IMG/VR virus record: IMGVR_UViG_3300030419_003589 | Span: 36,777-100,776 of that record | Reading direction: 5' to 3' (one strand) | Length of the DNA stretch: 64,000 nt | From: a virus | Shown: positions 1 through 64,000 of the stretch, in pieces | How the letters are laid out: each line of letters begins with the position of its first letter | How positions within the stretch are numbered: position 1 is the first letter of the stretch | Made by a program: the position numbers and the translations under genes | The notes under the pieces: generated by a model | Database searches by the model: none | Told to the model about the DNA's origin: nothing | The model's input: only the letters and a program-made list of their open reading frames with translations

Positions 1-1
1 C

Positions 2-1429
2 CCATTCAATGGTTTTGTCACAGAGAATGCTGCGAGCGGCATTAGTGGTATAGTACAGTGGCATGAAATTAAGAACGATCCCGGCCCACACAGGTCTGGC
101 CTAAATTTAAGTCAAGAGGGCGGAGCTGGAGCCGCATTCTACTTTGAGAGGACTACTAGCGGATCAAATGTTGTTAGTGAAAATCTACCTTGGGAATTTA
201 AACAGAAGATTAAACCTAGCAGTGTCAATGTCGGGCTTGACGGAGCTACCATAGCTTCCCTAACGACCGTTAAGGGTGATCATGATCTTGATGCCGACTT
301 CTCCCTTACTCACGGCGGTAGAACAGACAAGTTTGGATACTCTGTAGCAATTGATGCTGACATGGTTGCGATAGGCGCTCCTCATCACGACTACGAGACT
401 CTCCATGAGCATATTTATAGCGGGGCCGTTGTCACCAACGACCTGAATACTGCGTTCCAAAGAAAGAGCTTTAGTGCCGAATTTGACATACCCTCACATA
501 GATTTTATGACTTAGGAAGTTCTGGAGTAAGAGTTGATTACTTTGACACTGATAGTGGGGTCATGGTTTTGAATCACGGAGCTGTTTACAACTATAGACA
601 TAGCATAGTAGACTGGCAGGAAAGAACTAAAGAGTGGATCTTTGGAGAAAAGCTGGTTTCACATGGTCATCACGCTAGATCGGGAAGTTACTATGTCGGA
701 TCTAACCTGACCGCTAGCGGATGTGAAAACGATTCGTTTGGTCGTTCTGTTTCATTATTTAGATCAGAAAGAGGGGATAGCGATTACACCTTGGCTGTTG
801 GCTCTCCATTCCATGATCATCCTACAAGCGGAAACCATATAACAAGCGGAGTAACGGACGCCGGAGCAGCATATTTATATGACGCAATGTTAAGAGAGCA
901 AATTCCAGCTCTACCTAACTCTGGAAGCTGGATTGATGTTAAAATATTTGGAGCAAGAACAGCAGATGGAATGAATATGTTAACGAATAGGGTTTACCAA
1001 AACACTGATGGTGAACCAATAACATATCTCACATCAGGCTATGTTTACGCTAATCCACATGGAGACTTGTATATAGAAGCTTCTGGCTTTGACCCCTCTA
1101 TCAAGGGGTTTGTAGCCCACAGACCATTTGTAGAGTCTGTTATAGGAGACTTCGTTGGCGGAGAAGGTGTTACCGGCTCCTTGAACCTCATTACATCTGG
1201 AAAACCAGTAGATGTGAACGCATCTATGAACGTGATGTTATCTGGCGCTCCGTCCGCTAATGTGTATAATAATATGAACTTAAGGACTTTTGGCGTGTCT
1301 GGTTCCCCAAGCGGAGACATGGTACTCTTTACTTTAGCTCCAAGTGGTGCTTCTAGTGGAACCCTCAATTTGAACGTAACTAGCACCCAAACTACGGAAA
1401 ACCTAAATTTAAGACTTAGGGGTAAATAA
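2..1429 (+). CDS. FG-GAP repeat (integrin-like beta-propeller) virion protein, 5' end outside window
   Basis: The reading frame is open from base 2, so the protein (475 residues visible) begins upstream; an internal ATG at 362 is not the start. Two FG-GAP-type blades are visible: DKFGYSVAIDADMVAIGAP near residue 110 and NDSFGRSVSL...LAVGSPFHD near 244. FG-GAP blades build beta-propellers that often bind Ca2+ and mediate adhesion. The last 100 residues are Ser/Gly/Asn-rich with LNL/MNL repeats, typical of fibrous phage proteins. The stop overlaps the next ATG (TAATG), so it is coupled to the structural genes downstream. A tail or receptor-binding role is inferred from position and repeats. Confidence 0.75.
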   Translation, partial: PFNGFVTENAASGISGIVQWHEIKNDPGPHRSGLNLSQEGGAGAAFYFERTTSGSNVVSENLPWEFKQKIKPSSVNVGLDGATIASLTTVKGDHDLDADFSLTHGGRTDKFGYSVAIDADMVAIGAPHHDYETLHEHIYSGAVVTNDLNTAFQRKSFSAEFDIPSHRFYDLGSSGVRVDYFDTDSGVMVLNHGAVYNYRHSIVDWQERTKEWIFGEKLVSHGHHARSGSYYVGSNLTASGCENDSFGRSVSLFRSERGDSDYTLAVGSPFHDHPTSGNHITSGVTDAGAAYLYDAMLREQIPALPNSGSWIDVKIFGARTADGMNMLTNRVYQNTDGEPITYLTSGYVYANPHGDLYIEASGFDPSIKGFVAHRPFVESVIGDFVGGEGVTGSLNLITSGKPVDVNASMNVMLSGAPSANVYNNMNLRTFGVSGSPSGDMVLFTLAPSGASSGTLNLNVTSTQTTENLNLRLRGK

Positions 1430-3282
1430 TGCCTATTAGAATCAGATATCAGAATGACCCAGCTCAAGAGTGTACCATAAGACCTACTCCTCTGGTCAGT
1501 ATTAACTCAAATGTACTGAAGAATGGAGCGGGAGAAGCGTTTGGCGTCACCTATACAATAACTTTAAATGGTACATTGTTACCAGACGAGGGGTCTCCGT
1601 ACGCACTGGATAGCACCTCGACACAAGGCGGGGCTTTTGACAGTCCGTACCCATTTCATGACGCGGGAAGCTTTGGCGGGACTAATCCTGCCCCAACGCA
1701 TGTTGGCCCCTATAAGGCGTTTGACAGCAATAGGTCTCACACGGGGATAAGCAAACCCCCAAAACAGGTAGTCCCCACTAACGATCTTGCTACGGCGATA
1801 TTATCCAAACAGAGGGCTATGAAAGCTCTATTCGCACAAGACGGTCAAAGATTTGAAATTACAGATATTAGAGAAGACTTACCCGCTGTAATATGTTACC
1901 CCAGAATAACTAGCGTTAATTTTACTGAAGGCACATACATAACTAAAGCCGAGTATTCAATAACTATGGAGGCTGACATACTACTCCATAAAGAGCCCGC
2001 AGGGTTTAAACCAGACCTAGACGGAACACTTATCCCCATAGGCAGTGGCGATCAAGACAGGAAGTATCCCAAGACGACTCAGGCCGGAACTGAGAACAAT
2101 CTTATAGTTGCTTTAAGCGGGGCGTTTATACAAAATTACGGAGAAACTTGGGCAATAGAAGTAGATGATAGTAGTCAAGGTGAAGTAATTGATCTAGAGA
2201 ACGAGATCGTTGCTCCAAGGTCGTATAGGATATCGCACTCCATAAATGCCACCGGAAAAACTCACTATGCGCATAAGAATACCGGTCTTCCAGACAAGAT
2301 ACCAGCGTGGGAGTCGGCCAGAAAATTTGTAACAAACCGTCTTAATAGAGAGGCTACAGCGAACTACCCCAATAAATTTCCTACGGTTGGTGGCGTAGAA
2401 ATCATTGGTAGCGGCACATTAGACCTAATTAATAAATATGGCGGATATAATTTAGTAAGAACAGAGAATATAGATGAGGCCGGTGGATCATATTCCGTCA
2501 CTGAGAATTGGTTCCTTTGTAGCGGCGTTGCCTATGAGAAGTTTGATCTAAGTGTCAGTTCTTCCAATAGCAGTCCTTTTGTTCAGGTTTCAATAAATGG
2601 AAGCATTAAAGGGCTTTCTTCGTTTAGTCCTAGCGGTACCATTAATGGTGGTTCAGATACCAGAGCGATAACAGGTGGCGGCTCTGGAGTAACAGCGTAC
2701 AGTAATGCCCTAAGTAAATATAATGAAATAACAAATTCAGGCTTCTTTGGTGTTGGCAGTCATGCTTATAAACGAGCAAACAACATGGTTGCAGTAGCGT
2801 TAAACTCACAGCCCGCCAGTGTAAATATAGGCGCTAATAAATTTACCGGAGATTTAACTTATGCATTGGCATTTGACAATAGACCAACTAATATAATATC
2901 AGGAGCGTTATCAGAAGACATACAGGTTAATGATACTTACCCCGGAGATGTATTCGCGGTAATTCCGGTCCTAGGAAGAAAGACTGGCCCTGTATTGCAA
3001 TATATTGGAGGCAGAACGGAGCACAAGAGAGACGTTTCCGTGAGTTTAGTAATGGATTATACAAAGATACCCTACGGTTCCGGTAGAGACCCAATGATAA
3101 TGAAGAAGCCTAGCGTTGTAGAGCCTACAGCAAGCCAATTAGCTACACTGCTGAAAGAGCTGAGTCCACAACAAGAGCCGGGGGTTAGGAAATGTTTTGT
3201 TGGAGCCCCATCAGAAAGCTGGAGCCCAAAGGCCGGAACGTATAGCTTTAATGTGTCGTTCACATATGAGTTGGATAAATAA
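1429..3282 (+). CDS. virion structural protein, probably tail-associated (617 aa)
   Basis: The start overlaps the preceding stop in TAATG. The protein is rich in Ser, Gly, Asn and Thr, has no signal peptide or transmembrane segment, and ends in a beta-rich segment (SWSPKAGTYSFNVSFTYEL) of the kind seen at the ends of large-phage tail components. Scattered SG pairs match the composition of the neighbouring virion genes. I recognise no enzymatic motif. Assignment as a structural or tail protein rests on composition and on position between an FG-GAP protein and the giant tail-like proteins; the exact role is unknown. Confidence 0.6.
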   Translation: MPIRIRYQNDPAQECTIRPTPLVSINSNVLKNGAGEAFGVTYTITLNGTLLPDEGSPYALDSTSTQGGAFDSPYPFHDAGSFGGTNPAPTHVGPYKAFDSNRSHTGISKPPKQVVPTNDLATAILSKQRAMKALFAQDGQRFEITDIREDLPAVICYPRITSVNFTEGTYITKAEYSITMEADILLHKEPAGFKPDLDGTLIPIGSGDQDRKYPKTTQAGTENNLIVALSGAFIQNYGETWAIEVDDSSQGEVIDLENEIVAPRSYRISHSINATGKTHYAHKNTGLPDKIPAWESARKFVTNRLNREATANYPNKFPTVGGVEIIGSGTLDLINKYGGYNLVRTENIDEAGGSYSVTENWFLCSGVAYEKFDLSVSSSNSSPFVQVSINGSIKGLSSFSPSGTINGGSDTRAITGGGSGVTAYSNALSKYNEITNSGFFGVGSHAYKRANNMVAVALNSQPASVNIGANKFTGDLTYALAFDNRPTNIISGALSEDIQVNDTYPGDVFAVIPVLGRKTGPVLQYIGGRTEHKRDVSVSLVMDYTKIPYGSGRDPMIMKKPSVVEPTASQLATLLKELSPQQEPGVRKCFVGAPSESWSPKAGTYSFNVSFTYELDK

Positions 3283-3284
3283 AC

Positions 3285-3866
3285 ATGCCAGATCCTAATG
3301 AAAACTGTGACAGCAGAGGTAAAGTCAGAGATGACAGATACGGGTTTCCTCATTATTTTTATTGTGACCCCGGCCTACCGCTAGACGAAGAATATTCAAA
3401 GGCGAATCCTTGGAATGGAGCGCCTTTTGGTGTAGGTGTTCAGCGTGACCAAACCCCTGTTATGCCTTCTGCGGAAGTACACTTCTTTGATTATTCACAA
3501 CATCAAGAGAATATACAAAAAGTTGCGGGCGGACCGAGCGGAATAAATTTCCTTTTTCCCTCTCCATCTTCCGTTTCGGCAGTCGCAGAGTCCCAGTATA
3601 GCCCGGAGTGGTGGGCTGTATCTGGAATATATAAAACGTTTGGGGCCGATGTACAGGTAACAACCGATCCAGACCAAACAGGAATATTTCACTTTGATAA
3701 TTTAAAAGGACAATTTAGCACTCTAGGAACTAAGGATGTTGCCGTTGACTTTAATATCTTTTTTCCATTTGTGCATCACGGAAACGCTACAGAGCCAACT
3801 TTAATGGCTATCCCCTACGTGTCGGATTATATTATAGCAACACCTTATTTTCCGTATCCAGTTTAA
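3285..3866 (+). CDS. hypothetical virion-module protein (193 aa)
   Basis: It starts 2 bases after the previous stop. The protein is rich in aromatic residues and proline (many Phe, Tyr, Pro) with no recognisable motif, signal or membrane helix. Its last third looks beta-rich. It lies in the same orientation between two structural genes with only 10 bases to the next one, so it is very likely co-expressed with them. A minor virion or tail-assembly protein is the simplest reading, but the family is not recognised. Confidence 0.5.
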   Translation: MPDPNENCDSRGKVRDDRYGFPHYFYCDPGLPLDEEYSKANPWNGAPFGVGVQRDQTPVMPSAEVHFFDYSQHQENIQKVAGGPSGINFLFPSPSSVSAVAESQYSPEWWAVSGIYKTFGADVQVTTDPDQTGIFHFDNLKGQFSTLGTKDVAVDFNIFFPFVHHGNATEPTLMAIPYVSDYIIATPYFPYPV

Positions 3867-3876
3867 GGAAGGAACT

Positions 3877-6800
3877 ATGTCTGAAAATTTATTAGGAATT
3901 GTTGCCCCAAGCGGGGAATATGCCGAAGGTTGGCCGTCGCAATTCGTATTGCCCCAAGGCATTAATGGCGACATGTCAGATGCCGGATGGAAAGAAGGGG
4001 CAGAGGGATTTCCTCAACAAACCTTCCTCGGCGCCTCCATTAGAAACTTTAATATAAATGCTGGTTTCGGAGATAGTACATCTACACTTTCTGTTGACTT
4101 AGTTAATGATGAGTTTAACCTATCCGATGAAACGTTAATGGGTAGCGGAGACGACCCCTACCACAATGGTGACTCAGACCAGTTCAGGCCGCCAGTCGTT
4201 GGTACGCCCGTTTTCTTCAAATTTGGTGGCAATCCAGCCTCTGTAGAGCAGGCTTGGAGAAAGACATTCGACGACCTGTACGGAATAGATACTATAGATG
4301 AACCGGTTGATTTCCCCACTATCACCACTGCCGGTGAAATAAAAAGAATTCCCGCCCCTCATCACTATCTGAGAAAAATAGAAAACAAGGGAACACCTAA
4401 TCAAGTAAATACATGGGTGAATAAAAGCGCCCTTTATGATCCGGAAACTCAATGGAGAGGTAAGGATCACCTCGTATTTGGAGGTATCCTGCAAAGCTAT
4501 ACTCAGAACAGAGGTCCGGGTGGTAATCCATTATATTCAGCACAGATTACAGACCCTAGAGAGATACTTTCAAACGCAGTGGTTCTTTTAAGTAACTATG
4601 CTGGAACTACGTTCAACAACAAAAACCTACTTAATGTATTTGGGTTTTTGGAACATGACCCCAGTGAGCCCACAAAAAAGGCAATAGAGGGGCTTGCATT
4701 AAGTAAGAATGTTGTAACAAAAGTTATTAATCCGCTAACCGGTAATTTTATTTATACCGGAGATGATAACTATCATTTTGAAAAACCGGCCTTCAAGGGT
4801 ACCTTTTTTACTGGGACTGGTCACGTTCACTTTCCAGATACAATAGGTGAAACCTTTCCGATTACTGGCCAAGGCTTCGCCCGTAGAAGCGAAAGAGGAA
4901 TGCCTTGGTATAGGATACGGGATGGGTTAAACGCTTTAATGGGTGTCAATGGATTCTTACCCACTGAGTATGTCGAGGCTGGCTATGGCGGAGCAATAGA
5001 TTTTAGGGGCTATAAATATATAGTTGACTTTAGTGGTATTCCAAGTGAGCTTATACCTGACTCCTTCTTCTTTGACTTTGATCAAACAGACCTTCTTTCT
5101 TTATCTCAAGAGATCTGTGATATTATCAGTCACGAATTATTTGTAACATTACTTCCAGTGATTGACCACCCAAGCTGTAAAGTTATTCATGACTTCAATA
5201 CCAACATTATAAGATTCTTTCCGCAGTTCCGATCTCAGATGATTGCTGGTATAATTAGAGTAGATGCTATTGATAAAAGAAAGCCGCCCACTTATGGTGC
5301 GATAAAATCATATCTAGACTTTTTGCTTGCTAGAGGTGTTGAAGTAGAGAATCAAGATGTTGGTTACGAACTATCTAATGTCACAACTGATAAATTCGTT
5401 GTTGGTGGCCAAGAAACAAATATGTACTACTTCTCAGCAGCTAAAGATAGAAATGACATGGAGGTTAGAAAGCACAAAGACGGACAAACTAACAAGCTGG
5501 CATTGCTTGAGAGAGAGAAATGGTCTCTAGATACAATGCTAAAGCAACAGGTGTTGCCGTTCTACGGATTTCTTGGTCCAGAAAAGGCTGTTACTATCCC
5601 AAAGGGCTTTGGCTCTTATCAGCAAATCCTACTCGATGCGACCAACCTAAACGCTTTTGGTGTAGGCAACTATTATGTAGCTACCGAGATTGAGCTTAGA
5701 GCCGCCCTCGTTTCTTACCAACAGTGGAAAAATTTCTTATTGCAATATGATGAACAGTGGATGAGGAAGCTCGAAGGCCCGATAAAACACTTTGATCAGC
5801 ATGTACCGGCTGACGTTGCCGCCGAGATTGCGGACGCTGGGATGAGTGACGATGTTACAGAAATGTTTAAAGCGTGTTTTGATGGTAAGTACGGAGTCTC
5901 TGTTCCAAGATGTGTGTGGAGATCGGATAAAAATTACCTTGGGAAGGACGGGTATCCGGCAAGCCCATGTGCTCCTCCGTTTGGTTATCCGCTTTATTAT
6001 AAGAGGGCTGAAAAGATAGGTGTTGCCGAAGGGGGAATAGTCTCTGTCTTAAACGCGCAGACAACCCTAATGAGCAACTTAAATCAGCTAAAGGATAAAC
6101 TAGATACAAATGAGCCATATTTTAACACTATAAAAGAGGATGCCCTTGAGGAAGTAAAGAAGATTGAAAAAAGCATAAATGCGAAATGGCTTCAATTCAA
6201 GAGAGCATTCTCCAATGATCTGGCGGCACAAGCAGCCTTTTCCACCATAAATGTTAAACTGTATACGGCGTTAGCGGAGGCCAAGGCATATGTCAAGCAG
6301 ATCGAAAAAGACTTAAAGCAGGCAGATGCAGACGACAAGCTTGTTATCGCACATATTAATGACACCATAAGTAATAACAAAAAACTTCTCAAGAACGCTT
6401 CCAGAATAGCCAAGAAGGGAGAGAAGAATGCCCAGAAGGTTTATAACTTTGTTAGGAAGGTGGCGGAAGAGAATTTAGGGAAAAAATTCTTGGTAAAAAT
6501 CCCCAAGAAGGCAAATATGAACTTCGATCCAGAAGTCAAATACTGGCAAAAAGGTATTGTCGAAGATAACTCCGGAGATGAGGAAGAGGGTGAAGTTGAA
6601 CAGCAAGAAAACATGGCCGTATCTAACGTTAAGAAGGGGCCATTTGGATTTAGGCCACTTCCCGTTACTGCCGGAGCTGCGTATCACATCAGTGGTGAGG
6701 CTTGGGAAACTATAATCAAGAATATAGGAAAGCGAGTGAAAAATTCGGATGCGTTTGAACATTATTTAGATCCTGACCATAAGACAGGAAACGCTAGTTT

Positions 6801-8943
6801 TCCGAATGGATACACCAATGGGGCGTTGAAGTGCAATTACAATCCCTTCACTGAGGCATGGGAATATAATTATAAGCCAGAGCCTCAAGGGGGCTTTGTT
6901 GACTTCTCTCTGATTGGCATGAAAACGGTTGGCATGGGTATTGGCTTTGAAGCTAGGCATAAGAGGGCGTTTCCTAAGTTTGTTACAAACGCGCTAGCTC
7001 CCCTAGACACCAAAAACTTAATGATGTCAAGCAATAGAATGTCTTGCTATGTTAGGTTTGATAACAGTCACCTCTATGATTTTTCAAATTTATCTTCCGA
7101 GTCTTTCTCTCAGCAGAGTATAAATGAATTTGGATTGATTATCCCCGACGCACTAGAGGAACTAGATAATGTTGATCCCGACAAGAGCATGACTATGGCG
7201 GAGGTTCAAGCTAGACAAGATGAAGATAAACTCTTGGATCGACAGCCCCCATCTGTTGCGTTTGTTAAGTGTGATGTAGACGAAGAATTCTATATGGCTC
7301 CAAGGGTCATGAATATTCCAACACAAGTTTTTGCTAGAAGCTTCAAGGTTGTTGTTCCAACACCAAGAATGGAAATTATAAAAGTTGCCCCAGAGGACAA
7401 TCCCGACACAGACGATGTCGATGAATCGAAATGCTTAGTTCCAAGTGGTGTAACAAGAAAAGTAATTCCTGTCTTCAGTCCATCGGAACCAAAACGTAGT
7501 TCACAGAAAAAAACCGTTATGACTACAGATTTTCTTAAGGTCAAATCGACGGATGGAGTACCCATTTATAATGATCGGTCGGATTGGGACCCGGACAGTC
7601 CGTTTGGTGGAGACATAATAAGCATAGACAAAGAAACAATACATTTAGTTGATGGAAGAAGGGTTGCCCAAGATCCAGATAGCGTATACGCATTAATTAC
7701 ACTACCGGGAATGGTTACCCCCACTTTAGATTTGCGGTACTGTGATGGCCCACAGTCTTGCTACCAGACAGCTAAAATGTATAATCTTCAAACTAGGGAC
7801 GTGGTTAAAGGAGTACTTGGCTTTGAAGAGCCAGCAGAATTTACCAATGGCGTCCTAAAAGCAACCTGCGAGACGCTACAGGACTTTGAACTTGGGGAAA
7901 TAAACGATGCTAGAGCAGCCCAGAAGCAAGCCCTGAAAAATGCTCATGTCGCATCTATGGACAGTTCGTTAGCATACAATGCTCCCTCTCCGGTTTATCC
8001 CGACATGGTGGCAATACCTTTAATGTCAATGGAAAGATGCTATGGCCCTTGGTTATCTAATGCATCGCTTGACCCCGCAACACTAGCACCCGGAGTAACA
8101 AATATTGGTGGGAAAATCGAGTTTGTTAAAGACGAGAACTTGGCCCCTTGGAATTATGGGGGTTACCAATTGATGAATGAGGCGGGCTTTTTACAGGCAC
8201 AGTTTTCAAATAGTCTTTTACTATTTACGGAGCGGGGAGGGTTTGTTATACCTCAAGCTCCTACAGGAGTAGCAATAGCCAGAGCCTTAAAAACTGGTGG
8301 CCCTTTAGTAACCTCGATAAGCGTAGATATATCACAAAGTAAAATAAGCACAACCGTTAAAATGGATTTGTATACTTCAAGCTTTGGAAAACTACAAAAA
8401 CAGAAAGAGGGAAATATAGCTCAAATTGGTAGAGAAAGACAGAAGCTGGTTGATCAGAGGAATAACGCAATAAGAAGAGGTATGGGAAAAACACTCTCTA
8501 ACAAAAACTTTTATGAGGCCGTACTCAAAGGTGGTGGAGCAGACCTCCTTAAAGCGGCAAGTGCTTCAACTCAGCACTTCTCTGATTTTGAGAAGGGACA
8601 AGTTGAAGAAAATAATATATTCTTAGCTGCCAAAACATCATGGAATAATGGTGAGCCGGTAAATTTCAACGGCACGGTGGCCGGGGCAGCAGGAAACATG
8701 TTAAAACAAGGTAATAGCTACATTCAGACTAATCTTAATAACGTCGGTGAAATGATGGGGTTATCTCAGGATACGGTTGGAGCCTTAAAAACAGCGGGAT
8801 TGACGAACATGGGATTCATTGGAGACTTTATTAATTTGGTGGACATGACTACCCATAATGAAAACGAACCTAGGGTAGCACGCCCTCCGCAAAAAAGCGT
8901 TGACCAAAGACGTGGACCAGCCCCTCCCGATGTAGAGAATTAA
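3877..8943 (+). CDS. giant tail or baseplate-type structural protein (1688 aa)
   Basis: A strong AAGGAAGG ribosome site lies just before the ATG. The first 700 residues look globular and beta-rich. Residues about 715-875 form a long Lys/Glu/Ala-rich helical, probably coiled-coil, segment. A short acidic stretch (DEEEGEVEQQE) follows near 900, then a second globular part to about 1480. A C-terminal helical and Gly/Asn-rich tail ends in a Pro/Arg segment. No catalytic motif is recognised. Size, architecture and neighbours fit a large tail, baseplate-hub or tape-measure-like protein, but no hydrophobic tape-measure pattern is obvious, so the specific role is open. Confidence 0.6.
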   Translation: MSENLLGIVAPSGEYAEGWPSQFVLPQGINGDMSDAGWKEGAEGFPQQTFLGASIRNFNINAGFGDSTSTLSVDLVNDEFNLSDETLMGSGDDPYHNGDSDQFRPPVVGTPVFFKFGGNPASVEQAWRKTFDDLYGIDTIDEPVDFPTITTAGEIKRIPAPHHYLRKIENKGTPNQVNTWVNKSALYDPETQWRGKDHLVFGGILQSYTQNRGPGGNPLYSAQITDPREILSNAVVLLSNYAGTTFNNKNLLNVFGFLEHDPSEPTKKAIEGLALSKNVVTKVINPLTGNFIYTGDDNYHFEKPAFKGTFFTGTGHVHFPDTIGETFPITGQGFARRSERGMPWYRIRDGLNALMGVNGFLPTEYVEAGYGGAIDFRGYKYIVDFSGIPSELIPDSFFFDFDQTDLLSLSQEICDIISHELFVTLLPVIDHPSCKVIHDFNTNIIRFFPQFRSQMIAGIIRVDAIDKRKPPTYGAIKSYLDFLLARGVEVENQDVGYELSNVTTDKFVVGGQETNMYYFSAAKDRNDMEVRKHKDGQTNKLALLEREKWSLDTMLKQQVLPFYGFLGPEKAVTIPKGFGSYQQILLDATNLNAFGVGNYYVATEIELRAALVSYQQWKNFLLQYDEQWMRKLEGPIKHFDQHVPADVAAEIADAGMSDDVTEMFKACFDGKYGVSVPRCVWRSDKNYLGKDGYPASPCAPPFGYPLYYKRAEKIGVAEGGIVSVLNAQTTLMSNLNQLKDKLDTNEPYFNTIKEDALEEVKKIEKSINAKWLQFKRAFSNDLAAQAAFSTINVKLYTALAEAKAYVKQIEKDLKQADADDKLVIAHINDTISNNKKLLKNASRIAKKGEKNAQKVYNFVRKVAEENLGKKFLVKIPKKANMNFDPEVKYWQKGIVEDNSGDEEEGEVEQQENMAVSNVKKGPFGFRPLPVTAGAAYHISGEAWETIIKNIGKRVKNSDAFEHYLDPDHKTGNASFPNGYTNGALKCNYNPFTEAWEYNYKPEPQGGFVDFSLIGMKTVGMGIGFEARHKRAFPKFVTNALAPLDTKNLMMSSNRMSCYVRFDNSHLYDFSNLSSESFSQQSINEFGLIIPDALEELDNVDPDKSMTMAEVQARQDEDKLLDRQPPSVAFVKCDVDEEFYMAPRVMNIPTQVFARSFKVVVPTPRMEIIKVAPEDNPDTDDVDESKCLVPSGVTRKVIPVFSPSEPKRSSQKKTVMTTDFLKVKSTDGVPIYNDRSDWDPDSPFGGDIISIDKETIHLVDGRRVAQDPDSVYALITLPGMVTPTLDLRYCDGPQSCYQTAKMYNLQTRDVVKGVLGFEEPAEFTNGVLKATCETLQDFELGEINDARAAQKQALKNAHVASMDSSLAYNAPSPVYPDMVAIPLMSMERCYGPWLSNASLDPATLAPGVTNIGGKIEFVKDENLAPWNYGGYQLMNEAGFLQAQFSNSLLLFTERGGFVIPQAPTGVAIARALKTGGPLVTSISVDISQSKISTTVKMDLYTSSFGKLQKQKEGNIAQIGRERQKLVDQRNNAIRRGMGKTLSNKNFYEAVLKGGGADLLKAASASTQHFSDFEKGQVEENNIFLAAKTSWNNGEPVNFNGTVAGAAGNMLKQGNSYIQTNLNNVGEMMGLSQDTVGALKTAGLTNMGFIGDFINLVDMTTHNENEPRVARPPQKSVDQRRGPAPPDVEN

Positions 8944-8963
8944 AGGACTAGGAGAACAAAAAT

Positions 8964-11900
8964 ATGGATAATCTAGATAGATACAAAGCAGACTATCACG
9001 AGTTTACAAATAACAGTGAGTGGTTAAAGAAGTTTAACCTTTCTACGTACACCACTGGGGTTCTTTATCGCTGGTGGAATTCGTGCTGGATGGATCAGGG
9101 CGATCCGAACGCGAACGACGTTGCTTCAAGGGGCCACATTGGTCAGAGCGTGAGCGTTAGAGATCTTTATGCGTACGAGCTTGGCGTGGACGACTTCGCT
9201 AGTACGAACCAGCGGGATGCCATCGGCTCTGTGATGGCGCCCACCAACGACCCAAGCATGGCTGTATTTATGAATGGCAATAGGGCACGGCGCGGCCTGT
9301 TGCAAAGTGGTATACAGTTTGAGGCGTGGAGATTTGAAGATAATAACAAGGGTAGATTTGAATTAATAGAGAAGCTAGTAGACTGGACGTGGCAAGACCC
9401 CAGAGAAGAGGTTCTTTGGGGGCCATTTGATTGGGACGACCTTCAGATAGATGAGTTCACTCAGAAAATAGTCGTCTCTCCGACAAAAGATGGAGAAGAG
9501 CCTACACTTGTAGATGCAGAGTATGAGGGTTGTGACTACAACGCTGGTATACTTGGTTCTCCCTATCAAAGCCTTTCTGAAATAATAACGATGAACAATT
9601 GGGTCAGGCTCAAGGAAATCTCTATGCCAAAGGTAGAGGATTGGCCCGAGAAGGATAAAGCCAGAAGAGAATTTATAGATGATATTAAGACCTCCAGAAG
9701 CGGCTGTCTTTCCATTATGTGCTCGATTGCTGTAGATGTAACTCCGGACAGACTTGAACTTTGCCCAATTACCGAGTACTTTACAACAAACCTATATTTG
9801 AGAGATACGATCAAACCTGAGAACAAAGCTTTCTTTGCTCTTCCTGAACTCAAAAAGGTAGGTATCCCTAAAGATTCTACAGGTAGACCGTATGGCTCCA
9901 AAAAAGACGGAGACCTTTCAGAGCCAGACGAAACCAAAGAAGGGGACAAAGTAGTTGCTGATATTGATATGCACTTTAATGAGTACACGGGGACTTATCA
10001 AAGCGGCAGTAAAACTATCTTAGCAAAAATAACCAAAACCGTTGGCCCAGCAGATGGCGCTGAGGATTTAGAATCTTTGAAGGGCAGTGATAACGAGGAA
10101 ACACTGGACGGATTAAACGATAACTATCTCCAAATGGGAACCGGGGAAGCCATGCCAATTACTATGCAGAATGGCAACCCATATCAATGGACTCCTAATT
10201 ATGCACTACCCGCCGACTGTAGAGAGGGTAATACGGACAAAGCCACAGTTATTGTATACAATCCAGACCCAGAGAAAAGCTTTTCTGTTGGCAAGACCGT
10301 GCTGCTACATGAGGTAGACGGCGTTTGGATGCCTGTTGAATTTGGCTCCGGTGAAGACACGACATTTACCCCACAGCCCATATTTAAAGGTAGATGGGAA
10401 ATACAACAGTTCGCAACATGTATGGGCAATTTTTTCACAACGGCGCGGGCGCCGGAGCATCCGTGGAACAGTAATTGCAATACGGTAGATTATCCGTTTG
10501 GTAGACGCTCGCAACTTACACCCATTCAGGCGGAGCAAAAGTTTCATAGAAAATATTATTACTCCAACGACTTGAATAATGGCGGGCCTGATGACCCCAC
10601 TAAATATGCCGGAAAGTTCGGCGGCGCTGCCGACGATTGGGTATCTGAGGCGATCACCAATACAGCCGCGAGTTACTGTAGGCAGGTTACGGGGTTTGAC
10701 TATTTAGAGCATACACTAGGAGGAACTAGGTCGCCTACAAAACGGTCTATAGATAGAACCACGTTTGGTCGATTTGCCAACGGTGATATGCCTTCGGAGG
10801 CGGGCGGGTATAGCCCTGAGAATACTGTTTATTTTGGGACGCTTTTCCCCGATGGATGGACCGCTACGGGTATGGACAACGAGGAAGAGAGTGGCCCTCA
10901 GACTCTTACGTATGAGGCGCGACCCTATCACATGAAAACTTGGGGCGTGGAGAATGAATTTTTCTACGACCAAGGAGACACTGACAATCCTGTTATTCCG
11001 GCAGCTAAGAACGTATTGCCTCAAACTTTGCAGGCAGATTCTGATGCAACCGCCTACCAAGATGCTTGGAAGAAGATTATAGGCGAAGATGAACAGGGCA
11101 AGCTAAGGGACGATAAGAAAGTAGGCATGTTCTATAATTATGCAGATCATCAGTCTACGGTGTTGGAGCAAATGCCAGCAGATTATGCGTTACAATGCTC
11201 CCCAAGCGGAACGTATGGCAGACCCATTCTTAGTCTAAGAAAATTAATCGAACTCGACAACACCACTATACCCGCGAACCTGCAAGAGGCCGTGCAAAAG
11301 GGGTTTTACACTAAACTACTTGATAAAACAGTTGCCGGTACGAGAACTTTAGATGATATAAAAAACCTACAAACTCTAGCTCGTAAAAATAGTTTTTATA
11401 GCTGGCTTTATCGAGAACCTCAAGACGGTTTTCCTGAAGACGAGGCTGGAGAGACCACGGTTGAGTACCATAAAAGCGCAATGGACTGGAGGCCAGTCAG
11501 GGCGTCTAGAATACAGTTCAGACCATTGATGTACGAACTATACGCTAATGATCATGGGAGGCAAATCCCGACAAGTTATTTTCCAACTCCATACTACAAT
11601 AGAGATTATATATATAACTACTTGTCGTTTAAGATGGACGATGGACTTCCAGCTTGGAGTACGCAAAGTCGTTTACGCGAGGATAAATTGCGCGATGGTA
11701 AGCTGAATAGAATATACATGGAGAATAATGACTCAATTGGTTCTCACCCAGTAGGTTTTGGCGGCTACGGCTTCAGTCCAAACGACGGCTGCGACACGGT
11801 CAGCAGACAATTTTACAGAGCTAATGGGTTACCTTTCAATAATGATTTTCAACAGGCGGTACTCAACAAGTATCACCCTACCGAGAGGGTGCACTACGAC

Positions 11901-13568
11901 CTGTACAGATGCAACTATGCGGGTGGAACTAGGGCAAGATGTAATCACCGTCGAATAAAAGATCAAGGAGGAGCCGGGGGCGTAGGTGTTATAGGGGCTG
12001 TCTGCACAGTTGGGGCGGTTCAAAGAGTATCTTTTACGACGATGAACAAACTTGGAATGCAGTCGTACTTTTTGAATAAACATTGGTATCCTTCTTGGGG
12101 GGGTAATAACTTTGACAGATTCGATAAGTTTGGAACTACGGATCTATCCGTTCGTGTATATCAGGCACACGAGCGAGAGAACTTAATATATGACTCAAGG
12201 TTCTTTGCTGTTTACCATTTCAACGACGGAACATCTCTTCCGAATGATTTCCTGAACCGGAAAGCGAATATAACACTCGTTTATAAAGACATTTACGAGG
12301 GTGGCATTGACACCATCGAGGCTGACACTGATAATGACGCTCAAGCAGACTGCTTAGTAGGCGTGAAGAGAAGCAAGGTAGACACTCAGTTAGCATCATA
12401 CGTGGAGTATGAGGACGATTGCAAGATTAAAGAAGAGTGGGTCATAGCTAAAGCTAAAGACCCTCCAGAACTTTATCATCCGACCAGATATCCATATCCG
12501 GCAGAGGCGACCACGCTCCCAGTTGGAGAGGGGGATCAGGTGTATAAAAACCAAATTTACCGCAGGGGCGATGATAAGTGGGGCAGGTTAATTCCTAAAG
12601 AGCATTGGATAATTGATCCAAGAAGAAGAGGAAAATGTTTGCCCTATAACCATTATAGAGAAGTTTGCCAACTACCGCATTTCTTCTTTGGCCAAGTTAT
12701 TCTAAAGGGTCCGTTTGTAAAAATTGGAAAGGTTTGGGCTAGATCTACTGAGATGGATAATTATGCATCCCTTACAGGTCAATTTGCTTCCGTGCCCGCT
12801 CTAGAGACAAAAGATGCGAATGGAGATCTTGTGCGTAACGATCAAGATATTAGGGACGTTGACCTAGTTTTGACACAACTTGGGCAGGATTATAAGATAG
12901 GAGACAGGTTTAAGGTAGAAGGGTTTGATAACAGTGAGGTCACGGTGATGTCTACCGGCACTCAAGGATGTGTAAACGGCCTGTTTATCAAATTGAAAAC
13001 AGTTAATGGTAAAATTCCACACACGGAATATGTAAAATATGGAACGGATGTTGACCCCAGCGTTCTGATAGACGCAGACTTAGAGTTTAAAGATGTTGTA
13101 GATTGTAAGGATTTCAGCGTAGAAAAAGTGGGGAAAATCACTAGAATTACCAATGGCGCTGCCAAACTTAAGCCCTATAATAAATTCTCTGTTAGCGGAA
13201 AGGGTTTTAGTGCATTCGTAACTGGGGCAACGGTCAGAAATCTATTAATGACAGACCATAAGCCCAAAATAGCCTCAATTAACGATTATTCACAGCTTTC
13301 TTTACCGTCCAATAAGGACGACGGGGGAACAGCGGGGCAAGACTTCCTATTTGGATTTATTCAGTCATCGAATGATTTCATTGCGATGGATGGGGGTGAA
13401 AGGATAGTTGACGTTGATGTTGAGACAAATCCGTCACCAAGCGGGCTATACGACTGTTTTTTCCATTTTCATAACGATATTTCTCATACTATCTTAAATA
13501 ATGACACAATTGGTGCTCTTGGGAACGTAGGAGACCAGTATGTACAGCTAGAAATCAATCCTGTTTAA
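8964..13568 (+). CDS. giant virion structural protein (1534 aa)
   Basis: AGGAG precedes the ATG and the gene lies 20 bases after the 1688-aa gene. The product is acidic, rich in Asp, Asn, Tyr and Gly, with no signal peptide or membrane helix. Many short Asp/Asn-Gly turns suggest a multidomain beta protein. It includes a moderately Cys-containing region around residues 980-1010. No enzymatic motif is recognised. The two consecutive giants are typical of a large-phage tail/baseplate block. Function is inferred from context only. Confidence 0.55.
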   Translation: MDNLDRYKADYHEFTNNSEWLKKFNLSTYTTGVLYRWWNSCWMDQGDPNANDVASRGHIGQSVSVRDLYAYELGVDDFASTNQRDAIGSVMAPTNDPSMAVFMNGNRARRGLLQSGIQFEAWRFEDNNKGRFELIEKLVDWTWQDPREEVLWGPFDWDDLQIDEFTQKIVVSPTKDGEEPTLVDAEYEGCDYNAGILGSPYQSLSEIITMNNWVRLKEISMPKVEDWPEKDKARREFIDDIKTSRSGCLSIMCSIAVDVTPDRLELCPITEYFTTNLYLRDTIKPENKAFFALPELKKVGIPKDSTGRPYGSKKDGDLSEPDETKEGDKVVADIDMHFNEYTGTYQSGSKTILAKITKTVGPADGAEDLESLKGSDNEETLDGLNDNYLQMGTGEAMPITMQNGNPYQWTPNYALPADCREGNTDKATVIVYNPDPEKSFSVGKTVLLHEVDGVWMPVEFGSGEDTTFTPQPIFKGRWEIQQFATCMGNFFTTARAPEHPWNSNCNTVDYPFGRRSQLTPIQAEQKFHRKYYYSNDLNNGGPDDPTKYAGKFGGAADDWVSEAITNTAASYCRQVTGFDYLEHTLGGTRSPTKRSIDRTTFGRFANGDMPSEAGGYSPENTVYFGTLFPDGWTATGMDNEEESGPQTLTYEARPYHMKTWGVENEFFYDQGDTDNPVIPAAKNVLPQTLQADSDATAYQDAWKKIIGEDEQGKLRDDKKVGMFYNYADHQSTVLEQMPADYALQCSPSGTYGRPILSLRKLIELDNTTIPANLQEAVQKGFYTKLLDKTVAGTRTLDDIKNLQTLARKNSFYSWLYREPQDGFPEDEAGETTVEYHKSAMDWRPVRASRIQFRPLMYELYANDHGRQIPTSYFPTPYYNRDYIYNYLSFKMDDGLPAWSTQSRLREDKLRDGKLNRIYMENNDSIGSHPVGFGGYGFSPNDGCDTVSRQFYRANGLPFNNDFQQAVLNKYHPTERVHYDLYRCNYAGGTRARCNHRRIKDQGGAGGVGVIGAVCTVGAVQRVSFTTMNKLGMQSYFLNKHWYPSWGGNNFDRFDKFGTTDLSVRVYQAHERENLIYDSRFFAVYHFNDGTSLPNDFLNRKANITLVYKDIYEGGIDTIEADTDNDAQADCLVGVKRSKVDTQLASYVEYEDDCKIKEEWVIAKAKDPPELYHPTRYPYPAEATTLPVGEGDQVYKNQIYRRGDDKWGRLIPKEHWIIDPRRRGKCLPYNHYREVCQLPHFFFGQVILKGPFVKIGKVWARSTEMDNYASLTGQFASVPALETKDANGDLVRNDQDIRDVDLVLTQLGQDYKIGDRFKVEGFDNSEVTVMSTGTQGCVNGLFIKLKTVNGKIPHTEYVKYGTDVDPSVLIDADLEFKDVVDCKDFSVEKVGKITRITNGAAKLKPYNKFSVSGKGFSAFVTGATVRNLLMTDHKPKIASINDYSQLSLPSNKDDGGTAGQDFLFGFIQSSNDFIAMDGGERIVDVDVETNPSPSGLYDCFFHFHNDISHTILNNDTIGALGNVGDQYVQLEINPV

Positions 13569-13569
13569 T

Positions 13570-13598
13570 TTAACGAAAATCTATTTTATGTGTATAAT
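13570..13598 (+). promoter_or_regulatory. sigma70-type promoter for the 261-aa virion gene
   Basis: TTAACG (4/6 match to TTGACA) at 13570-13575, a 17-base spacer, and a perfect TATAAT at 13593-13598, followed by AGAAGGAGA ahead of the ATG at 13624. It lies in the only sizeable gap of the + strand block, so the last structural gene can be transcribed independently. Confidence 0.6.
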
Positions 13599-13623
13599 AT
13601 AACAACTAGAAGGAGAACTTTTT

Positions 13624-14409
13624 ATGGCTACCATTACATTTCACGCGAATGGTCACAAGACGCAGTATTCCACTGCGTTTAATACAGACCCCTCGCTTAT
13701 AGAACACACCAAAGGCTCTGGAATTGGGTTCTACGGGGCAGGTTTTGGCCTGTCAGTCCCTGTAGGTCAGTACCAAGAATCCAGCTATGTCACCAATGGT
13801 GATGGCACAACTAGTGGTGTAAAGCTTAATAATACGCAATTTCAGTCTGCCAGCGGGATAAAAGCCAATGGCGTTGCTGTGACAGCAGAAACTTCAGGTA
13901 TTCCAAACTGGTACGCACCTTTAAACATTAGGTTTGTACACGACGAAGCTGTCGCCACCCAGAATTGTAAGCTCAGAATCTTCGATAGAGCCAGTATCGC
14001 TCAACACGCTAGTGGTGTAACCACGAAGGTACTAGAAGTTAGGCATCCTCACCCGACAGAAGTTCATGCTATTGGCCCTGCTAATGCTGCCGGAAGCGGA
14101 TCTTTGGCTCATAGAGGTATTGATAACTTTAGCTGGTTTGAATTTGACCCCGGAGATGGCGGCACTCCTCCTGATATGACCTTCACAGCCTCGCCGGGAA
14201 TGAGCGGTCTAAATACGGTTGATGGAGACCCTCTACCTTCAGCGAACTACACGGGTGGTGGAGCTGATGGGTATTTAAACTGGAAAACCAAAGAGGGTGC
14301 AGCCCATAGATCTACTAGACATGATTGGTATTTGGCACTTAGTGCATCTCCTCAGTCTATTGGTAGCAAGACGGACTATGGCTTATATTTTACTCTAGAG
14401 TATCTATAG
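13624..14409 (+). CDS. virion structural protein, last gene of the late block (261 aa)
   Basis: An excellent AGAAGGAG ribosome site and a separate promoter precede it, and a strong hairpin terminator follows, so it is a monocistronic unit within the late region. That pattern suits an abundant virion protein. The product is Gly/Ser/Thr/His-rich and beta-predicted. SG pairs recur before hydrophobic residues (SGV, SGI, ASG), as in the first gene of the window. No signal peptide is visible. A decoration, fibre or capsid role cannot be separated by sequence; a classical HK97 capsid signature is not apparent. Confidence 0.55.
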   Translation: MATITFHANGHKTQYSTAFNTDPSLIEHTKGSGIGFYGAGFGLSVPVGQYQESSYVTNGDGTTSGVKLNNTQFQSASGIKANGVAVTAETSGIPNWYAPLNIRFVHDEAVATQNCKLRIFDRASIAQHASGVTTKVLEVRHPHPTEVHAIGPANAAGSGSLAHRGIDNFSWFEFDPGDGGTPPDMTFTASPGMSGLNTVDGDPLPSANYTGGGADGYLNWKTKEGAAHRSTRHDWYLALSASPQSIGSKTDYGLYFTLEYL

Positions 14410-14436
14410 ACTGAAGAATAGATTATCGTTAGATTT

Positions 14437-14465
14437 AGGGGGTGGCTTTTGCTACCCCCTTTTTT
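14437..14465 (+). terminator. rho-independent terminator ending the late block
   Basis: The arms AGGGGGTGGC and GCTACCCCCT (one G-U pair) form a 10-bp stem with a TTTT loop, and a T tract at 14461-14465 follows. It sits 27 bases after the stop of the 261-aa gene. Confidence 0.9.
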
Positions 14466-14481
14466 CTGTTTATAGGTAAAT

Positions 14482-14513
14482 AAAAAAGTGAGGGGCGGCT
14501 TTCGCCACCCCTC
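14482..14513 (-). terminator. rho-independent terminator ending the long minus-strand transcript
   Basis: Read on the - strand, arms GAGGGGTGGC and GCCGCCCCTC enclose a GAAA tetraloop (10 bp, one G-U pair), followed by a T tract at 14487-14482. It lies just past the end of the last minus gene. Together with the + strand hairpin it forms a convergent pair; the two stems are similar in sequence. Confidence 0.9.
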
Positions 14514-14525
14514 TTTTGAGCCTCC

Positions 14526-14858
14526 TTATTCGTTCTTTTCAGTTTTGGGATTCCACTTGACCCAACCTCTGTCGGGCAACCAGTTTTCGCCGTCTTTCCT
14601 CTTCGGAAATAAGCCACCTCCCTTCTTATGAGAACCAAAGGACAACCTTGCTCCGCAATCTCCGCAGCGAAGTTCATAATACAAGTTGTCATCGACATTT
14701 CGCACTACGAACCGGATATTATCGGAGCCGCATTTTCCACACTTTTCTTCCTCAAAGACTTCTTGAAATTTAGAAATCTGCTGGAAGATGTCTCTCTGTG
14801 AGTCGCCTTCTAGCTCTACGCTAATACGACCACTCTTTGTTTTGTAATTAACCTTCAT
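14526..14858 (-). CDS. zinc-ribbon protein (110 aa), terminal gene of the minus block
   Basis: Two CxxC pairs (residues about 40/43 and 65/68) in the pattern CGKCGSDN...LRCGDCGA define a zinc ribbon; the C-terminus is Lys/Gly/Trp-rich. I chose the ATG at 14858 because it overlaps the upstream stop as TAATG and has GGAG 8 bases before it; a TTG at 14870 is the only longer option. It follows the putative DNA-annealing gene, which suggests a nucleic-acid role. No enzymatic motif is visible. Confidence 0.7.
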   Translation of the reverse strand: MKVNYKTKSGRISVELEGDSQRDIFQQISKFQEVFEEEKCGKCGSDNIRFVVRNVDDNLYYELRCGDCGARLSFGSHKKGGGLFPKRKDGENWLPDRGWVKWNPKTEKNE

Positions 14859-15619
14859 TAATTTCTCCAATCGCTTAAATAAGCAGTTATAGAATCTGGA
14901 ATTAGACTTTTATCTTGTTGAAAGTCGTTGAGTTTCTGGATAGCGGCACTTGCTTGACCTTTATCCACTTTGCGCTTGACGTTTACATCGAATACCTCCT
15001 TAAAGAAATCTGCAACGCTTAAATCTAACTGCTTACACTTAACATCAATAAAATTGGCTTGTGGGTCAGTCATTCGCTGTGAGTCGTCATACTCACCCTC
15101 CGTTGCTACTTGTTTGGTTTGGCTAATACTGCGCACAATACTGGCAGTGTTCTTCTTGGTCATTTCTTCAGCGGCCACAGTCTTGAGTCTAAGGGCTTTT
15201 CTTAAAGCACGCCCTTCAGCTCTGGTTGCTGCTGTAGCGGTGTTAAACACGCAAAATGCGTCGTCTGTATTGCCCTCCCAACAGTCTGCTACGTCACTAA
15301 ATAAAGAACCATCTTCAAATACTACTTCCCACACAACGGTAGCCCTGCCAATTTCATCTCCACTCTGAGGGGGAAATATTTGGGTAGGCCTACTGCTTCT
15401 AATTCTCCCCAGCAGAAGTTCAGCTACTCTACGGAGTCCTGCACATAAGGGTCTACCTTCGTACAATTCTCTCTCGTCAAATAAACTTAAAACGTACTCG
15501 TTCCACTCTGGAGAAGTGGGATCTATTCCATCTGTAGTCACAATCCTGTCCTTTACGCTAGTATCAACATTTTCTGGTGTTTCAAGAGCAACGCCCTCAA
15601 ATAAATCATCATTAACCAT
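14858..15619 (-). CDS. putative Rad52-like single-strand annealing protein (253 aa)
   Basis: The central motif ATAATRAEGRALRKALRL (residues about 128-145) follows a beta-strand-rich WEVVFEDGSLFSDVADCW segment. This resembles the conserved AxxRAxxRALRxAL helix of the Rad52/Sak fold used by phage annealing proteins. The C-terminal 60 residues match a Q..FID..C..L.....F...F.V..K..V......A.I..LN pattern often attached to phage recombinases. TAATG couples it to the nuclease gene upstream and to the zinc-ribbon gene downstream. A role in recombination or annealing of phage DNA is inferred; a different conserved phage protein is possible. Confidence 0.5.
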   Translation of the reverse strand: MVNDDLFEGVALETPENVDTSVKDRIVTTDGIDPTSPEWNEYVLSLFDERELYEGRPLCAGLRRVAELLLGRIRSSRPTQIFPPQSGDEIGRATVVWEVVFEDGSLFSDVADCWEGNTDDAFCVFNTATAATRAEGRALRKALRLKTVAAEEMTKKNTASIVRSISQTKQVATEGEYDDSQRMTDPQANFIDVKCKQLDLSVADFFKEVFDVNVKRKVDKGQASAAIQKLNDFQQDKSLIPDSITAYLSDWRN

Positions 15620-16383
15620 TATTCAACCTCTATAAAGCGTTTTGATTTAGGCGGAAACTTGTTACTGATTTTATTTAGAAGTGCAATGACTTCCTCAGCA
15701 AGTTGTTCCCGCTTACTCAAAGATTCCTGTCCCAGTGATTTTACGCGAATCACTGCATATCCTTTACTCAAAAGGGCTCCACTTTTTCTCAGGTCGGCGT
15801 TAATTTGCTTTTGAAGCTTGTCTTCGCCCCATATTGGGAGAAAGTGACTAGGCCCGTCTACTTCTATAATAGTCTTCAAATCCGGAATATACAAATCAAT
15901 TTCTAGATTTTCTGCTGGTATTATTACTTGATGCATTCTGACTGAGTATCCAGCGCCATGCAATCTTTCCTGCAAGAACTTTTCCAGCTTTGATCCTTCC
16001 TTGGCAGACCTCTGTATCGCCTGCACCCTTTTTTGTTTCATACTTTCTTTTTGTGTTGCTGACATTCCATTCCATCTGTCTCTAGCCTGTTCAGATCTTT
16101 TCTTTCTCTCCTTATCGCTCATCTCTTCCCAATAGGAAGATAATCCAGAGCTGATCTTTACCTTCTCTGCCAGAGTTCTGGTTTTGCCCTTCGTCGGGTG
16201 ATCTCTTCTTCCGCTTTTCAGCGCGTTTGACTGGGCTGAACTTTTCGACTTTAATTCGTGCCCATGCTTCTTCAGAGTCCTTCTTACTTTATTAGGGTAC
16301 GTATCTAGCAACTCCGCTATTTGATATGTACTCATATTCTGCTTGTTGTACATTTTTATAACTTTTTTCTCAAAATCGTTCAT
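15619..16383 (-). CDS. HTH plus Vsr/DUF559-like endonuclease, probable free-standing homing nuclease (254 aa)
   Basis: Residues 1-45 read as a helix-turn-helix (STYQIAELLDTYPNKVRRTL). Residues 65-125 are a basic, Ser/Lys/Arg-rich linker resembling NUMOD-type DNA-binding segments of homing enzymes. Residues 130-250 hold a PD-(D/E)XK core with E..L...L...G, then EIDLYIPDLKTIIEVDGPSH, as in Vsr and DUF559 nucleases. It starts in TAATG with AGAGG upstream. HTH plus Vsr-like nuclease is the layout of phage homing endonucleases such as the I-Bth0305I group (established family knowledge). A repair nickase serving the annealing gene next door is the alternative. Confidence 0.65.
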   Translation of the reverse strand: MNDFEKKVIKMYNKQNMSTYQIAELLDTYPNKVRRTLKKHGHELKSKSSAQSNALKSGRRDHPTKGKTRTLAEKVKISSGLSSYWEEMSDKERKKRSEQARDRWNGMSATQKESMKQKRVQAIQRSAKEGSKLEKFLQERLHGAGYSVRMHQVIIPAENLEIDLYIPDLKTIIEVDGPSHFLPIWGEDKLQKQINADLRKSGALLSKGYAVIRVKSLGQESLSKREQLAEEVIALLNKISNKFPPKSKRFIEVE

Positions 16384-16817
16384 TATAGTACCTCTGAAAA
16401 ACTTTTAACGGTAAAATCTTCTAGTAGTTTTGGCTTCTTTCCGGTTACACGATATACGTATTTTTGATCTTCGGCATTCTCTGTAATAATTTCAATCTTA
16501 TTAGAGACATCTATCAGAGACATAACGTCTACTTCATCTTCATTGTATAAATAGTACAACTCAAACTTATTGGTAGCCTCAAGTGCGTGACGGGTTGCAT
16601 CCAGTGTAGTAGTCACCAGATTTCCGGTGAAGTACCATATATCTGTAGAATTAAACATGCCAAAGTCTGTCTTGATTGGATTGTAGTCTATGTTGTCGTA
16701 GAACAAAGATGCGTCATCAAGTTCTCCGTTTTTTAGACCGGCATTTAACGCAGAAAAGATCTTTTGGTTGCTGCCTTTTTCGGGACTCATAGACCCCACG
16801 TAAAACCCTAGGTTCAT
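16383..16817 (-). CDS. hypothetical protein (144 aa)
   Basis: The ATG at 16817 overlaps the stop of the GDP-fucose synthase gene (ATGA) with AGGAG upstream, so I preferred it to the longer reading from 16841. The product begins with a hydrophobic beta strand (MNLGFYVGS) and has no signal peptide. A Rossmann-like first half and a conserved-looking FTGNL turn can be seen. The family is not recognised. Coupling to a sugar-nucleotide gene suggests a link to the glycan island, but nothing in the residues proves it. Confidence 0.6.
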   Translation of the reverse strand: MNLGFYVGSMSPEKGSNQKIFSALNAGLKNGELDDASLFYDNIDYNPIKTDFGMFNSTDIWYFTGNLVTTTLDATRHALEATNKFELYYLYNEDEVDVMSLIDVSNKIEIITENAEDQKYVYRVTGKKPKLLEDFTVKSFSEVL

Positions 16818-17761
16818 TTCTTTTGCTCCTTTAAGAACCACTCTATGGTTCGCTGAAGTCCTGTTTGTAAATCTGTTTTGGCTTTAAAGCCTAATTTTTC
16901 TTTTGCCTTACTCACGTCTAAACAGCGTCTTGGTTGACCATCGGGCTTAGACGTATCATAAAGTATATCCCCTTCAAATCCCATCTGCTCCGCTATTTCG
17001 GTAGCGAGGTTCCCAATGGTAATCTCACTCCCACTTCCAATGTTGATAGGCTCCGGACCAATGTCATTTTGAATAGCTAGAGCTATTGCTTCACAGCAGT
17101 CTGGGGCATATAAGAACTCTCTGGAAACCGTACCCGTCCCCCAAAGGGTAACCTCACGCTTATGATCCCTCATTGCATTATAAAACTTTAAAATAAGGGC
17201 TGGTATAACATGGCTACTAGTTAAATTAAAATGATCGTATGGGCCATACATGTTTACAGGAATAAGGTTTACACCATTCATTCCGTACTGCTCATGATAT
17301 GTACTCAAGAGCTTCATTAACGCTTTCTTTGCGATGCCATACGGGGCATTTGTTTCTTCTGGGTATCCATTCCACAGCTCTTCTTCTTTGAAGGGAACTG
17401 GTGTAAATTTAGGATACGCACAGACTGTACCTAGTAGTATAAATTTTATGGGCTTATATTTATCGCTATACAATCTAGCCCGCTCTATCATATTAGCACC
17501 CATAACTAAGTTCTCATACATGAACTTTCCGGGATTTTCTTGGTTTGCACCAATCCCGCCCACGCTTCCGGCGGCATGAACTATCACATCTGGTTGATAA
17601 TATTCAATAGCCTTCCTGCACGCCTGTTGGCACCGTAAGTCGTACGGATCAGATCCGATTGATCTTATCAGTAGTTCTGTATGTTCAGAGAGAAATTTAG
17701 GTAGATGTTTGCCGATGTTCCTACCTAAAAATCCCGTCCCCCCAGTAACTAATACTTTCAT
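16814..17761 (-). CDS. fcl: GDP-L-fucose synthase
   Basis: A short-chain NAD(P)-dependent epimerase/reductase of 315 residues, the usual length. Visible motifs are GGTGFLG at the N-terminus, AAGSVGGIGAN, GTVCAYPKF, the catalytic Tyr/Lys pair in YGIAKK near residue 142, GTGTVSREFLYAPD and a C-terminal KPDGQPRRCLD. The family epimerises and reduces GDP-4-keto-6-deoxymannose to GDP-fucose. Start ATG 17761 follows AAAGGA; the longer upstream reading has no homologous sequence. The partner dehydratase (Gmd) is not in this window, so it would come from the host or another part of the genome. Confidence 0.95.
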   Translation of the reverse strand: MKVLVTGGTGFLGRNIGKHLPKFLSEHTELLIRSIGSDPYDLRCQQACRKAIEYYQPDVIVHAAGSVGGIGANQENPGKFMYENLVMGANMIERARLYSDKYKPIKFILLGTVCAYPKFTPVPFKEEELWNGYPEETNAPYGIAKKALMKLLSTYHEQYGMNGVNLIPVNMYGPYDHFNLTSSHVIPALILKFYNAMRDHKREVTLWGTGTVSREFLYAPDCCEAIALAIQNDIGPEPINIGSGSEITIGNLATEIAEQMGFEGDILYDTSKPDGQPRRCLDVSKAKEKLGFKAKTDLQTGLQRTIEWFLKEQKK

Positions 17762-17777
17762 AGTAGATTTGTTTCCT

Positions 17778-18143
17778 TTAGATCCAAGTTGTTGTTTTTG
17801 GAGGAGTGTTATCATCTGAATCAACTTCTGAATCGACTTCTGGAGTTGGCTCTGGAGTTGGCTCTGGGGCTGGAGAATATACTGATGGATTATCTACTCT
17901 ATCTACAATATCTTTGAGGGATGAGAAGACTACAACATCTGAACCGAAACTGTACTCTTTGTATCTTCTAGCGTCTGCAAGGGGTAGCGCCCTGTAGTTG
18001 CCCACCACTTCTCGGAATTTGTTCTTACTTTCGCCCTTGTAGGCAATAACGTCCAAATCTCCAAGATGAAGATTGGCTTCCTCTGGGGTAACAACCAAGA
18101 CAGCATTGTCTCCGGATAGGTATTTGTCTAGTTTTTCACTCAT
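17778..18143 (-). CDS. hypothetical protein with PEPT/DSEV repeats (121 aa)
   Basis: ATGA overlap with the isomerase gene and a preceding AGGAGAA support this start. The first 85 residues look like a small alpha/beta domain. The C-terminus is a low-complexity acidic and proline tail (PEPTPEPTPEVDSEVDSD) encoded by 12-bp DNA repeats. No motif is recognised. It lies between two sugar-nucleotide enzymes and is co-translated with them. Confidence 0.6.
   Translation of the reverse strand: MSEKLDKYLSGDNAVLVVTPEEANLHLGDLDVIAYKGESKNKFREVVGNYRALPLADARRYKEYSFGSDVVVFSSLKDIVDRVDNPSVYSPAPEPTPEPTPEVDSEVDSDDNTPPKTTTWI
17815..17874. repeat. 12-bp tandem repeats inside the 121-aa gene
   Basis: On the + strand TCTGAATCAACT/TCTGAATCGACT (17815-17838) is followed by two copies of TCTGGAGTTGGC (17839-17862) and a degenerate third. 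The units stay in frame and encode the PEPT and DSEV repeats, a likely site of length variation. Confidence 0.8.
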
Positions 18144-18532
18144 TCTTTGTTCTCCTTTATTATTTGTAAGAATTGATCGTAATCTTTTATATATTCTTTA
18201 TCGTCATGCTCTTCGGAGCATAAGACTAGAAGTATATCATTTCCAGTGAGGTATTTTTGGTATCCCCACGTCAGTGTGTCCATGAAAACAGCATCCCCCT
18301 CTTTTAATATGAACTCAGAAAAGGTAGAATTGCCTCTGTCGAGCGTGGCGTGGATTCTTCCCTTGACGCAAACAAGAAGTTGTTTATCTCTCAAGTGTGC
18401 GTGATGGCCACGAACGTCCCCTTTTGGAACATCAGTAACATAGAAAAATCTTTTAGGCTGAAAGTCCGAGAATTTGTTGAGCGCAAATAGGCTTCCATTC
18501 TCTCCTTTAAACGCCTTTAAACTTTTTAGCAT
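18140..18532 (-). CDS. fdtA: FdtA/QdtA-like dTDP-4-keto-6-deoxyglucose 3,4-ketoisomerase
   Basis: A single cupin-like domain of 130 residues, the family length. It shows RGHHAHLRDKQLLVCVKG (metal-free active-site histidines near residues 43-45) and a conserved RFFYV..VP..DVRG lead-in, all characteristic of the WxcM/FdtA/QdtA family. These enzymes move the keto group from C4 to C3 of dTDP-4-keto-6-deoxyglucose. The product is then aminated by the DegT enzyme encoded directly upstream, which overlaps it by 26 bases. FdtA and QdtA (fucose versus glucose configuration) cannot be separated by eye. Confidence 0.85.
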   Translation of the reverse strand: MLKSLKAFKGENGSLFALNKFSDFQPKRFFYVTDVPKGDVRGHHAHLRDKQLLVCVKGRIHATLDRGNSTFSEFILKEGDAVFMDTLTWGYQKYLTGNDILLVLCSEEHDDKEYIKDYDQFLQIIKENKE

Positions 18533-19427
18533 AGTGTATTACTTTTTCAACCTCCTTAAAAGTAAGTTCCTCGTGGAACGGTAGGCTAGCGGTTGTTGTC
18601 GATGTTTTTTCAGATTTAGTCAAATCAGCGTGTGTAACTTCATAAGGCCTGAAGGCCTTTCCGTGACAGTGCTCATAATGAATACCGCATCCAATTTCTT
18701 CTTCCAGCATCTTAGCCAAAAAACTATGGTTGTGTTTGACTTCGATTCTGTAGAGATGTCTACTTTTATTATTATAGCCGAAAGCAGAGTTATATACAGA
18801 ATTAATTTTCTCTAAAACCTCATTTTTCTCATCTAATTTTTTCAGGTTTTCGTTTGCTACATGGGCCTGAAAAGATGTCCAGTGCATCTTGTATCCTGCT
18901 TTGATATGCTTTCTGTTCCAGCTATCCTTATCTAAAAAGGTGCCGTTCATTGTCATAAGTTTAAAGTAATCAATTTTATCCTTATTATTAGATACCACGA
19001 TTCCTCCGTCGCAACCGCTTACAGGTTTTGTAGGGTAAAAACTAAATACCATAATTGCATCGTCTTTGCCCAAATCCGCGTATTGGTTTTTGGTAACTTC
19101 TTGGGCGGAATCAAATATATCGTCATGTAAATGATAGCAGCTCCCCACCCATTTCTCATCATTATAGAATCTTATTTTATGCCCCGCGTTAGCCACCATG
19201 TTGGGTACAACTACAGGGATAGTACTCGGAACTTGAATTACCTGAGATTCAAATCTTTTGAGAGCAAGATATAACAGACTTGAGGCACTGTTTGCGGTGC
19301 AGGCATACTTTGCCCCCACGTATTCAGCAAAGTTTTCCTCGAATTTCCCAACAATGCTTCCGTGGAGCAAATGTGAAAATTCTGAAGTGTCAATTCTATG
19401 GTTGGGGATATTAAATAATTGTATCAT
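18507..19427 (-). CDS. fdtB: DegT/DnrJ/EryC1-type PLP aminotransferase for a 3-amino sugar
   Basis: A fold-type I PLP enzyme of 306 residues, slightly shorter than the usual 360-370. Motifs are ANSASSLLYLAL (cofactor phosphate cup), a Pro-rich VPSTIPVVVPNMVANAG, the PLP-lysine segment SFYPTKPVSGCDGG near residue 135, and a C-terminal small domain. With RmlB and the FdtA-like isomerase it would complete dTDP-3-amino-3,6-dideoxyhexose. The ATGA overlap with the upstream gene and lack of a clear ribosome site point to coupled translation. The symbol is by pathway context; a VioA/QdtB-like role is equally compatible. Confidence 0.8.
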   Translation of the reverse strand: MIQLFNIPNHRIDTSEFSHLLHGSIVGKFEENFAEYVGAKYACTANSASSLLYLALKRFESQVIQVPSTIPVVVPNMVANAGHKIRFYNDEKWVGSCYHLHDDIFDSAQEVTKNQYADLGKDDAIMVFSFYPTKPVSGCDGGIVVSNNKDKIDYFKLMTMNGTFLDKDSWNRKHIKAGYKMHWTSFQAHVANENLKKLDEKNEVLEKINSVYNSAFGYNNKSRHLYRIEVKHNHSFLAKMLEEEIGCGIHYEHCHGKAFRPYEVTHADLTKSEKTSTTTASLPFHEELTFKEVEKVIHYAKKFKGV

Positions 19428-19948
19428 TTTATTTTAAACTGAAACATTTTTCCACAGGAACCTACATGCTCTAACATGTCTCTAATAGACTGGTATTCCT
19501 CCCTTTCAAAGTCATGGACAAAGATATGAGAGTTCTCGTGGCATAGTTCATTACAAATTTTAGCGCACTCAACTCTAGCTCTCCCGTCAATTATAACAAC
19601 ATCATAGGGAGCCCCCTTTAGGGCTGATTTAATGTATGTTTCAAACTCTTCGTAACTCCCGTCGTTACCTTCGCTACGCTGGTTCTCATGTGGCCCTTCT
19701 ATGTAGTCTAGATCGGGTTCCGCCAGTATAAGCTCTACATTCTCTGGAAGCGCTGGTTTTAACTCATCGTACCAAGCCTTCTGGTGCTCTACGGAAACTA
19801 CCGACTTGGCAATCTCAGACAATTTAACTGTAGATCTTCCTGAGCCATACTCTAGTACTCGGCTTTCTTTATTTATAAACCAATGAACAAACTCGTGTTC
19901 TGCCTGTTCTGTTATTGCCGACCCGTGCTCATATTTACTACTTAACAT
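19424..19948 (-). CDS. class I SAM-dependent methyltransferase-like protein (174 aa)
   Basis: Motif I reads RVLEYGSGRST near residue 35, motif II VVSVEHQKAWYDEL, and motif IV region YDVVIIDGRARVECA, followed by IFVHDFER. This is the seven-strand Rossmann methyltransferase pattern with an atypical Tyr in motif I. GGAG precedes the ATG. It lies in the glycan island, where sugar O-methylation is a plausible role; the substrate is unknown. Confidence 0.65.
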   Translation of the reverse strand: MLSSKYEHGSAITEQAEHEFVHWFINKESRVLEYGSGRSTVKLSEIAKSVVSVEHQKAWYDELKPALPENVELILAEPDLDYIEGPHENQRSEGNDGSYEEFETYIKSALKGAPYDVVIIDGRARVECAKICNELCHENSHIFVHDFEREEYQSIRDMLEHVGSCGKMFQFKIK

Positions 19949-19949
19949 A

Positions 19950-20711
19950 TTATTTTAGCTCCATATAACAAATCCAAGTATAGTCTAGTTTTTCTAGATA
20001 GAAGGTTTGATATTGCAGGACATTAAGTTCTGATAACAAAGGCTCTGGTGTACCGTAATCTTCCCCAGACCACTCATCTCCCCACCTTGTAATTTCAGCC
20101 TTAAATATTGGGTTCATCTCTTGATATACCTTTAGATTTTCCATCAAGAATTTAAAATCATCTGGATTACTCTGGTGCTTAGTTCTTTGTCCGGCAACAT
20201 CAATTATGTAATCCTTCTGACTTAGTATCTTCTTGGGCGTATAACAATCTCCTTGGGTGGCGGGATAGTTGTCTTCTAGTATAATCCTCTTGAAGCCGAG
20301 CTGTTTACATTTTTTGATTCTGGGTAGACAATTCTGATGGTCGTCAAAGAACACCAAGGTGTGTTCTGGATCTACTTTTGATTTCCAGTCTATATCCAAG
20401 AAATCCTCTGTTTCATAGTCAACTACGTCAGATGTCCAAATCCTATATTGTGGGGCTGGGTCTATTGATATAACTTTGGTATCCGGACTGGCAATTTGGA
20501 GAAACCAAGTTCCTAATCCCTTCCAAACACCGCTTTCAATCAAGAACTTAGGCTTTATCTTTTTCACCATGTACCAAGCGGGGAACATGTGTGGGGATTT
20601 CATCCCTCCTGTATTATCGAAAATTGGCCTATTTTCCCAAAGCTCCTTAAACTCATCTAAGTATTTGAGCATATCGTGTTTTTTAAATCTTATTTCTAAC
20701 ATGTCTATCAT
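19950..20711 (-). CDS. SAM-methyltransferase-fold protein of the glycan island (253 aa)
   Basis: FLIESGVWKGLGTWFLQ (residues about 54-70) resembles a divergent SAM-binding motif I, followed by VISIDPAP and then LVFFDDHQN with GFKRIILEDNYP. The layout recalls CmcI-like or O-methyltransferase-fold proteins found in polysaccharide loci. Start at ATG 20711 is fixed by the ATGA overlap with the upstream methyltransferase. Whether it is an active methyltransferase is uncertain. Confidence 0.5.
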   Translation of the reverse strand: MIDMLEIRFKKHDMLKYLDEFKELWENRPIFDNTGGMKSPHMFPAWYMVKKIKPKFLIESGVWKGLGTWFLQIASPDTKVISIDPAPQYRIWTSDVVDYETEDFLDIDWKSKVDPEHTLVFFDDHQNCLPRIKKCKQLGFKRIILEDNYPATQGDCYTPKKILSQKDYIIDVAGQRTKHQSNPDDFKFLMENLKVYQEMNPIFKAEITRWGDEWSGEDYGTPEPLLSELNVLQYQTFYLEKLDYTWICYMELK

Positions 20712-21391
20712 GATTTTTTTCCTTTTAGATAGAAGCCCGTTGGATAATTACCTTCTGAGTCAGCCAAGCTTGAAATACCGTTCCTCAAGACGGGGAACAT
20801 TTCATAATTGTGAGACTCAGCTACTTCGATGAAATCATTATAATTGTGATAATATTGAACTGTTTTTATCTCGCGATAAGCTTCGTATTCCACATAATAA
20901 CTGGGCTCATTGGTAAATTGCATTCTTTGTAGGTATAAATTGTGTGGTTTTAAATTGAGTAAAAAACTTAATGCCTCGTCCCCATCAGGCATAACATCGA
21001 ATACAGCACCTTCTAATATACATTCATATTTCTGTACAATCTCTTCAGTTAGTTGCCAGAGGTCTTGAACGAAGAATTTTTCAGGAGTTCCCCACTGCCT
21101 CTTTGCTATGTCAATTGCTTCTTCAGAGTAATCAGAACCATTGTACTCCACGCCGTTAATGTGACGTTCTATTACCTGTGACGCTGCTCCTACTCCACAC
21201 CCAATTTCTAGAACGGTTTTGGGCCGAAAGTGTTCGAGCACGCTCTTCAACTCTAGCCAATGAGGGGGGTATGAAGCCTCGATTATCACAGCGCTTTGAT
21301 TACTACCGAGTTGCTCAAGATTTAAAGACAATTGCTTCTCGAAAACCGCCTTGTTTTTCCAAGATTCTTTTAGTTCGTTAAAGTTTGCCAT
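20708..21391 (-). CDS. class I SAM-dependent methyltransferase (227 aa)
   Basis: Canonical motif I VLEIGCGVGAAS near residue 61 and a motif II-like GSDYSEEAIDIAKRQW give high confidence for a Methyltransf_11/25-type fold. There is no membrane segment. It overlaps its downstream neighbour by ATGA and is itself preceded by a glycosyltransferase gene, so methylation of a sugar or sugar-nucleotide is likely. The acceptor cannot be read from sequence. Confidence 0.75.
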   Translation of the reverse strand: MANFNELKESWKNKAVFEKQLSLNLEQLGSNQSAVIIEASYPPHWLELKSVLEHFRPKTVLEIGCGVGAASQVIERHINGVEYNGSDYSEEAIDIAKRQWGTPEKFFVQDLWQLTEEIVQKYECILEGAVFDVMPDGDEALSFLLNLKPHNLYLQRMQFTNEPSYYVEYEAYREIKTVQYYHNYNDFIEVAESHNYEMFPVLRNGISSLADSEGNYPTGFYLKGKKS

Positions 21392-22193
21392 AAATTTCCT
21401 CCATCAGCGACTTTGCTCCGCCCTGAAAGTGCAAGGAGTTAAATTTTATATCTTTCTTTAGTCTATTATTGTAGACGAAGGCACTCCCATCTGTAACCTT
21501 GACTTTTTTAACACCATTTTCAAACTCAAAGTCCTGATCAGACACATTAATATTATGGTCGTAAGTTGAGTCGTCTATGATCGCCATCATTTCGCCAACC
21601 CTTCCGGGGCCACCGCCAAACTCTGAATGGTAGTGGAAGTACTCTAGAAGCGTCATGTCGCATACGCCACCCGGAAGTTTATACCTACGCCTAACCTCAA
21701 GATGTGAGGCGATCTTATTGTAGTGGTACCCACCCTTGTCGGAGTAGATGCTCATCAGCATGTCGCAAAAGTTATTTATACCTTCTAGTGTCATAAATGA
21801 TGTATGGCCCGAAGTCCTGTGGACTAAAGACATCGTGTAGTCACTGAAATTTTTCCACCCCTCTGTGGCGCTCTGAAATAGCATAACATCCGAGTCTATG
21901 TACATCGCCGCTGGGATCTGGTGTTTCTCCATAAAATTTCTAAGCATAAACCATCTAGTATAACAAAACAGCTCATAATCTGGTGGAGTTGTGTTCAGAT
22001 GCACGTATAGATTAGAGAACTCATTCACACCCGCCATATCACCTTGTGGATTGACATATGTGAAATTTTCATTATCTATGGATGGGTCAGCAGAACCCAA
22101 TAGATAAACCTGATTGTTTTTCAAGGCTTGATTGATACACGTATATAAATATGGCTGCAAGCCACTATGTATGAGTATTACTGGGACTACCAA
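21378..22193 (-). CDS. putative glycosyltransferase with DxD motif (271 aa)
   Basis: The segment AAMYIDSDVMLFQ near residue 96 matches the hydrophobic-DxD metal/nucleotide-sugar site of GT-A enzymes. The N-terminus VILIHSGLQPYLYTCINQAL is a typical first GT-A unit. The reading frame begins with TTG at 22193, preceded by a GGGGGG ribosome-site-like run, and overlaps the previous gene by 7 bases; no ATG gives the full fold. Sugar donor and acceptor are unknown. Confidence 0.65.
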   Translation of the reverse strand: MVVPVILIHSGLQPYLYTCINQALKNNQVYLLGSADPSIDNENFTYVNPQGDMAGVNEFSNLYVHLNTTPPDYELFCYTRWFMLRNFMEKHQIPAAMYIDSDVMLFQSATEGWKNFSDYTMSLVHRTSGHTSFMTLEGINNFCDMLMSIYSDKGGYHYNKIASHLEVRRRYKLPGGVCDMTLLEYFHYHSEFGGGPGRVGEMMAIIDDSTYDHNINVSDQDFEFENGVKKVKVTDGSAFVYNNRLKKDIKFNSLHFQGGAKSLMEEIYGKL

Positions 22194-23029
22194 TATGTTC
22201 CCCCCTCGATGTCGTTAAAGTTAACTGGTTTTGTCGAGTTATCTGGTCTACACCAATGATCGTTGTACATAGGGCCAATGTCTGGGTGCTGATCCCATCT
22301 TTTTCCCTTTATTCCGAACATAATCTGCAAACCTCCTCCTATGTGAATAGCCTGCTTACCTTGAAACCTAGCATAATCTGCCAGTATTAACCCGTATGCT
22401 CCGCATCCTATAATGGCCACGTCGTAATCTATCTCGTCCATTTTGTTCGTCATGTGTTCTACGCCCGTGGCGAAGTTTAGATCTTCTCTGGACGCAGACA
22501 GTCCGCCGCCATTTGTTTGGATTGACCTGATGGTTTTTAACTCAAATTCAGGCAGCACCTTTTTGTTATCAAATAGCAGCTCTCTTTTGCTATACTGGTT
22601 AGTAATATCCTCATCAAACGGATGTATGACTAACACCTTCTTACCGGCTAAGGCCTCGCTCCAAGGGTTCTCGAAATAGAATGGTTCCAAAAACCTAAGC
22701 TCAAAAAATTCGGCTTGGCTGGCAAATTTTTCTATGACAATGATCTCATCGTACGAATCCATAGACCCCAAGAAATCAACATTCCTTAACGAGTTTGAAT
22801 AGCAGTCAAAGAAGAAGTCTAGTGTGCTGTCGTCACTGGGGGCAACGCCAGCGTTGTTGGCAGCGAAGAATCTGGTCGATTCGGAATAAGCCCCGCTTTG
22901 AATCTTGTCGGATAGAATCGTTCTTTCCACAGCCCCGATTTTAGAAGCCACGAAAGGCTCTCCAGAAAGTATCGCCTCTTTGATCTTATCGTTCCCTTGT
23001 ACTGCCGGTAATGGCTCTGGTATACTCAT
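22187..23029 (-). CDS. putative GT-D-fold (DUF1792-like) glycosyltransferase (280 aa)
   Basis: The C-terminal half carries DVAIIGCGAYGLILADYA followed by GKQAIHIGG and FGIKGKRWD, a set of motifs I associate with the GT-D/DUF1792 group in polysaccharide loci. The N-terminus has KIGAVERTI, compatible with the nucleotide-sugar loop. GGAGAA and an ATGA overlap define the start. The family assignment is from memory of motifs, so it is moderate. Confidence 0.5.
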   Translation of the reverse strand: MSIPEPLPAVQGNDKIKEAILSGEPFVASKIGAVERTILSDKIQSGAYSESTRFFAANNAGVAPSDDSTLDFFFDCYSNSLRNVDFLGSMDSYDEIIVIEKFASQAEFFELRFLEPFYFENPWSEALAGKKVLVIHPFDEDITNQYSKRELLFDNKKVLPEFELKTIRSIQTNGGGLSASREDLNFATGVEHMTNKMDEIDYDVAIIGCGAYGLILADYARFQGKQAIHIGGGLQIMFGIKGKRWDQHPDIGPMYNDHWCRPDNSTKPVNFNDIEGGTYW

Positions 23030-23907
23030 TTAAATTCTCCCAACTCCTTGTTTATTCTTTGATTTATCTTTTCTGGGTCTATAGACTCGGGGTGGCTTCC
23101 TGTGAATCGGCCCGTTCTACACTCTCCGCGAACGCGAGGCTTAAACTCATGAACGCCGTTAAACATGTTCTCTATCTCTATTCTAGTTGATTCGTCGCCT
23201 TTTACCCAAGGTAAATAGACATTTTCAAAATAATTATCTATACAATTTTGCTTTGATACGCTATCCTTATAGTAGCCGACTTTTCTGGCCACCTGTGTTG
23301 GGAATACGTATGAATAATGATACATAAGCACGTTTGTCATGGCAAAGAAAGTATCGCTATTTATATGCTTACGCTCTATTTCAGATGGGTATTTTATTGT
23401 CGGAGGCCTATGGGTCAGCCAAGTTGATCCCGGCTCATACTTGAATATCCTCAAAAAGTTATCTCTTGCCAACTCAAAGCCTGTGAGATGATGATCTATA
23501 CCCCCATAGAAAGAACAGCTCGTTACGCCAACGCTGGTGGGCTGATGTTCCGAGAGGAAAGCTATGGTTCTCTCCAAGTCCTCTTTCTTATATAGTTCGT
23601 CCGAGTCTAGATTCCATAGGTAGTCTATATCGTCCCTTATGTGTTTCATGTATGCTTTACACTGCTCGTCTTTTTCGGAGTATTGTCCGTGTACAATGCT
23701 GATCTTATTATCTGGATCGGGAAAATTATCTAGTATCTCGTTCGTCCTGTCGGTAGATGTGGTTCTGCCCTGCCGTTGCCAGTACTCAACTGGCCCCTCT
23801 GCTATTAAGATTTGTTCTGCATAGGGGTAAACCTGCTGTAGACATTCCTCTAAAACATAGTCGCCTTCAAAGACGATCATTCCAAAAGCTATTTTTAAAT
23901 CAGACAA
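23026..23907 (-). CDS. family-2-like glycosyltransferase (293 aa)
   Basis: It starts with FGMIVFEGDYVLEECLQQVYPYAEQILIAEG, the GT2 first strand and helix. Residues about 94-101 are LWNLDSDEL, the DxD site. The frame begins with TTG at 23907, about 10 bases after AAGGAG and overlapping the rmlB end by 8 bases; the first ATG (23880) would cut off the leading strand. A conserved RTTSTDRTNEIL segment suits the sugar-nucleotide pocket. Confidence 0.75.
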   Translation of the reverse strand: MSDLKIAFGMIVFEGDYVLEECLQQVYPYAEQILIAEGPVEYWQRQGRTTSTDRTNEILDNFPDPDNKISIVHGQYSEKDEQCKAYMKHIRDDIDYLWNLDSDELYKKEDLERTIAFLSEHQPTSVGVTSCSFYGGIDHHLTGFELARDNFLRIFKYEPGSTWLTHRPPTIKYPSEIERKHINSDTFFAMTNVLMYHYSYVFPTQVARKVGYYKDSVSKQNCIDNYFENVYLPWVKGDESTRIEIENMFNGVHEFKPRVRGECRTGRFTGSHPESIDPEKINQRINKELGEFK

Positions 23908-24799
23908 AGTTATGTAGCTCCTTCTTGCTGGGTTCCCAGTCTAAAGTTCTTCTAAGTTTTAAAGAATTGATGGAGTACCTGTAATCCTGCCCCATCCTAT
24001 TCTCTATAAATTCTACGTGACTTTTCCAGTCACTGATCCCCTTCCATTCGCAAACCTTTTCTACAATCTCTAGATTTTTCATGTAGTTGTATGCCGAAAC
24101 ATTCCAAGTCTGATCCTCCTCCTCAGAGAAGCAGATTTTATATATAGCATCAGCATTATCTTTGACGTACAGCCAGTCTCTTACATAGCTCCCGTCGCCA
24201 TGAATTGGGATTTTCTGACCAGTATCTAAACTATGTAGGATCTTTGGTATGAGTTTTTCTGGATACTGTCTGGGGCCGTAGTTATTAGTGCTTCTTACGA
24301 TTTGGTAATTTACCCCGAAGGTTCTGGCGTATGCTAGTATTAGCATTTCTGCGGCAGCTTTGGTCGCTGAATAAGGATTGCTTGGATGTAATATACTTTC
24401 TTCTGTTTTGTCTTCCTCGTTTAGGTTTACATCGCCATACACTTCATCTGTGCTTATATGAATAAATTTAGGCTTCTGATACACCTTAGCTCTAAGTAGG
24501 CTTAGGATGTTAAATACGCCCTCTACGTTGGACTTCAGGAATACTTTGGGGGCTTCTATGGAATTGTCTACATGGGACTCTGCCGCAAAGTTGACAAGTA
24601 CGTCACAGACTGGTATGTGTGTTAATTCACATATATCTTCTTTTATATGTGTGTATTTTGGATTATCATCCCAAGGTAAAGTTTTATTCGATGCATAGGT
24701 CATCTTGTCTATGTCTATGACTTCATGCCCCTCATCTAAAACTTTTTCAACAAAATGGCTGCCTATAAAGCCCCTACCACCTGTCACTGCAAAAATCAT
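23900..24799 (-). CDS. rmlB: dTDP-glucose 4,6-dehydratase
   Basis: Nearly every RmlB signature is present: GGRGFIGSH (NAD site), NFAAESHVDNSI, ISTDEVYGD with the catalytic Asp-Glu, YSATKAAAE with the Tyr/Lys pair, RSTNNYGPRQYPEKLIP, GDGSYVRDWLYVKD and ENRMGQDYRYSI. Length (299 residues) is slightly short of the usual 330-350. The enzyme makes dTDP-4-keto-6-deoxyglucose, the substrate of the FdtA-like isomerase five kilobases downstream. GAGGGA precedes the ATG. RmlA, which makes its substrate, is not clearly present. Confidence 0.96.
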   Translation of the reverse strand: MIFAVTGGRGFIGSHFVEKVLDEGHEVIDIDKMTYASNKTLPWDDNPKYTHIKEDICELTHIPVCDVLVNFAAESHVDNSIEAPKVFLKSNVEGVFNILSLLRAKVYQKPKFIHISTDEVYGDVNLNEEDKTEESILHPSNPYSATKAAAEMLILAYARTFGVNYQIVRSTNNYGPRQYPEKLIPKILHSLDTGQKIPIHGDGSYVRDWLYVKDNADAIYKICFSEEEDQTWNVSAYNYMKNLEIVEKVCEWKGISDWKSHVEFIENRMGQDYRYSINSLKLRRTLDWEPSKKELHNFV

Positions 24800-24801
24800 A
24801 A

Positions 24802-25671
24802 TTATCCCTCAAAATTGTATTTTTTATGAATGTGTTTTATCTCTTCAAAATAATCGTCATAGATTTTCTTCAGACCTGCATCCGAACGATACAAATCCTC
24901 TGGAGTAAAGCAATGGTGCATTGTTGATGGGTTGTAGCTATTTTCCTCTACAGAGTAAACGAATTGCGAAAAGTGGCTAAACACTAATTTTTGTTTTTTC
25001 CCATGAAAAGTTATACAGCCATCTTCTGCGTATGTGTCGAAGTAATATAAGTACCATTGCCAAGGAGCGCCATGCCCAATATTTCCGTCTATAAATAGTA
25101 CGCTTTCTGGTAACGTAGAGAAAACGTCTAGATATTTTTGATCTCCACATGTAGCCAGTTCGGGATGTTTTCTGTGTAGAACTGCATCATACCACCATCC
25201 TAGATATCTCTGTCCAATCTCTGTGTTTTTGAAGTGAACTACGCCCACGTTAAACCAGCCATTTCCGTTGGGAACGTCCGGCCTGTATTGCCTATGCCTG
25301 AATAACCCTATGTCTCTGGGGCCGATCTCATCGAGCAGCCCGTTGATGCTTTGATGGAAGTAAATATCACTATCTATATAAGTTATGGGGGTGTCATTCT
25401 TTTCCATTAGGTAGTGCGAGAAGTATGACGCTAAGGCGTAAGAATAATATTTCCTATCTTCTGCTTTCAGTTTCTCAAGGTCTGGGTCTTCAAATTCATC
25501 AAAGTAAACCTTAAGAGTATCGCTTTCGTAGCGACTAAGCTTGTCGTATGAATCCTCGTCAAAGCACAAGTAATGCAAAACAAAATCTTCACTCTTTTTT
25601 AGCAAAGACTCGTATAGGGCTAGTCCCTTCGGGAGGAAGTTATAATCTGAGAGAGCGCATAGATGGTTCAT
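24802..25671 (-). CDS. GT8-like glycosyltransferase (289 aa)
   Basis: HLCALSDYNFLPKGLALYESL at the start and ITYIDSDIYFHQ near residue 98 are the GT-A strand and DxD site. NGWFNVGVVHFKN and CGDQKYLD downstream fit nucleotide-diphospho-sugar transferases that recruit Mn2+. Start ATG 25671 lies 5 bases after GAGGT and just past the previous stop; a longer reading from 25692 would overlap that gene. Confidence 0.75.
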   Translation of the reverse strand: MNHLCALSDYNFLPKGLALYESLLKKSEDFVLHYLCFDEDSYDKLSRYESDTLKVYFDEFEDPDLEKLKAEDRKYYSYALASYFSHYLMEKNDTPITYIDSDIYFHQSINGLLDEIGPRDIGLFRHRQYRPDVPNGNGWFNVGVVHFKNTEIGQRYLGWWYDAVLHRKHPELATCGDQKYLDVFSTLPESVLFIDGNIGHGAPWQWYLYYFDTYAEDGCITFHGKKQKLVFSHFSQFVYSVEENSYNPSTMHHCFTPEDLYRSDAGLKKIYDDYFEEIKHIHKKYNFEG

Positions 25672-25673
25672 TT

Positions 25674-26291
25674 TTACCTCGTGCATAAACATTGGTATGG
25701 GCGATTACTATTCATGTTAATAGCCGTTTCTCGCTCCACATCGTAACACGTAAAGCCGTATTCTTCAAGCAGTATCTGTCTGATTTCTGGCCAATCTTCG
25801 TCGAAGTGATTCTCTAATAACATTGTCTGCACCTTATTGGCAGTGTCCTTCATTCCCTTTAGCACCTTCAACTCAGCGCCCTCAACATCTATTTTTATCA
25901 TCTTAATGTTAGTCTCGTCTTTGAGGAGGGTGTCTAGTGTAATACTCTCGGCAATGCCTTCCTCTTCAAGCTTTTTAAACGATGTATCGTGATCAAGTAT
26001 CGTGAATGTCTGATCTGTCACTCCCTTGTGGTACGTTATAGAACCATCCGAGTCTGATGCGGCAGCGGTTACAAACTCGATGTTTCCCTTATCCTGATAT
26101 TTTTGTTTTAGATACTCCATATTGCTCGGTGAAAGCTCTACGCAATAAATTTTACCTGTAAATCCTAGATGGTACGTAAAGTAGCCCATATACACGCCAT
26201 GACAGGCTCCAACGTCTACCACCGTATCCCCTGACCTTATTAGTCTAAACCTATCCATGACTTCCATGTTTTTATGGTCGTGTTGATCCAT
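25674..26291 (-). CDS. FkbM-family methyltransferase (205 aa)
   Basis: VVDVGACHGVYMGYFTYHL is SAM-binding motif I, and MIKIDVEGAELKVLKGM with the preceding ITLDTLL is the FkbM signature. FkbM enzymes O-methylate sugars and secondary metabolites (family knowledge). GGAG precedes the ATG at 26291, which follows the upstream stop closely. It is one of two FkbM genes in the island. Confidence 0.88.
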   Translation of the reverse strand: MDQHDHKNMEVMDRFRLIRSGDTVVDVGACHGVYMGYFTYHLGFTGKIYCVELSPSNMEYLKQKYQDKGNIEFVTAAASDSDGSITYHKGVTDQTFTILDHDTSFKKLEEEGIAESITLDTLLKDETNIKMIKIDVEGAELKVLKGMKDTANKVQTMLLENHFDEDWPEIRQILLEEYGFTCYDVERETAINMNSNRPYQCLCTR

Positions 26292-26292
26292 G

Positions 26293-27021
26293 TTAATCCT
26301 CCGTAATCCTGTTGGCTGGGAACCCAAGCTCTTTCCTCTTGTTGAACACAAGGTGGTCTCTTCCAGAATAGTGAAGGGTCTTCCTTGCGGCTAGATCAAC
26401 TTCTCCTTCGTTCTGCGTCCCCTCTACACTGTAATGTTCGTGAGTTATAATAACCTTGTCTACATACTTCTCTTTACCCATTCTTTTTACTACTTGAGTG
26501 AACTCATCATCGCAGTACAGGCTTTTGTAGTCTGGGTGATAGATATAACCAAAGCGTTCGTAAAGCTTGCGGCCAAGTATTGAAAAGGTTATCAATTCAC
26601 CATGAGTATTCCCATCGTCGAAATGTACGCAACCATCTAGGTCTGGAAAATGCTCCTGCATAGCGTCGGATATTTCTCTATCCCAATTATAGACTTGAGG
26701 CACCATGTCATCTGACGCACAAATAATAATGTCAAAATCCCTATCGTTTATATTGGCGTTTATAGCACTAATCTTATCCGTGCCGTAGTCATAGTTTATA
26801 GCCCCGTCAACATTCATATTAGGAAATCTTGGGCGATTTTTGTTTAGTATGTAATTAATTCTTTCCTGAACATAAGGATCAGTCATGGTTTCATCTTCTG
26901 CATCACAGTTTATGTTAAAGAAGACATTATTCCAAACACTGCAAGTCTCGACGTACCTGTTGAGAACTTGAAGAAACTTCTCCGGCCTTGCGAGAGTAGG
27001 AAATTGTATTAATAGTTTCAT
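26293..27021 (-). CDS. putative GT2-like glycosyltransferase (242 aa)
   Basis: The N-terminal LLIQFPTLARPEKFLQVLNRY and the central FDIIICASDDMVPQ (near residue 98, a DD replacing DxD) followed by a second acidic patch YCDDEFTQVVKR match GT-A transferases with a catalytic Asp/Glu after the metal site. ATGA couples it to the gene upstream. The substrate is unknown. Confidence 0.65.
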   Translation of the reverse strand: MKLLIQFPTLARPEKFLQVLNRYVETCSVWNNVFFNINCDAEDETMTDPYVQERINYILNKNRPRFPNMNVDGAINYDYGTDKISAINANINDRDFDIIICASDDMVPQVYNWDREISDAMQEHFPDLDGCVHFDDGNTHGELITFSILGRKLYERFGYIYHPDYKSLYCDDEFTQVVKRMGKEKYVDKVIITHEHYSVEGTQNEGEVDLAARKTLHYSGRDHLVFNKRKELGFPANRITED

Positions 27022-27899
27022 AGCGTTCCTTTTAGTTTCTCCAGTTTTAGTTTGGTCTCTGAATCCTTCAGAAACTTACAAAGCCTAGCTGCCCTAGCAA
27101 TGCAAGTATGTCTTGACTTTATTTGTGCTTTTAGAGCTGCTGATAAGTCGTCGGTTTCCTCTTCCATGAATGTGGTAGCTAGAAATTGATCCAGCAGGGG
27201 TTGCTCTTCTTCATGTATTTTAAATGTTACCTTGTTTGCGTGGGCCACAGCGTCATAGAACAATTGACTAAGAACTATATTCATATCAGTTGCAAACATG
27301 ATTTCATTATACTTTGAGTACAAACTCCTCATGCTTATGACATTCACGGGGAAATCAAAATTCTTGTCTCTTTCTGGGGCGCTTGTTAATTTCAATAGGT
27401 GGTATGTATCTCTATCGGACACGTAGTCTTCTATCTCCTTATTAATTTCTAGCCCTATCACGCCCAGATCCAACCCATAATCTGGATATGGTTCTCCCGG
27501 AAGAAATATATCTAAACCCGGAAGTATTGATTCTACTTTTAGATGATCTGATTTTGGCTTTGGTAGCACATCATGGGCATTAGTAAAAACAAACGGGCAG
27601 TCGATGTTATTCTCTTTGAATACGCTGCCGACTTTGTCTAGGTCGGTATCGTTAATCCCCGATATATTTAGTACGCACTGGATGTTTTTGTTTTGCGATA
27701 AATATTTGAGGGTGTCGTTGTTTAGGAAGCGGTAGTGTGTAATGAAGGTGTCTGGAGCGAAGGAGTCGAAAACATCAAACGTGGACAGGTTCGGATCTTG
27801 CCACAAAAATACATCCTGCCCGACAAGCTCTAAAGACTTGGCTAGGTACATTGGCTCTGTAGACAGCAGCGAGGTGTAATTCTGTATCAATAGTCTCAT
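27018..27899 (-). CDS. glycan-island protein, possible GT-B-like glycosyltransferase (293 aa)
   Basis: MRLLIQNYTSLLSTEPMYLA and a helix ending GQDVFLWQ resemble the first Rossmann unit of GT-B enzymes or CgeB-like proteins. A LKLTSAPERDKNF segment sits mid-protein. No E..CG nucleotide-binding motif is visible, so a glycosyltransferase role is a guess from fold hints and neighbours on both sides. It is linked by ATGA overlaps at both ends. Confidence 0.45.
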   Translation of the reverse strand: MRLLIQNYTSLLSTEPMYLAKSLELVGQDVFLWQDPNLSTFDVFDSFAPDTFITHYRFLNNDTLKYLSQNKNIQCVLNISGINDTDLDKVGSVFKENNIDCPFVFTNAHDVLPKPKSDHLKVESILPGLDIFLPGEPYPDYGLDLGVIGLEINKEIEDYVSDRDTYHLLKLTSAPERDKNFDFPVNVISMRSLYSKYNEIMFATDMNIVLSQLFYDAVAHANKVTFKIHEEEQPLLDQFLATTFMEEETDDLSAALKAQIKSRHTCIARAARLCKFLKDSETKLKLEKLKGTL

Positions 27900-28645
27900 T
27901 TGTTTTGTATCCTCTTAAATATTTTTATGTTATTTACTTTTCTTATTGGAGATTCTAACTCCACGATTTTTAACGGATGTCTGGGGGCTATCTCGTTCAA
28001 GGCCTCAAAGATGAACTTATTTTTATACTCTGGGTTTGATATTGTGCTATATAAAGCCTTTATAATCTTGTGTCCCGAGAGGAAGAGCATCTCTGTCCAG
28101 AAGCACTTTTTTAGACCCATCGAAAACTGCTCTAGCGTTCCTTGTGGTGATATTGCGTTTATTTCAAATCCGCAGTCGTCATTCCTGTCTTGCGTAAGGA
28201 CAGACGAGCACGTTAGGTCTAGATCTTTTAGGTGGTGCGCTTCTAATAGGTTCGACCCACTACACAACAGCACCTTGTTATTTGACGTATTGTTCAGGCA
28301 TAGCCTTGCACTTTCACAGCAATTTGAGTTAAAATGTACTTGATTCTCCACCACCCTAATGTTTATATCGCTGAATTTCTCTTTTATATAGTTTACAGTT
28401 TTTTGTGTCTCAAAGCCAGAGCAAACAATTATCTCAAAGTTTACAAAACACGCTTTGATTGACTCTATCTGCTTTTCTAGTATAGTCTTATTGCCTATCC
28501 TTATCATGCTCACGGGTCCATAGGACTTCATCCTATAGCCATGATTTTCACTAAAGAAAATAATCGTGACAAAATCACGCGTTTTACCTCCATCAATAAT
28601 CCCTTCGGATGTTGGAGTTGTAATATATCTATTATTTTTTCTCAT
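27896..28645 (-). CDS. divergent sugar-nucleotidyltransferase-fold protein (249 aa)
   Basis: FVTIIFFSENHGYRMKSYGP followed by IRIGNKTILEKQIESIKA mirrors the GxGxRxxxxxPK...G.PLL...I pattern of NTP-transferases, but the leading Gly-rich loop is degenerate. It could supply an activated sugar (the role RmlA would fill) or be an inactive relative. The start overlaps the upstream stop without a good ribosome site, suggesting reinitiation. Confidence 0.5.
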   Translation of the reverse strand: MRKNNRYITTPTSEGIIDGGKTRDFVTIIFFSENHGYRMKSYGPVSMIRIGNKTILEKQIESIKACFVNFEIIVCSGFETQKTVNYIKEKFSDINIRVVENQVHFNSNCCESARLCLNNTSNNKVLLCSGSNLLEAHHLKDLDLTCSSVLTQDRNDDCGFEINAISPQGTLEQFSMGLKKCFWTEMLFLSGHKIIKALYSTISNPEYKNKFIFEALNEIAPRHPLKIVELESPIRKVNNIKIFKRIQNK

Positions 28646-29411
28646 ATTTTAGATATGTATTCGTCTCCATAGATTCCTTGATGAGGGCTTTTAACATTTT
28701 CCTGTAGTCTAAGTAGTTAAGATAAAACGTCGAGGCTACGCTTTTTGGTATGCAAGTTACATTGTTGTCTGTATCTTCAACGTAGATAACCTTTTCCATA
28801 TCCAAAACCTTATCGTTTATGTAGTCTAGGAAGTCTGGATCTATTGTCGATCCAGCATCAATGTTCACAAACCTGCCTGTATATTTTATTTTTCTGAATA
28901 CCTCTGTCTCTCTGAGGTCTGTGGGACTTTCTGGGCTGTGGAAGGTCACTCTAGTTTTCACACCGTTAGAGTGTAGCTTGTTATAGTCGTTCACATAGTC
29001 TAGTACAGAGCTACCCCTGTTTATCAGGGTGGACTCATACACAGATAAAACCACAAGGAATCTTTCTTTGGGATAATTTATCTCATTGATAGACTCTATC
29101 GTTTTCTTTATGTCTTGTTCGTCTTCAGAGTCGTCGTAAACTATTATTCCGAAAGTCTGACCGCTTTGTTCAATACAGGCTTGTGCAAAGTCCTCTAAAG
29201 TTTTATACCCCTGCTTATCCATCGCTCTGAAGGTCTCAGATTCCTTTGGTCGATGAGCCAAGCAGAAATTTACTGGGTTATCCGCTTCGTACATCTTTTT
29301 AAGAAGACCTCCTACACAAGCGTCCTCCAAGGCCTTAGAGCCTTCATTGAAGAAAGCGCATGAACTGCAAAGAGATCCACATACTTTATTTATGTGTTCT
29401 TTGTTTCCCAT
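28632..29411 (-). CDS. Cys-rich N-terminus fused to a GT2-like domain (259 aa)
   Basis: Residues 11-51 contain CGSLCSSCAFF, a later C and NFCLAH: six cysteines that could bind Zn or an Fe-S cluster. From residue 86 the sequence TFGIIVYDDSEDEQDIKKTIESIN...RFLVVLSVYE looks like the first half of a GT2 fold, with VNIDAGSTIDPDFLDYIND in the place of the DxD region. The combination is unusual. Activity is uncertain because the acidic site is atypical. Confidence 0.5.
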   Translation of the reverse strand: MGNKEHINKVCGSLCSSCAFFNEGSKALEDACVGGLLKKMYEADNPVNFCLAHRPKESETFRAMDKQGYKTLEDFAQACIEQSGQTFGIIVYDDSEDEQDIKKTIESINEINYPKERFLVVLSVYESTLINRGSSVLDYVNDYNKLHSNGVKTRVTFHSPESPTDLRETEVFRKIKYTGRFVNIDAGSTIDPDFLDYINDKVLDMEKVIYVEDTDNNVTCIPKSVASTFYLNYLDYRKMLKALIKESMETNTYLKYEKK

Positions 29412-29828
29412 TTAGTTTCTCTTTATAGTGAGTTCGTAATGTGTTCCGGAGAGTTGCGTAGAGACTACATTGAGTCCCATCTCTTGAGCGAGGCCTCTCA
29501 GTACTTGTAAGCTGGTGGCGGACTGTAACTGTGAGATGATCTGAGACGCTGTTGTTTCGTCAATTTGGTCATTAATGACGTTCTTACAAAGTATCCTAAT
29601 GTCGGTACCTCCGATAATTAATTCACCATTAAGTCTTAACTTACTGGCTAGCAAGCCCAATAGCTCTTGTAGCTTATCAATGCTAAACGTATCAACCGCA
29701 TCGTTTGCCATTATTACATCACACTCATTGTCCGCTATTTCAGACAGGTCAATAGAGCTATTAAAGCATATCACCTTTTTAAAGTTCTCTATTGATTCTT
29801 GTTGTGGCCTGACTACATGTAATTTCAT
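29412..29828 (-). CDS. methyltransferase-like half-protein lacking a SAM-binding motif (138 aa)
   Basis: CDVIMANDAVDTF followed by LASKLRLNGELIIGG are the motif IV-VI equivalents of class I methyltransferases, but the N-terminal glycine-rich SAM loop is missing. It therefore looks like a C-terminal half used as a scaffold or a degenerate enzyme. It overlaps the upstream glycosyltransferase by ATGA. Confidence 0.5.
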   Translation of the reverse strand: MKLHVVRPQQESIENFKKVICFNSSIDLSEIADNECDVIMANDAVDTFSIDKLQELLGLLASKLRLNGELIIGGTDIRILCKNVINDQIDETTASQIISQLQSATSLQVLRGLAQEMGLNVVSTQLSGTHYELTIKRN

Positions 29829-30841
29829 TTTTGCGCTCCGTAAAAGTCGTCAAATATTCTGTTCCAATTGTTTATAAATTTCTCTTCTGAGAAGTCCTTA
29901 AGCACGGTTTCCCTAGCTGCGTTTCCTAATCGTTCTCTAAGCTCTTGGTCATTAAGTAGCTTTTCAATATATGACTCAAGTTCTTCTTCATCGTTCGATA
30001 GGAAACCGTTTACTCCGTTCTCTATAATCTCTGGTATCATGCATGTGGCCGTCGAGACAACAGCGCATCCGCAAGACATCGCTTCCAACAGAGATGTGGG
30101 TACGGGGCTGATTGTGGACGTATTTAAGAATACCTTACATCCATTGTATCTAGACACCAAGTCTTTCATGCCGTTTGCAACACCGCCTTTAATGTTTGGG
30201 ATTGCTTCATTTCCGTTTCCGATGACATCAATAATCTTTGATTCTGCTTGGAACTTTGAAACGACTCGTCGCCAGCCCTCATAGTTACAGCAATAATCTC
30301 TCTGTGGGAACTCGTTAACTACGCTAAGTACGTCAACCGATTGCTCAATATCGGCAGGTTTAAATGTGGAGCTGTCCACAGAATGATGCACTACACTAGC
30401 TGGGCATTTCATATCCCATTTTTTGACGGAGTATTCTGAAATAAACACATTGGAGCTTCCTATCATGCTCCTGAGCGCGGCTAGCTGCTCTTGTGGCCAA
30501 CTGGGAATTGGCAATGTGTGCTCTAGCGATAGAATCGGTACACCTAGAACTTGCTGGATTTGTGTTGCGGCCTGAAATTGCCCAAATTTACTTTGGCTTA
30601 ATATTATATCAATATCTAACCCACTTAAAATAGCATTCTTGGGTAGGATATAGTAGTTCTCAGGGAGTTTTGCATACGACTCGTCCCACTCTTTACACCC
30701 ATTATATCTAAAAGAATAGAAATTGTGTCCAGTTTTAGCCAATTGGCTTTGGTATCTTTCGTGAGTATCAAAGGTAAGGATGTTATACTTGTCCTTATTC
30801 CTGTTTACCTTATTTAATATTCTTATTGTTTGATTAGTCAT
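29825..30841 (-). CDS. GT4-family glycosyltransferase (338 aa)
   Basis: The C-terminal nucleotide-binding half is clear: KVFLNTSTISPVPTSLLEAMSCGCAVV (near residue 232) and GFLSNDEEELESYIEKLL form the E-x7-E region of GT4/group 1 enzymes. The N-terminal Rossmann half is more divergent. GGAGGAC precedes the ATG, which overlaps the upstream gene by 8 bases. Confidence 0.88.
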   Translation of the reverse strand: MTNQTIRILNKVNRNKDKYNILTFDTHERYQSQLAKTGHNFYSFRYNGCKEWDESYAKLPENYYILPKNAILSGLDIDIILSQSKFGQFQAATQIQQVLGVPILSLEHTLPIPSWPQEQLAALRSMIGSSNVFISEYSVKKWDMKCPASVVHHSVDSSTFKPADIEQSVDVLSVVNEFPQRDYCCNYEGWRRVVSKFQAESKIIDVIGNGNEAIPNIKGGVANGMKDLVSRYNGCKVFLNTSTISPVPTSLLEAMSCGCAVVSTATCMIPEIIENGVNGFLSNDEEELESYIEKLLNDQELRERLGNAARETVLKDFSEEKFINNWNRIFDDFYGAQK

Positions 30842-31967
30842 TGAGAATGTCCTCCATGAGTTTACCTACAACTTCATATGAGAATTTCTCTGCCTGACTT
30901 AGCCCAGCAGTTTTGTTCTCTACTGTATTCTTAATAGGATTTTCTAAGTATCTTTCGTAATACTCCCTCATCTTCTGCCTTATTTGTCTTTCGCACGGTG
31001 TGAACCAATATTCTCTACCCGTAAATAAATCAGGGAATGCAGAGTCACTACACTTGCAAGACGAGAATACACCGTCTACACAATATCCGGTTCTGTCATC
31101 ATCCGATATAAACTCAGGTGGGCCGCCGAAGTTTCCGCATATCGGGGTACTGCCAAATGCCATAGCCTCAAATGATGGAATAGACCAAGCCTCCCCATGA
31201 GAGGGACAGAGAAAACAGTCGAATTGGTTATGGAGGGCGTATAACGCCTCTTGATCAACCTTGTTTGGTATGATTATATCTTTTTTGTATTTTCTTAGAT
31301 CACCATATATTCTTAGTTTTTGTTTTATTTCCGATGTCTTCTGATCTACCAGCGCGTGAACCTGTTCGGGTGAGTGTCCAAACTTGTTTACCTTGATTAC
31401 GAGCGCCACTTCCTCGGAACGATCAAACTCGCTGTGAAAACAGGTGATGACAGCCTCTAGATTTTTTCTGTCATTAATGTCCCCTATATAATAAAAGGTA
31501 AACTTCCCTTCTGCTTCTGGGATGTCCAGCGTTCTGTACTGCTTCTTGTAGTTAGATAGATCGAAGGTGTGAGGTACAACTGAAATGGGCACTCCGATAT
31601 TGTCTTCTTCTAGAAGTTTTTTAGAGCATGTGTTTGGAACCCATATAGAATCCATCTGTTGAAGGTAGTCGAACCAAGGTAAGTGTTTGATGCTAACTGA
31701 TTCAGACGCTAAAAAAGCTATGTTCTTTTTGAACTTGCTGCTTCCGCATAGATGGTGAGGAAGAACGTGTTGTATACAGATATCGCACCCATCCGTACTC
31801 TTATCCTCTAATTCCTTTAGTCTGCCAGATATTTCTGAGTCTTGTGTTAGCGTAACATTTCTACAAACGACATCCACCCCTATGGAGTCTAACGCTAATA
31901 TGTAATTCTTAGCTGCTTCAGCCCATCCACCAAATTCTTTATAGTGGCCTATATAGAGTACCTTCAT
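30834..31967 (-). CDS. GT4-family glycosyltransferase (377 aa)
   Basis: VLYIGHYKEFGGWAEAAKNYI at the start is the GT-B acceptor-side loop, and FDCFLCPSHGEAWSIPSFEAMAFGS plus EFISDDDRTGYCV in the C-terminal half hold the E-x7-E donor site. Start ATG 31967 overlaps the upstream FkbM stop as TAATG with AGGAGAA before it. The middle contains a Cys-pair stretch (SSCKCSDS) of unknown meaning. Confidence 0.88.
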   Translation of the reverse strand: MKVLYIGHYKEFGGWAEAAKNYILALDSIGVDVVCRNVTLTQDSEISGRLKELEDKSTDGCDICIQHVLPHHLCGSSKFKKNIAFLASESVSIKHLPWFDYLQQMDSIWVPNTCSKKLLEEDNIGVPISVVPHTFDLSNYKKQYRTLDIPEAEGKFTFYYIGDINDRKNLEAVITCFHSEFDRSEEVALVIKVNKFGHSPEQVHALVDQKTSEIKQKLRIYGDLRKYKKDIIIPNKVDQEALYALHNQFDCFLCPSHGEAWSIPSFEAMAFGSTPICGNFGGPPEFISDDDRTGYCVDGVFSSCKCSDSAFPDLFTGREYWFTPCERQIRQKMREYYERYLENPIKNTVENKTAGLSQAEKFSYEVVGKLMEDILND

Positions 31968-32647
31968 TATTCTCCTGTCCTTAAAAATAGTGAGTCGCCC
32001 GATATACCTTTTAGTTGCCAAACTCTGGCGGCTTCAAAAAATCCCTGCTGTTCTAAAACATGCTTAATGATCATAAAATCTGTCTCCCCTTCATACATAA
32101 GGTGTTTGTGAGACCACTCTAACGCAATAGCTTTGACGGTTCCTATCATCTCTTGACACCCCTGTAAAACCTTCGCTTCTGCTCCTTGAACATCCATAAA
32201 AAGGGCGTCTATCTCGTCAATTTTTCGATCTTTACAAAAATCTAGTAGTGAGGTTCCATAAACCTCCATCTTCTCGGTTACATCTTTGACCCCAAAGATC
32301 TCCTTCATCCCGTTTCCCAGAGGAAGTATAGACCCCTGTCCCGTATTTTGCATTGCATCCCCCACGAACGTTTGGTCGTCGGGTATGGTTTCTAGGTCAT
32401 AAAACCTGTTAAAGACAACGGGGCCGGTGACATCTGTTACAGCCATATGTAAGGTATGGATATTTGGATTATCCTCAAACTTATTTTTACATATTTCATA
32501 ATTAAAAGGATCTGCTTCAAAAGCGTATATATTAGCTTCGGGCCAATGTTCTTCAAGTTCTAGTACATCATAACCTCTGTGAGCACCTACCTCAAATATA
32601 TTTTTTATATCTGGAAGTACCATCTTGATTTGTTTCAAGAACAACAT
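31967..32647 (-). CDS. FkbM-family methyltransferase (227 aa)
   Basis: NIFEVGAHRGYDVLELEE is motif I, AFEADPFNYEICK is motif II, and DALFMDVQGAEAKVLQG is the FkbM core motif with the acidic residue in place. ATG 32647 overlaps the upstream stop as TAATG; the extra residues from 32698 are not homologous-looking. It is flanked by GT4 genes on both sides, pointing to glycan O-methylation. Confidence 0.88.
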   Translation of the reverse strand: MLFLKQIKMVLPDIKNIFEVGAHRGYDVLELEEHWPEANIYAFEADPFNYEICKNKFEDNPNIHTLHMAVTDVTGPVVFNRFYDLETIPDDQTFVGDAMQNTGQGSILPLGNGMKEIFGVKDVTEKMEVYGTSLLDFCKDRKIDEIDALFMDVQGAEAKVLQGCQEMIGTVKAIALEWSHKHLMYEGETDFMIIKHVLEQQGFFEAARVWQLKGISGDSLFLRTGE

Positions 32648-34332
32648 TATTTCATCAACTCCCTTTGCTGCATTGTTTCTATCCTTTTTTGCTCCCACTG
32701 GTTTATTCTGTTTCTTTGTATGGATAGATTTTCATAGGCATTGTTAAAATCAAAGGGCTGTCTTGTGTTTAAGCCGTCAAATGCGGCGGATGACTCATTA
32801 AAATACATTCCTCCAGTGGATGATGTAGCGCTTCTATAGGTTAAGTCTCTTGTAAGCCTAGCTTCAAAGAATGTATTAAGCTTTGAGTGATCCTTTAGTA
32901 CGTTTGTTATCAACCATCTGGCTAGATCTTTATGATTCACGTTTGGTGGAATATCTTCGGGTTTGGGGTCGGGATGCTGTATGTCTGGCTGCGAGCACCA
33001 AGTTTGCTCTACAGGTCTTATCTCTACGCTATCAAAGTAGTCTTCCCATTTTTTACCGCTCATATGCCACTGGAAGTTTTGAGTGAATAGCTCTCTAGTT
33101 CTTTTACCAAGCTCTTCTCTCTTTTCATCTGTATACTCATTGAAAAATTTATCAAAGTACTCTGCGGCGACATTGTTATCTGGAACTGCTCTCAAGCATC
33201 CAGTTTCCAGCTCTTTGTATAGGGCAGCTGGTTTTATGGGGTATCCTTCGAGTTTTCTGATTTCGCTTTCCATAGCAGAATAATCTGTGCCGCAAACAGG
33301 AACACCACACGCAGCCGCTTCTACATAGGGCAATCCGAAGCCTTCGCAGTTTGCATATTGAGTGTAGAGATCGAATAGGTTCATAATAGAGGATAGATCT
33401 TCATACGAAACCCCGTTCTTCACGTTGGAGAGTGTGGAACCCCATTTTCCCGTAAACGGAGATTGTGCTACAGCCCCTTTAAATACAGATGGGAAAGGAC
33501 GCTTTGTTTCTGGACAAATGTACGTGAAGAGAACGTGAGAGGACAGATTGTGCTGTTGAAGCAGTTCCGGTATATCCCACCCTAAGTCTGGATATGATGT
33601 GTGACAATAGAGCATCACATTTTTGTTTTCTGATTTGTCTAAAAACGCTCTAAACGCCTCAAATAGATCTGGGTATAGCTTACGCCTCTGGTTACGCATA
33701 ACCGTGCCCAAAATCTTGCAGTCTGGGTCTAGTCCAAACTGCTTTTTGTGCATTTTTTTGTCCTCTACCGGATTATAAGCTGGATGCGCCGAAGGAGGAG
33801 CACTACCTAAATAGTTTATTTTACCTCCCGATTGGTCCTCCAGAACGGTTCCTGCCCAGTCGGAGTAGGTAAGGCAGGCATCTGCACTATTATACGAAGC
33901 TACCCACTGACGTGCTTGCGGTCTTGCATCAACGGTAGGCATGATGCACCACTTAAAGTATTTCCTAAATGGAGACCGTTCTGCAAATTCTAGCATCCAA
34001 AAGTCCCTAATGTCACAAACAATGTCTGGCATGAAATCGAGACATACGTGCTCAAATATCCACTCTCCAAACTGATTAGCGCCAGAAGAGTTGTATGCGT
34101 TGATTTCTTCTTCTGAGGCTTTAGGCTCACAGTCGGTATTTGGAGCCACGCCGTAATAGTGCCAAGGGATACCTTCGGCTCGTGGGTCATTTCTCTGCCC
34201 GTAAGATGACATCTCAGCAATTTCATACTTGCCGGTGCCATGAAGATAGTTTAAGATTTCGCGTGTATAGGTCGCATAGCCTGTGTTTAAGAACGTAGCT
34301 TCGCTACAGAATAGAATTCTTTTCTTTCTCAT
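32647..34332 (-). CDS. large GT4-family glycosyltransferase (561 aa)
   Basis: Starts RKKRILFCSEATFLNTGYATYTREIL (GT-B N-domain) and carries YANCEGFGLPYVEAAACGVPV near residue 335, the classic E-x7-E donor region. A C-terminal extension of about 130 residues ends in a Gln/Arg/Glu-rich helix not typical of GT4 enzymes. It opens the glycan island right after the SSB gene, one base past its stop, so replication and glycan genes share a transcript. Confidence 0.88.
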   Translation of the reverse strand: MRKKRILFCSEATFLNTGYATYTREILNYLHGTGKYEIAEMSSYGQRNDPRAEGIPWHYYGVAPNTDCEPKASEEEINAYNSSGANQFGEWIFEHVCLDFMPDIVCDIRDFWMLEFAERSPFRKYFKWCIMPTVDARPQARQWVASYNSADACLTYSDWAGTVLEDQSGGKINYLGSAPPSAHPAYNPVEDKKMHKKQFGLDPDCKILGTVMRNQRRKLYPDLFEAFRAFLDKSENKNVMLYCHTSYPDLGWDIPELLQQHNLSSHVLFTYICPETKRPFPSVFKGAVAQSPFTGKWGSTLSNVKNGVSYEDLSSIMNLFDLYTQYANCEGFGLPYVEAAACGVPVCGTDYSAMESEIRKLEGYPIKPAALYKELETGCLRAVPDNNVAAEYFDKFFNEYTDEKREELGKRTRELFTQNFQWHMSGKKWEDYFDSVEIRPVEQTWCSQPDIQHPDPKPEDIPPNVNHKDLARWLITNVLKDHSKLNTFFEARLTRDLTYRSATSSTGGMYFNESSAAFDGLNTRQPFDFNNAYENLSIQRNRINQWEQKRIETMQQRELMK

Positions 34333-34333
34333 T

Positions 34334-34648
34334 TTAGTCCTTGTCCAAACATCCGAAGTCGAATTGATTAACTCTGAAAATAATGTCTCCATTTTCATCT
34401 GCGTTCTTCGCAGAGGCTTGGACTGTCATTTTCATTCCTTTTTTACCCAATTTAGAGATAGCATCAGCCCCGCTATCCCAAGCTTGAAATTTTAAAGTTG
34501 TTGGGTATCTCTTTTTTTCTCCGTTTTTATTTCTTACATATTCATATGTAATCAAGTCAAACTTACAGAACCTTGCATTGTAGCCCCCGCTTGTCGGGAT
34601 AACTACCGGCGTTTCCAAGAGATATCCTGTAAATGTGCATATATTCAT
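34334..34648 (-). CDS. ssb: single-stranded DNA-binding protein (OB fold, 104 aa)
   Basis: ICTFTGYLLETPVV, RFCKFDLITYEY...KRYPTTLKFQAWDSGADAI and GMKMTVQASAK match the bacterial SSB OB-fold in order. The usual acidic C-terminal tail is reduced to CLDKD, so partner recruitment through that tip may differ. It has its own promoter (34669-34697) and directly precedes the glycan island. Confidence 0.85.
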   Translation of the reverse strand: MNICTFTGYLLETPVVIPTSGGYNARFCKFDLITYEYVRNKNGEKKRYPTTLKFQAWDSGADAISKLGKKGMKMTVQASAKNADENGDIIFRVNQFDFGCLDKD

Positions 34649-34661
34649 TTGTATTCCTTAG

Positions 34662-34681
34662 ATACTACATTATAGTAGTAT
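34662..34681. promoter_or_regulatory. perfect inverted repeat centred on the SSB -10 box
   Basis: ATACTAC (34662-34668) and GTAGTAT (34675-34681) are exact inverted arms that enclose precisely the six bases of the -10 element. This is an operator-like arrangement for a repressor or activator; chance cannot be excluded. Confidence 0.5.
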
Positions 34682-34697
34682 GGTATAATTATTCCAA
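34669..34697 (-). promoter_or_regulatory. promoter for ssb and the glycan island
   Basis: On the - strand TTGGAA (34697-34692), a 17-base spacer, and a perfect TATAAT (34674-34669), 21 bases upstream of the ssb ATG. AAGGAATA serves as ribosome site. Confidence 0.65.
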
Positions 34698-36266
34698 TTA
34701 AATTTCATGAATTTTATCGACAATAAATGAGTTGTCTTTATCTACATCTCCACACAGCATGAGGTTGTTGCCCTCATATAAAATATACTGGTATTTGTCT
34801 CTAGCATCGGGGAAAACAATGACACTGTCTAGTGAGCAGGTCATATCCTCAATAGTGAGAAACGACATGGTTCTGCCCTTCTGCTTGCTGCCCTTCTTGT
34901 TGATCTTATGGTTAGCCACCCTCTGAATATTGGCTACAATACATATGTCTTTGCCGTGTTTTCCGTCCATAATTTCCTTACAGGTTGTGTTGGCTATTGA
35001 GGTATCAACAGCGTCAACCTTGGAGTAAGACACTGGACACCCCAGCATTTTGGTCTCCTGCTCAATAATCCAAGCCGGATCATCATCCAGACTGTAAGGG
35101 GGATTCTCCAAAAGCTCTATTTCATTCTCAACAATCTGACTGCGATTCACATTACTGCACCCGCCGCCCAGTTTTTTGGTGGGGGCAAGATCTCTGAAGC
35201 ATTCCTCTAATTTTTCCCATTTATTTATTGGGTATTTTGAGGTGACCCATTTGACCTCAGTCTTGGTAAGCTCCCTGAAGATCAGGTATTCATACAATGC
35301 TTGATTTCTAGTTACTCCCGTTGACTTGGTAGAGAAGAAGCCTATAGAGGCCAAGGCTTTGAAGGCCGTGGAATTAATCTTAGGGGATAAATAGATCAGA
35401 ATGTCCATCCATGTAAAATTCTCTGCTTCTTTACCTAGTTCTTCCGTTGCTTCAGAAATAGCACTGACCACTTTGTCGCCCGTAACTCCGGTTAGCCCCT
35501 TTACGTCTTTGACTCCAAATTGTACGTTATCACCAAAGATAGCAAATTTTTTAGAGAAATTACTTAGTTTAGGAACCTTTACTTCAATATTAAATAGTTT
35601 AGCTTCGTTTACTAGCTCATAGATTTCTTGGTGCGGGTCTTGCTTCTCATTTGCGTAGTATAGGTACGACAAGAAGAACTCTTTGGTGTTGTTGGCCTTA
35701 TAGTACGCAGACCAGTAAGAGTCCAAAGCATAGGCTACGGCGTGGGACTTATTAAATGAATATCTAGATGATTTTTCAATCCACCCAAAGATTTCCTTGG
35801 CCGTTTCTTCATCAACAATACCCTGCTGCTTGCATCCATCGACAAACTCGCCACGTATTTTAGCCATAAGGTCTGCCTTCTTTTTACCAATGGCCTTTCT
35901 GAGATTGTCGGCTTCTTGCTCATTAAATCCTGCCAACTTCACGGCAATAAGCATTGCCTGCTCTTGGTAGACAAGAACTCCATACGTAGGCTTAAGTATT
36001 GTCTCTAGAGATGGATGTAGATAAGATACCTCCTCCTTATTATGCTTCCTGTCAACAAATCGCTGAGTCATTGACTTTCCATCAATAACGGCTTTCAGAC
36101 ATCCGGGCCTAATTAAAGCAATTAATGCCGCAAGTTCCTCTAGGTTTTTAGGTGCTAATCTCTTTGACCATGCTCTACCGAGATTGCTCTCAAGCTGAAA
36201 GACCCCCTTAGTTAGGCCTTCCTCATAGAGGCTCCAAGATTTTTTATCATTTCTATCTATAATCAT
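34698..36266 (-). CDS. dnaE: DNA polymerase III alpha, C-terminal half (fingers to OB domain)
   Basis: GVFQLESNLGRAWSKRL, LAALIALIRPG, YGVLVYQEQAMLIAV..AGF...EADNLRKAIGKKK and RYSFNKSHAVAYALDSY (near residue 168) are the fingers/thumb-facing motifs of DnaE. Residues about 430-522 hold an OB-type segment (TMSFLTIEDMTCSLDSVIVF). The three palm aspartates are absent because they sit in the partner gene at 36955-38583. The tau-binding tail of cellular DnaE appears missing. No intein residues precede the first Met. The two halves must associate to make an active polymerase (inference). Confidence 0.9.
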   Translation of the reverse strand: MIIDRNDKKSWSLYEEGLTKGVFQLESNLGRAWSKRLAPKNLEELAALIALIRPGCLKAVIDGKSMTQRFVDRKHNKEEVSYLHPSLETILKPTYGVLVYQEQAMLIAVKLAGFNEQEADNLRKAIGKKKADLMAKIRGEFVDGCKQQGIVDEETAKEIFGWIEKSSRYSFNKSHAVAYALDSYWSAYYKANNTKEFFLSYLYYANEKQDPHQEIYELVNEAKLFNIEVKVPKLSNFSKKFAIFGDNVQFGVKDVKGLTGVTGDKVVSAISEATEELGKEAENFTWMDILIYLSPKINSTAFKALASIGFFSTKSTGVTRNQALYEYLIFRELTKTEVKWVTSKYPINKWEKLEECFRDLAPTKKLGGGCSNVNRSQIVENEIELLENPPYSLDDDPAWIIEQETKMLGCPVSYSKVDAVDTSIANTTCKEIMDGKHGKDICIVANIQRVANHKINKKGSKQKGRTMSFLTIEDMTCSLDSVIVFPDARDKYQYILYEGNNLMLCGDVDKDNSFIVDKIHEI

Positions 36267-36287
36267 CTTAACTCAATATTACTAGGG

Positions 36288-36962
36288 CTAAACAAAAAGC
36301 TTACCGTCTGCGAAAGCTTTTTCAAATTTCATATTTCTGTAAACTGCTCTTCTGGATTTTTGTAGCTTGATAAAGATATTTGCGGTATCCTTAACGTCCT
36401 GAAGTGCGTCGTGAGCATTTTCACTGGATAGCCCCATTCGTTCTCTTAGACTATCCATACTGATAGACTTAACATTAGGATCTCCCTCAGTCCAAAGCCA
36501 AACGTCGTCCATAACGTCAATTTTATAAATTTGGTGGAACAGTTTTTGTTGTTGCCGCTTGTCATCCCAAGGGCCGTATTCCTTGCACAGTCGATTCACG
36601 ATATGCATATCATACCCAATGATGTTAAAACCGGCGGGAATAGGTGCAAAATAAGACGTACCCTTCCAGTTATATTTATCAACAAAGGCGCAGAACTTTT
36701 TCCAGACACCTTTAGGTAGGGGCGCTCTTGCTAGTTGCGACCTAGTTTGCCCAGTGACTTTCAGTGCCCCCTCTTCAACAGGATCAACACCTGCTGCTAT
36801 AGCCTTTTCGTCATCCAGTATTGGACGCATCATGCTATTGAACTCACCTTTAAGCCTAAAATTTCTACCATCTAAGGCGATGGCTGCGATTTGTGTAGGT
36901 TGGCATCTCATCGGGTTACGACCACCCGTTTCAAAGTCAAACACTATAATGTCTCTATTCAT
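36288..36962 (-). CDS. DEDDh 3'-5' exonuclease, DnaQ/RNase T-like (224 aa)
   Basis: Exo motifs are in order: FDFETGG (Exo I), AGFNIIGYDMHIV (Exo II) and HDALQDVKDTA (Exo III, DEDDh type). It lies exactly between the two polymerase halves, overlaps the end of the N-terminal half by 8 bases with AAGGAG upstream, and has a 21-base gap to the C-terminal half. The position strongly suggests it is the proofreading subunit of this replicase. Confidence 0.88.
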   Translation of the reverse strand: MNRDIIVFDFETGGRNPMRCQPTQIAAIALDGRNFRLKGEFNSMMRPILDDEKAIAAGVDPVEEGALKVTGQTRSQLARAPLPKGVWKKFCAFVDKYNWKGTSYFAPIPAGFNIIGYDMHIVNRLCKEYGPWDDKRQQQKLFHQIYKIDVMDDVWLWTEGDPNVKSISMDSLRERMGLSSENAHDALQDVKDTANIFIKLQKSRRAVYRNMKFEKAFADGKLFV

Positions 36963-38583
36963 GAATAGTCTCCTTGATTAACATCAATTTGTCTAGTAGA
37001 TTGATGCCTAGTACGTCAAATTTAACATGTCCTAAAGATTCAAGATCTGCCATTTCTAGACCAGCGATTTTCTCTTTTCCACTTCTTTGGTTTACCATAG
37101 GGCAAACTGTGTAAAGCGGTTCTGCTGAAATAACTACGCCAGCGGCGTGTTTGCCTTGAGTTTTAAAAGTCCCTTCAATGTCTATTGCCTGCTGAAAGAA
37201 TTCCGCATAGTCTCCTTGCAGTTGTCCCTTATCATTTACAAAACAGTAGTCACGAAGGTCGTCTGCGTTATTAATTAATGCCCACCTAATGATAGACCTA
37301 TCTTCCTCGTCCATCTCTGCTAGTTGGTCAGAGATAGCCGCCTCATCTGGGATGTATTTAGTTATTTCATTCATCTCACCAAAGCCGCAAGCGCTGTTGA
37401 CCCTGAGAACTTCTTTGATAGCACTCCTACCCTGTAGTCTCCCAAACGTGAGCATTTGGCTAACATTGTCGCTTCCGTATGTCTCTTTAAGATAAGAAAT
37501 GATTTCATCACGTTTACCGCCCGGAACATCAATATCAATATCTGGGAGGGAGATGTGATCCTCTGTATTACGCCCAGCGTTATAGAATCTTTCAAACAAT
37601 AAATCAAATTCGATGGGGTCAATCTGCGTGATCCCTATGAGGTAGGAAATCAGACATCCGGCGGCAGATCCTCTACCCGGACCAACAAGCCAACCCTGCC
37701 CCTTGCAATACTCGATAATGTCCCATACGATTAAGAAGTAACCGAATAGATTGGCTTCTTCTATGACCTGATACTCCTTTCTGAATCTATCTCCGTACTC
37801 CTTTTTCTTGTCCTCGTCAGTAATTGTTTCGCCAAGGAGTTTTGTCCAACCTTCTCTGGCCAAATCTCTTAGATAGTCCTTTTGAGAATTCCCTTTAGGG
37901 GTTTGGAAGTCAGGCAGCATTGGCTGGTTCAGTATGTTATAGTTCTCGCACTTATCGTATATTTCTTTAAAAAGATTCGGTTGGGGATCTTCTATTAGCA
38001 GCTCTGTGGCTCCGATTTTATCTCTAACAAAGAAGTCATTCGACTCAAAGAAAATTTGATTTTCAACCTCTTGCCCCTTATTTAGTGCCCTACTGATTTT
38101 TGGCATAGTGGTCTTCATCTTTGAGCAGAGTATAATCCTATGAAGAACTGCGTCCTCTTTCTCTGTATAGTAGCTTACATGAAGGGAATCGGTGTGTTCG
38201 TAAAAGTCGTCGCCCTTAATTGGCGAAAGAGATTCGTTCTTGGCGACAGATATAAGATTGCGACCGTTGCCGAGCTTCACTATTAGGGAGTGGTCTGGCT
38301 TTTGTTCTTCAGATATTGAGGATACTATTTGTATCAACTCCAGCCAGCCATCTTTATTCTTAGCGAACAGCGTGAAGTCATCGAACGCGCATCCTATAAT
38401 TGGCTTTATATCCTGTGCTAGGCAGGCTTTGTAGAACGCAACTGCTCCGGATACGCTTTTATAATCAGCTATACCGCAGGCTCTATAATGATTGTCAGAG
38501 CATTTTTTCGCTAGCTGCTTCGGTTTAGAGAAACCTTTTTGCAGAGAGTAGTGTGTATAATTACACAGTGGAAACCAGTCCAT
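36955..38583 (-). CDS. dnaE: DNA polymerase III alpha, N-terminal half (PHP and palm)
   Basis: Residues 1-70 resemble the PHP domain (CNYTHYSLQKGF, ACGIADYKSVSGAVAFYKA), with few metal-binding residues left. The palm contains VGPGRGSAAG near 298, PDIDID near 346 (two catalytic Asp) and KFDVLG near 521 (third catalytic Asp). The protein stops about 20 residues after that Asp, just before the region that becomes VFQLES in the other half. So all catalytic acids are here and the fingers are in the separate C-terminal gene. AAGGA precedes the ATG. Confidence 0.92.
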   Translation of the reverse strand: MDWFPLCNYTHYSLQKGFSKPKQLAKKCSDNHYRACGIADYKSVSGAVAFYKACLAQDIKPIIGCAFDDFTLFAKNKDGWLELIQIVSSISEEQKPDHSLIVKLGNGRNLISVAKNESLSPIKGDDFYEHTDSLHVSYYTEKEDAVLHRIILCSKMKTTMPKISRALNKGQEVENQIFFESNDFFVRDKIGATELLIEDPQPNLFKEIYDKCENYNILNQPMLPDFQTPKGNSQKDYLRDLAREGWTKLLGETITDEDKKKEYGDRFRKEYQVIEEANLFGYFLIVWDIIEYCKGQGWLVGPGRGSAAGCLISYLIGITQIDPIEFDLLFERFYNAGRNTEDHISLPDIDIDVPGGKRDEIISYLKETYGSDNVSQMLTFGRLQGRSAIKEVLRVNSACGFGEMNEITKYIPDEAAISDQLAEMDEEDRSIIRWALINNADDLRDYCFVNDKGQLQGDYAEFFQQAIDIEGTFKTQGKHAAGVVISAEPLYTVCPMVNQRSGKEKIAGLEMADLESLGHVKFDVLGINLLDKLMLIKETIHE

Positions 38584-38615
38584 AGTAATCCTTCAATATT
38601 AAGTTAGAGACTATT

Positions 38616-38966
38616 CTACCTAAGTCTCGAATCAATCTTTAATGTGGACTTTATCCCGCCACGAGGGTTAAAACCCGCTTCTACAACCAACGTATATGGG
38701 GTGAAGACCTCCATAATGTGATCATAAAGGGTATTAATAAATCTCTCATATGAGAGTCTGTTGTTACGAAAACTATAAATATACTTCTTAAACGACTTGA
38801 GTTCAATCACAGAGTCACTGGGTACCATAGTTAGGGTAACAAATCCAAAGTCTGGCTGATCTTTGTCTCCCAAGAACGTAAGCTCGGGACAGTCGATGGT
38901 AATTTCATAAACATCCTTTGAAGGATTCTTGATTCCTTGCAGGATCGACTTGTCGCCCCACACCAT
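38616..38966 (-). CDS. QueF-like T-fold protein without the catalytic cysteine (116 aa)
   Basis: IDCPELTFLGDKDQPDFGFV, IELKSFKKYIYSFRNN and GFNPRGGI align with the preQ0 reductase QueF (CPEFTSLCP-TGQPDF, ESKSLKLYLFSFRNH, FTPRGGI). In QueF the Cys of SLCP attacks the nitrile and a His follows the FRN motif; here those positions are Gly and a non-His residue. The substrate-binding Glu and the Asp of QPD are kept. It is therefore probably not an active nitrile reductase of the known type. Its own promoter precedes it. No FolE, QueD or QueC gene is in the window. Confidence 0.8.
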   Translation of the reverse strand: MVWGDKSILQGIKNPSKDVYEITIDCPELTFLGDKDQPDFGFVTLTMVPSDSVIELKSFKKYIYSFRNNRLSYERFINTLYDHIMEVFTPYTLVVEAGFNPRGGIKSTLKIDSRLR

Positions 38967-39015
38967 ATTGTATACCTCTTCTCAATACCTCGTTCAATAA
39001 TACCCGATTTGTATT

Positions 39016-39044
39016 ATTATAGTCCAGCGAGGAGTATTCTCCAA
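39016..39044 (-). promoter_or_regulatory. promoter upstream of the QueF-like and polymerase genes
   Basis: On the - strand TTGGAG (39044-39039), 17 bases, TATAAT (39021-39016), inside the 86-base gap before the QueF-like gene. The -35 side overlaps a small GGAG/CTCC hairpin. Confidence 0.55.
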
Positions 39045-39052
39045 GGTGTTTT

Positions 39053-39721
39053 CTAGAAGTTTCTTAGTTCGGGGAACAATTCATACCTAATATTTTCCCA
39101 TACCGCTCCAGAGATTATCATAGAAGCCTCATTGTCTGATGGATAATGCACTCCTTGGAGCATCCTAGCCGCCCCAGCTGAGGAAACTTTAGAGAAAAAT
39201 TCAGATGAATACTCTGGATATTTTGCTGATAATATATAAGCCCCAAGAGCAGCGTACGCCGTGTGACCAGAAGGGTAGGCTGGCGTATGGTGACTGCTGG
39301 TTTGAGTGACTTTTATCTTAATGTCATACATGGGTGCCAACTGATAGGGTCTGGGTCTATTAAATTTATACTTTAAATTTTTAATGACCGGAGACATGAT
39401 ATCCCAAGCCTTGCTGAATATATCGTAGGGGAATTCCAGCCCATGTTTTTTCAAAGTTTTGTGATAAAGAAGATTTGGGTTGGCGTCTACCATCTTAATT
39501 AAGTCTAACTGAGAGTTGCTTAGACTTCTTGTTAGTTCAGATATGTAAACTAACTCCTTCTTGGTGGTTTCGCTGCCATTGGTTGGCGGGTCGGCTAGAA
39601 CGTTGTCCCAACCGATAGTAACCGCCTGCGGAACTTCAAAGGTCTTCTTTTCGTCGCTATATCTTAGCTTGTCTATCTTTTCTAGAATAACCTTATTTAA
39701 ATCGTCTATATACTTATTCAT
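39053..39721 (-). CDS. PAP2-superfamily phosphatase/haloperoxidase-fold protein (222 aa)
   Basis: The three PAP2 motifs are present: KYKFNRPRPYQ (K...RP), YPSGHTAYAALGAYI (PSGH) and AARMLQGVHYPSDN (R...H...D). No signal peptide or membrane helices are visible, so it resembles soluble acid phosphatase or vanadium-enzyme relatives rather than lipid phosphatases. It ends the DUF1501 cassette, overlapping the membrane protein gene upstream by 8 bases. Confidence 0.85.
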   Translation of the reverse strand: MNKYIDDLNKVILEKIDKLRYSDEKKTFEVPQAVTIGWDNVLADPPTNGSETTKKELVYISELTRSLSNSQLDLIKMVDANPNLLYHKTLKKHGLEFPYDIFSKAWDIMSPVIKNLKYKFNRPRPYQLAPMYDIKIKVTQTSSHHTPAYPSGHTAYAALGAYILSAKYPEYSSEFFSKVSSAGAARMLQGVHYPSDNEASMIISGAVWENIRYELFPELRNF

Positions 39722-40016
39722 TATTGACCATCATGGGTTTTTTAATTGTTTTTGTTTTATCGTCCATTTGTTCGCATATTGGGCACATCTGCTGCGCTCC
39801 CGGCGGATGAAGTCCGATTTGATGATGTATCATTAGAATCCCTTTAAATAGCTGAGTGTCTCTCATCATCGTCTGTTCTTGTAGGATTTTCATCTCTGGA
39901 TAGGGAGCAACAACAACCGTGGGTTTTTTGAGTTCCCTAAACATGTACGCATTAAAGGCCAAGTTACATATACTAAGAGCGAACAGCACATATGCTGCAC
40001 ATTTAAAAAATTTCAT
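39714..40016 (-). CDS. small membrane-anchored protein with CPxC motif (100 aa)
   Basis: Residues 6-26 form one hydrophobic helix (AAYVLFALSICNLAFNAYMF). The rest is polar and contains MCPICEQ, a possible Zn or redox pair. AGGTG precedes the ATG. It sits between a DUF1501 gene and the PAP2 gene, consistent with a membrane-associated function shared by the cassette. Confidence 0.65.
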   Translation of the reverse strand: MKFFKCAAYVLFALSICNLAFNAYMFRELKKPTVVVAPYPEMKILQEQTMMRDTQLFKGILMIHHQIGLHPPGAQQMCPICEQMDDKTKTIKKPMMVNNE

Positions 40017-40027
40017 TTTGACACCTA

Positions 40028-41242
40028 TTAGGAAAATAGTTCAGTGATTACTTTTCCTGAATTAGCTATTTTCATAGGTCGCCCACTATTACTTGTGTAA
40101 GTGGTTTGTAGCGAAATGCCAAGTGCCTTACAGATTGAGGCCATGACATCTTGGGAGGAATAAGGCTCTGTCTCCACTCTGGTACCATCTTTGTTTGTTG
40201 CACCAATGGCGATACCACCATTCATGCCAGCACCACCAACGACAACGCTCCAACTTCGCGCCCAATGGTCACGACCGGCGTTCCCGTTGATACGTGGAGT
40301 TCGACTAAATTCGCCCATCCATATGATAGCTGTATCCTCCAATAACCCTCTTTGCTCTAAATCCTCTACTAATGCGCTCATACCTTGATCTAGCATGGGC
40401 AACTTTGTGTCTCTTAAAGTCGGGAAGATGTTCTGATGGTTATCCCATCCACCAAGGCCTACTTCAATAAATGGAACACCAACTTCTACTAAGCGTCTAG
40501 CCATTAGACACCCTTTACCGAAGCTGTTGTCTCCATATCTTTCCTTTACATTTTCTGGTTCGTTTGCTACCTTCATCGCATCCATCTCTTTGCTAGTGAG
40601 AACGTTGAAGGTTTTTCTTAACACCTTTTGGTGCTCTTTGGCTAATGATCCCCTATTACTGTTTATAAAATTGGTTTCCATCATATCTAGAACATGTGCC
40701 CTTTGATAAAATCTTTGATCTATTTTCATATCTAGATTTCTAATCCTGCCGTCGCTATTTACAGCGAAGGGATTATATTGAGCACCTAAAAATCCAGCAC
40801 CCTGACTTGGGCCATTCACGGAAACGAATTGCGGAATTAAAAGATCTTGTTTCTCTAGCTGTTTAGAAATAACTGAGCCATAGCTCGGATGAACCATGTT
40901 TGGGTTGGGGACATATCCAGTGTGCATATAATAGCGTCCACGCATGTGGTCAGCTTCACGAGTACTCATACTGCGAATGATTGCCATATTATGCATCTGT
41001 TTTGCCATCAACGGCATGTGTTCGCAAATCTCTACATCCCCAGTTGTGCTCACGGGCTTAAACGGGCCTCCAGTCGGCGCGTCTGGTTTTAAGTCCCAGA
41101 TATCCATAGTAGAAGGGCCGCCTCCCATCCACAAGAGAATGGCCGACTTCCCATTTTTCTTCAATTCTTGCTGGTTGGCTTTGAGTGTTTGCGTCAAAGC
41201 AGCAATTCCAGCTAGTGATGATAAAAACTCTCTTCTTTTCAT
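40028..41242 (-). CDS. DUF1501 protein 1, Tat-exported putative sulfatase/phosphatase-superfamily enzyme
   Basis: The N-terminus MKRREFLSSLAGIAALTQTL is a twin-arginine signal. The mature part carries the DUF1501 series: MGGGPSTMDIWDLKPD, GGWDNHQ near residue 264, GEFSRTPRIN near 308 and GRDHW near 321. DUF1501 belongs to the alkaline-phosphatase clan (family knowledge), so these acidic and His residues are likely metal ligands. Substrate is unknown. It is the most downstream of four paralogues in the cassette. Confidence 0.92.
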   Translation of the reverse strand: MKRREFLSSLAGIAALTQTLKANQQELKKNGKSAILLWMGGGPSTMDIWDLKPDAPTGGPFKPVSTTGDVEICEHMPLMAKQMHNMAIIRSMSTREADHMRGRYYMHTGYVPNPNMVHPSYGSVISKQLEKQDLLIPQFVSVNGPSQGAGFLGAQYNPFAVNSDGRIRNLDMKIDQRFYQRAHVLDMMETNFINSNRGSLAKEHQKVLRKTFNVLTSKEMDAMKVANEPENVKERYGDNSFGKGCLMARRLVEVGVPFIEVGLGGWDNHQNIFPTLRDTKLPMLDQGMSALVEDLEQRGLLEDTAIIWMGEFSRTPRINGNAGRDHWARSWSVVVGGAGMNGGIAIGATNKDGTRVETEPYSSQDVMASICKALGISLQTTYTSNSGRPMKIANSGKVITELFS

Positions 41243-41246
41243 AATA

Positions 41247-41996
41247 TTACCAAGCCTTACAAGACCAGTAGCGAGCTTTCCAGCGAGGGCCGGGATTGTC
41301 GCAGTTATGTCTTGCCCTGAAACTTTTCCTTCTTTTTGGATTATCTTTTTTGATCTTCATGTTGGGATCGCCAAAGTTTACTTTAACAACATTGCCTTTA
41401 TCGTTCTTGACGTATACCGATCTTTTCTTAGGCCCATCTGGAGTTAAAAATGGCTTTCCAAGCTTTACTTTCCTACCTTGATATTCTGCTGCCCGAACTG
41501 GTATTAGGACTCGGCCATTTTTCCTGTATACACCCTGACGTTTATACGTATAAACCTCTCCTGTCTTAGGATCTTCATACTTATACTCGTTTTGTGCTTT
41601 CTTCCAAGATTCTGGATCTGGACGATCAGGATCTCCGCGTTTTGCGGGTTTATACTTCTTGCCCTCCCTTTCCTTTTTCTTGCGAATGTTTTCCCATAGT
41701 CCGGGCTTTGCTTCAGACACATCCCATTCTTCTGATTCTTCTCCCCAGTCTTCGTATTCAGCCTCAGCGGGTATATAGAAATTATCTTCTGTCAGCTCTT
41801 CTTCAGAGCCGTAATTTTCAAAATAAGATCTAAAGTCAGCGGCCTCTACAATGCTAGAATACTCCGTTGCTTTGCTCATACAAACCGCAGTTCTTTGCTT
41901 CTGATCTGGGTATTCGGACTTCATCTTGTCACTACTCATACAGCGCGACATAAAGTCCTTTGGTTTCTCTTTCCTATCTTTAGATGGCAAAGGCAT
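41247..41996 (-). CDS. phage conserved protein with N- and C-terminal Cys/His modules (249 aa)
   Basis: The N-terminal DFMSRCMSSDKM..EYPDQKQRTAVCMSKA is a module I have seen at the ends of phage head-maturation or structural proteins. The C-terminal 60 residues (FGDPNMKIKKDNPKRRKSFRARHNCDNP...YWSCKAW) form another compact phage module. The middle is acidic then basic and looks disordered. AGGAG precedes the ATG. Role unknown; its placement amid DUF1501 genes is unexpected for a virion-associated protein. Confidence 0.7.
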   Translation of the reverse strand: MPLPSKDRKEKPKDFMSRCMSSDKMKSEYPDQKQRTAVCMSKATEYSSIVEAADFRSYFENYGSEEELTEDNFYIPAEAEYEDWGEESEEWDVSEAKPGLWENIRKKKEREGKKYKPAKRGDPDRPDPESWKKAQNEYKYEDPKTGEVYTYKRQGVYRKNGRVLIPVRAAEYQGRKVKLGKPFLTPDGPKKRSVYVKNDKGNVVKVNFGDPNMKIKKDNPKRRKSFRARHNCDNPGPRWKARYWSCKAW

Positions 41997-42005
41997 AAAT
42001 TTCTC

Positions 42006-42476
42006 CTAAAATCTGAAGTGAAAAAATAATCCGCTAAACGGTGTAGGGTACACCGGTACGGGTTGTGGCTGTATAATTACAGGAGGGTGATATACTCTGT
42101 AAAAGCCATGTATTGGATGATACCTAGTTTCTACGGAAGGGTAATAAAATGGGTGAACATATGGTCTACCAATTATTATGCTTCCATGTCTATAGTTGTG
42201 GCTAGGTCTGACCTGTTGCTGTTGCTGCTGAGGTTTTTGCCACTCTTGTTTTCCAAACCCCGCAGGTCTTTGTATAGGTCTTCCAAAGCCTTGAGGTAAT
42301 TGTGGCTTCACGGCGGCTGGTGGCCTCGCAGTAGTTGGGGGTGCGACGACCCTTCGCTGTTGGGATGACTGAGGCCTCGCCGTAGTCGGAGGTTTAATAA
42401 CCTTGCGTTCAGGCTGTTCCGCATTTAAAGAAAGTGGCACAAATAATAAACATAGTAGTGATGCTAAATATTTCAT
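42006..42476 (-). CDS. secreted Pro/Gln/His-rich protein (156 aa)
   Basis: Residues 1-19 form a Sec signal peptide (LASLLCLLFVPLSLNA). The mature protein has two PPTTARP repeats, a Gln run (QQQQQQ) and a Pro/Tyr/His-rich C-terminus (PYVHPFYYPSVE). Such low-complexity proteins often lie on cell walls or surfaces. The start overlaps the stop of the second DUF1501 gene as TAATG with AAGGAG, so both are made together. Confidence 0.7.
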   Translation of the reverse strand: MKYLASLLCLLFVPLSLNAEQPERKVIKPPTTARPQSSQQRRVVAPPTTARPPAAVKPQLPQGFGRPIQRPAGFGKQEWQKPQQQQQQVRPSHNYRHGSIIIGRPYVHPFYYPSVETRYHPIHGFYRVYHPPVIIQPQPVPVYPTPFSGLFFHFRF

Positions 42477-43759
42477 TATATCAACTCCTTAATTGGTTCT
42501 CTGTGATCCAGAAGATACTGAGGTCTTCCGGTTCTATCTAATAAAGTGGTTGACATAGTATCAATACCCAACCCTCTATACATTGTTGCGCAAATTTCTT
42601 GAATATGCACAGGTCTGGTTTCTGGAACCTCACCAAGCCTATTGGTTTCTCCGATGGTCTGGCCATGATTAAAGCCTCCTCCTGCGAGTAAAGCACAAGA
42701 AACTTGAGGCCAATGGTCACGACCACCCTTTGGATTAATCTTAGGCGTTCTACCAAACTCTCCCCATACTACCACGAGCGTATCGTCTAGCATACCACGT
42801 TGATCGAGATCTCGAACAAGCGCGGACACGCATTGATCCAACTTTGCTCCATGATCTCTAACTAAATCAAAATTAGAACCGTGACTGTCCCATCGACCGT
42901 AAGAAAGTGTGACAGACCTAGCTCCAGCTTCGACAAGTCGTCTTGCCATCAGTACATGCTCATTTACAGTAGGCGCTCCATCGTATTGAAATTTGAATGG
43001 TTTGCCGTCTCCGTACATCTCTTTAATTTTTGGATCTTCTTTTGATAAGTCCAAAGCATCGACTAAAGAGCTTGATGTCAATACCCCAAAAGCTTCTTCC
43101 GTAAATGTATCTACACCAACAGCACTATCAATAGTCTTGTTTAATGTTGCAAATCCATTCAGTAGGTCTTTTCTATTTTTAAACCTTTCAACCTGCATGT
43201 TAAGCTTAAGGTCTTTCATCATCTCACCATTTGGTTTAAATGGCTTATGTGTATCCCCTAGATATCCGGCTCCACCAGCTTCTGACCAAGGGCCGTGCTG
43301 TGTGGGCTCTGCTAGTCCTACGGCAACCGGTACGGCAGGATCAACTGAGCCTAAAATCTTAGAAGCACACGCTCCGATAGCGGGATAGCTAGTGCCTGAA
43401 ACCATATCCTTACGGCTCCAGCCAGTGACACATTGGTGACCATCATGTGAGCCATCTGACCCCACTACCGAGCGAATTGCTGTAAACTTATCAAACATAG
43501 AAGCAATCTGTGGAAAACATTCACCGATGTATACACCCGCCACGTTGGTCGAGATCGGCTTAAAAGGTCCACGAATTTCCGAAGGTGCTTCTGTTTTTAT
43601 ATCCCACATATCTTGATGTGGAGGGCCACCGCCCAAGAAAATATTAATTACTGCTTTATGTGACGTACCACTTTTCTCTTGAGCATAAAGAACCTGCGGC
43701 ATAGAAAGGAGACCTAAGCCCCCTACCGATAAGAAACTTCTACGTGATAAATTTAGCAT
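42476..43759 (-). CDS. DUF1501 protein 2, Tat-exported
   Basis: SRRSFLSVGGLGLLSM (residues 5-20) is a twin-arginine signal ending near YAQ. The domain motifs are LGGGPPHQDMWDIK, YGRWDSHG near 285, GEFGRTPKIN near 331 and GRDHW near 344. The second Gly of the GGWD motif is Arg here, a small deviation. AGGAG precedes the ATG. Other sulfatase-clan proteins use similar Asp/His sets for metal binding. Confidence 0.92.
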   Translation of the reverse strand: MLNLSRRSFLSVGGLGLLSMPQVLYAQEKSGTSHKAVINIFLGGGPPHQDMWDIKTEAPSEIRGPFKPISTNVAGVYIGECFPQIASMFDKFTAIRSVVGSDGSHDGHQCVTGWSRKDMVSGTSYPAIGACASKILGSVDPAVPVAVGLAEPTQHGPWSEAGGAGYLGDTHKPFKPNGEMMKDLKLNMQVERFKNRKDLLNGFATLNKTIDSAVGVDTFTEEAFGVLTSSSLVDALDLSKEDPKIKEMYGDGKPFKFQYDGAPTVNEHVLMARRLVEAGARSVTLSYGRWDSHGSNFDLVRDHGAKLDQCVSALVRDLDQRGMLDDTLVVVWGEFGRTPKINPKGGRDHWPQVSCALLAGGGFNHGQTIGETNRLGEVPETRPVHIQEICATMYRGLGIDTMSTTLLDRTGRPQYLLDHREPIKELI

Positions 43760-43776
43760 TTTTGCTTACTCCTCTT

Positions 43777-44178
43777 CTAGTGTCTTCTTCTTTTACAGTT
43801 GGGGCACATTCCGCCATTTTTAACATGTCGGTGCGGGCCTCTTCTGTGGTGAGGATGTTTTCCTCTTGGTTCATAATTAGGCTTTCCTTCTGGTCTGCCA
43901 TGATTGGGTCTACCTTGCGGTTTGCCCTGCGGTCTACCTTGGGGTCTACCTTGGGGTCTCCCGTGATGAGGCCTGTGTTCCATTTCCCGTGGGCCACTCT
44001 TGGGTTTGCAGCAGCCGTCCCTGCATCTGCATCCTCTTCTACAGTCACATCTGCATCGGGGGTCACATTTGTCACAGTCTCTGCAAGATGGCCTTTCTCC
44101 TCTTGGATGGTCAGCAAGCAAGCTAGTTGGTGCTACCACGCAAGAAGCGATGGCCATTAACATATTTCTTCTATTCAT
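43777..44178 (-). CDS. Tat-signal, metallothionein-like Cys- and His-rich protein (133 aa)
   Basis: MNRRNMLMAIASCVVAPTSL is a twin-arginine-type signal (NRRNML). The mature part begins with ten cysteines in about 26 residues (C..C..C...C.C.C pattern), then a Gly/Arg/Pro repeat region (GRPQGRPQ) and His clusters (HPHHRRGPHRH), ending in MCPNCK. This is a strong metal-binding composition. An overlapping frame (43740-44117) was rejected because it has no ribosome site and is a low-complexity mirror. GGGAG precedes the ATG. Confidence 0.75.
   Translation of the reverse strand: MNRRNMLMAIASCVVAPTSLLADHPRGERPSCRDCDKCDPRCRCDCRRGCRCRDGCCKPKSGPREMEHRPHHGRPQGRPQGRPQGKPQGRPNHGRPEGKPNYEPRGKHPHHRRGPHRHVKNGGMCPNCKRRRH
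43908..43955. repeat. four 12-bp tandem repeats in the Cys-rich gene
   Basis: On the + strand GTCTACCTTGCG, GTTTGCCCTGCG and two copies of GTCTACCTTGGG lie in tandem, encoding the GRPQ/GKPQ repeats in frame on the - strand. It is a likely site of copy-number change. Confidence 0.85.
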
Positions 44179-44193
44179 AACATCTCCCTTTCG

Positions 44194-45450
44194 TTAGCTA
44201 ATTAGTTCTTGAATAATCTTACCACCATCAACGATTTCAATTGGACGATCACCGGGAGCCATTAGCTCTTTATCAGCAACAATGCCCAATCTGTTATAGA
44301 TGGTAGCCGCCCAATCCTCTATGCTGACTGGGTCTTGGTCTGGCTCACTAGCGGTTGCATTTGATGTGCCATAAGTGAGACCTCTCTTGATTCCTCCACC
44401 CGCCATAATAGTACTAAATACCTTTGGCCAGTGATCTCTTCCTGCGCTGGCGTTGATTTTTGGAGTTCTACCAAACTCTGAGACAACGCAAACCAATGTG
44501 GAATCTAATAATCCGCGATCATCCAAGTCTTCGATAAGAGTTGCAAAGCCTTGATCGAAAGCCGGTAGCTGACTTTTCATGCCATTGGATATGTTATCGT
44601 GCATATCCCAGCCGCCGTAGGTGAGTGTTACGAATCTTGTTCCAAACTCTACTAGTCTGCGGGCCAGCAGCATCCTAGCTCCCGCAGTATTTCTTCCATA
44701 TCTGTCTCTTAAGGCCGCTGGTTCTTTTTCTATATCAAATGCTTCTCTTGCATTTTGGTCTCCTATAAGGCTATATGCTCTTTGATAAAAAGAGTTAACG
44801 GCAGTCAAGGAGTCCGCATCTTCTTTCTTGTTAAACTCAGTGTTTACAATATCTAGAACACGCCGTCTTCTACTAAATCTTGCATCCTCCACCGGCACTT
44901 TTAAATCTCTAACCTGAAAGTTTTTACTGGCGGGATCGGAACCTAATCCGAATCCAGAGTATGAGCTGCTTAAATATCCAGTGCCTGCAAATTCATTAGG
45001 TTGGTTTGGGATGCAGACATACGGAGGGAGGTTTTTACGTGGCCCAAACTCGTGCGCAACCACTGAACCCATAGATGGGTATTGAAGGGCTGGGCTAGGT
45101 CTGTAACCAGTAAACATATTGTGTGTGCCACGCTCATGGGCTGCCTCTCCGTGTGTCAGACTGCGAATGATAGCAATTTTATCTGTTATCTTCGCTGTTT
45201 TACCCAATAGTTCTCCGAGGCGAATCCCCGGAACATTGGTTTCAATACTACCAAGTGGCCCACGATATTCTAGGGGAGCGAATGGCTTAGGATCAAATGT
45301 CTCCTGATGAGCCATTCCCCCCGGAAGGTAAATAAAGATGATGCTCTTAGCTGGCCCCTCCTTGCTATCATAATGTTTTTGATCTGCTCTAGCGAGAGAT
45401 GCACCAAAACTACCTAAGATTCCAGCTTGTAAAAAAGACCTTCTTTTCAT
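44194..45450 (-). CDS. DUF1501 protein 3, Tat-exported
   Basis: MKRRSFLQAGILGSFGASLARA is a clean Tat signal with an A-x-A-like cleavage site. The domain motifs are LPGGMAHQETFDPKP (Glu replacing Asp), YGGWDMHDN near 276, SEFGRTPKIN near 322 and GRDHWP near 335. Its start has an AGGTA ribosome site just after the tiny membrane-protein gene. It is closest by eye to the fourth paralogue in the GGWDMH region. Confidence 0.92.
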   Translation of the reverse strand: MKRRSFLQAGILGSFGASLARADQKHYDSKEGPAKSIIFIYLPGGMAHQETFDPKPFAPLEYRGPLGSIETNVPGIRLGELLGKTAKITDKIAIIRSLTHGEAAHERGTHNMFTGYRPSPALQYPSMGSVVAHEFGPRKNLPPYVCIPNQPNEFAGTGYLSSSYSGFGLGSDPASKNFQVRDLKVPVEDARFSRRRRVLDIVNTEFNKKEDADSLTAVNSFYQRAYSLIGDQNAREAFDIEKEPAALRDRYGRNTAGARMLLARRLVEFGTRFVTLTYGGWDMHDNISNGMKSQLPAFDQGFATLIEDLDDRGLLDSTLVCVVSEFGRTPKINASAGRDHWPKVFSTIMAGGGIKRGLTYGTSNATASEPDQDPVSIEDWAATIYNRLGIVADKELMAPGDRPIEIVDGGKIIQELIS

Positions 45451-45465
45451 TACCTGTTCCTTATT

Positions 45466-45606
45466 CTAGAATAAAAACCTTGACCACCAACCTTGGGACG
45501 CGCCCAAGAAATAAATCCCAACTAAAGCTCCGCCAACGAGTGCGGCACGCCTAACTAGCCTATGCTTTCTAATAAAATTAGCAATCGGACCATCAAATAG
45601 TGGCAT
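45466..45606 (-). CDS. 46-aa membrane protein between two DUF1501 genes
   Basis: An ATG at 45606 follows GGAGGT by 4 bases, giving 46 residues to a TAG at 45468-45466. The product begins MPLFDGPIANFIRKHR, then a basic LVRRA, one hydrophobic helix (ALVGGALVGIYFLGA) and a Trp-pair C-terminus. It fills an otherwise empty 173-base gap in the cassette. Positive residues before the helix predict a cytoplasmic N-terminus. No function is recognised. Confidence 0.65.
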   Translation of the reverse strand: MPLFDGPIANFIRKHRLVRRAALVGGALVGIYFLGASQGWWSRFLF

Positions 45607-45623
45607 AGTTACCTCCATTAAAA

Positions 45624-46886
45624 TTAAAGAATTACTTTCGCTTCACCCTCCAACAAATATCTGGGACGACCAGACATGTCAGTACGTTGAATTGCTCCGT
45701 CAATTCCAAAATGGTCAAACAGCGTTGCTTGTAGGTCGAGTGGCCCCACTGGGTTTTCTATGGGGCTATACGATCTGTCTGCTTCACCAATCGTTCTTCC
45801 TGATTGATAATTACCACCGGCCATCATCATTGGCGTAATTGCAGGCCAATGGTCACGTCCAGCGTTTGCGTTTATTTTAGTTCTACCAAATTCTCCCGTA
45901 ACCACCAAGAGAACTTTCTCATTCAAACCGCGATCCCACAGATCTTGCAGAAATCCGCTTATGGCTTTGTCAATTGGTGCAACCCTTTTCTTTAGTGCGT
46001 CTGAGATGTTGCTATGCATATCCCACCCACCATAGTGTAAGGTAACAAATTTTGTTCCATGCTCTACAAGTCTTCTTGCTAAGAGCATCTGTTCACCAAT
46101 ATCGTTAGCTTTTTCAGATCCGTAAAGAGCTTTGGTTGCTTCCGACTCATTGTCTGTAGCAAATGCGTCTTTAGCAGATCCAAGAATCACATCATAAGCC
46201 TGCCCTTTATAGAATCCAACTGATTTAGCGCTTTTACCAGAGATGTCTTTGGCTGCTGAACCTAGTTCGCTCAACAATGATTTTCTAGTATTAAATCTGT
46301 CAAGCTGTATCCTTGGTGTTAGATTGTCTTTATTTGATGGGTCGAATGGCTTATACGCCCCTCCCAACCAAGCGCCTTCGTCACCTTCAATTTTACCCTG
46401 CTTGACATATGAAGGGACTCCATTTTGAGGATGGTTAGTACCATAAACGGCAGAGATTAGAGAGCCAAAAGAGGGGTATTTTGCCGTAGATGTGGTAGTT
46501 CTTTCTGGATTGTAGTGTCCAGTCATCATAAAGTGCGTCCCTTGCCTGTGGGAAGAGTCTTTATGACTAAAAGAGTTTACAACATTTAATTTTGAAGTAT
46601 GTTTAGAGAGTTCATGCCAATCTTCCCCTAAAGTAATGTTTGTTTTAGGGTCGTGCTTTGCACCATTTACTGGCTTCCACTCTGTTGGAACAGTATCTTT
46701 TGGGGCATGGAAAGTTTCAAATTGTGTTGGGCCTCCTCCAAGCCATACCCAAACAACTGATTTATCTCCATAACTTTGTAGTGTATTTGCAGCGAAAGCG
46801 GCGTCAGACAGACCAACGGCAGTCATTCCCGCTCCAATAGATCCAATCCTAAGAAAATCCCTTCTGTTAAAGTAAAAATCTAACAA
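45624..46886 (-). CDS. DUF1501 protein 4, Tat-exported, TTG start
   Basis: NRRDFLRIGSIGAGMTAVGL (residues 7-26) is a Tat signal ending AAFAA. The domain motifs are LGGGPTQFETFH, YGGWDMHSN near 283, GEFGRTKIN (one Pro shorter than the other three) and GRDHWP. The frame begins with TTG at 46886, 9 bases after GGAG; no ATG covers the signal. It is the first of the four in transcription order and the most divergent at the first metal-site motif. Confidence 0.9.
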   Translation of the reverse strand: MLDFYFNRRDFLRIGSIGAGMTAVGLSDAAFAANTLQSYGDKSVVWVWLGGGPTQFETFHAPKDTVPTEWKPVNGAKHDPKTNITLGEDWHELSKHTSKLNVVNSFSHKDSSHRQGTHFMMTGHYNPERTTTSTAKYPSFGSLISAVYGTNHPQNGVPSYVKQGKIEGDEGAWLGGAYKPFDPSNKDNLTPRIQLDRFNTRKSLLSELGSAAKDISGKSAKSVGFYKGQAYDVILGSAKDAFATDNESEATKALYGSEKANDIGEQMLLARRLVEHGTKFVTLHYGGWDMHSNISDALKKRVAPIDKAISGFLQDLWDRGLNEKVLLVVTGEFGRTKINANAGRDHWPAITPMMMAGGNYQSGRTIGEADRSYSPIENPVGPLDLQATLFDHFGIDGAIQRTDMSGRPRYLLEGEAKVIL

Positions 46887-46904
46887 TTTTTCATCTCCAT
46901 ATGC

Positions 46905-47942
46905 TTACCCCGGAGCTTCATAAAAACCTATATTAAAGCCCGGACGTGTGCATTCTTCTAAAGTTTTTTCCATACCGTGTTTTTTTAAGTGCTTCTCTAT
47001 ATATATACACATTTTCTCGTCTGTGCCTTCCCAATTGTTTTTACAAAAATGACACAGATACTTACATTTCCAATGAGTTCTAGTAGAATCTAGGAGTTGA
47101 GGGTTGTTATTTTGTCTAATTTCCTCTACCCTGTCTTTTAACATGCCTAAAAACCTAGCTTCATCACTCTTGTCAAACATAAGCGAAAATGGCCTTGGAT
47201 CTGGATCTCCATCTTTGTCTTTATAGAAGAAAATGCTCATAATCCTGTTTGGGAATTCTGGATATAACTTTGATATAGCATAGAAATATAAGAGTAATTG
47301 AGCGTCATTCTCTAGTTTTTTGTAGTCCTTTACTTCGCCTGTAGCCCAGTCCATACGGCGGCCAGTCTTCCAGTCGATCACTTCTATAGTTTCATCGTCA
47401 ATTTTAGTAACGAGGTCAATCGTGCCCTTAATGGCTAATTGTCCTTCAACCTTTTCCCCGTTTATTTCATATTCAAACTTTGCCCAATCTTCTTCTATTG
47501 GTATGTCAAAATGAGGCTCAGGGTGATGTATATTCCTATATCTAGGATCAAACTGCCCATCACCGTGTCTCAAAAAAGTCCATACCGTCTCAGTTATGTC
47601 CCTTCTGTCTTTTGGCCCAAACTTGTGTACTGAGTTCTTGGCGTAGCAGTCTATCGCTATTTCGCATAATTCATTTACAAAGTCATCTGTGTATAATTCA
47701 TCCTTATGAATTCTTATTTTGCCAGCCGCATCATCCTCCACAACCAAGTAACGCTTCCTTGAGTTGTCTTGTTGAAATTTTTTGAGTCCAGCCAGTACCT
47801 CCATTACCTTGTGGGCCATAGTTCCCATGTCGGCCTTTTTGCCACTATCGGACTGATGGCCTAGAACATAGGTTATAAAGTATTGCATTTGGCAATACGC
47901 ATAATTATTATAGCTTGAACTTCTTACATAAGTAACTAACAT
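46905..47942 (-). CDS. RecB/Cas4-like PD-(D/E)XK nuclease with a Cys cluster (345 aa)
   Basis: GTIDLVTKI and EVIDWKTGRRMDW (residues about 170-195) are the D and D-x-K nuclease motifs, followed by LLLYFYA. YCQMQY near the N-terminus and KCKYLCHFCKNNWEG...MCIY near residues 302-322 supply four cysteines in the AddB/Cas4 arrangement, suggesting an Fe-S cluster. AAGGA precedes the ATG. A role in phage DNA end processing or recombination is likely. Confidence 0.8.
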   Translation of the reverse strand: MLVTYVRSSSYNNYAYCQMQYFITYVLGHQSDSGKKADMGTMAHKVMEVLAGLKKFQQDNSRKRYLVVEDDAAGKIRIHKDELYTDDFVNELCEIAIDCYAKNSVHKFGPKDRRDITETVWTFLRHGDGQFDPRYRNIHHPEPHFDIPIEEDWAKFEYEINGEKVEGQLAIKGTIDLVTKIDDETIEVIDWKTGRRMDWATGEVKDYKKLENDAQLLLYFYAISKLYPEFPNRIMSIFFYKDKDGDPDPRPFSLMFDKSDEARFLGMLKDRVEEIRQNNNPQLLDSTRTHWKCKYLCHFCKNNWEGTDEKMCIYIEKHLKKHGMEKTLEECTRPGFNIGFYEAPG

Positions 47943-47943
47943 A

Positions 47944-48723
47944 TTATTCCTTTAAGTGATGGTACATTTTCTTGACCTTCACTATCAGGGAATCAATACT
48001 TTCATTGCTATTTTCTATATACAGTGTGAAGGGATAATTATCTAATGCCGTCTCGCTTGAGTGGCTATCTTCTGAGATTTTTCTTGTTAAACGAATAACA
48101 TGTCCTCCAGCAGATTGAATAGCATCCGCTTCGTCGGGGAATCTAACATCGGCAATTATGGATAGCTGCGATTGCTCTCGTTTAATTTTCTTTATACAGG
48201 AGTTTACCCATATAGACTGATGAATACCTCTACAGACATCCGTGCCAAAAAATTGCATAAATTCACGGGCGGTCATTGGGCCTTCTTTCCAGCCATGACT
48301 TGTTCTTGCGTCTGGTGGTAGTATTTTCTTCATCATCGTAGAGTTTATTGCTTTGGGCATCTTTTCCCAAAGAAGGTGATCCTGAAGCCGGTTCTTCTGC
48401 TCGTCGGTTCCCCATACGCACTCTGCGGGTATGTCGAATAGCTCTGAGCATATATGCTTTAAGCTGTCTGCGAAGCTGTATAGCTTAACATGGGGCCACA
48501 TGTTGTGGTCTGCATACTCAACAAATGAAGGGTCTTTTCTGGTTATATCAAATTCCCCCCAACCCTCTGCCCCAGACGAATCTTCTGTCAAGATCATCAA
48601 TTCGCCGTTACGACCAAGGTTCCAATCTTTTACTAACTCTCTGTCCTTAAGAATTACGCCGTGAAGTATATTGGCGACTGTATTTTTACCGGCCTGTTTA
48701 CGCCCCGAAATTCCTAGTATCAT
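47944..48723 (-). CDS. deoxynucleoside monophosphate kinase (dNMP kinase)
   Basis: GISGRKQAGKNTVANIL is the P-loop of T4 gp1-like dNMP kinases; VKLYSFADSLKHICSELF, WGTDEQKN and the later IIADVRFPDEADAI complete the family pattern. The enzyme phosphorylates dNMPs to dNDPs, feeding the pool from host DNA breakdown. It overlaps the primase stop as TAATG. Confidence 0.88.
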   Translation of the reverse strand: MILGISGRKQAGKNTVANILHGVILKDRELVKDWNLGRNGELMILTEDSSGAEGWGEFDITRKDPSFVEYADHNMWPHVKLYSFADSLKHICSELFDIPAECVWGTDEQKNRLQDHLLWEKMPKAINSTMMKKILPPDARTSHGWKEGPMTAREFMQFFGTDVCRGIHQSIWVNSCIKKIKREQSQLSIIADVRFPDEADAIQSAGGHVIRLTRKISEDSHSSETALDNYPFTLYIENSNESIDSLIVKVKKMYHHLKE

Positions 48724-49751
48724 TAATAGTATCCTTGTAAGTCTTTTAAAATGTTCTCTTTGATTGTCTCAGTTAGCATGTTACCCAAATCTTTTGTGTG
48801 CATATGCGGAAAGACTAACTTAAATAGTCTCCCCACATCTCTCTTTATCTTTATCTTGGACTCTCTGCCAGCTTGATCGTTATCTGTTAAGATCACTAGT
48901 GTGGTTGCTCCACTCTTGAGTAGGAGGCTTCGCTGCTTGTTTGATATATCTTTACCAAATAATCCCACAGCGTTTTTTACTCCGCACTCCCATAGCTTCC
49001 AGACATCCCCCTGCCCCTCTACCAAGAATATACATTTACTTTTCTTTACTGCTTCAATCGCTCCATCATAATTGTACAAATAGTCTGTCTTCTTTATGCC
49101 GCTTGAAAATAAGTATTTAGGTTGTAGCCAGTCTTTTGTTGATCTAGCTATGTAGCCTATTTCCGATCCACCAAAGTAAATAGGAATAATTGATCTATGA
49201 CGCATTGGAGATCTGTTGTTATTACAATCTCTTACGTTAAAGTGGCTAAGGGTTCTACGGTTAAACCCCCTACTCTCAAAGTAAGGAGATCCGTCCGATG
49301 TCTCAACCCGTTCAATCTGAGGCTGTATATTTACTAAGTCCTGTTTCTTGCGTACGGTTTTTACTAAGTTACCAAACAAGTCTTCTTTAGGCTTTACCTT
49401 CTTTTTTGCTTCAGTCTTTGCGTCATTTACGTTGTATAAATTGCAAACGTACTTTAGCGCATCCGAGAAGGAATCTGTATGAAGTACACCTTTAACTAAA
49501 CCGAATATATCTGTATTGTAGTGCTCATGACATCCACGAGTCCAGCATCTCCAAGCCTGTTTGGTCAAGGATATTGATACCCCTTGTGGGTTATCACTGC
49601 CCTCGTGAATAGGACACTTCATAAATATATTATCCGCCACCTGCTCATATTCCAAGTCAAAACTATCTAAAAGTTTCTCAATGTCTTCAAATATGATGTT
49701 CTTTACTTTTTTTAGGTCTAGAGTCTTTTTTGGTACACTCTTGCTACGCAT
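48723..49751 (-). CDS. DnaG-type DNA primase (342 aa)
   Basis: An N-terminal zinc site (KCPIHEG near 45 and CWTRGCHEH near 68) is followed by a TOPRIM domain with FLVEGQGDVWKLWECG near 230 and VILTDNDQAG near 272, the Glu and DxD motifs. It is shorter than cellular DnaG and lacks the C-terminal helicase-binding part. The start lies inside the end of the acetyltransferase gene (34-base overlap) with only a weak ribosome site. Confidence 0.88.
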   Translation of the reverse strand: MRSKSVPKKTLDLKKVKNIIFEDIEKLLDSFDLEYEQVADNIFMKCPIHEGSDNPQGVSISLTKQAWRCWTRGCHEHYNTDIFGLVKGVLHTDSFSDALKYVCNLYNVNDAKTEAKKKVKPKEDLFGNLVKTVRKKQDLVNIQPQIERVETSDGSPYFESRGFNRRTLSHFNVRDCNNNRSPMRHRSIIPIYFGGSEIGYIARSTKDWLQPKYLFSSGIKKTDYLYNYDGAIEAVKKSKCIFLVEGQGDVWKLWECGVKNAVGLFGKDISNKQRSLLLKSGATTLVILTDNDQAGRESKIKIKRDVGRLFKLVFPHMHTKDLGNMLTETIKENILKDLQGYY

Positions 49752-50200
49752 TTACAATTATCCTTGCATAATGGACATCTATGTTTACAATTAGAATAGA
49801 AACCTTGTAATTCTTCTTCGGCGGTAAAGCCATTACGCTCCAGTGTTCTGCATGATGGGCACTGCCCGTTAGTTCTAACCCAAGCGTATGATTTTAAAAA
49901 TTTACAACCCTTTTCCTTCAGGTACTTTAACCTTATCTCTGTAAGCTCTTGTCCTATCCCCTTACCTCTATGGTCGGGGTCTACAACAACGCACTTTAAA
50001 ACTCCGAACTCCTCCTCTAGCGCGACGGCTGCCCATCCTACAATTTTGCCGTCTAACGTACACGCCCAAGCACGCTCTATTTGGTTCAAGTGTTCTGAAA
50101 AGTATCCTCCGCCAAGGGCGTTGTCAACTATGCAGCGTGCTGTATATACATGTCCCATGCCTATGGCGGGATTTGGCAGTGCAACATATTTGTAGTTCAT
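49718..50200 (-). CDS. GNAT acetyltransferase with C-terminal Cys cluster (160 aa)
   Basis: VLKCVVVDPDHRGKGIGQELTEIRL is the acetyl-CoA motif A of GNAT enzymes. The C-terminal 60 residues add CPSC and CKHRCPLCKDNCKC, a likely zinc-binding appendage. Start ATG 50200 overlaps the upstream stop (ATGA). Target could be a protein or a sugar; nothing in the sequence decides it. Confidence 0.8.
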   Translation of the reverse strand: MNYKYVALPNPAIGMGHVYTARCIVDNALGGGYFSEHLNQIERAWACTLDGKIVGWAAVALEEEFGVLKCVVVDPDHRGKGIGQELTEIRLKYLKEKGCKFLKSYAWVRTNGQCPSCRTLERNGFTAEEELQGFYSNCKHRCPLCKDNCKCVARVYQKRL

Positions 50201-50400
50201 TTTTTCTCTTTGGGTGGCATGTATCCGAATATGTGTCCGCACGTATAGCCTACCGCAAAAGATATAAAAGGCGCTTCAAGCGCTGAGTCTTGCATAAATC
50301 TACTGATGCTTAATGGAATTCCGCCAACAGTTACTGCTAGCAGATCATACATTCCAAGTGCGATAACCGAGAAGGTTACTATCTTTGCTGTCAATGACAT
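50197..50400 (-). CDS. small membrane protein (67 aa)
   Basis: Two hydrophobic segments (IVTFSVIALGMYDLLAVTV and APFISFAVGYTCGHIFGYM) separated by a short polar stretch predict two membrane helices, ending in a basic PPKEKK. GGAG and a TAATG overlap with the GMP reductase gene support it. Function unknown. Confidence 0.65.
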   Translation of the reverse strand: MSLTAKIVTFSVIALGMYDLLAVTVGGIPLSISRFMQDSALEAPFISFAVGYTCGHIFGYMPPKEKK

Positions 50401-51464
50401 TATAATTTCTCCACTGATGAGTCATGATGGGTTCTATTTACACGCACAAATCGTGCCGTTTTACTAAAATCTTTTAATGAAGTCGCTCCGGTATAAGCAC
50501 AGGCGCTACGAACACCACCAAGAATGTCTTCTATCACTACCTTTGCCTTTCCCTTGTATGCGACCTTTTGTACTCTACCTTCGCTAGATCGGTATCCACG
50601 AAGGCCATCTCCATGTTTTTCTTGAGCCTTCTTGGAGGACATGCCATAAAATGTTAAATATTTACTACCGGCATGTTCCATCCATTCACCCTCGCACTCT
50701 TTTGTTCCAGCGAGCATACCCCCAAGCATAACAAAATCAGCACCCGCCCCATAAGCCTTGGCGACATCTGCTGGGTAGCGACATCCTCCATCTGCACAGA
50801 TTAGCCCCAGCCTACCAGCATCAGAGCGTAGTCCATGAGCAACGTGGGAGCATTCGGCAATAGCGGAAAGCTGCGGGTAGCCGACCCCAGCCTTAAGCCT
50901 TGTTGTGCAAGCAGAACCGGGACCAATACCAACTTTAACAATGTCAACTTCTCCATGTAATATTAGTTCAGAAACCATCTCTGGTGTTGCTACATTTCCC
51001 GCCATAATTATAGAGTCCGGAAATTCCAGCCTAATTTTGCTACACCAGTCAACAAACTTTTCGGTATATCCATTGGCAATGTCTATGCAAATATTTGGAG
51101 AGAAATTGATAGTTTCCTCTATGTCATAAAGTTTATCTAAATCCCGATCCCAGTCCATTCCAACACTGACCCAAGCGTTAGGCTCTATATTATAGTGCTT
51201 AAAGTAGGATTCTATGTCTTGTGCATCATAGTATTTATGTAGACATGTTATTGCGCCGTGATTATTTAGTGCCACGCCCATATCAAACGTACCTGTCGTA
51301 TCCATGTTGGCTGCCATCAAAGGAATACCGTGCCACTCCTTTGGCGAGTGGTAGAACTTGAATGTTCTCTTTAGCTCTACCTGTTTCCTGCTCGCTGTGG
51401 CCGATCTTTGTGGTACAAGTAAGACATCATCAAAATCTAGTTTAACCTCATTATCAATTTTCAT
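50400..51464 (-). CDS. guaC: GMP reductase
   Basis: The IMPDH/GMPR barrel is unmistakable: LDFDDVLLVP, AANMDTTGTF, CIDIANGY, MAGNVATPEMV, KVGIGPGSACTTR (catalytic Cys loop), ICADGGCRYPADVAKA and GADFVMLGGMLAG. Close agreement with E. coli GuaC and absence of CBS domains favour GMP reductase over IMP dehydrogenase. It converts GMP to IMP with NADPH. ATG 51464 follows GAGGAA; a TTG further up is unlikely. It is an unusual gene for a phage. Confidence 0.9.
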   Translation of the reverse strand: MKIDNEVKLDFDDVLLVPQRSATASRKQVELKRTFKFYHSPKEWHGIPLMAANMDTTGTFDMGVALNNHGAITCLHKYYDAQDIESYFKHYNIEPNAWVSVGMDWDRDLDKLYDIEETINFSPNICIDIANGYTEKFVDWCSKIRLEFPDSIIMAGNVATPEMVSELILHGEVDIVKVGIGPGSACTTRLKAGVGYPQLSAIAECSHVAHGLRSDAGRLGLICADGGCRYPADVAKAYGAGADFVMLGGMLAGTKECEGEWMEHAGSKYLTFYGMSSKKAQEKHGDGLRGYRSSEGRVQKVAYKGKAKVVIEDILGGVRSACAYTGATSLKDFSKTARFVRVNRTHHDSSVEKL

Positions 51465-52905
51465 CTTGTTCCTCGATATCAAATGGTAAATCAGAACCCT
51501 CGATTACGTTGTCGTCAGGAGAAGACCGTATTTCATCTCTAGTTCTTAACTCCAAGAGTTGCGAATGAGATCCTATCATGTTCATGTTTATATAATTGCC
51601 ATCTAGTAAACCGGCACCATGTCTTGCTTTAAGGGTTACGACTTTTCTATTTCCCGCATTTGGGCCATCTTCAGCAAGCTCTTCTGCTGATTTAAGTTTG
51701 AATATAGAAAAAGATGTGCATAGCCAAATCAGTCTATCGGAGCCGCTTACAGCATCTGTAGATTCTTTGGTAATGCCATCTCTATTGAGTTGAACAAAAG
51801 AAAGACATGCGAAGTCATATTTAACAGCGAGGTTATGCAGGTTGGTAATCTGAAATCCAAGAGCCTGATACTCCTGTATATTATTTGTTATGCCGGATGA
51901 GGACATCAATTTTAGGTAGTCATAAACAACTAGGCAGTCGTTTGTTTTTCCGTTCTCATCTTGTCCGACTTCTCTGAGAATCCATCGCTTAATGGTATTT
52001 AGGATGGTTTCAAAAGGAGCGCCAGCCACACTAACGTAGGTGTACGGGATATCTCTGATTTCTTCCATAGCGTTTTTGACTTTGATGACCTTCTCATCGT
52101 CGTCAGCAAACTTTCCGGTAGAGATTTCCTCAATAGGTACTCCGCTAATGTTTGATAGAATTCTGTTTAGGTGATCTTCTTTACTCATCTCCGTATCAAG
52201 CATGAGTACGGGAATGCCCTGACGCGCGTTGTGTAGGGCTACATTGTCTGCGAAAACAGACTTACCAACACCGGGGCGAGCAGAAACAAGATCCACACAC
52301 TTCCTACGAAGCCCACCGCCAATAACCGAATCAAATCTTGGAAACCCACTGGTTAAACCTATCTGATCACATTTGTTCTCAATAAGGAATTCTACATATT
52401 CGTCTATATCGTCGCCAAGCATTTCTGGTTTTTGACCAGATTCATCGTCTCGTAGAAAATCCATAAGCGGGGACTCTACGATATTAATGATATCGTCAAT
52501 GCTCTCATCTCCATTTATCGAGCAAATATCATTTTCTATCTTTTTAGTGATACGCTTCGCGCTTCTTGCAAACTCAAACTTTTTTATCTGGGCAGCGAAG
52601 TGTGGTACATTTTCTTTCTTGACGGGGTAATCCATCAAGTCTCTTATATATTCTAGTTCCTGAGTGGTCTGTACCGTTTCAGACAGGTTCAATTGCTCTG
52701 CTGCCGACAGTATAGCCGGAATATCAATAGCGGCATCACTCTCCAGCACTTTTTCAGCGCACTTATAGATTACCTGATTATTACGGTTAGAGAAGCTGCT
52801 CTGCGTAATAAAATCATTTATCTCAACGTATGACTCTAGACCGTAGGCAAACAAGCCCGCTAGTACGGCTCGTTCTGCCCCAAGATCCGAAAGATCGGGA
52901 TTCAT
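51454..52905 (-). CDS. dnaB: replicative DNA helicase, DnaB family
   Basis: An N-terminal DnaB domain (ERAVLAGLFAY) leads to a RecA-like motor with SARPGVGKSVFADNVA (Walker A, near residue 217), LMLDTEMS (H1a), CLVVYDYLKLM (Walker B) and a later FVQLNRD plus VTLKARHGAG. GLTSGFPRFDSVIGGGL is the typical lead-in. ATG 52905 with AGGAAGA is preferred over a longer reading overlapping the upstream gene. Confidence 0.93.
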   Translation of the reverse strand: MNPDLSDLGAERAVLAGLFAYGLESYVEINDFITQSSFSNRNNQVIYKCAEKVLESDAAIDIPAILSAAEQLNLSETVQTTQELEYIRDLMDYPVKKENVPHFAAQIKKFEFARSAKRITKKIENDICSINGDESIDDIINIVESPLMDFLRDDESGQKPEMLGDDIDEYVEFLIENKCDQIGLTSGFPRFDSVIGGGLRRKCVDLVSARPGVGKSVFADNVALHNARQGIPVLMLDTEMSKEDHLNRILSNISGVPIEEISTGKFADDDEKVIKVKNAMEEIRDIPYTYVSVAGAPFETILNTIKRWILREVGQDENGKTNDCLVVYDYLKLMSSSGITNNIQEYQALGFQITNLHNLAVKYDFACLSFVQLNRDGITKESTDAVSGSDRLIWLCTSFSIFKLKSAEELAEDGPNAGNRKVVTLKARHGAGLLDGNYINMNMIGSHSQLLELRTRDEIRSSPDDNVIEGSDLPFDIEEQDEN

Positions 52906-52906
52906 A

Positions 52907-53323
52907 TTATCTTCCTGTGCAGCGGTTACATCTAGTAAATTCACCATAAACTAGGTTGGAGTTGATTGAGAAAGTCTTTCCGCAGACATGACACTCAACC
53001 TGTTTTTTATTTGGCTTACGCCTATTCCTAGGGGTTTTCTCAAATTTGGCTGGATCAAAGTTGGGGTCACTAAATTCGCCTTCATCAACCCATTCGTTTC
53101 TTTTCGCTTTCACTGCGGTTTTCCTTTTTGTATTATTAGGTTCTTTGCGTTTAACGGTAAAATCTTCATCTACGTTTTGTGTGCTTTCCGAAGCTACTTC
53201 CTTTTCAGACGCAGGAGACGGAGTACCTCCTTTGACATTGCTATTTAGGATTCCCTTGATAAGTTCCTCCTTTTGTTCCGGAGTAAGGGATTCCAAAAGT
53301 GCTTTTATAATCTGATCACTCAT
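52907..53323 (-). CDS. zinc-finger protein upstream of DnaB (138 aa)
   Basis: A Lys/Pro/Glu-rich, mostly disordered N-terminal 100 residues precede VECHVCGKTF and RCNRC, a two-pair zinc finger. It is translated just before the helicase and overlaps the next gene upstream by ATGA. A helicase-associated or primosome DNA-binding role is plausible by position only. Confidence 0.6.
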   Translation of the reverse strand: MSDQIIKALLESLTPEQKEELIKGILNSNVKGGTPSPASEKEVASESTQNVDEDFTVKRKEPNNTKRKTAVKAKRNEWVDEGEFSDPNFDPAKFEKTPRNRRKPNKKQVECHVCGKTFSINSNLVYGEFTRCNRCTGR

Positions 53324-53811
53324 TTCCTTTTTCCTTTTTCGATTAAAATGTCTGCCTTGCGGCGTACGTTATACTCTCTACTCTTCAGGTTTTCTAGACG
53401 ACCTTCTGCTGTCATTTTCCAGTCGTTTATTCTACCTGCTAACTCGTCGTTTCTTATTATCGTAGCTACCTTGGTGTCATGCTTAATGTATTCGCCCATC
53501 ATCTCTGGGATTGCCTCCGCTATGATGCTTTGCAGACTATTGTTGCACCACTTGGAAACGTTTTCACAATGCGCGCGTTCACGAGCGAGGTGATCTGCGT
53601 ATTGATACAGGTGATAAGCAAAATTAAAACAGTCATCTTGCGTCAACTTTTCTAGCTGTTCTGTGCCCAAAGAGTCTGCAAGTGCAAACTCGGGAGCAAA
53701 CTTAGATGGTACAACATTCTTCGCTGTTATATAACTTTCAATCCCATCTAAAAATTTTTGTAACCTATCTGCTGCGTTCAATTTGTTTTCTCCAATACTC
53801 CAACGAGTCAT
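53320..53811 (-). CDS. hypothetical helical protein (163 aa, or 153 aa from TTG)
   Basis: Mostly alpha-helical and charged, with HLARERAHCENVSKWC mid-protein. Two starts are possible: ATG 53811 without a clear ribosome site, or TTG 53781 with GGAG 8 bases upstream, which reduces the overlap with the nuclease gene; I cannot decide between them. No motif is recognised. Lies in the RecA/DnaB recombination-replication cluster. Confidence 0.55.
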   Translation of the reverse strand: MTRWSIGENKLNAADRLQKFLDGIESYITAKNVVPSKFAPEFALADSLGTEQLEKLTQDDCFNFAYHLYQYADHLARERAHCENVSKWCNNSLQSIIAEAIPEMMGEYIKHDTKVATIIRNDELAGRINDWKMTAEGRLENLKSREYNVRRKADILIEKGKRK

Positions 53812-54181
53812 CCCATCTTAATTGTACTAGTGTTATCTCATTAAGTTCACACCACTCAGCTTTAGCTCTGTCTCTAGCTTTTGCTTGAAGAAACCCAGCC
53901 TTGCTTTTGTGAAAATATGGAACGTACTTGTAATGCTGTTGCCCATTCACCTCTATTCCCATTATAGCATTTGGAATGTAGAAGTCAAGGTATAAAACAG
54001 ATTTTTTTGCAGGATTTACACTACCCGGAAGCTTTACTTCTTCATAAATATTGTATCCGGAAAACATATCATGCAATAGTTCCCTTGCTAAGTGATGATA
54101 GTAAGAGCACTTTTGCCTCTGCTTAGAGTACTTCTTAAGATCAAGATTGTACTCTCGGCCATTCAGTCCTAGTACTTTCAT
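53765..54181 (-). CDS. PD-(D/E)XK nuclease, possible junction or nicking endonuclease (138 aa)
   Basis: LYLDFYIPNAIMGIEVNGQQHY holds the D and E-x-N/D-x-Q-H core typical of Vsr/DUF559 and related phage nucleases, followed by ITLVQLRWDDSLEYW. Its position directly after the RecA-like gene suggests resolving recombination intermediates. ATGA overlaps link it to RecA. Confidence 0.7.
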   Translation of the reverse strand: MKVLGLNGREYNLDLKKYSKQRQKCSYYHHLARELLHDMFSGYNIYEEVKLPGSVNPAKKSVLYLDFYIPNAIMGIEVNGQQHYKYVPYFHKSKAGFLQAKARDRAKAEWCELNEITLVQLRWDDSLEYWRKQIERSR

Positions 54182-55287
54182 ACAAATATATCTTTTACTT
54201 CGTCATACAAGAAATCTAATAGTGTTGGGTTTTCGTTTAAGAAGTTGACCACCTTCTCCATGCCTTGAAACTTAAATGCTTTTTCTATTGCTTCGTCCTT
54301 TTCTTCAATCTCATTGTCCAACAACCAGCTTTTTATAATTGGATTATCTTTGTTCTCAACAAAAGTGGTGAATGTGTACCATGCTCCTCTTGCTGATATC
54401 ATAGCGAATTCTGTCGCTATTTGTGCTAGTTCTTGAGCCTCGTCAATTCCGACGCCATATCTAATCCAGCTTGCGGCGGTGGTCATGGGCTTGCCTCCAG
54501 CAGCGGAGGTCTTGATTATCCAGTTGGCCACTTGGCCTACGTGGTTTCCCGATTCTTTGGGCACCTCCCATTTTCCCCTGTGGGTAATAACCATATTTGT
54601 GCCAGCTTGAAATTGTAACATATTGCCACAATCGGCCATCTTGCTTGGGGAAAACCGAGACCCACCAGTGTTTGCGATGTTGTGGGTAATAAAGATAGCT
54701 ATGGCCTTCATTCTGGCAACGTCTCCGCTAATACGCTTAAAGAACATAGACAGTAAGCGTGGCAGAGCATTTCGTACCCCAGTACGAATTTCGCCGTCAA
54801 TTTCATCTTGTGGAACCATGTTAGATGTAGAGTCTACAATCACCACAAGATCTTCTTCCTCTTTGATTAATCGTTCTAATACATTGAGGTATGTTTCAGC
54901 GGAAACTACAGGTGTGTCATCTGTTGCTTGAACAATGGTTATAGCATCAATGTCTAACCCTTTGATCCCACGGAAATTCTCTTTTGTTAGCCGCCCCTCT
55001 GTGTTTAGGTAATATACCTTTTTTCCTTCGGCCTGAGCTTTAGACGCAAAGTATAGAGCCGTAGTTGTTTTACCTGTCTTGGGGTCACCTGTCATTACGA
55101 CACATTGACCCTCTCTAATACCTCCCCCTAGAGCGATATCTAAAGCCGGAGCAAGGCTGATAGTTCTATAGGTCTCCAGACTATGCAAAACTTCAGTTCC
55201 AGACTGGATAATTTTGCCATATTTTTTTGAGAGAAGGGAGGTTATTTGATCTCCGTCCGACGCACTAAATTTCTTCTTCTTGGCCAT
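54178..55287 (-). CDS. uvsX: RecA/UvsX-like recombinase (369 aa)
   Basis: MTGDPKTGKTTTALYFA near residue 71 is Walker A, DLVVIVDSTSNMV near 148 Walker B, and SRFSPSKMADCGNMLQF is the loop-bearing region. GGGIREGQC precedes the core as in phage recombinases. It promotes strand exchange and recombination-dependent replication. ATG 55287 with AGGAAG precedes the Lys-rich MAKKKK start. Confidence 0.9.
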   Translation of the reverse strand: MAKKKKFSASDGDQITSLLSKKYGKIIQSGTEVLHSLETYRTISLAPALDIALGGGIREGQCVVMTGDPKTGKTTTALYFASKAQAEGKKVYYLNTEGRLTKENFRGIKGLDIDAITIVQATDDTPVVSAETYLNVLERLIKEEEDLVVIVDSTSNMVPQDEIDGEIRTGVRNALPRLLSMFFKRISGDVARMKAIAIFITHNIANTGGSRFSPSKMADCGNMLQFQAGTNMVITHRGKWEVPKESGNHVGQVANWIIKTSAAGGKPMTTAASWIRYGVGIDEAQELAQIATEFAMISARGAWYTFTTFVENKDNPIIKSWLLDNEIEEKDEAIEKAFKFQGMEKVVNFLNENPTLLDFLYDEVKDIFV

Positions 55288-55726
55288 TTTCAATCTTCCT
55301 AAGTTTATTCAAAATGTTACTTTTCTTTCCGTAATTCTTCTTACGCTTCTTGGCATTCTTATTGACGTTTATTTCTTGTTTCGGTTTGGCGCGCTGCTCA
55401 TCTAATAATAGCTCACATCTCTTTATTACACCAATAACTTTTGGGTGATTCAGAGAAAATACACCCTTAAATTCTTTAGAGTGTATTGCCTTCACTAAGG
55501 CTTCTTCCGAGAAGGTTTTAAGAAGATTGTTGGCGGCTATAAGTTGACGCTTAAAAGTCCAATTCCAAGGTTTCTTATTCCAGAATTTATATGGCAATGA
55601 TCCTTGATTTTTATTTTCTGCGTTTCTCTTACACATAATCTCCGCTACATACGCTGCGCAGGTGCAGTAATCCCCTGTGGACTCATGTTTATATTTACTC
55701 TTGTCACTTCTGTTTCTTTTCTTCAT
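55265..55726 (-). CDS. basic hypothetical protein (153 aa)
   Basis: Highly basic with a Lys/Asn-rich C-terminus (NVNKNAKKRKKNYGKKSN), compatible with nucleic-acid binding. An N-terminal YCTCAAYVAEIMC carries three cysteines. WNKKPWNWTF is a striking Trp-rich stretch. No family recognised. Overlaps the RecA-like gene by 23 bases. Confidence 0.55.
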   Translation of the reverse strand: MKKRNRSDKSKYKHESTGDYCTCAAYVAEIMCKRNAENKNQGSLPYKFWNKKPWNWTFKRQLIAANNLLKTFSEEALVKAIHSKEFKGVFSLNHPKVIGVIKRCELLLDEQRAKPKQEINVNKNAKKRKKNYGKKSNILNKLRKIENGQEEEI

Positions 55727-56120
55727 TGTATATTAAAGCCTGTTCAAAACATTCACTGAGGTCATCTTCAAGTTCTTTATCAACTATTAGTTCTGGAATC
55801 AGCCACATTTGCTTGTAGACTGTTCCCTTCCTTAGCACCCCCGTTGTGAGGTATTGTTTTGTTCTAGCCCCAATTTGCCCCATCACCGCTTTGATTAGAT
55901 AGACCGCTTCGGCTCCACTTAAGTCGATATTGACCTCGTGAGATCTATAAGATAGTTTTAGTTCCTCGACAAAACATCCGTTTTCCTCACACAGCTTTTT
56001 TATTTCTAACCAACCCTTAAACTTGTCGTGGTAATGCTGCGAACCATCGGTAAGCTTGCATCTGATCCACACAGCCTCTTTGTTTGTACGATATTTTGAT
56101 AGCCAATCTTCGTTACTCAT
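55704..56120 (-). CDS. hypothetical protein (138 aa)
   Basis: Start ATG 56120 overlaps the upstream stop (ATGA). The product has a mixed alpha/beta pattern with a LSGAEAVYLIKAVMGQIG helix and ends in Lys. No motif recognised; part of the early recombination/replication cluster. Confidence 0.55.
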   Translation of the reverse strand: MSNEDWLSKYRTNKEAVWIRCKLTDGSQHYHDKFKGWLEIKKLCEENGCFVEELKLSYRSHEVNIDLSGAEAVYLIKAVMGQIGARTKQYLTTGVLRKGTVYKQMWLIPELIVDKELEDDLSECFEQALIYNEEKKQK

Positions 56121-56422
56121 CTTGGATTGTGAACCTCTCTTATGCTGGTTATACATTGTCTTGTTCTTGATGAGGGCGACTTCGGTTTTCTAAACTCATC
56201 TCCCATTTCCGAAGCAGACTGTGTCATCACCGTAGAGCCTCTGTCATTTCTAGCGAACTGATCTAGAGAGCGGGAAGCCTTTGTTTTCTTGATTGAGTTA
56301 AGGTACTTCTCTACCGTGCCCTCTGCTCTATCCAGTTTTTTTGCTAGATCTTTAGGTTTAGCGTCTGAATGAGATTCAATGTATTCTTTATCTTTTTTAG
56401 ATAGTGGTCCTTTTTTAGTCAT
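56117..56422 (-). CDS. small HTH-like protein (101 aa)
   Basis: KPKDLAKKLDRAEGTVEKYLNSIKK (residues about 23-47) reads as a helix-turn-helix of the LuxR/sigma-like kind. The C-terminus is Ser/Arg-rich and probably flexible. It may be a small DNA-binding regulator. AGAGGA precedes the ATG, which overlaps the gene upstream by 8 bases. Confidence 0.6.
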   Translation of the reverse strand: MTKKGPLSKKDKEYIESHSDAKPKDLAKKLDRAEGTVEKYLNSIKKTKASRSLDQFARNDRGSTVMTQSASEMGDEFRKPKSPSSRTRQCITSIREVHNPR

Positions 56423-56756
56423 TCGTCAGTCCTCTTCTAGCCTTTGTCATGTAAATAGAATTTTTGGTTTGTAAGTATAACATGTAAAAATCGAACGTTG
56501 TTTTTGATACCTGCTCCATCTTAGTTCGTACATACTCTTCTCTTTTTGCATATGTTCCCATCGGATCGTAAGGGACACTTTGATGTACTCTTATATAGTA
56601 GTAGCTCCTCTCGTTTTTTGCAATGACTTTTCCGAAAACTTTCTCCTTTGATGATTCTAAATTTCGGCCAGACTTATTAAAGAAATACTCCGTTTTGTCG
56701 TCCGGTTGTATATGATCTCCTGAGTCTACGTATTCCATATTTTCTCCTAAGCTCAT
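56415..56756 (-). CDS. hypothetical protein (113 aa)
   Basis: The ATG at 56756 overlaps the FmdB-like stop (ATGA) after GGAGGGG; ATG 56738 with AGGAG is an equally good start. The central YYYIRVHQSVPYDP and Tyr/Met-rich C-terminal helix show no known motif. Function unknown. Confidence 0.55.
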   Translation of the reverse strand: MSLGENMEYVDSGDHIQPDDKTEYFFNKSGRNLESSKEKVFGKVIAKNERSYYYIRVHQSVPYDPMGTYAKREEYVRTKMEQVSKTTFDFYMLYLQTKNSIYMTKARRGLTND

Positions 56757-57103
56757 TTTTTCCCCTCCATAATATATCTCTGTTTCTGCTTGGCGGTCAT
56801 TTGTGTTATCTCCCTGTTTGATGCTTCGCCGTGATAGGCTGGTTTATCTGGTTTTGCTGACTGTTCATTTTTCTTCGCTTGTAATTCATTAATCCTGCTC
56901 TTGTTTTCTTTTGCGTTCTTGTCGGCTAGTTGTCCTATCGTGTTTGTGTTCTTCACGGACACATGTATCCCACCCGTTATGACTCTATAGAGCTTCGGCT
57001 GGTTGCACTCTGGACAAAAAGATAGCGGGTCTTCGTCAAATGATTGTTTTACGTCAAATATTTTATGTGTACATGCTTCGCATTCATAATCATATAGTGG
57101 CAT
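56753..57103 (-). CDS. FmdB-type zinc-ribbon protein (116 aa)
   Basis: MPLYDYECEACTHKI...SFCPECNQPKLYRVI is the FmdB zinc ribbon (two CxxC pairs in the first 40 residues). The rest is charged and Gln/Lys-rich. FmdB-like proteins are common beside PhoH and RNR genes in phages; the biochemical role is not settled. GGAG precedes the ATG. Confidence 0.85.
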   Translation of the reverse strand: MPLYDYECEACTHKIFDVKQSFDEDPLSFCPECNQPKLYRVITGGIHVSVKNTNTIGQLADKNAKENKSRINELQAKKNEQSAKPDKPAYHGEASNREITQMTAKQKQRYIMEGKK

Positions 57104-57766
57104 TTATGTCTCCAGTGCGTGTAAAACGTGTCCAATGATATCGTTTCTTTGTATGTCTTCGTAGCTCAGTTCGCATATGCCTACACCTTTTATATTTCCG
57201 AGCTTACCAATGCAGTAGTCTAAGCCACTTCTCCCCCTTAAGTCATCCTGATTAATGTCTCCGTTTATTAGAACTTTGCTGTTTTGGCCCATTCTAGTTA
57301 TAAACATTTTGATTTGCTCGACAGTGCAGTTCTGCGCCTCGTCTAATATCATGTAGGAGTTGTGAAAAGTAGAACCCCTCATGATCTCTAAGGGTTTATA
57401 ATGTATTTGTCCCTCGTTTTCATAGAATCCGTAGTACCCTTGTCCTAAGAAGAATTTTAGGTTTTCCTTCATCGGCAGTAGGTATGGGGCTATTTTTTCT
57501 CCAAGCTCTCCCGGCAAAGACCCTATGTCCTTACCTGTGCAAACAAGAGGTCTAGTTACTATGATCTGCTCTATATTTTTTCTATGTAAGTGCTCCGCTG
57601 CTATACCGGCTGCTATAAAAGACTTGCCTGATCCCGAAGGGCCAGAGCAGAATACGATGTCATTTTCTATAATTGATCTTACATATTCTCTTTGGTTTTC
57701 TGTTTTTGCCTCAAGGTGTTGAATTTTAGGTTTTGAATCTCTTTTGTTTCTTCTGGATTTTGACAT
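57104..57766 (-). CDS. phoH: PhoH-like ATPase (220 aa)
   Basis: FCSGPSGSGKSFIAAGIA is Walker A, SYMILDEAQNCTVEQIKMFITRMG is Walker B with the PhoH/helicase signature, and KVLINGDINQDD completes motif III. The protein is the single-domain phage type. Exact role in phage replication is unsettled, though RNA/DNA helicase activity is known for relatives. Confidence 0.92.
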   Translation of the reverse strand: MSKSRRNKRDSKPKIQHLEAKTENQREYVRSIIENDIVFCSGPSGSGKSFIAAGIAAEHLHRKNIEQIIVTRPLVCTGKDIGSLPGELGEKIAPYLLPMKENLKFFLGQGYYGFYENEGQIHYKPLEIMRGSTFHNSYMILDEAQNCTVEQIKMFITRMGQNSKVLINGDINQDDLRGRSGLDYCIGKLGNIKGVGICELSYEDIQRNDIIGHVLHALET

Positions 57767-57787
57767 TTAGTTGTAACTCTCGTTCAT

Positions 57788-58183
57788 TTAAAGATCAGTT
57801 TCTTTTACGAAAATTCCGTCGATCATTCGGCCTTTCCTGTTTTTGATATCGTTCCATGCCTGTTGCAGGCATTCGGCTAGAATAACGCCGTTTCGCTCTG
57901 CAATGTTTAACATTACGACTAGCATGTCACCAATGTCATCCCTGACATCCTTCCCCTTACAGACGCTGTCTGAAAGCTCTCCAAGCTCTTGGGCTAGCTT
58001 AAGAACTTGATCCTTGTCGCTACTGCCCTCAATAAGGTTTCTGTCATAGTGCCATGATATAACTCTACCTATCAATGTATATAGATCGCTTTGTTCTTCT
58101 GGCACCGTATCGGTACGTCTCTTAGCTAACTGTGCCATCCTAGCTTTTTGATCGGCAATACAGTTGTTTGAATCCTCATTCAT
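57788..58183 (-). CDS. mazG: MazG-like NTP pyrophosphohydrolase (131 aa)
   Basis: LAQELGELSDSVCKG and DDIGDMLVVMLNIAERNGV carry the E..E...D..D metal-binding pattern of the MazG all-alpha family. It hydrolyses (d)NTPs or (p)ppGpp in relatives. It overlaps the nrdB stop by ATGA, so dNTP synthesis and control are co-expressed. Confidence 0.88.
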   Translation of the reverse strand: MNEDSNNCIADQKARMAQLAKRRTDTVPEEQSDLYTLIGRVISWHYDRNLIEGSSDKDQVLKLAQELGELSDSVCKGKDVRDDIGDMLVVMLNIAERNGVILAECLQQAWNDIKNRKGRMIDGIFVKETDL

Positions 58184-59253
58184 AGTTCTATATCTCCAAA
58201 GTCCATATCTTCTAAGTCATTTTTACTTGCACCTATTTTATAGCTAGTGATTTCATGTTCTTGAGGTGCAACCTGAACACTCTCACTGTGCATCCAAGCC
58301 TGAGTCCATCCGGCTATTGGGTTTTTACCCACGTTTTCGTATGGTAATCCTATCATTTTTCTTCTGCTCATACATAACCAGTCTATATACTGATGCAGTA
58401 CCGTTTCGTTTAGGCCAAGCATGGAGCCGTCCTTGAACAGGTAAGAGGCCCATTGCTTTTCTTCGTGAGCTGCGCTTTCAAACATTTCTATCGCTGAATC
58501 TTGGCATTGTTCCGCAATCTTAACAAAGCCCTCACTTTCCTCTGTTTGCAGAATCTTTAGTATTTCTTTTGTGTTTGTTAGATGTAGAGCCTCGTCCCTT
58601 TTGATCAACTTGATTATATCGGCATTGCCTACCATCTTTTTATTTTCCGCAAAGGCGAAGGAACATATAAACGAAACATAGAATCTTACAGCCTCAAGTA
58701 TATTGATACTCATGACCGTCATGTATATCTGTTTTTTAATGTCCGATAGTTTGTTTTTATCGCACGCCATTCCCATTAGGTTATTATAGTCAGTAATCGC
58801 GCTATTGGCTCTTTTTATTATCTCCTTGTCGGTATAAATGCCTCCAAACACTTCTGAGCTATCGGCATATACGTTTTGGATAATATAAGAGTAAGATTGG
58901 CTGTGTATTTTTTCAAAGAATTGCCAAGTCATCAAACATGCTTCAAGCTCTGTATTGGTAACGAATTCAAGAAGGGTGGGTACGCCTCTACAGATGACGC
59001 TATCCAACATGGTCTGGTATTTAAGGTTAGACGTGAAAATAAACTTCTCGTTGTCAGACATCTCCTTAAAATCCCCTCTGTCTTTCTTAAGCTCTATTTC
59101 CTCTGGACGCCAGAAGTTCATCATTTGTTTGCTATCGAGATCTTTGAACACAGGATACTTAAGGATGTCGTAACGCTGAACCCCAAGGTCTTTACCTAAA
59201 AACAACGGCTGACTCATTGGGTCTATATTTTTGGTGTTAAAAATAGTCTTCAT
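58180..59253 (-). CDS. nrdB: ribonucleoside-diphosphate reductase beta subunit, class Ia
   Basis: All di-iron ligands appear in E. coli-like context: YQTMLDS (Asp), FFEKIHSQSYSYII (Glu, His and the radical Tyr), LEAVRFYVSFICSFAFAE (Glu) and LIKRDEALHLT (Glu, His). It supplies the tyrosyl radical to NrdA. ATG 59253 follows GAGG and overlaps the upstream stop as ATGA; the longer reading from 59313 would lie within that gene. Confidence 0.95.
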   Translation of the reverse strand: MKTIFNTKNIDPMSQPLFLGKDLGVQRYDILKYPVFKDLDSKQMMNFWRPEEIELKKDRGDFKEMSDNEKFIFTSNLKYQTMLDSVICRGVPTLLEFVTNTELEACLMTWQFFEKIHSQSYSYIIQNVYADSSEVFGGIYTDKEIIKRANSAITDYNNLMGMACDKNKLSDIKKQIYMTVMSINILEAVRFYVSFICSFAFAENKKMVGNADIIKLIKRDEALHLTNTKEILKILQTEESEGFVKIAEQCQDSAIEMFESAAHEEKQWASYLFKDGSMLGLNETVLHQYIDWLCMSRRKMIGLPYENVGKNPIAGWTQAWMHSESVQVAPQEHEITSYKIGASKNDLEDMDFGDIEL

Positions 59254-59651
59254 TTGGTGGCCTCTTTGATTTTTTGTCTTAAACCGGACGATGAATACCC
59301 ATACCTTTTGCAATAATGGATCTCTATGTCTAGCTCATCGCCAGTATAATCCATTTTTGTTACATAGTCGTCACCTAAGAACCTGACATCGTAGTCACCA
59401 CTCTTTAGTATGACTAATAGGTCTTCTTCGGTTTCGTACGGGATTATTTCATCAATAAACAAATTTGATTGAAGTCTTAAATATCTTTGGTAGACCGTTT
59501 CTATTGGCTTGTTCTTATTTGGCCTATCTATTGTTGGGTCGGTATGTAGTCCAACCGTAAGTTTGTCGCAGTGTTTTGCACACTCCTCCAACATTAATAA
59601 GTGCCCAGCGTGACAGAGGTCAAAAGCCGAGCAGACAAAACCCTTTTTCAT
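59250..59651 (-). CDS. cytidylyltransferase-like protein between nrdA and nrdB (133 aa)
   Basis: SAFDLCHAGHLLMLEEC contains the HxGH signature of TagD-type nucleotidylyltransferases. The usual RTEGISTT loop near the C-terminus reads RYGYSSSGLRQKI, a conservative variant. Relatives activate glycerol-3-phosphate or sugar-phosphates with CTP. ATG 59651 overlaps the nrdA stop. Its position within the RNR operon, far from the glycan island, is unusual. Confidence 0.82.
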   Translation of the reverse strand: MKKGFVCSAFDLCHAGHLLMLEECAKHCDKLTVGLHTDPTIDRPNKNKPIETVYQRYLRLQSNLFIDEIIPYETEEDLLVILKSGDYDVRFLGDDYVTKMDYTGDELDIEIHYCKRYGYSSSGLRQKIKEATK

Positions 59652-61876
59652 ATCGCACAAGCTCCGGATTCACAATTCATGCCCTTCTCTGTGTCGCCGT
59701 CTCCATCGGGCGTATTGGCATAGTAAAAGTTCTTTAGGCCATATTTATAGCCGTATATTTGATCTTTGATCAACACGCTGAGAGGAATGTTTCCCCCCTC
59801 GTAATGGTCATAGTTGTAGTAAAGATTGGTACTCATACTCATATCTGTGAATTTTTGTATAACTGCTGCTATATTCATAATAGCTGTATTATCGGTCATA
59901 TCCCAAGCCATTGTGTAATAATTTTTTCTCATACGGTAATTCGGGACTAATTGTTTTAGAATTCCGTTCTTTGCCTTCTTATGTATTAGTAGACTACGTA
60001 CTGGTTCAATCCCATTAGTGCTGTTTTGTATTACACTGGAGGATTCACAGGGCATGATTGCGGATAAGGTCGAATGTCGGAGGCCATGTTTTTTAATTCG
60101 TTTTCTAAGCCCCTCCCAGTCCATATTGTATTCAGGTTTAATTAGTTCGTCAACTTCCTTTTTGTACCAGTCAACTGGCAGTAGACCATCGGCGTATTTT
60201 GTATCTGCAAACTTCTCGCAAGCACCCTTTTCTTCAGCGAGTTCGCAACTCGCGTTTATTAAATTCCATTGGATCTGCTCCATAGTCTCGTGTACTAATT
60301 CTAGGGCGGAAGGATCGTCATACTTCAACTTATTTTTCGCCAAGAATCCAGCAAGGTTTGTGATTCCGACGCCTAGAGAGCGTCTATTTTTAGTAAAGTT
60401 TTCACCAGCTAAGACTGGGTAGTCTTGATAGTCGATAACAGATTCTAAGGTTCTGACCGCCATTCTGCACGCATCTTCTATATCCTTCTCGTTTCCTAAC
60501 TCCAAGAGGTTTAATGCAGATAGAATACAAATTCCTATCTCTCCATCTGGATCATCTATTGACTTGATGGGTTTGGTTGGATGGATAATTTCTTGACATA
60601 GATTACTCATATAGACAGGGACAGACCACGATCCGTGTGCATTAGCTGAGTCAATATTCATACTGTAAATACGACCCGTTTCCAGTCTCTCTCTAGCAAA
60701 TATTTCTGCCAGTTTACGTGCGGGTATTTTTTTCTTAAACTTTAAAGAAGTAGCCCTTTCATACTTAAGGTATAGCTCTTCAAATTTTTCGTTATCACCA
60801 AACGCTTCGTACAAACCGCTTGCCTCATAAGGACTGAATAGGGTAATGTCTTCGTTGGCGATCAAACGGTCGTAAAATATTTTGCAAAACTGAACAGAGT
60901 AATCTAGTTTACGAACCCTGTTGTCATCTGTTCCGGCGTTGTTTTTTAGTACCATTATGTCTTCGATCTCATAGTGCCAGAACGGTATGTGTACCGTTGC
61001 GGAACCGCCACGAAGCCCGTTTTGGCTGGTTGACTTTACGGCAGATTCAAAATTCTTAAGGTATGGAATTAGTCCGGTGTGAATAACTTCCCCTCCTCGT
61101 ATTGGGGAGTTGATTGGCCTCATTCGTCCGATGTTGAGTCCGATTCCTGCACGTCTTGCAGTATACTTGCCAACCGCATGAATAGAAGAAAATATACCAT
61201 CGAGATTATCGTCAACGTCAACCAAAACGCAGCTGGCGAACTGGCGTATATTAGTCCTAACACCAGCCATAATAGGAGTAGGAAGATTAATTTTGAATGT
61301 AGAATAACAGTCATAGGCTTTTTTAACCTCCTCCATAGTTTCAAAAAGGCACATTGCGATAGACATGTAGGCAAACTGTGGTGTCTCGTAGATAGAGCCA
61401 TTGCTTCTATTTTTTACTAGGTACTTATCAATAAGTTGTTGTAGTCCCGCAAAGGTAAACTTGTCATCTCTTGAATGGTCTATGTATTTTCCAAAAAGAT
61501 CAACTTGGTCGCTATTCCATTTTTCCAGTATTCTTGGGTCATATATCCCGTTATCAACGTTTCTCTCTAGGAACATTAGAAAGTCTGTTGGCTGATCTCC
61601 ATACCCCCAAACCTGTTTCCTCAGCTGCATGTTCAACAGTCTGGCCGCCACGTATTGGTAGTTCGGAGAGCTGGTTGATATTAAATCGTTAGCAGATTTT
61701 ATTAGAATGTTGTGTATCTCGGCGCTGCTGATTCCGTCGTAAAGCGACAGATTTGCATTCATTTCGATATCTGAGAAGGAGACGCCGTTAATATTTTTAG
61801 TTGCCCACATCACAACTTTATGAATCTTTTCGACAGAGAAGGCTTCTTGTTCTCCGTTACTCTTGGTGACTTGCAT
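59648..61876 (-). CDS. nrdA: ribonucleoside-diphosphate reductase alpha subunit, class Ia
   Basis: An ATP-cone begins the protein (KIHKVVMWATKNI). Catalytic features follow: FASCVLVDVDDNLDGI, NLCQEI with the thiyl Cys and Glu, GEIGICILSALNL, MPCESSSVIQNSTNGIEP, the radical-transfer pair in NFYYANT, and CESGACAI at the C-terminus for re-reduction. Length 742 is normal. ATG 61876 follows AAGGGA; the 13 upstream residues of a longer reading are not conserved. A strong promoter lies upstream. Confidence 0.95.
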   Translation of the reverse strand: MQVTKSNGEQEAFSVEKIHKVVMWATKNINGVSFSDIEMNANLSLYDGISSAEIHNILIKSANDLISTSSPNYQYVAARLLNMQLRKQVWGYGDQPTDFLMFLERNVDNGIYDPRILEKWNSDQVDLFGKYIDHSRDDKFTFAGLQQLIDKYLVKNRSNGSIYETPQFAYMSIAMCLFETMEEVKKAYDCYSTFKINLPTPIMAGVRTNIRQFASCVLVDVDDNLDGIFSSIHAVGKYTARRAGIGLNIGRMRPINSPIRGGEVIHTGLIPYLKNFESAVKSTSQNGLRGGSATVHIPFWHYEIEDIMVLKNNAGTDDNRVRKLDYSVQFCKIFYDRLIANEDITLFSPYEASGLYEAFGDNEKFEELYLKYERATSLKFKKKIPARKLAEIFARERLETGRIYSMNIDSANAHGSWSVPVYMSNLCQEIIHPTKPIKSIDDPDGEIGICILSALNLLELGNEKDIEDACRMAVRTLESVIDYQDYPVLAGENFTKNRRSLGVGITNLAGFLAKNKLKYDDPSALELVHETMEQIQWNLINASCELAEEKGACEKFADTKYADGLLPVDWYKKEVDELIKPEYNMDWEGLRKRIKKHGLRHSTLSAIMPCESSSVIQNSTNGIEPVRSLLIHKKAKNGILKQLVPNYRMRKNYYTMAWDMTDNTAIMNIAAVIQKFTDMSMSTNLYYNYDHYEGGNIPLSVLIKDQIYGYKYGLKNFYYANTPDGDGDTEKGMNCESGACAI

Positions 61877-61920
61877 TAATATATTCCCTTGTATTATATC
61901 AGTGTTAAGATACACTGGTT

Positions 61921-61948
61921 ATTATAACGTATTTGTTCTGGATTTCAA
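61921..61948 (-). promoter_or_regulatory. strong promoter for the nrdA operon
   Basis: On the - strand TTGAAA (61948-61943, 5/6), a 16-base spacer and perfect TATAAT (61926-61921), about 45 bases upstream of the nrdA ATG. It follows a terminator, so this is a fresh transcription unit covering RNR, MazG and PhoH. Confidence 0.75.
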
Positions 61949-61960
61949 GTGTGTAAATAT

Positions 61961-61994
61961 AAAAACCCCGCAATAATTTTCATTAAAGCGGGGT
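61961..61994 (-). terminator. terminator after the small membrane-protein genes
   Basis: On the - strand ACCCCGC (61994-61988) pairs with GCGGGGT (61971-61965) around a 16-base loop, followed by a T tract reaching 61961. It begins 6 bases after the 57-aa gene and just ahead of the nrdA promoter. Confidence 0.7.
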
Positions 61995-61999
61995 AATGT

Positions 62000-62173
62000 T
62001 CACTTGGTAATTTTTAATTGTACATTTTCTCCTACTTGCACAATAATAACGTCTTTGCCGTTCTCCTTTGTAAAATGAACCATGTCTAGGATCTCTGTAG
62101 CTTTTTCAATGTGTTCTTCTTTGATGTCTAGCTTGTCGAGGATGGTTCCGATGATGGATTCAGTTATGCCCAT
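62000..62173 (-). CDS. short hypothetical protein (57 aa)
   Basis: Start ATG 62173 overlaps the upstream stop as TAATG. The product is mostly helical with an acidic LDKLDIKEEHIEKATEIL stretch and a beta C-terminus. No function recognised. Confidence 0.5.
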   Translation of the reverse strand: MGITESIIGTILDKLDIKEEHIEKATEILDMVHFTKENGKDVIIVQVGENVQLKITK

Positions 62174-62643
62174 TATTGATGAACTCCCCAAGCAACAGCG
62201 TTTAAGCAGTCACGAAGGTTTTTTCTCTTTTCATCCGTTAGTTCAGAATCTTCTAAGCCTATAGTATTTATTACTACCTTGTCTATTTCTTCGCCTAGTG
62301 CTGGGTATTTATCTTTAAGTTCAAGACCTGCAAAGTTTAGACCTCCTGATTTTATGTTGAACTCTCTAAATTTCCCGGTCGAATCAAGGAATCCCGGATC
62401 TGACCAGACAACATCAGAAAGCTCTAAGAAAAAGTCTGATATTTGCTTTGCATCATCTTTCTCTATGCTCATATCAGTTATGTTTTTCACAAGAGTTTTG
62501 TATTCTAATGTGGGTTCATCTACATTAACTGATGGAACATTGACGATCTCAACATTGTTTTTAACTATCTCTATAATTTTCTCTCCGAAGAGAGACGCTC
62601 CCACTAAGATCAGCGCCAGTATAAGCCTGATTTTCTTAGACAT
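62173..62643 (-). CDS. signal-anchored hypothetical protein (156 aa)
   Basis: Residues 5-20 (IRLILALILVGASLFG) are a hydrophobic signal or anchor following KK, so the remaining 130 residues probably face the periplasm. AAGGGGG precedes the ATG, which overlaps the upstream stop by 8 bases. No known motif. Confidence 0.6.
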   Translation of the reverse strand: MSKKIRLILALILVGASLFGEKIIEIVKNNVEIVNVPSVNVDEPTLEYKTLVKNITDMSIEKDDAKQISDFFLELSDVVWSDPGFLDSTGKFREFNIKSGGLNFAGLELKDKYPALGEEIDKVVINTIGLEDSELTDEKRKNLRDCLNAVAWGVHQ

Positions 62644-62950
62644 TCTTCACCCCCTTGGTGTCTTTTACAACGAACAGCGGAAAAATTTTATCGAGTTCGC
62701 TGCAAGCCTCTTTTAGGTTTGCTTTGTCGCAGCCCACCTTTAGCTGTTCCCAGCATCTTATGATGTCAACCAAAGTTGAGTCTTTGTCACTGCTAACCTC
62801 GACTAATTGATCTATAATCAGTTCGTCGGGTGAGTCTATTTTGCGTTCCGTTGGCTGGAACGATGAAGCAAATTCTAGGATCTTGTCCCAGAAAACGCTT
62901 AACATCAAGACGGCGGCTATACCAAGCATAATCATTTGAAAAGGATTCAT
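62636..62950 (-). CDS. small membrane-anchored protein (104 aa)
   Basis: An N-terminal hydrophobic helix (MIMLGIAAVLMLSVFW) is followed by an acidic helical domain with two cysteines. AGGAG precedes the ATG. One of four consecutive membrane or secreted proteins here; function unknown. Confidence 0.6.
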   Translation of the reverse strand: MNPFQMIMLGIAAVLMLSVFWDKILEFASSFQPTERKIDSPDELIIDQLVEVSSDKDSTLVDIIRCWEQLKVGCDKANLKEACSELDKIFPLFVVKDTKGVKNV

Positions 62951-62953
62951 TTT

Positions 62954-63301
62954 TTACTCCTGTATACTTTCCATTAATTCAAACAGTTCCATCTCTGACA
63001 GGGAGGCTCCTACCTCCGCAAAACTTCTATACAAAACCTTTCTTTGTTTTTTGTCTTTGAAATTCTTCCTGACTTCTCTTTTCAGGAGAATGGTATGAAG
63101 ATAGCTTCTTTTCTTTATAGCAGAGGCTATGGCCTCTTTTGAGTAACACATATATAATAGCTTGATAACAGATATAATGCAATTACAAATTGCCATAATA
63201 GTAAAGGGATCAAAAGAAAAGTCTACATCTTTCGCTTGTGCGTGAGCTATTATTCTTTGAGCGATTTTGTTTTGTATATTTGGTATTTCATTGTTCATCA
63301 T
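62954..63301 (-). CDS. small membrane protein with basic tail (115 aa)
   Basis: A hydrophobic, Cys-containing helix (FTIMAICNCIISVIKLLYMCY, minus flanks) near residues 33-53 is followed by a strongly basic stretch and an acidic C-terminal helix. Two tandem ATGs are possible starts. Function unknown. Confidence 0.6.
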   Translation of the reverse strand: MMNNEIPNIQNKIAQRIIAHAQAKDVDFSFDPFTIMAICNCIISVIKLLYMCYSKEAIASAIKKRSYLHTILLKREVRKNFKDKKQRKVLYRSFAEVGASLSEMELFELMESIQE

Positions 63302-64000
63302 TTAACTTCTCTTTTATGGTTTCGGTCATTTTGGTTGCGTCAACAAATCCCGAAACACGGTGTATCGGGTTGTTTAAATCGTCTTTATCTACAAAAATTA
63401 CGGTCGGATATCTTTTTACCTTGTAATAAAAAAAGAACTTCTTGTGTTCTGGGTTGGCTTCATCAAAGATAAAAAGCTTGGCTTCCGTGTCTTCTATTGC
63501 TTTTTTGACTCTCGAACTGGCCCAAGTCTGTTTCTTCATCTGTTCGCAGGGGGCACACCATTTCGCCCCGAAGTGGTAGATGTTGTACTCTTGTTCTTCC
63601 TCTAAAGAGTTCAAAGATTCTTGGAAGGAATTTGAATCGTTTTTTTTTAACGGCTCCTGTTCTGGTAGTGGAAAGCACTTGCCGGTCTGCTGACAATTAC
63701 ATCCTTCTCTCTCACATCCACATTGACATACGGATGATGGCTTTATATCGGGATCTGGTTCTGGCTTAATTTTATCTTGACAAGCAGAGCAGCCGGGACA
63801 TTCAGTCTTGTGACCGTCTCCGTGTGTTATCCACCCAGAGCCGTCACATTTTTCTTCAATTACTTCTTCGTCTTCGGACATTATAACTTTAGCCAACCTT
63901 GTTGAGATATAAGGCCGATGGTTAACTTCTGGGGTAGTACCCCCAGTGAAACTCATTGTAAACAGCGTGGAAGCTATAAGTAAGGAACTAAAAATTTTCA
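63288..64000 (-). CDS. secreted thioredoxin-like protein, start just outside window
   Basis: The C-terminal 110 residues are a thioredoxin domain with HFGAKWCAPCEQMKKQTW (WCxxC active site) and the cis-Pro region RYPTVIFVD. Reading upstream of the internal ATG at 63956, the frame stays open to the window edge and encodes KIFSSLLIASTLFTMSF, a good signal peptide, with an xTG codon completed by the base at 64001. The segment after the signal is Cys-rich (about twelve Cys). It is probably a periplasmic oxidoreductase. Confidence 0.8.
   Translation of the reverse strand, partial: KIFSSLLIASTLFTMSFTGGTTPEVNHRPYISTRLAKVIMSEDEEVIEEKCDGSGWITHGDGHKTECPGCSACQDKIKPEPDPDIKPSSVCQCGCEREGCNCQQTGKCFPLPEQEPLKKNDSNSFQESLNSLEEEQEYNIYHFGAKWCAPCEQMKKQTWASSRVKKAIEDTEAKLFIFDEANPEHKKFFFYYKVKRYPTVIFVDKDDLNNPIHRVSGFVDATKMTETIKEKLNDEQ

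Follow-up and report, generated by a model that had tools for sequence, protein, structure and literature searches.

The replicase of the virus studied here is best read as a DnaE-type DNA polymerase III (Pol III) alpha subunit made as two noncovalently associated chains, with a DEDDh exonuclease as its proofreading subunit; we put the probability of this reading at about 0.86. C-family replicases are normally single chains, and bacteria and most phages make alpha as one chain. In a large lineage of phages, replication apparently relies on an alpha that is interrupted within the polymerase core, and both unsplit relatives and intermediate gene orders survive, so that the origin of the two-chain replicase can be traced.

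A probable three-gene replicase locus

The stretch of DNA that was analysed, hereafter the window, comprises 64,000 nucleotides of a 122,431-base virus record. Three genes on its minus strand follow one another, as read in the direction of transcription, in the order alpha-N, exonuclease, alpha-C. These genes and their replication-related neighbours are as follows.

36955..38583, minus strand: alpha-N, 542 aa, with PHP and DNA_pol3_alpha matches (Pfam)
36288..36962, minus strand: stand-alone DEDDh exonuclease, epsilon/DnaQ-like, 224 aa, with an RNase_T match (Pfam)
34698..36266, minus strand: alpha-C, 522 aa, with a DNA_pol3_finger match (Pfam), running from the fingers to the OB fold
34334..34648, minus strand: SSB-like OB-fold protein directly after alpha-C, with a weak Pfam match just under the cut-off
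46905..47942, minus strand: PD-(D/E)XK nuclease, a conserved upstream landmark ('RB') of the alpha/exonuclease block
47944..48723, minus strand: deoxynucleoside monophosphate kinase of the replication module
48723..49751, minus strand: DnaG-like primase (Toprim) of the replication module
51454..52947, minus strand: DnaB-like replicative helicase of the replication module

RecA and ribonucleotide reductase genes also lie near the split alpha, and the SSB-like gene is a neighbour conserved in relatives with and without the split. Other genes of the region include one for a QueF-like protein (38616-38966), just upstream of alpha-N and not found in that position among the relatives that were compared. 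Two DUF1501 proteins (45624-46886 and 44194-45450) are encoded within the replication region, and the products of 42476-43759 and 40028-41242 look similar to them.

Alpha-N carries a degenerate, shortened PHP domain followed by the thumb and palm (catalytic D348, D350 and D523). Its NTPase domain, with the three catalytic aspartates, matches PF07733 (E 6.9e-70), and this is the only match to the Pol III alpha NTPase domain in the 122,431-base record. Alpha-C matches the finger domain PF17657 (E 1.9e-46) and contains the RKAIGKK and FNKSHA motifs; no tau-binding C-terminal domain was seen in it. When aligned to E. coli alpha, for which a structure is solved, alpha-N extends as far as residue 564 and alpha-C picks up at residue 590 (590-858, with the OB fold at about 974-1057), such that the two halves cover complementary, non-overlapping parts of the bacterial enzyme. 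AlphaFold models computed for each half alone both match Pol III alpha structures, with moderate confidence (pTM 0.53-0.54). The palm, fingers and OB fold of the window's alpha are those expected of a DnaE-type Pol III alpha, and it departs from that class in not being a single chain.

The exonuclease possesses a complete DEDDh set (D9, E11, D118, H184 and D189) and matches both RNase_T and phrog_192, annotated as 'DNA polymerase exonuclease subunit'. A preliminary description of this DNA had placed its gene exactly at the split with an 8-base overlap onto alpha-N, and the coordinates agree (36962-36288 against 38583-36955). Searches of the 122,431-base record, which may be an incomplete genome, found neither a PolA nor a PolB polymerase, and no bacterial-type sliding clamp was found in the record.

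Position of the break in the palm-finger linker

The same description located the end of alpha-N about 20 residues beyond the third catalytic aspartate and the start of alpha-C in the VFQLES region. Both positions are accurate: D523 stands 19 residues from the end of alpha-N, and VFQLES lies approximately 22 residues into alpha-C, which starts with its own methionine and retains the linker at full length. In the single-chain models, alpha-N has its last palm helix at 528-541 and alpha-C its first finger helix at 8-15, which puts the break between these two helices. The span from the phenylalanine that precedes the third catalytic aspartate to FQLE measures 43 residues in the window and 43 in each of two unsplit relatives, here called L202 and L030; across the split loci it is 40-53 residues. 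Alpha was thus opened in the palm-finger linker at no cost in residues. No homing endonuclease gene is present at the break in the window.

Conservation and selection across relatives

Scans of viral contigs for relatives yielded 175 loci distinct by their exonuclease DNA. The search for the same order in related contigs, which the preliminary description had proposed, found alpha-N, exonuclease and alpha-C in that order at 167 of the 175, drawn from many metagenomes. With N, E and C denoting alpha-N, the exonuclease and alpha-C, and X and Y two further genes, 94 loci are arranged N-E-C, 48 X-N-Y-E-C, 13 N-Y-E-C, 9 N-X-E-C and 3 N-E-X-C; among the remainder a few are truncated and 4 have the exonuclease upstream of alpha-N. 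Gene X (L030:6573-7070 and homologues) encodes a protein of about 160 aa, occupies several alternative places around alpha and the exonuclease, and has no Pfam or PHROG match.

None of the three catalytic aspartates, the DEDDh residues or the finger motifs varies among the 89 complete loci of the window's group. For alpha-N, the exonuclease and alpha-C, pairwise dN/dS is 0.008-0.098 wherever dS is computable; NG86 dS is saturated for pairs that include the window, and these ratios come from closer pairs of relatives. All three genes are thus under purifying selection.

The N-exonuclease-C locus also occurs in two contigs of GTDB metagenome-assembled genomes (MAGs), namely VFHP01000007.1 (L277; a SAR202 cluster MAG, 152,655 bases) and a contig of a Flavobacteriales MAG (L278). 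Both are probably phage contigs, and their binning into bacterial MAGs gives a weak hint as to hosts. The phages that bear the split alpha form a widespread, mostly marine group.

Mobile elements were encountered at several of these loci. In L030 (8001-12687) and L264 (8662-12080), a split intein interrupts alpha at FN(K/R)|SH, and a separate DUF559-type endonuclease gene stands between the parts, which makes this a 'fractured gene'. Alpha of L264 comes in three coding pieces, the exonuclease not counted. The intein of L021 (10331-12679) is contiguous, includes an HNH endonuclease domain and lies in alpha-C at IRPG|CLKS; L029, L264 and L265 show an interruption similar to it. Endonuclease genes of HNH and endonuclease VII-like types recur as flanks of the exonuclease (L008, L055, L082, L016, L056, L098 and others), and remnants of such genes persist in the gaps beside the exonuclease in L022 and L089.

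Unsplit relatives and the origin of the split

As a lone query, the L030 exonuclease retrieved only its own two contigs; an alignment of exonucleases found L202 and L203. In L202, alpha is an unbroken protein of 1144 aa in one frame, and ahead of it come X, Y, the exonuclease and a gene for an HNH-type endonuclease. The genes of L030 are ordered alike; there, a single frame spans alpha-N, the palm-finger junction and most of the fingers. An SSB gene and a glycosyltransferase gene lie downstream of alpha in L202, L030 and the window alike. According to the preliminary description, a relative whose locus joined the halves in one frame and lacked the exonuclease would speak against the split. Single frames across the junction do exist in L202 and L030, yet both carry the exonuclease just upstream; these relatives therefore support the unsplit form as ancestral and do not refute the split.

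The unsplit order, X-Y-E-alpha, compared with the split orders X-N-Y-E-C, N-X-E-C and N-E-C shows that alpha-N and the Y-exonuclease block swapped places at one point; X was afterwards moved or lost in the window's group. We take the unsplit order as ancestral because alpha is single-chain in bacteria and most phages, with intact alpha genes elsewhere and two unsplit relatives here, and because L202 and L030 are unsplit with the exonuclease just upstream we read the change as one from X-Y-exonuclease-alpha to X-N-Y-exonuclease-C. The Y-exonuclease block could have entered alpha at the palm-finger linker, or a tandem duplication could have been followed by complementary loss. In maximum-likelihood trees the two unsplit relatives stand separate from both groups of split loci; as to whether all split loci form one clade against the unsplit ones, support stands at 92/85, and with more rows an AU test (p 0.465) does not settle the matter. 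The common breakpoint and a common deletion in the PHP domain lead us to argue for one splitting event.

A different order of events is conceivable if doubtful, in which a homing endonuclease gene split alpha, as in nrdA of phage Aeh1, and the exonuclease block arrived later. HNH or endonuclease VII-like genes do sit in the N-exonuclease and exonuclease-C gaps of many relatives, L202 has one between its exonuclease and its unsplit alpha, and phage enzymes split by such genes are on record (PMC2988022). However, the second split group shares X-N-Y-E-C, an order whose gap holds Y and the exonuclease, and in many members a further gene would not fit there; the endonuclease genes are also patchily distributed and so may be later arrivals. 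This question touches the origin only and leaves the function of the split alpha unchanged.

PHP domain and proofreading

In the aligned split alphas, the PHP HxH motif and the other metal ligands are replaced and approximately 75 residues are gone, whereas the PHP domain of L030 is intact, as is PHP motif I at the alpha starts of L202, L203 and L112. Judged by these alignments, the split alphas lack an active PHP metal site, a site that is not universal in the C family. PHP is inactive in many known alphas too, and in bacteria its inactivation offset by a separate DnaQ-type exonuclease is a known case (PMC12926913). Given the loss of the ligands and of part of the domain, proofreading in the split lineage probably rests on the separate exonuclease. 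Its gene position, together with the PHP loss, leads us to predict that it is the epsilon of the split alpha.

A probable two-chain polymerase and its alternatives

The palm, with its three catalytic aspartates, would come from alpha-N, and the fingers and OB fold from alpha-C. Because neither alone is a complete polymerase, the halves most likely bind each other; each would fold, associate noncovalently with its partner and so rebuild one polymerase, which the DEDDh exonuclease would serve as proofreading subunit. The earlier proposal of a three-gene replicase working in trans finds good support in the observed conservation and selection, and physical assembly is predicted from the sequences. 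We consider it unlikely that the exonuclease additionally forms a structural bridge between the alpha halves, making polymerase assembly depend on the proofreader; were this true, such dependence would keep the exonuclease in place at the break throughout the lineage.

From one contig taken alone, an assembly or sequencing error uniting unrelated genes would be conceivable, and a read-level error had been named at the outset as something that could undo the observation. The conservation of the arrangement leads us to reject it, with a probability that is practically nil: the 167 distinct loci and the two MAG contigs share the order, and sequence is conserved on both sides of the breakpoint. 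That the halves are decaying remnants in a phage replicated by a host or other polymerase is hardly more credible. The degenerate PHP metal site of the split lineage could be read as decay, but the polymerase motifs are invariant in 89 loci and dN/dS remains below 0.1 in every computable comparison. No second polymerase was found in the record, and helicase, primase and SSB genes lie near the split alpha. On the invariant motifs and the purifying selection we reject pseudogenes.

Covalent joining of the halves, either by split-intein trans-splicing or by RNA splicing that removes the exonuclease segment, draws on the inteins present in the same alpha gene of relatives (contiguous in L021; split, with an endonuclease gene between, in L030 and L264). 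Neither window half has a Pfam intein match, however, which bears out the original observation that no intein flanks the junction, and no Rfam intron was detected in 34000-39200. Alpha-N simply stops 19 residues past the catalytic aspartate, alpha-C has its own methionine with the linker at full length, and the intervening exonuclease gene is under strong selection of its own. The Pfam, Rfam and conservation evidence leads us to reject covalent joining as very improbable, and a noncovalent pair of chains is the reading that we retain. The pair offers natural halves for assembly and proofreading assays.

Comparison with known split enzymes

Group 2.2 jumbo phages encode a split minimal Pol III alpha (Iyer et al., 2021, PMC7824862). 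As in the window, the catalytic module is there divided between two proteins proposed to reconstitute one enzyme. The jumbo-phage form, in contrast, consists of distant genes for a minimal module without other Pol III domains, in phages that encode a family B polymerase besides (PMC7824862); in the window the genes sit together as a compact block, the exonuclease occupies the break, an OB fold and a remnant of PHP are retained, and no PolB was found in the record.

The closest match in breakpoint is Rossellomorea phage phiT1 gp20/gp18 (PV767480; L194:3947-7229), whose alpha is split at the same palm-finger linker. The gene between its halves encodes 49 aa and is not an exonuclease, the phage is a distantly related one of Bacillales, and its PHP motif I looks intact. 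Since phiT1 groups with unsplit alphas in the trees, its split is probably independent, and the palm-finger linker, broken in phiT1 as in the present lineage, stands out as a site at which a split is tolerated. Cellulophaga phages phi13:1 (L002) and phiST and Bacillus phage vB_BpsS-140 (L195) also encode alpha in two frames, with the breaks at other positions, preceding either the catalytic DxD region or the palm; the split in vB_BpsS-140 is unannotated in its record.

Cyanobacterial DnaE likewise comes from two genes, joined covalently by a split intein at a later site near FNKSHA. The window has no intein and its FNKSHA site is intact, as the preliminary description recognized in distinguishing the two split points. 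Among other enzymes, the NrdA of phage Aeh1 is split into halves that reassemble into an active enzyme (reviewed in PMC2988022), and, along with the T4 gp60/gp39 topoisomerase and the split gp43 of T4-like phages, it resembles the present case in having two reassembling polypeptides for one gene. The best understood of these genes in pieces were split by homing endonuclease insertion, whereas the gap in the window holds a proofreader of related function. The preliminary description considered the arrangement new, which holds in part: split Pol III alpha as such was already known from the phages named above, and in a literature search of open-licence papers we did not find an exonuclease at the break described.
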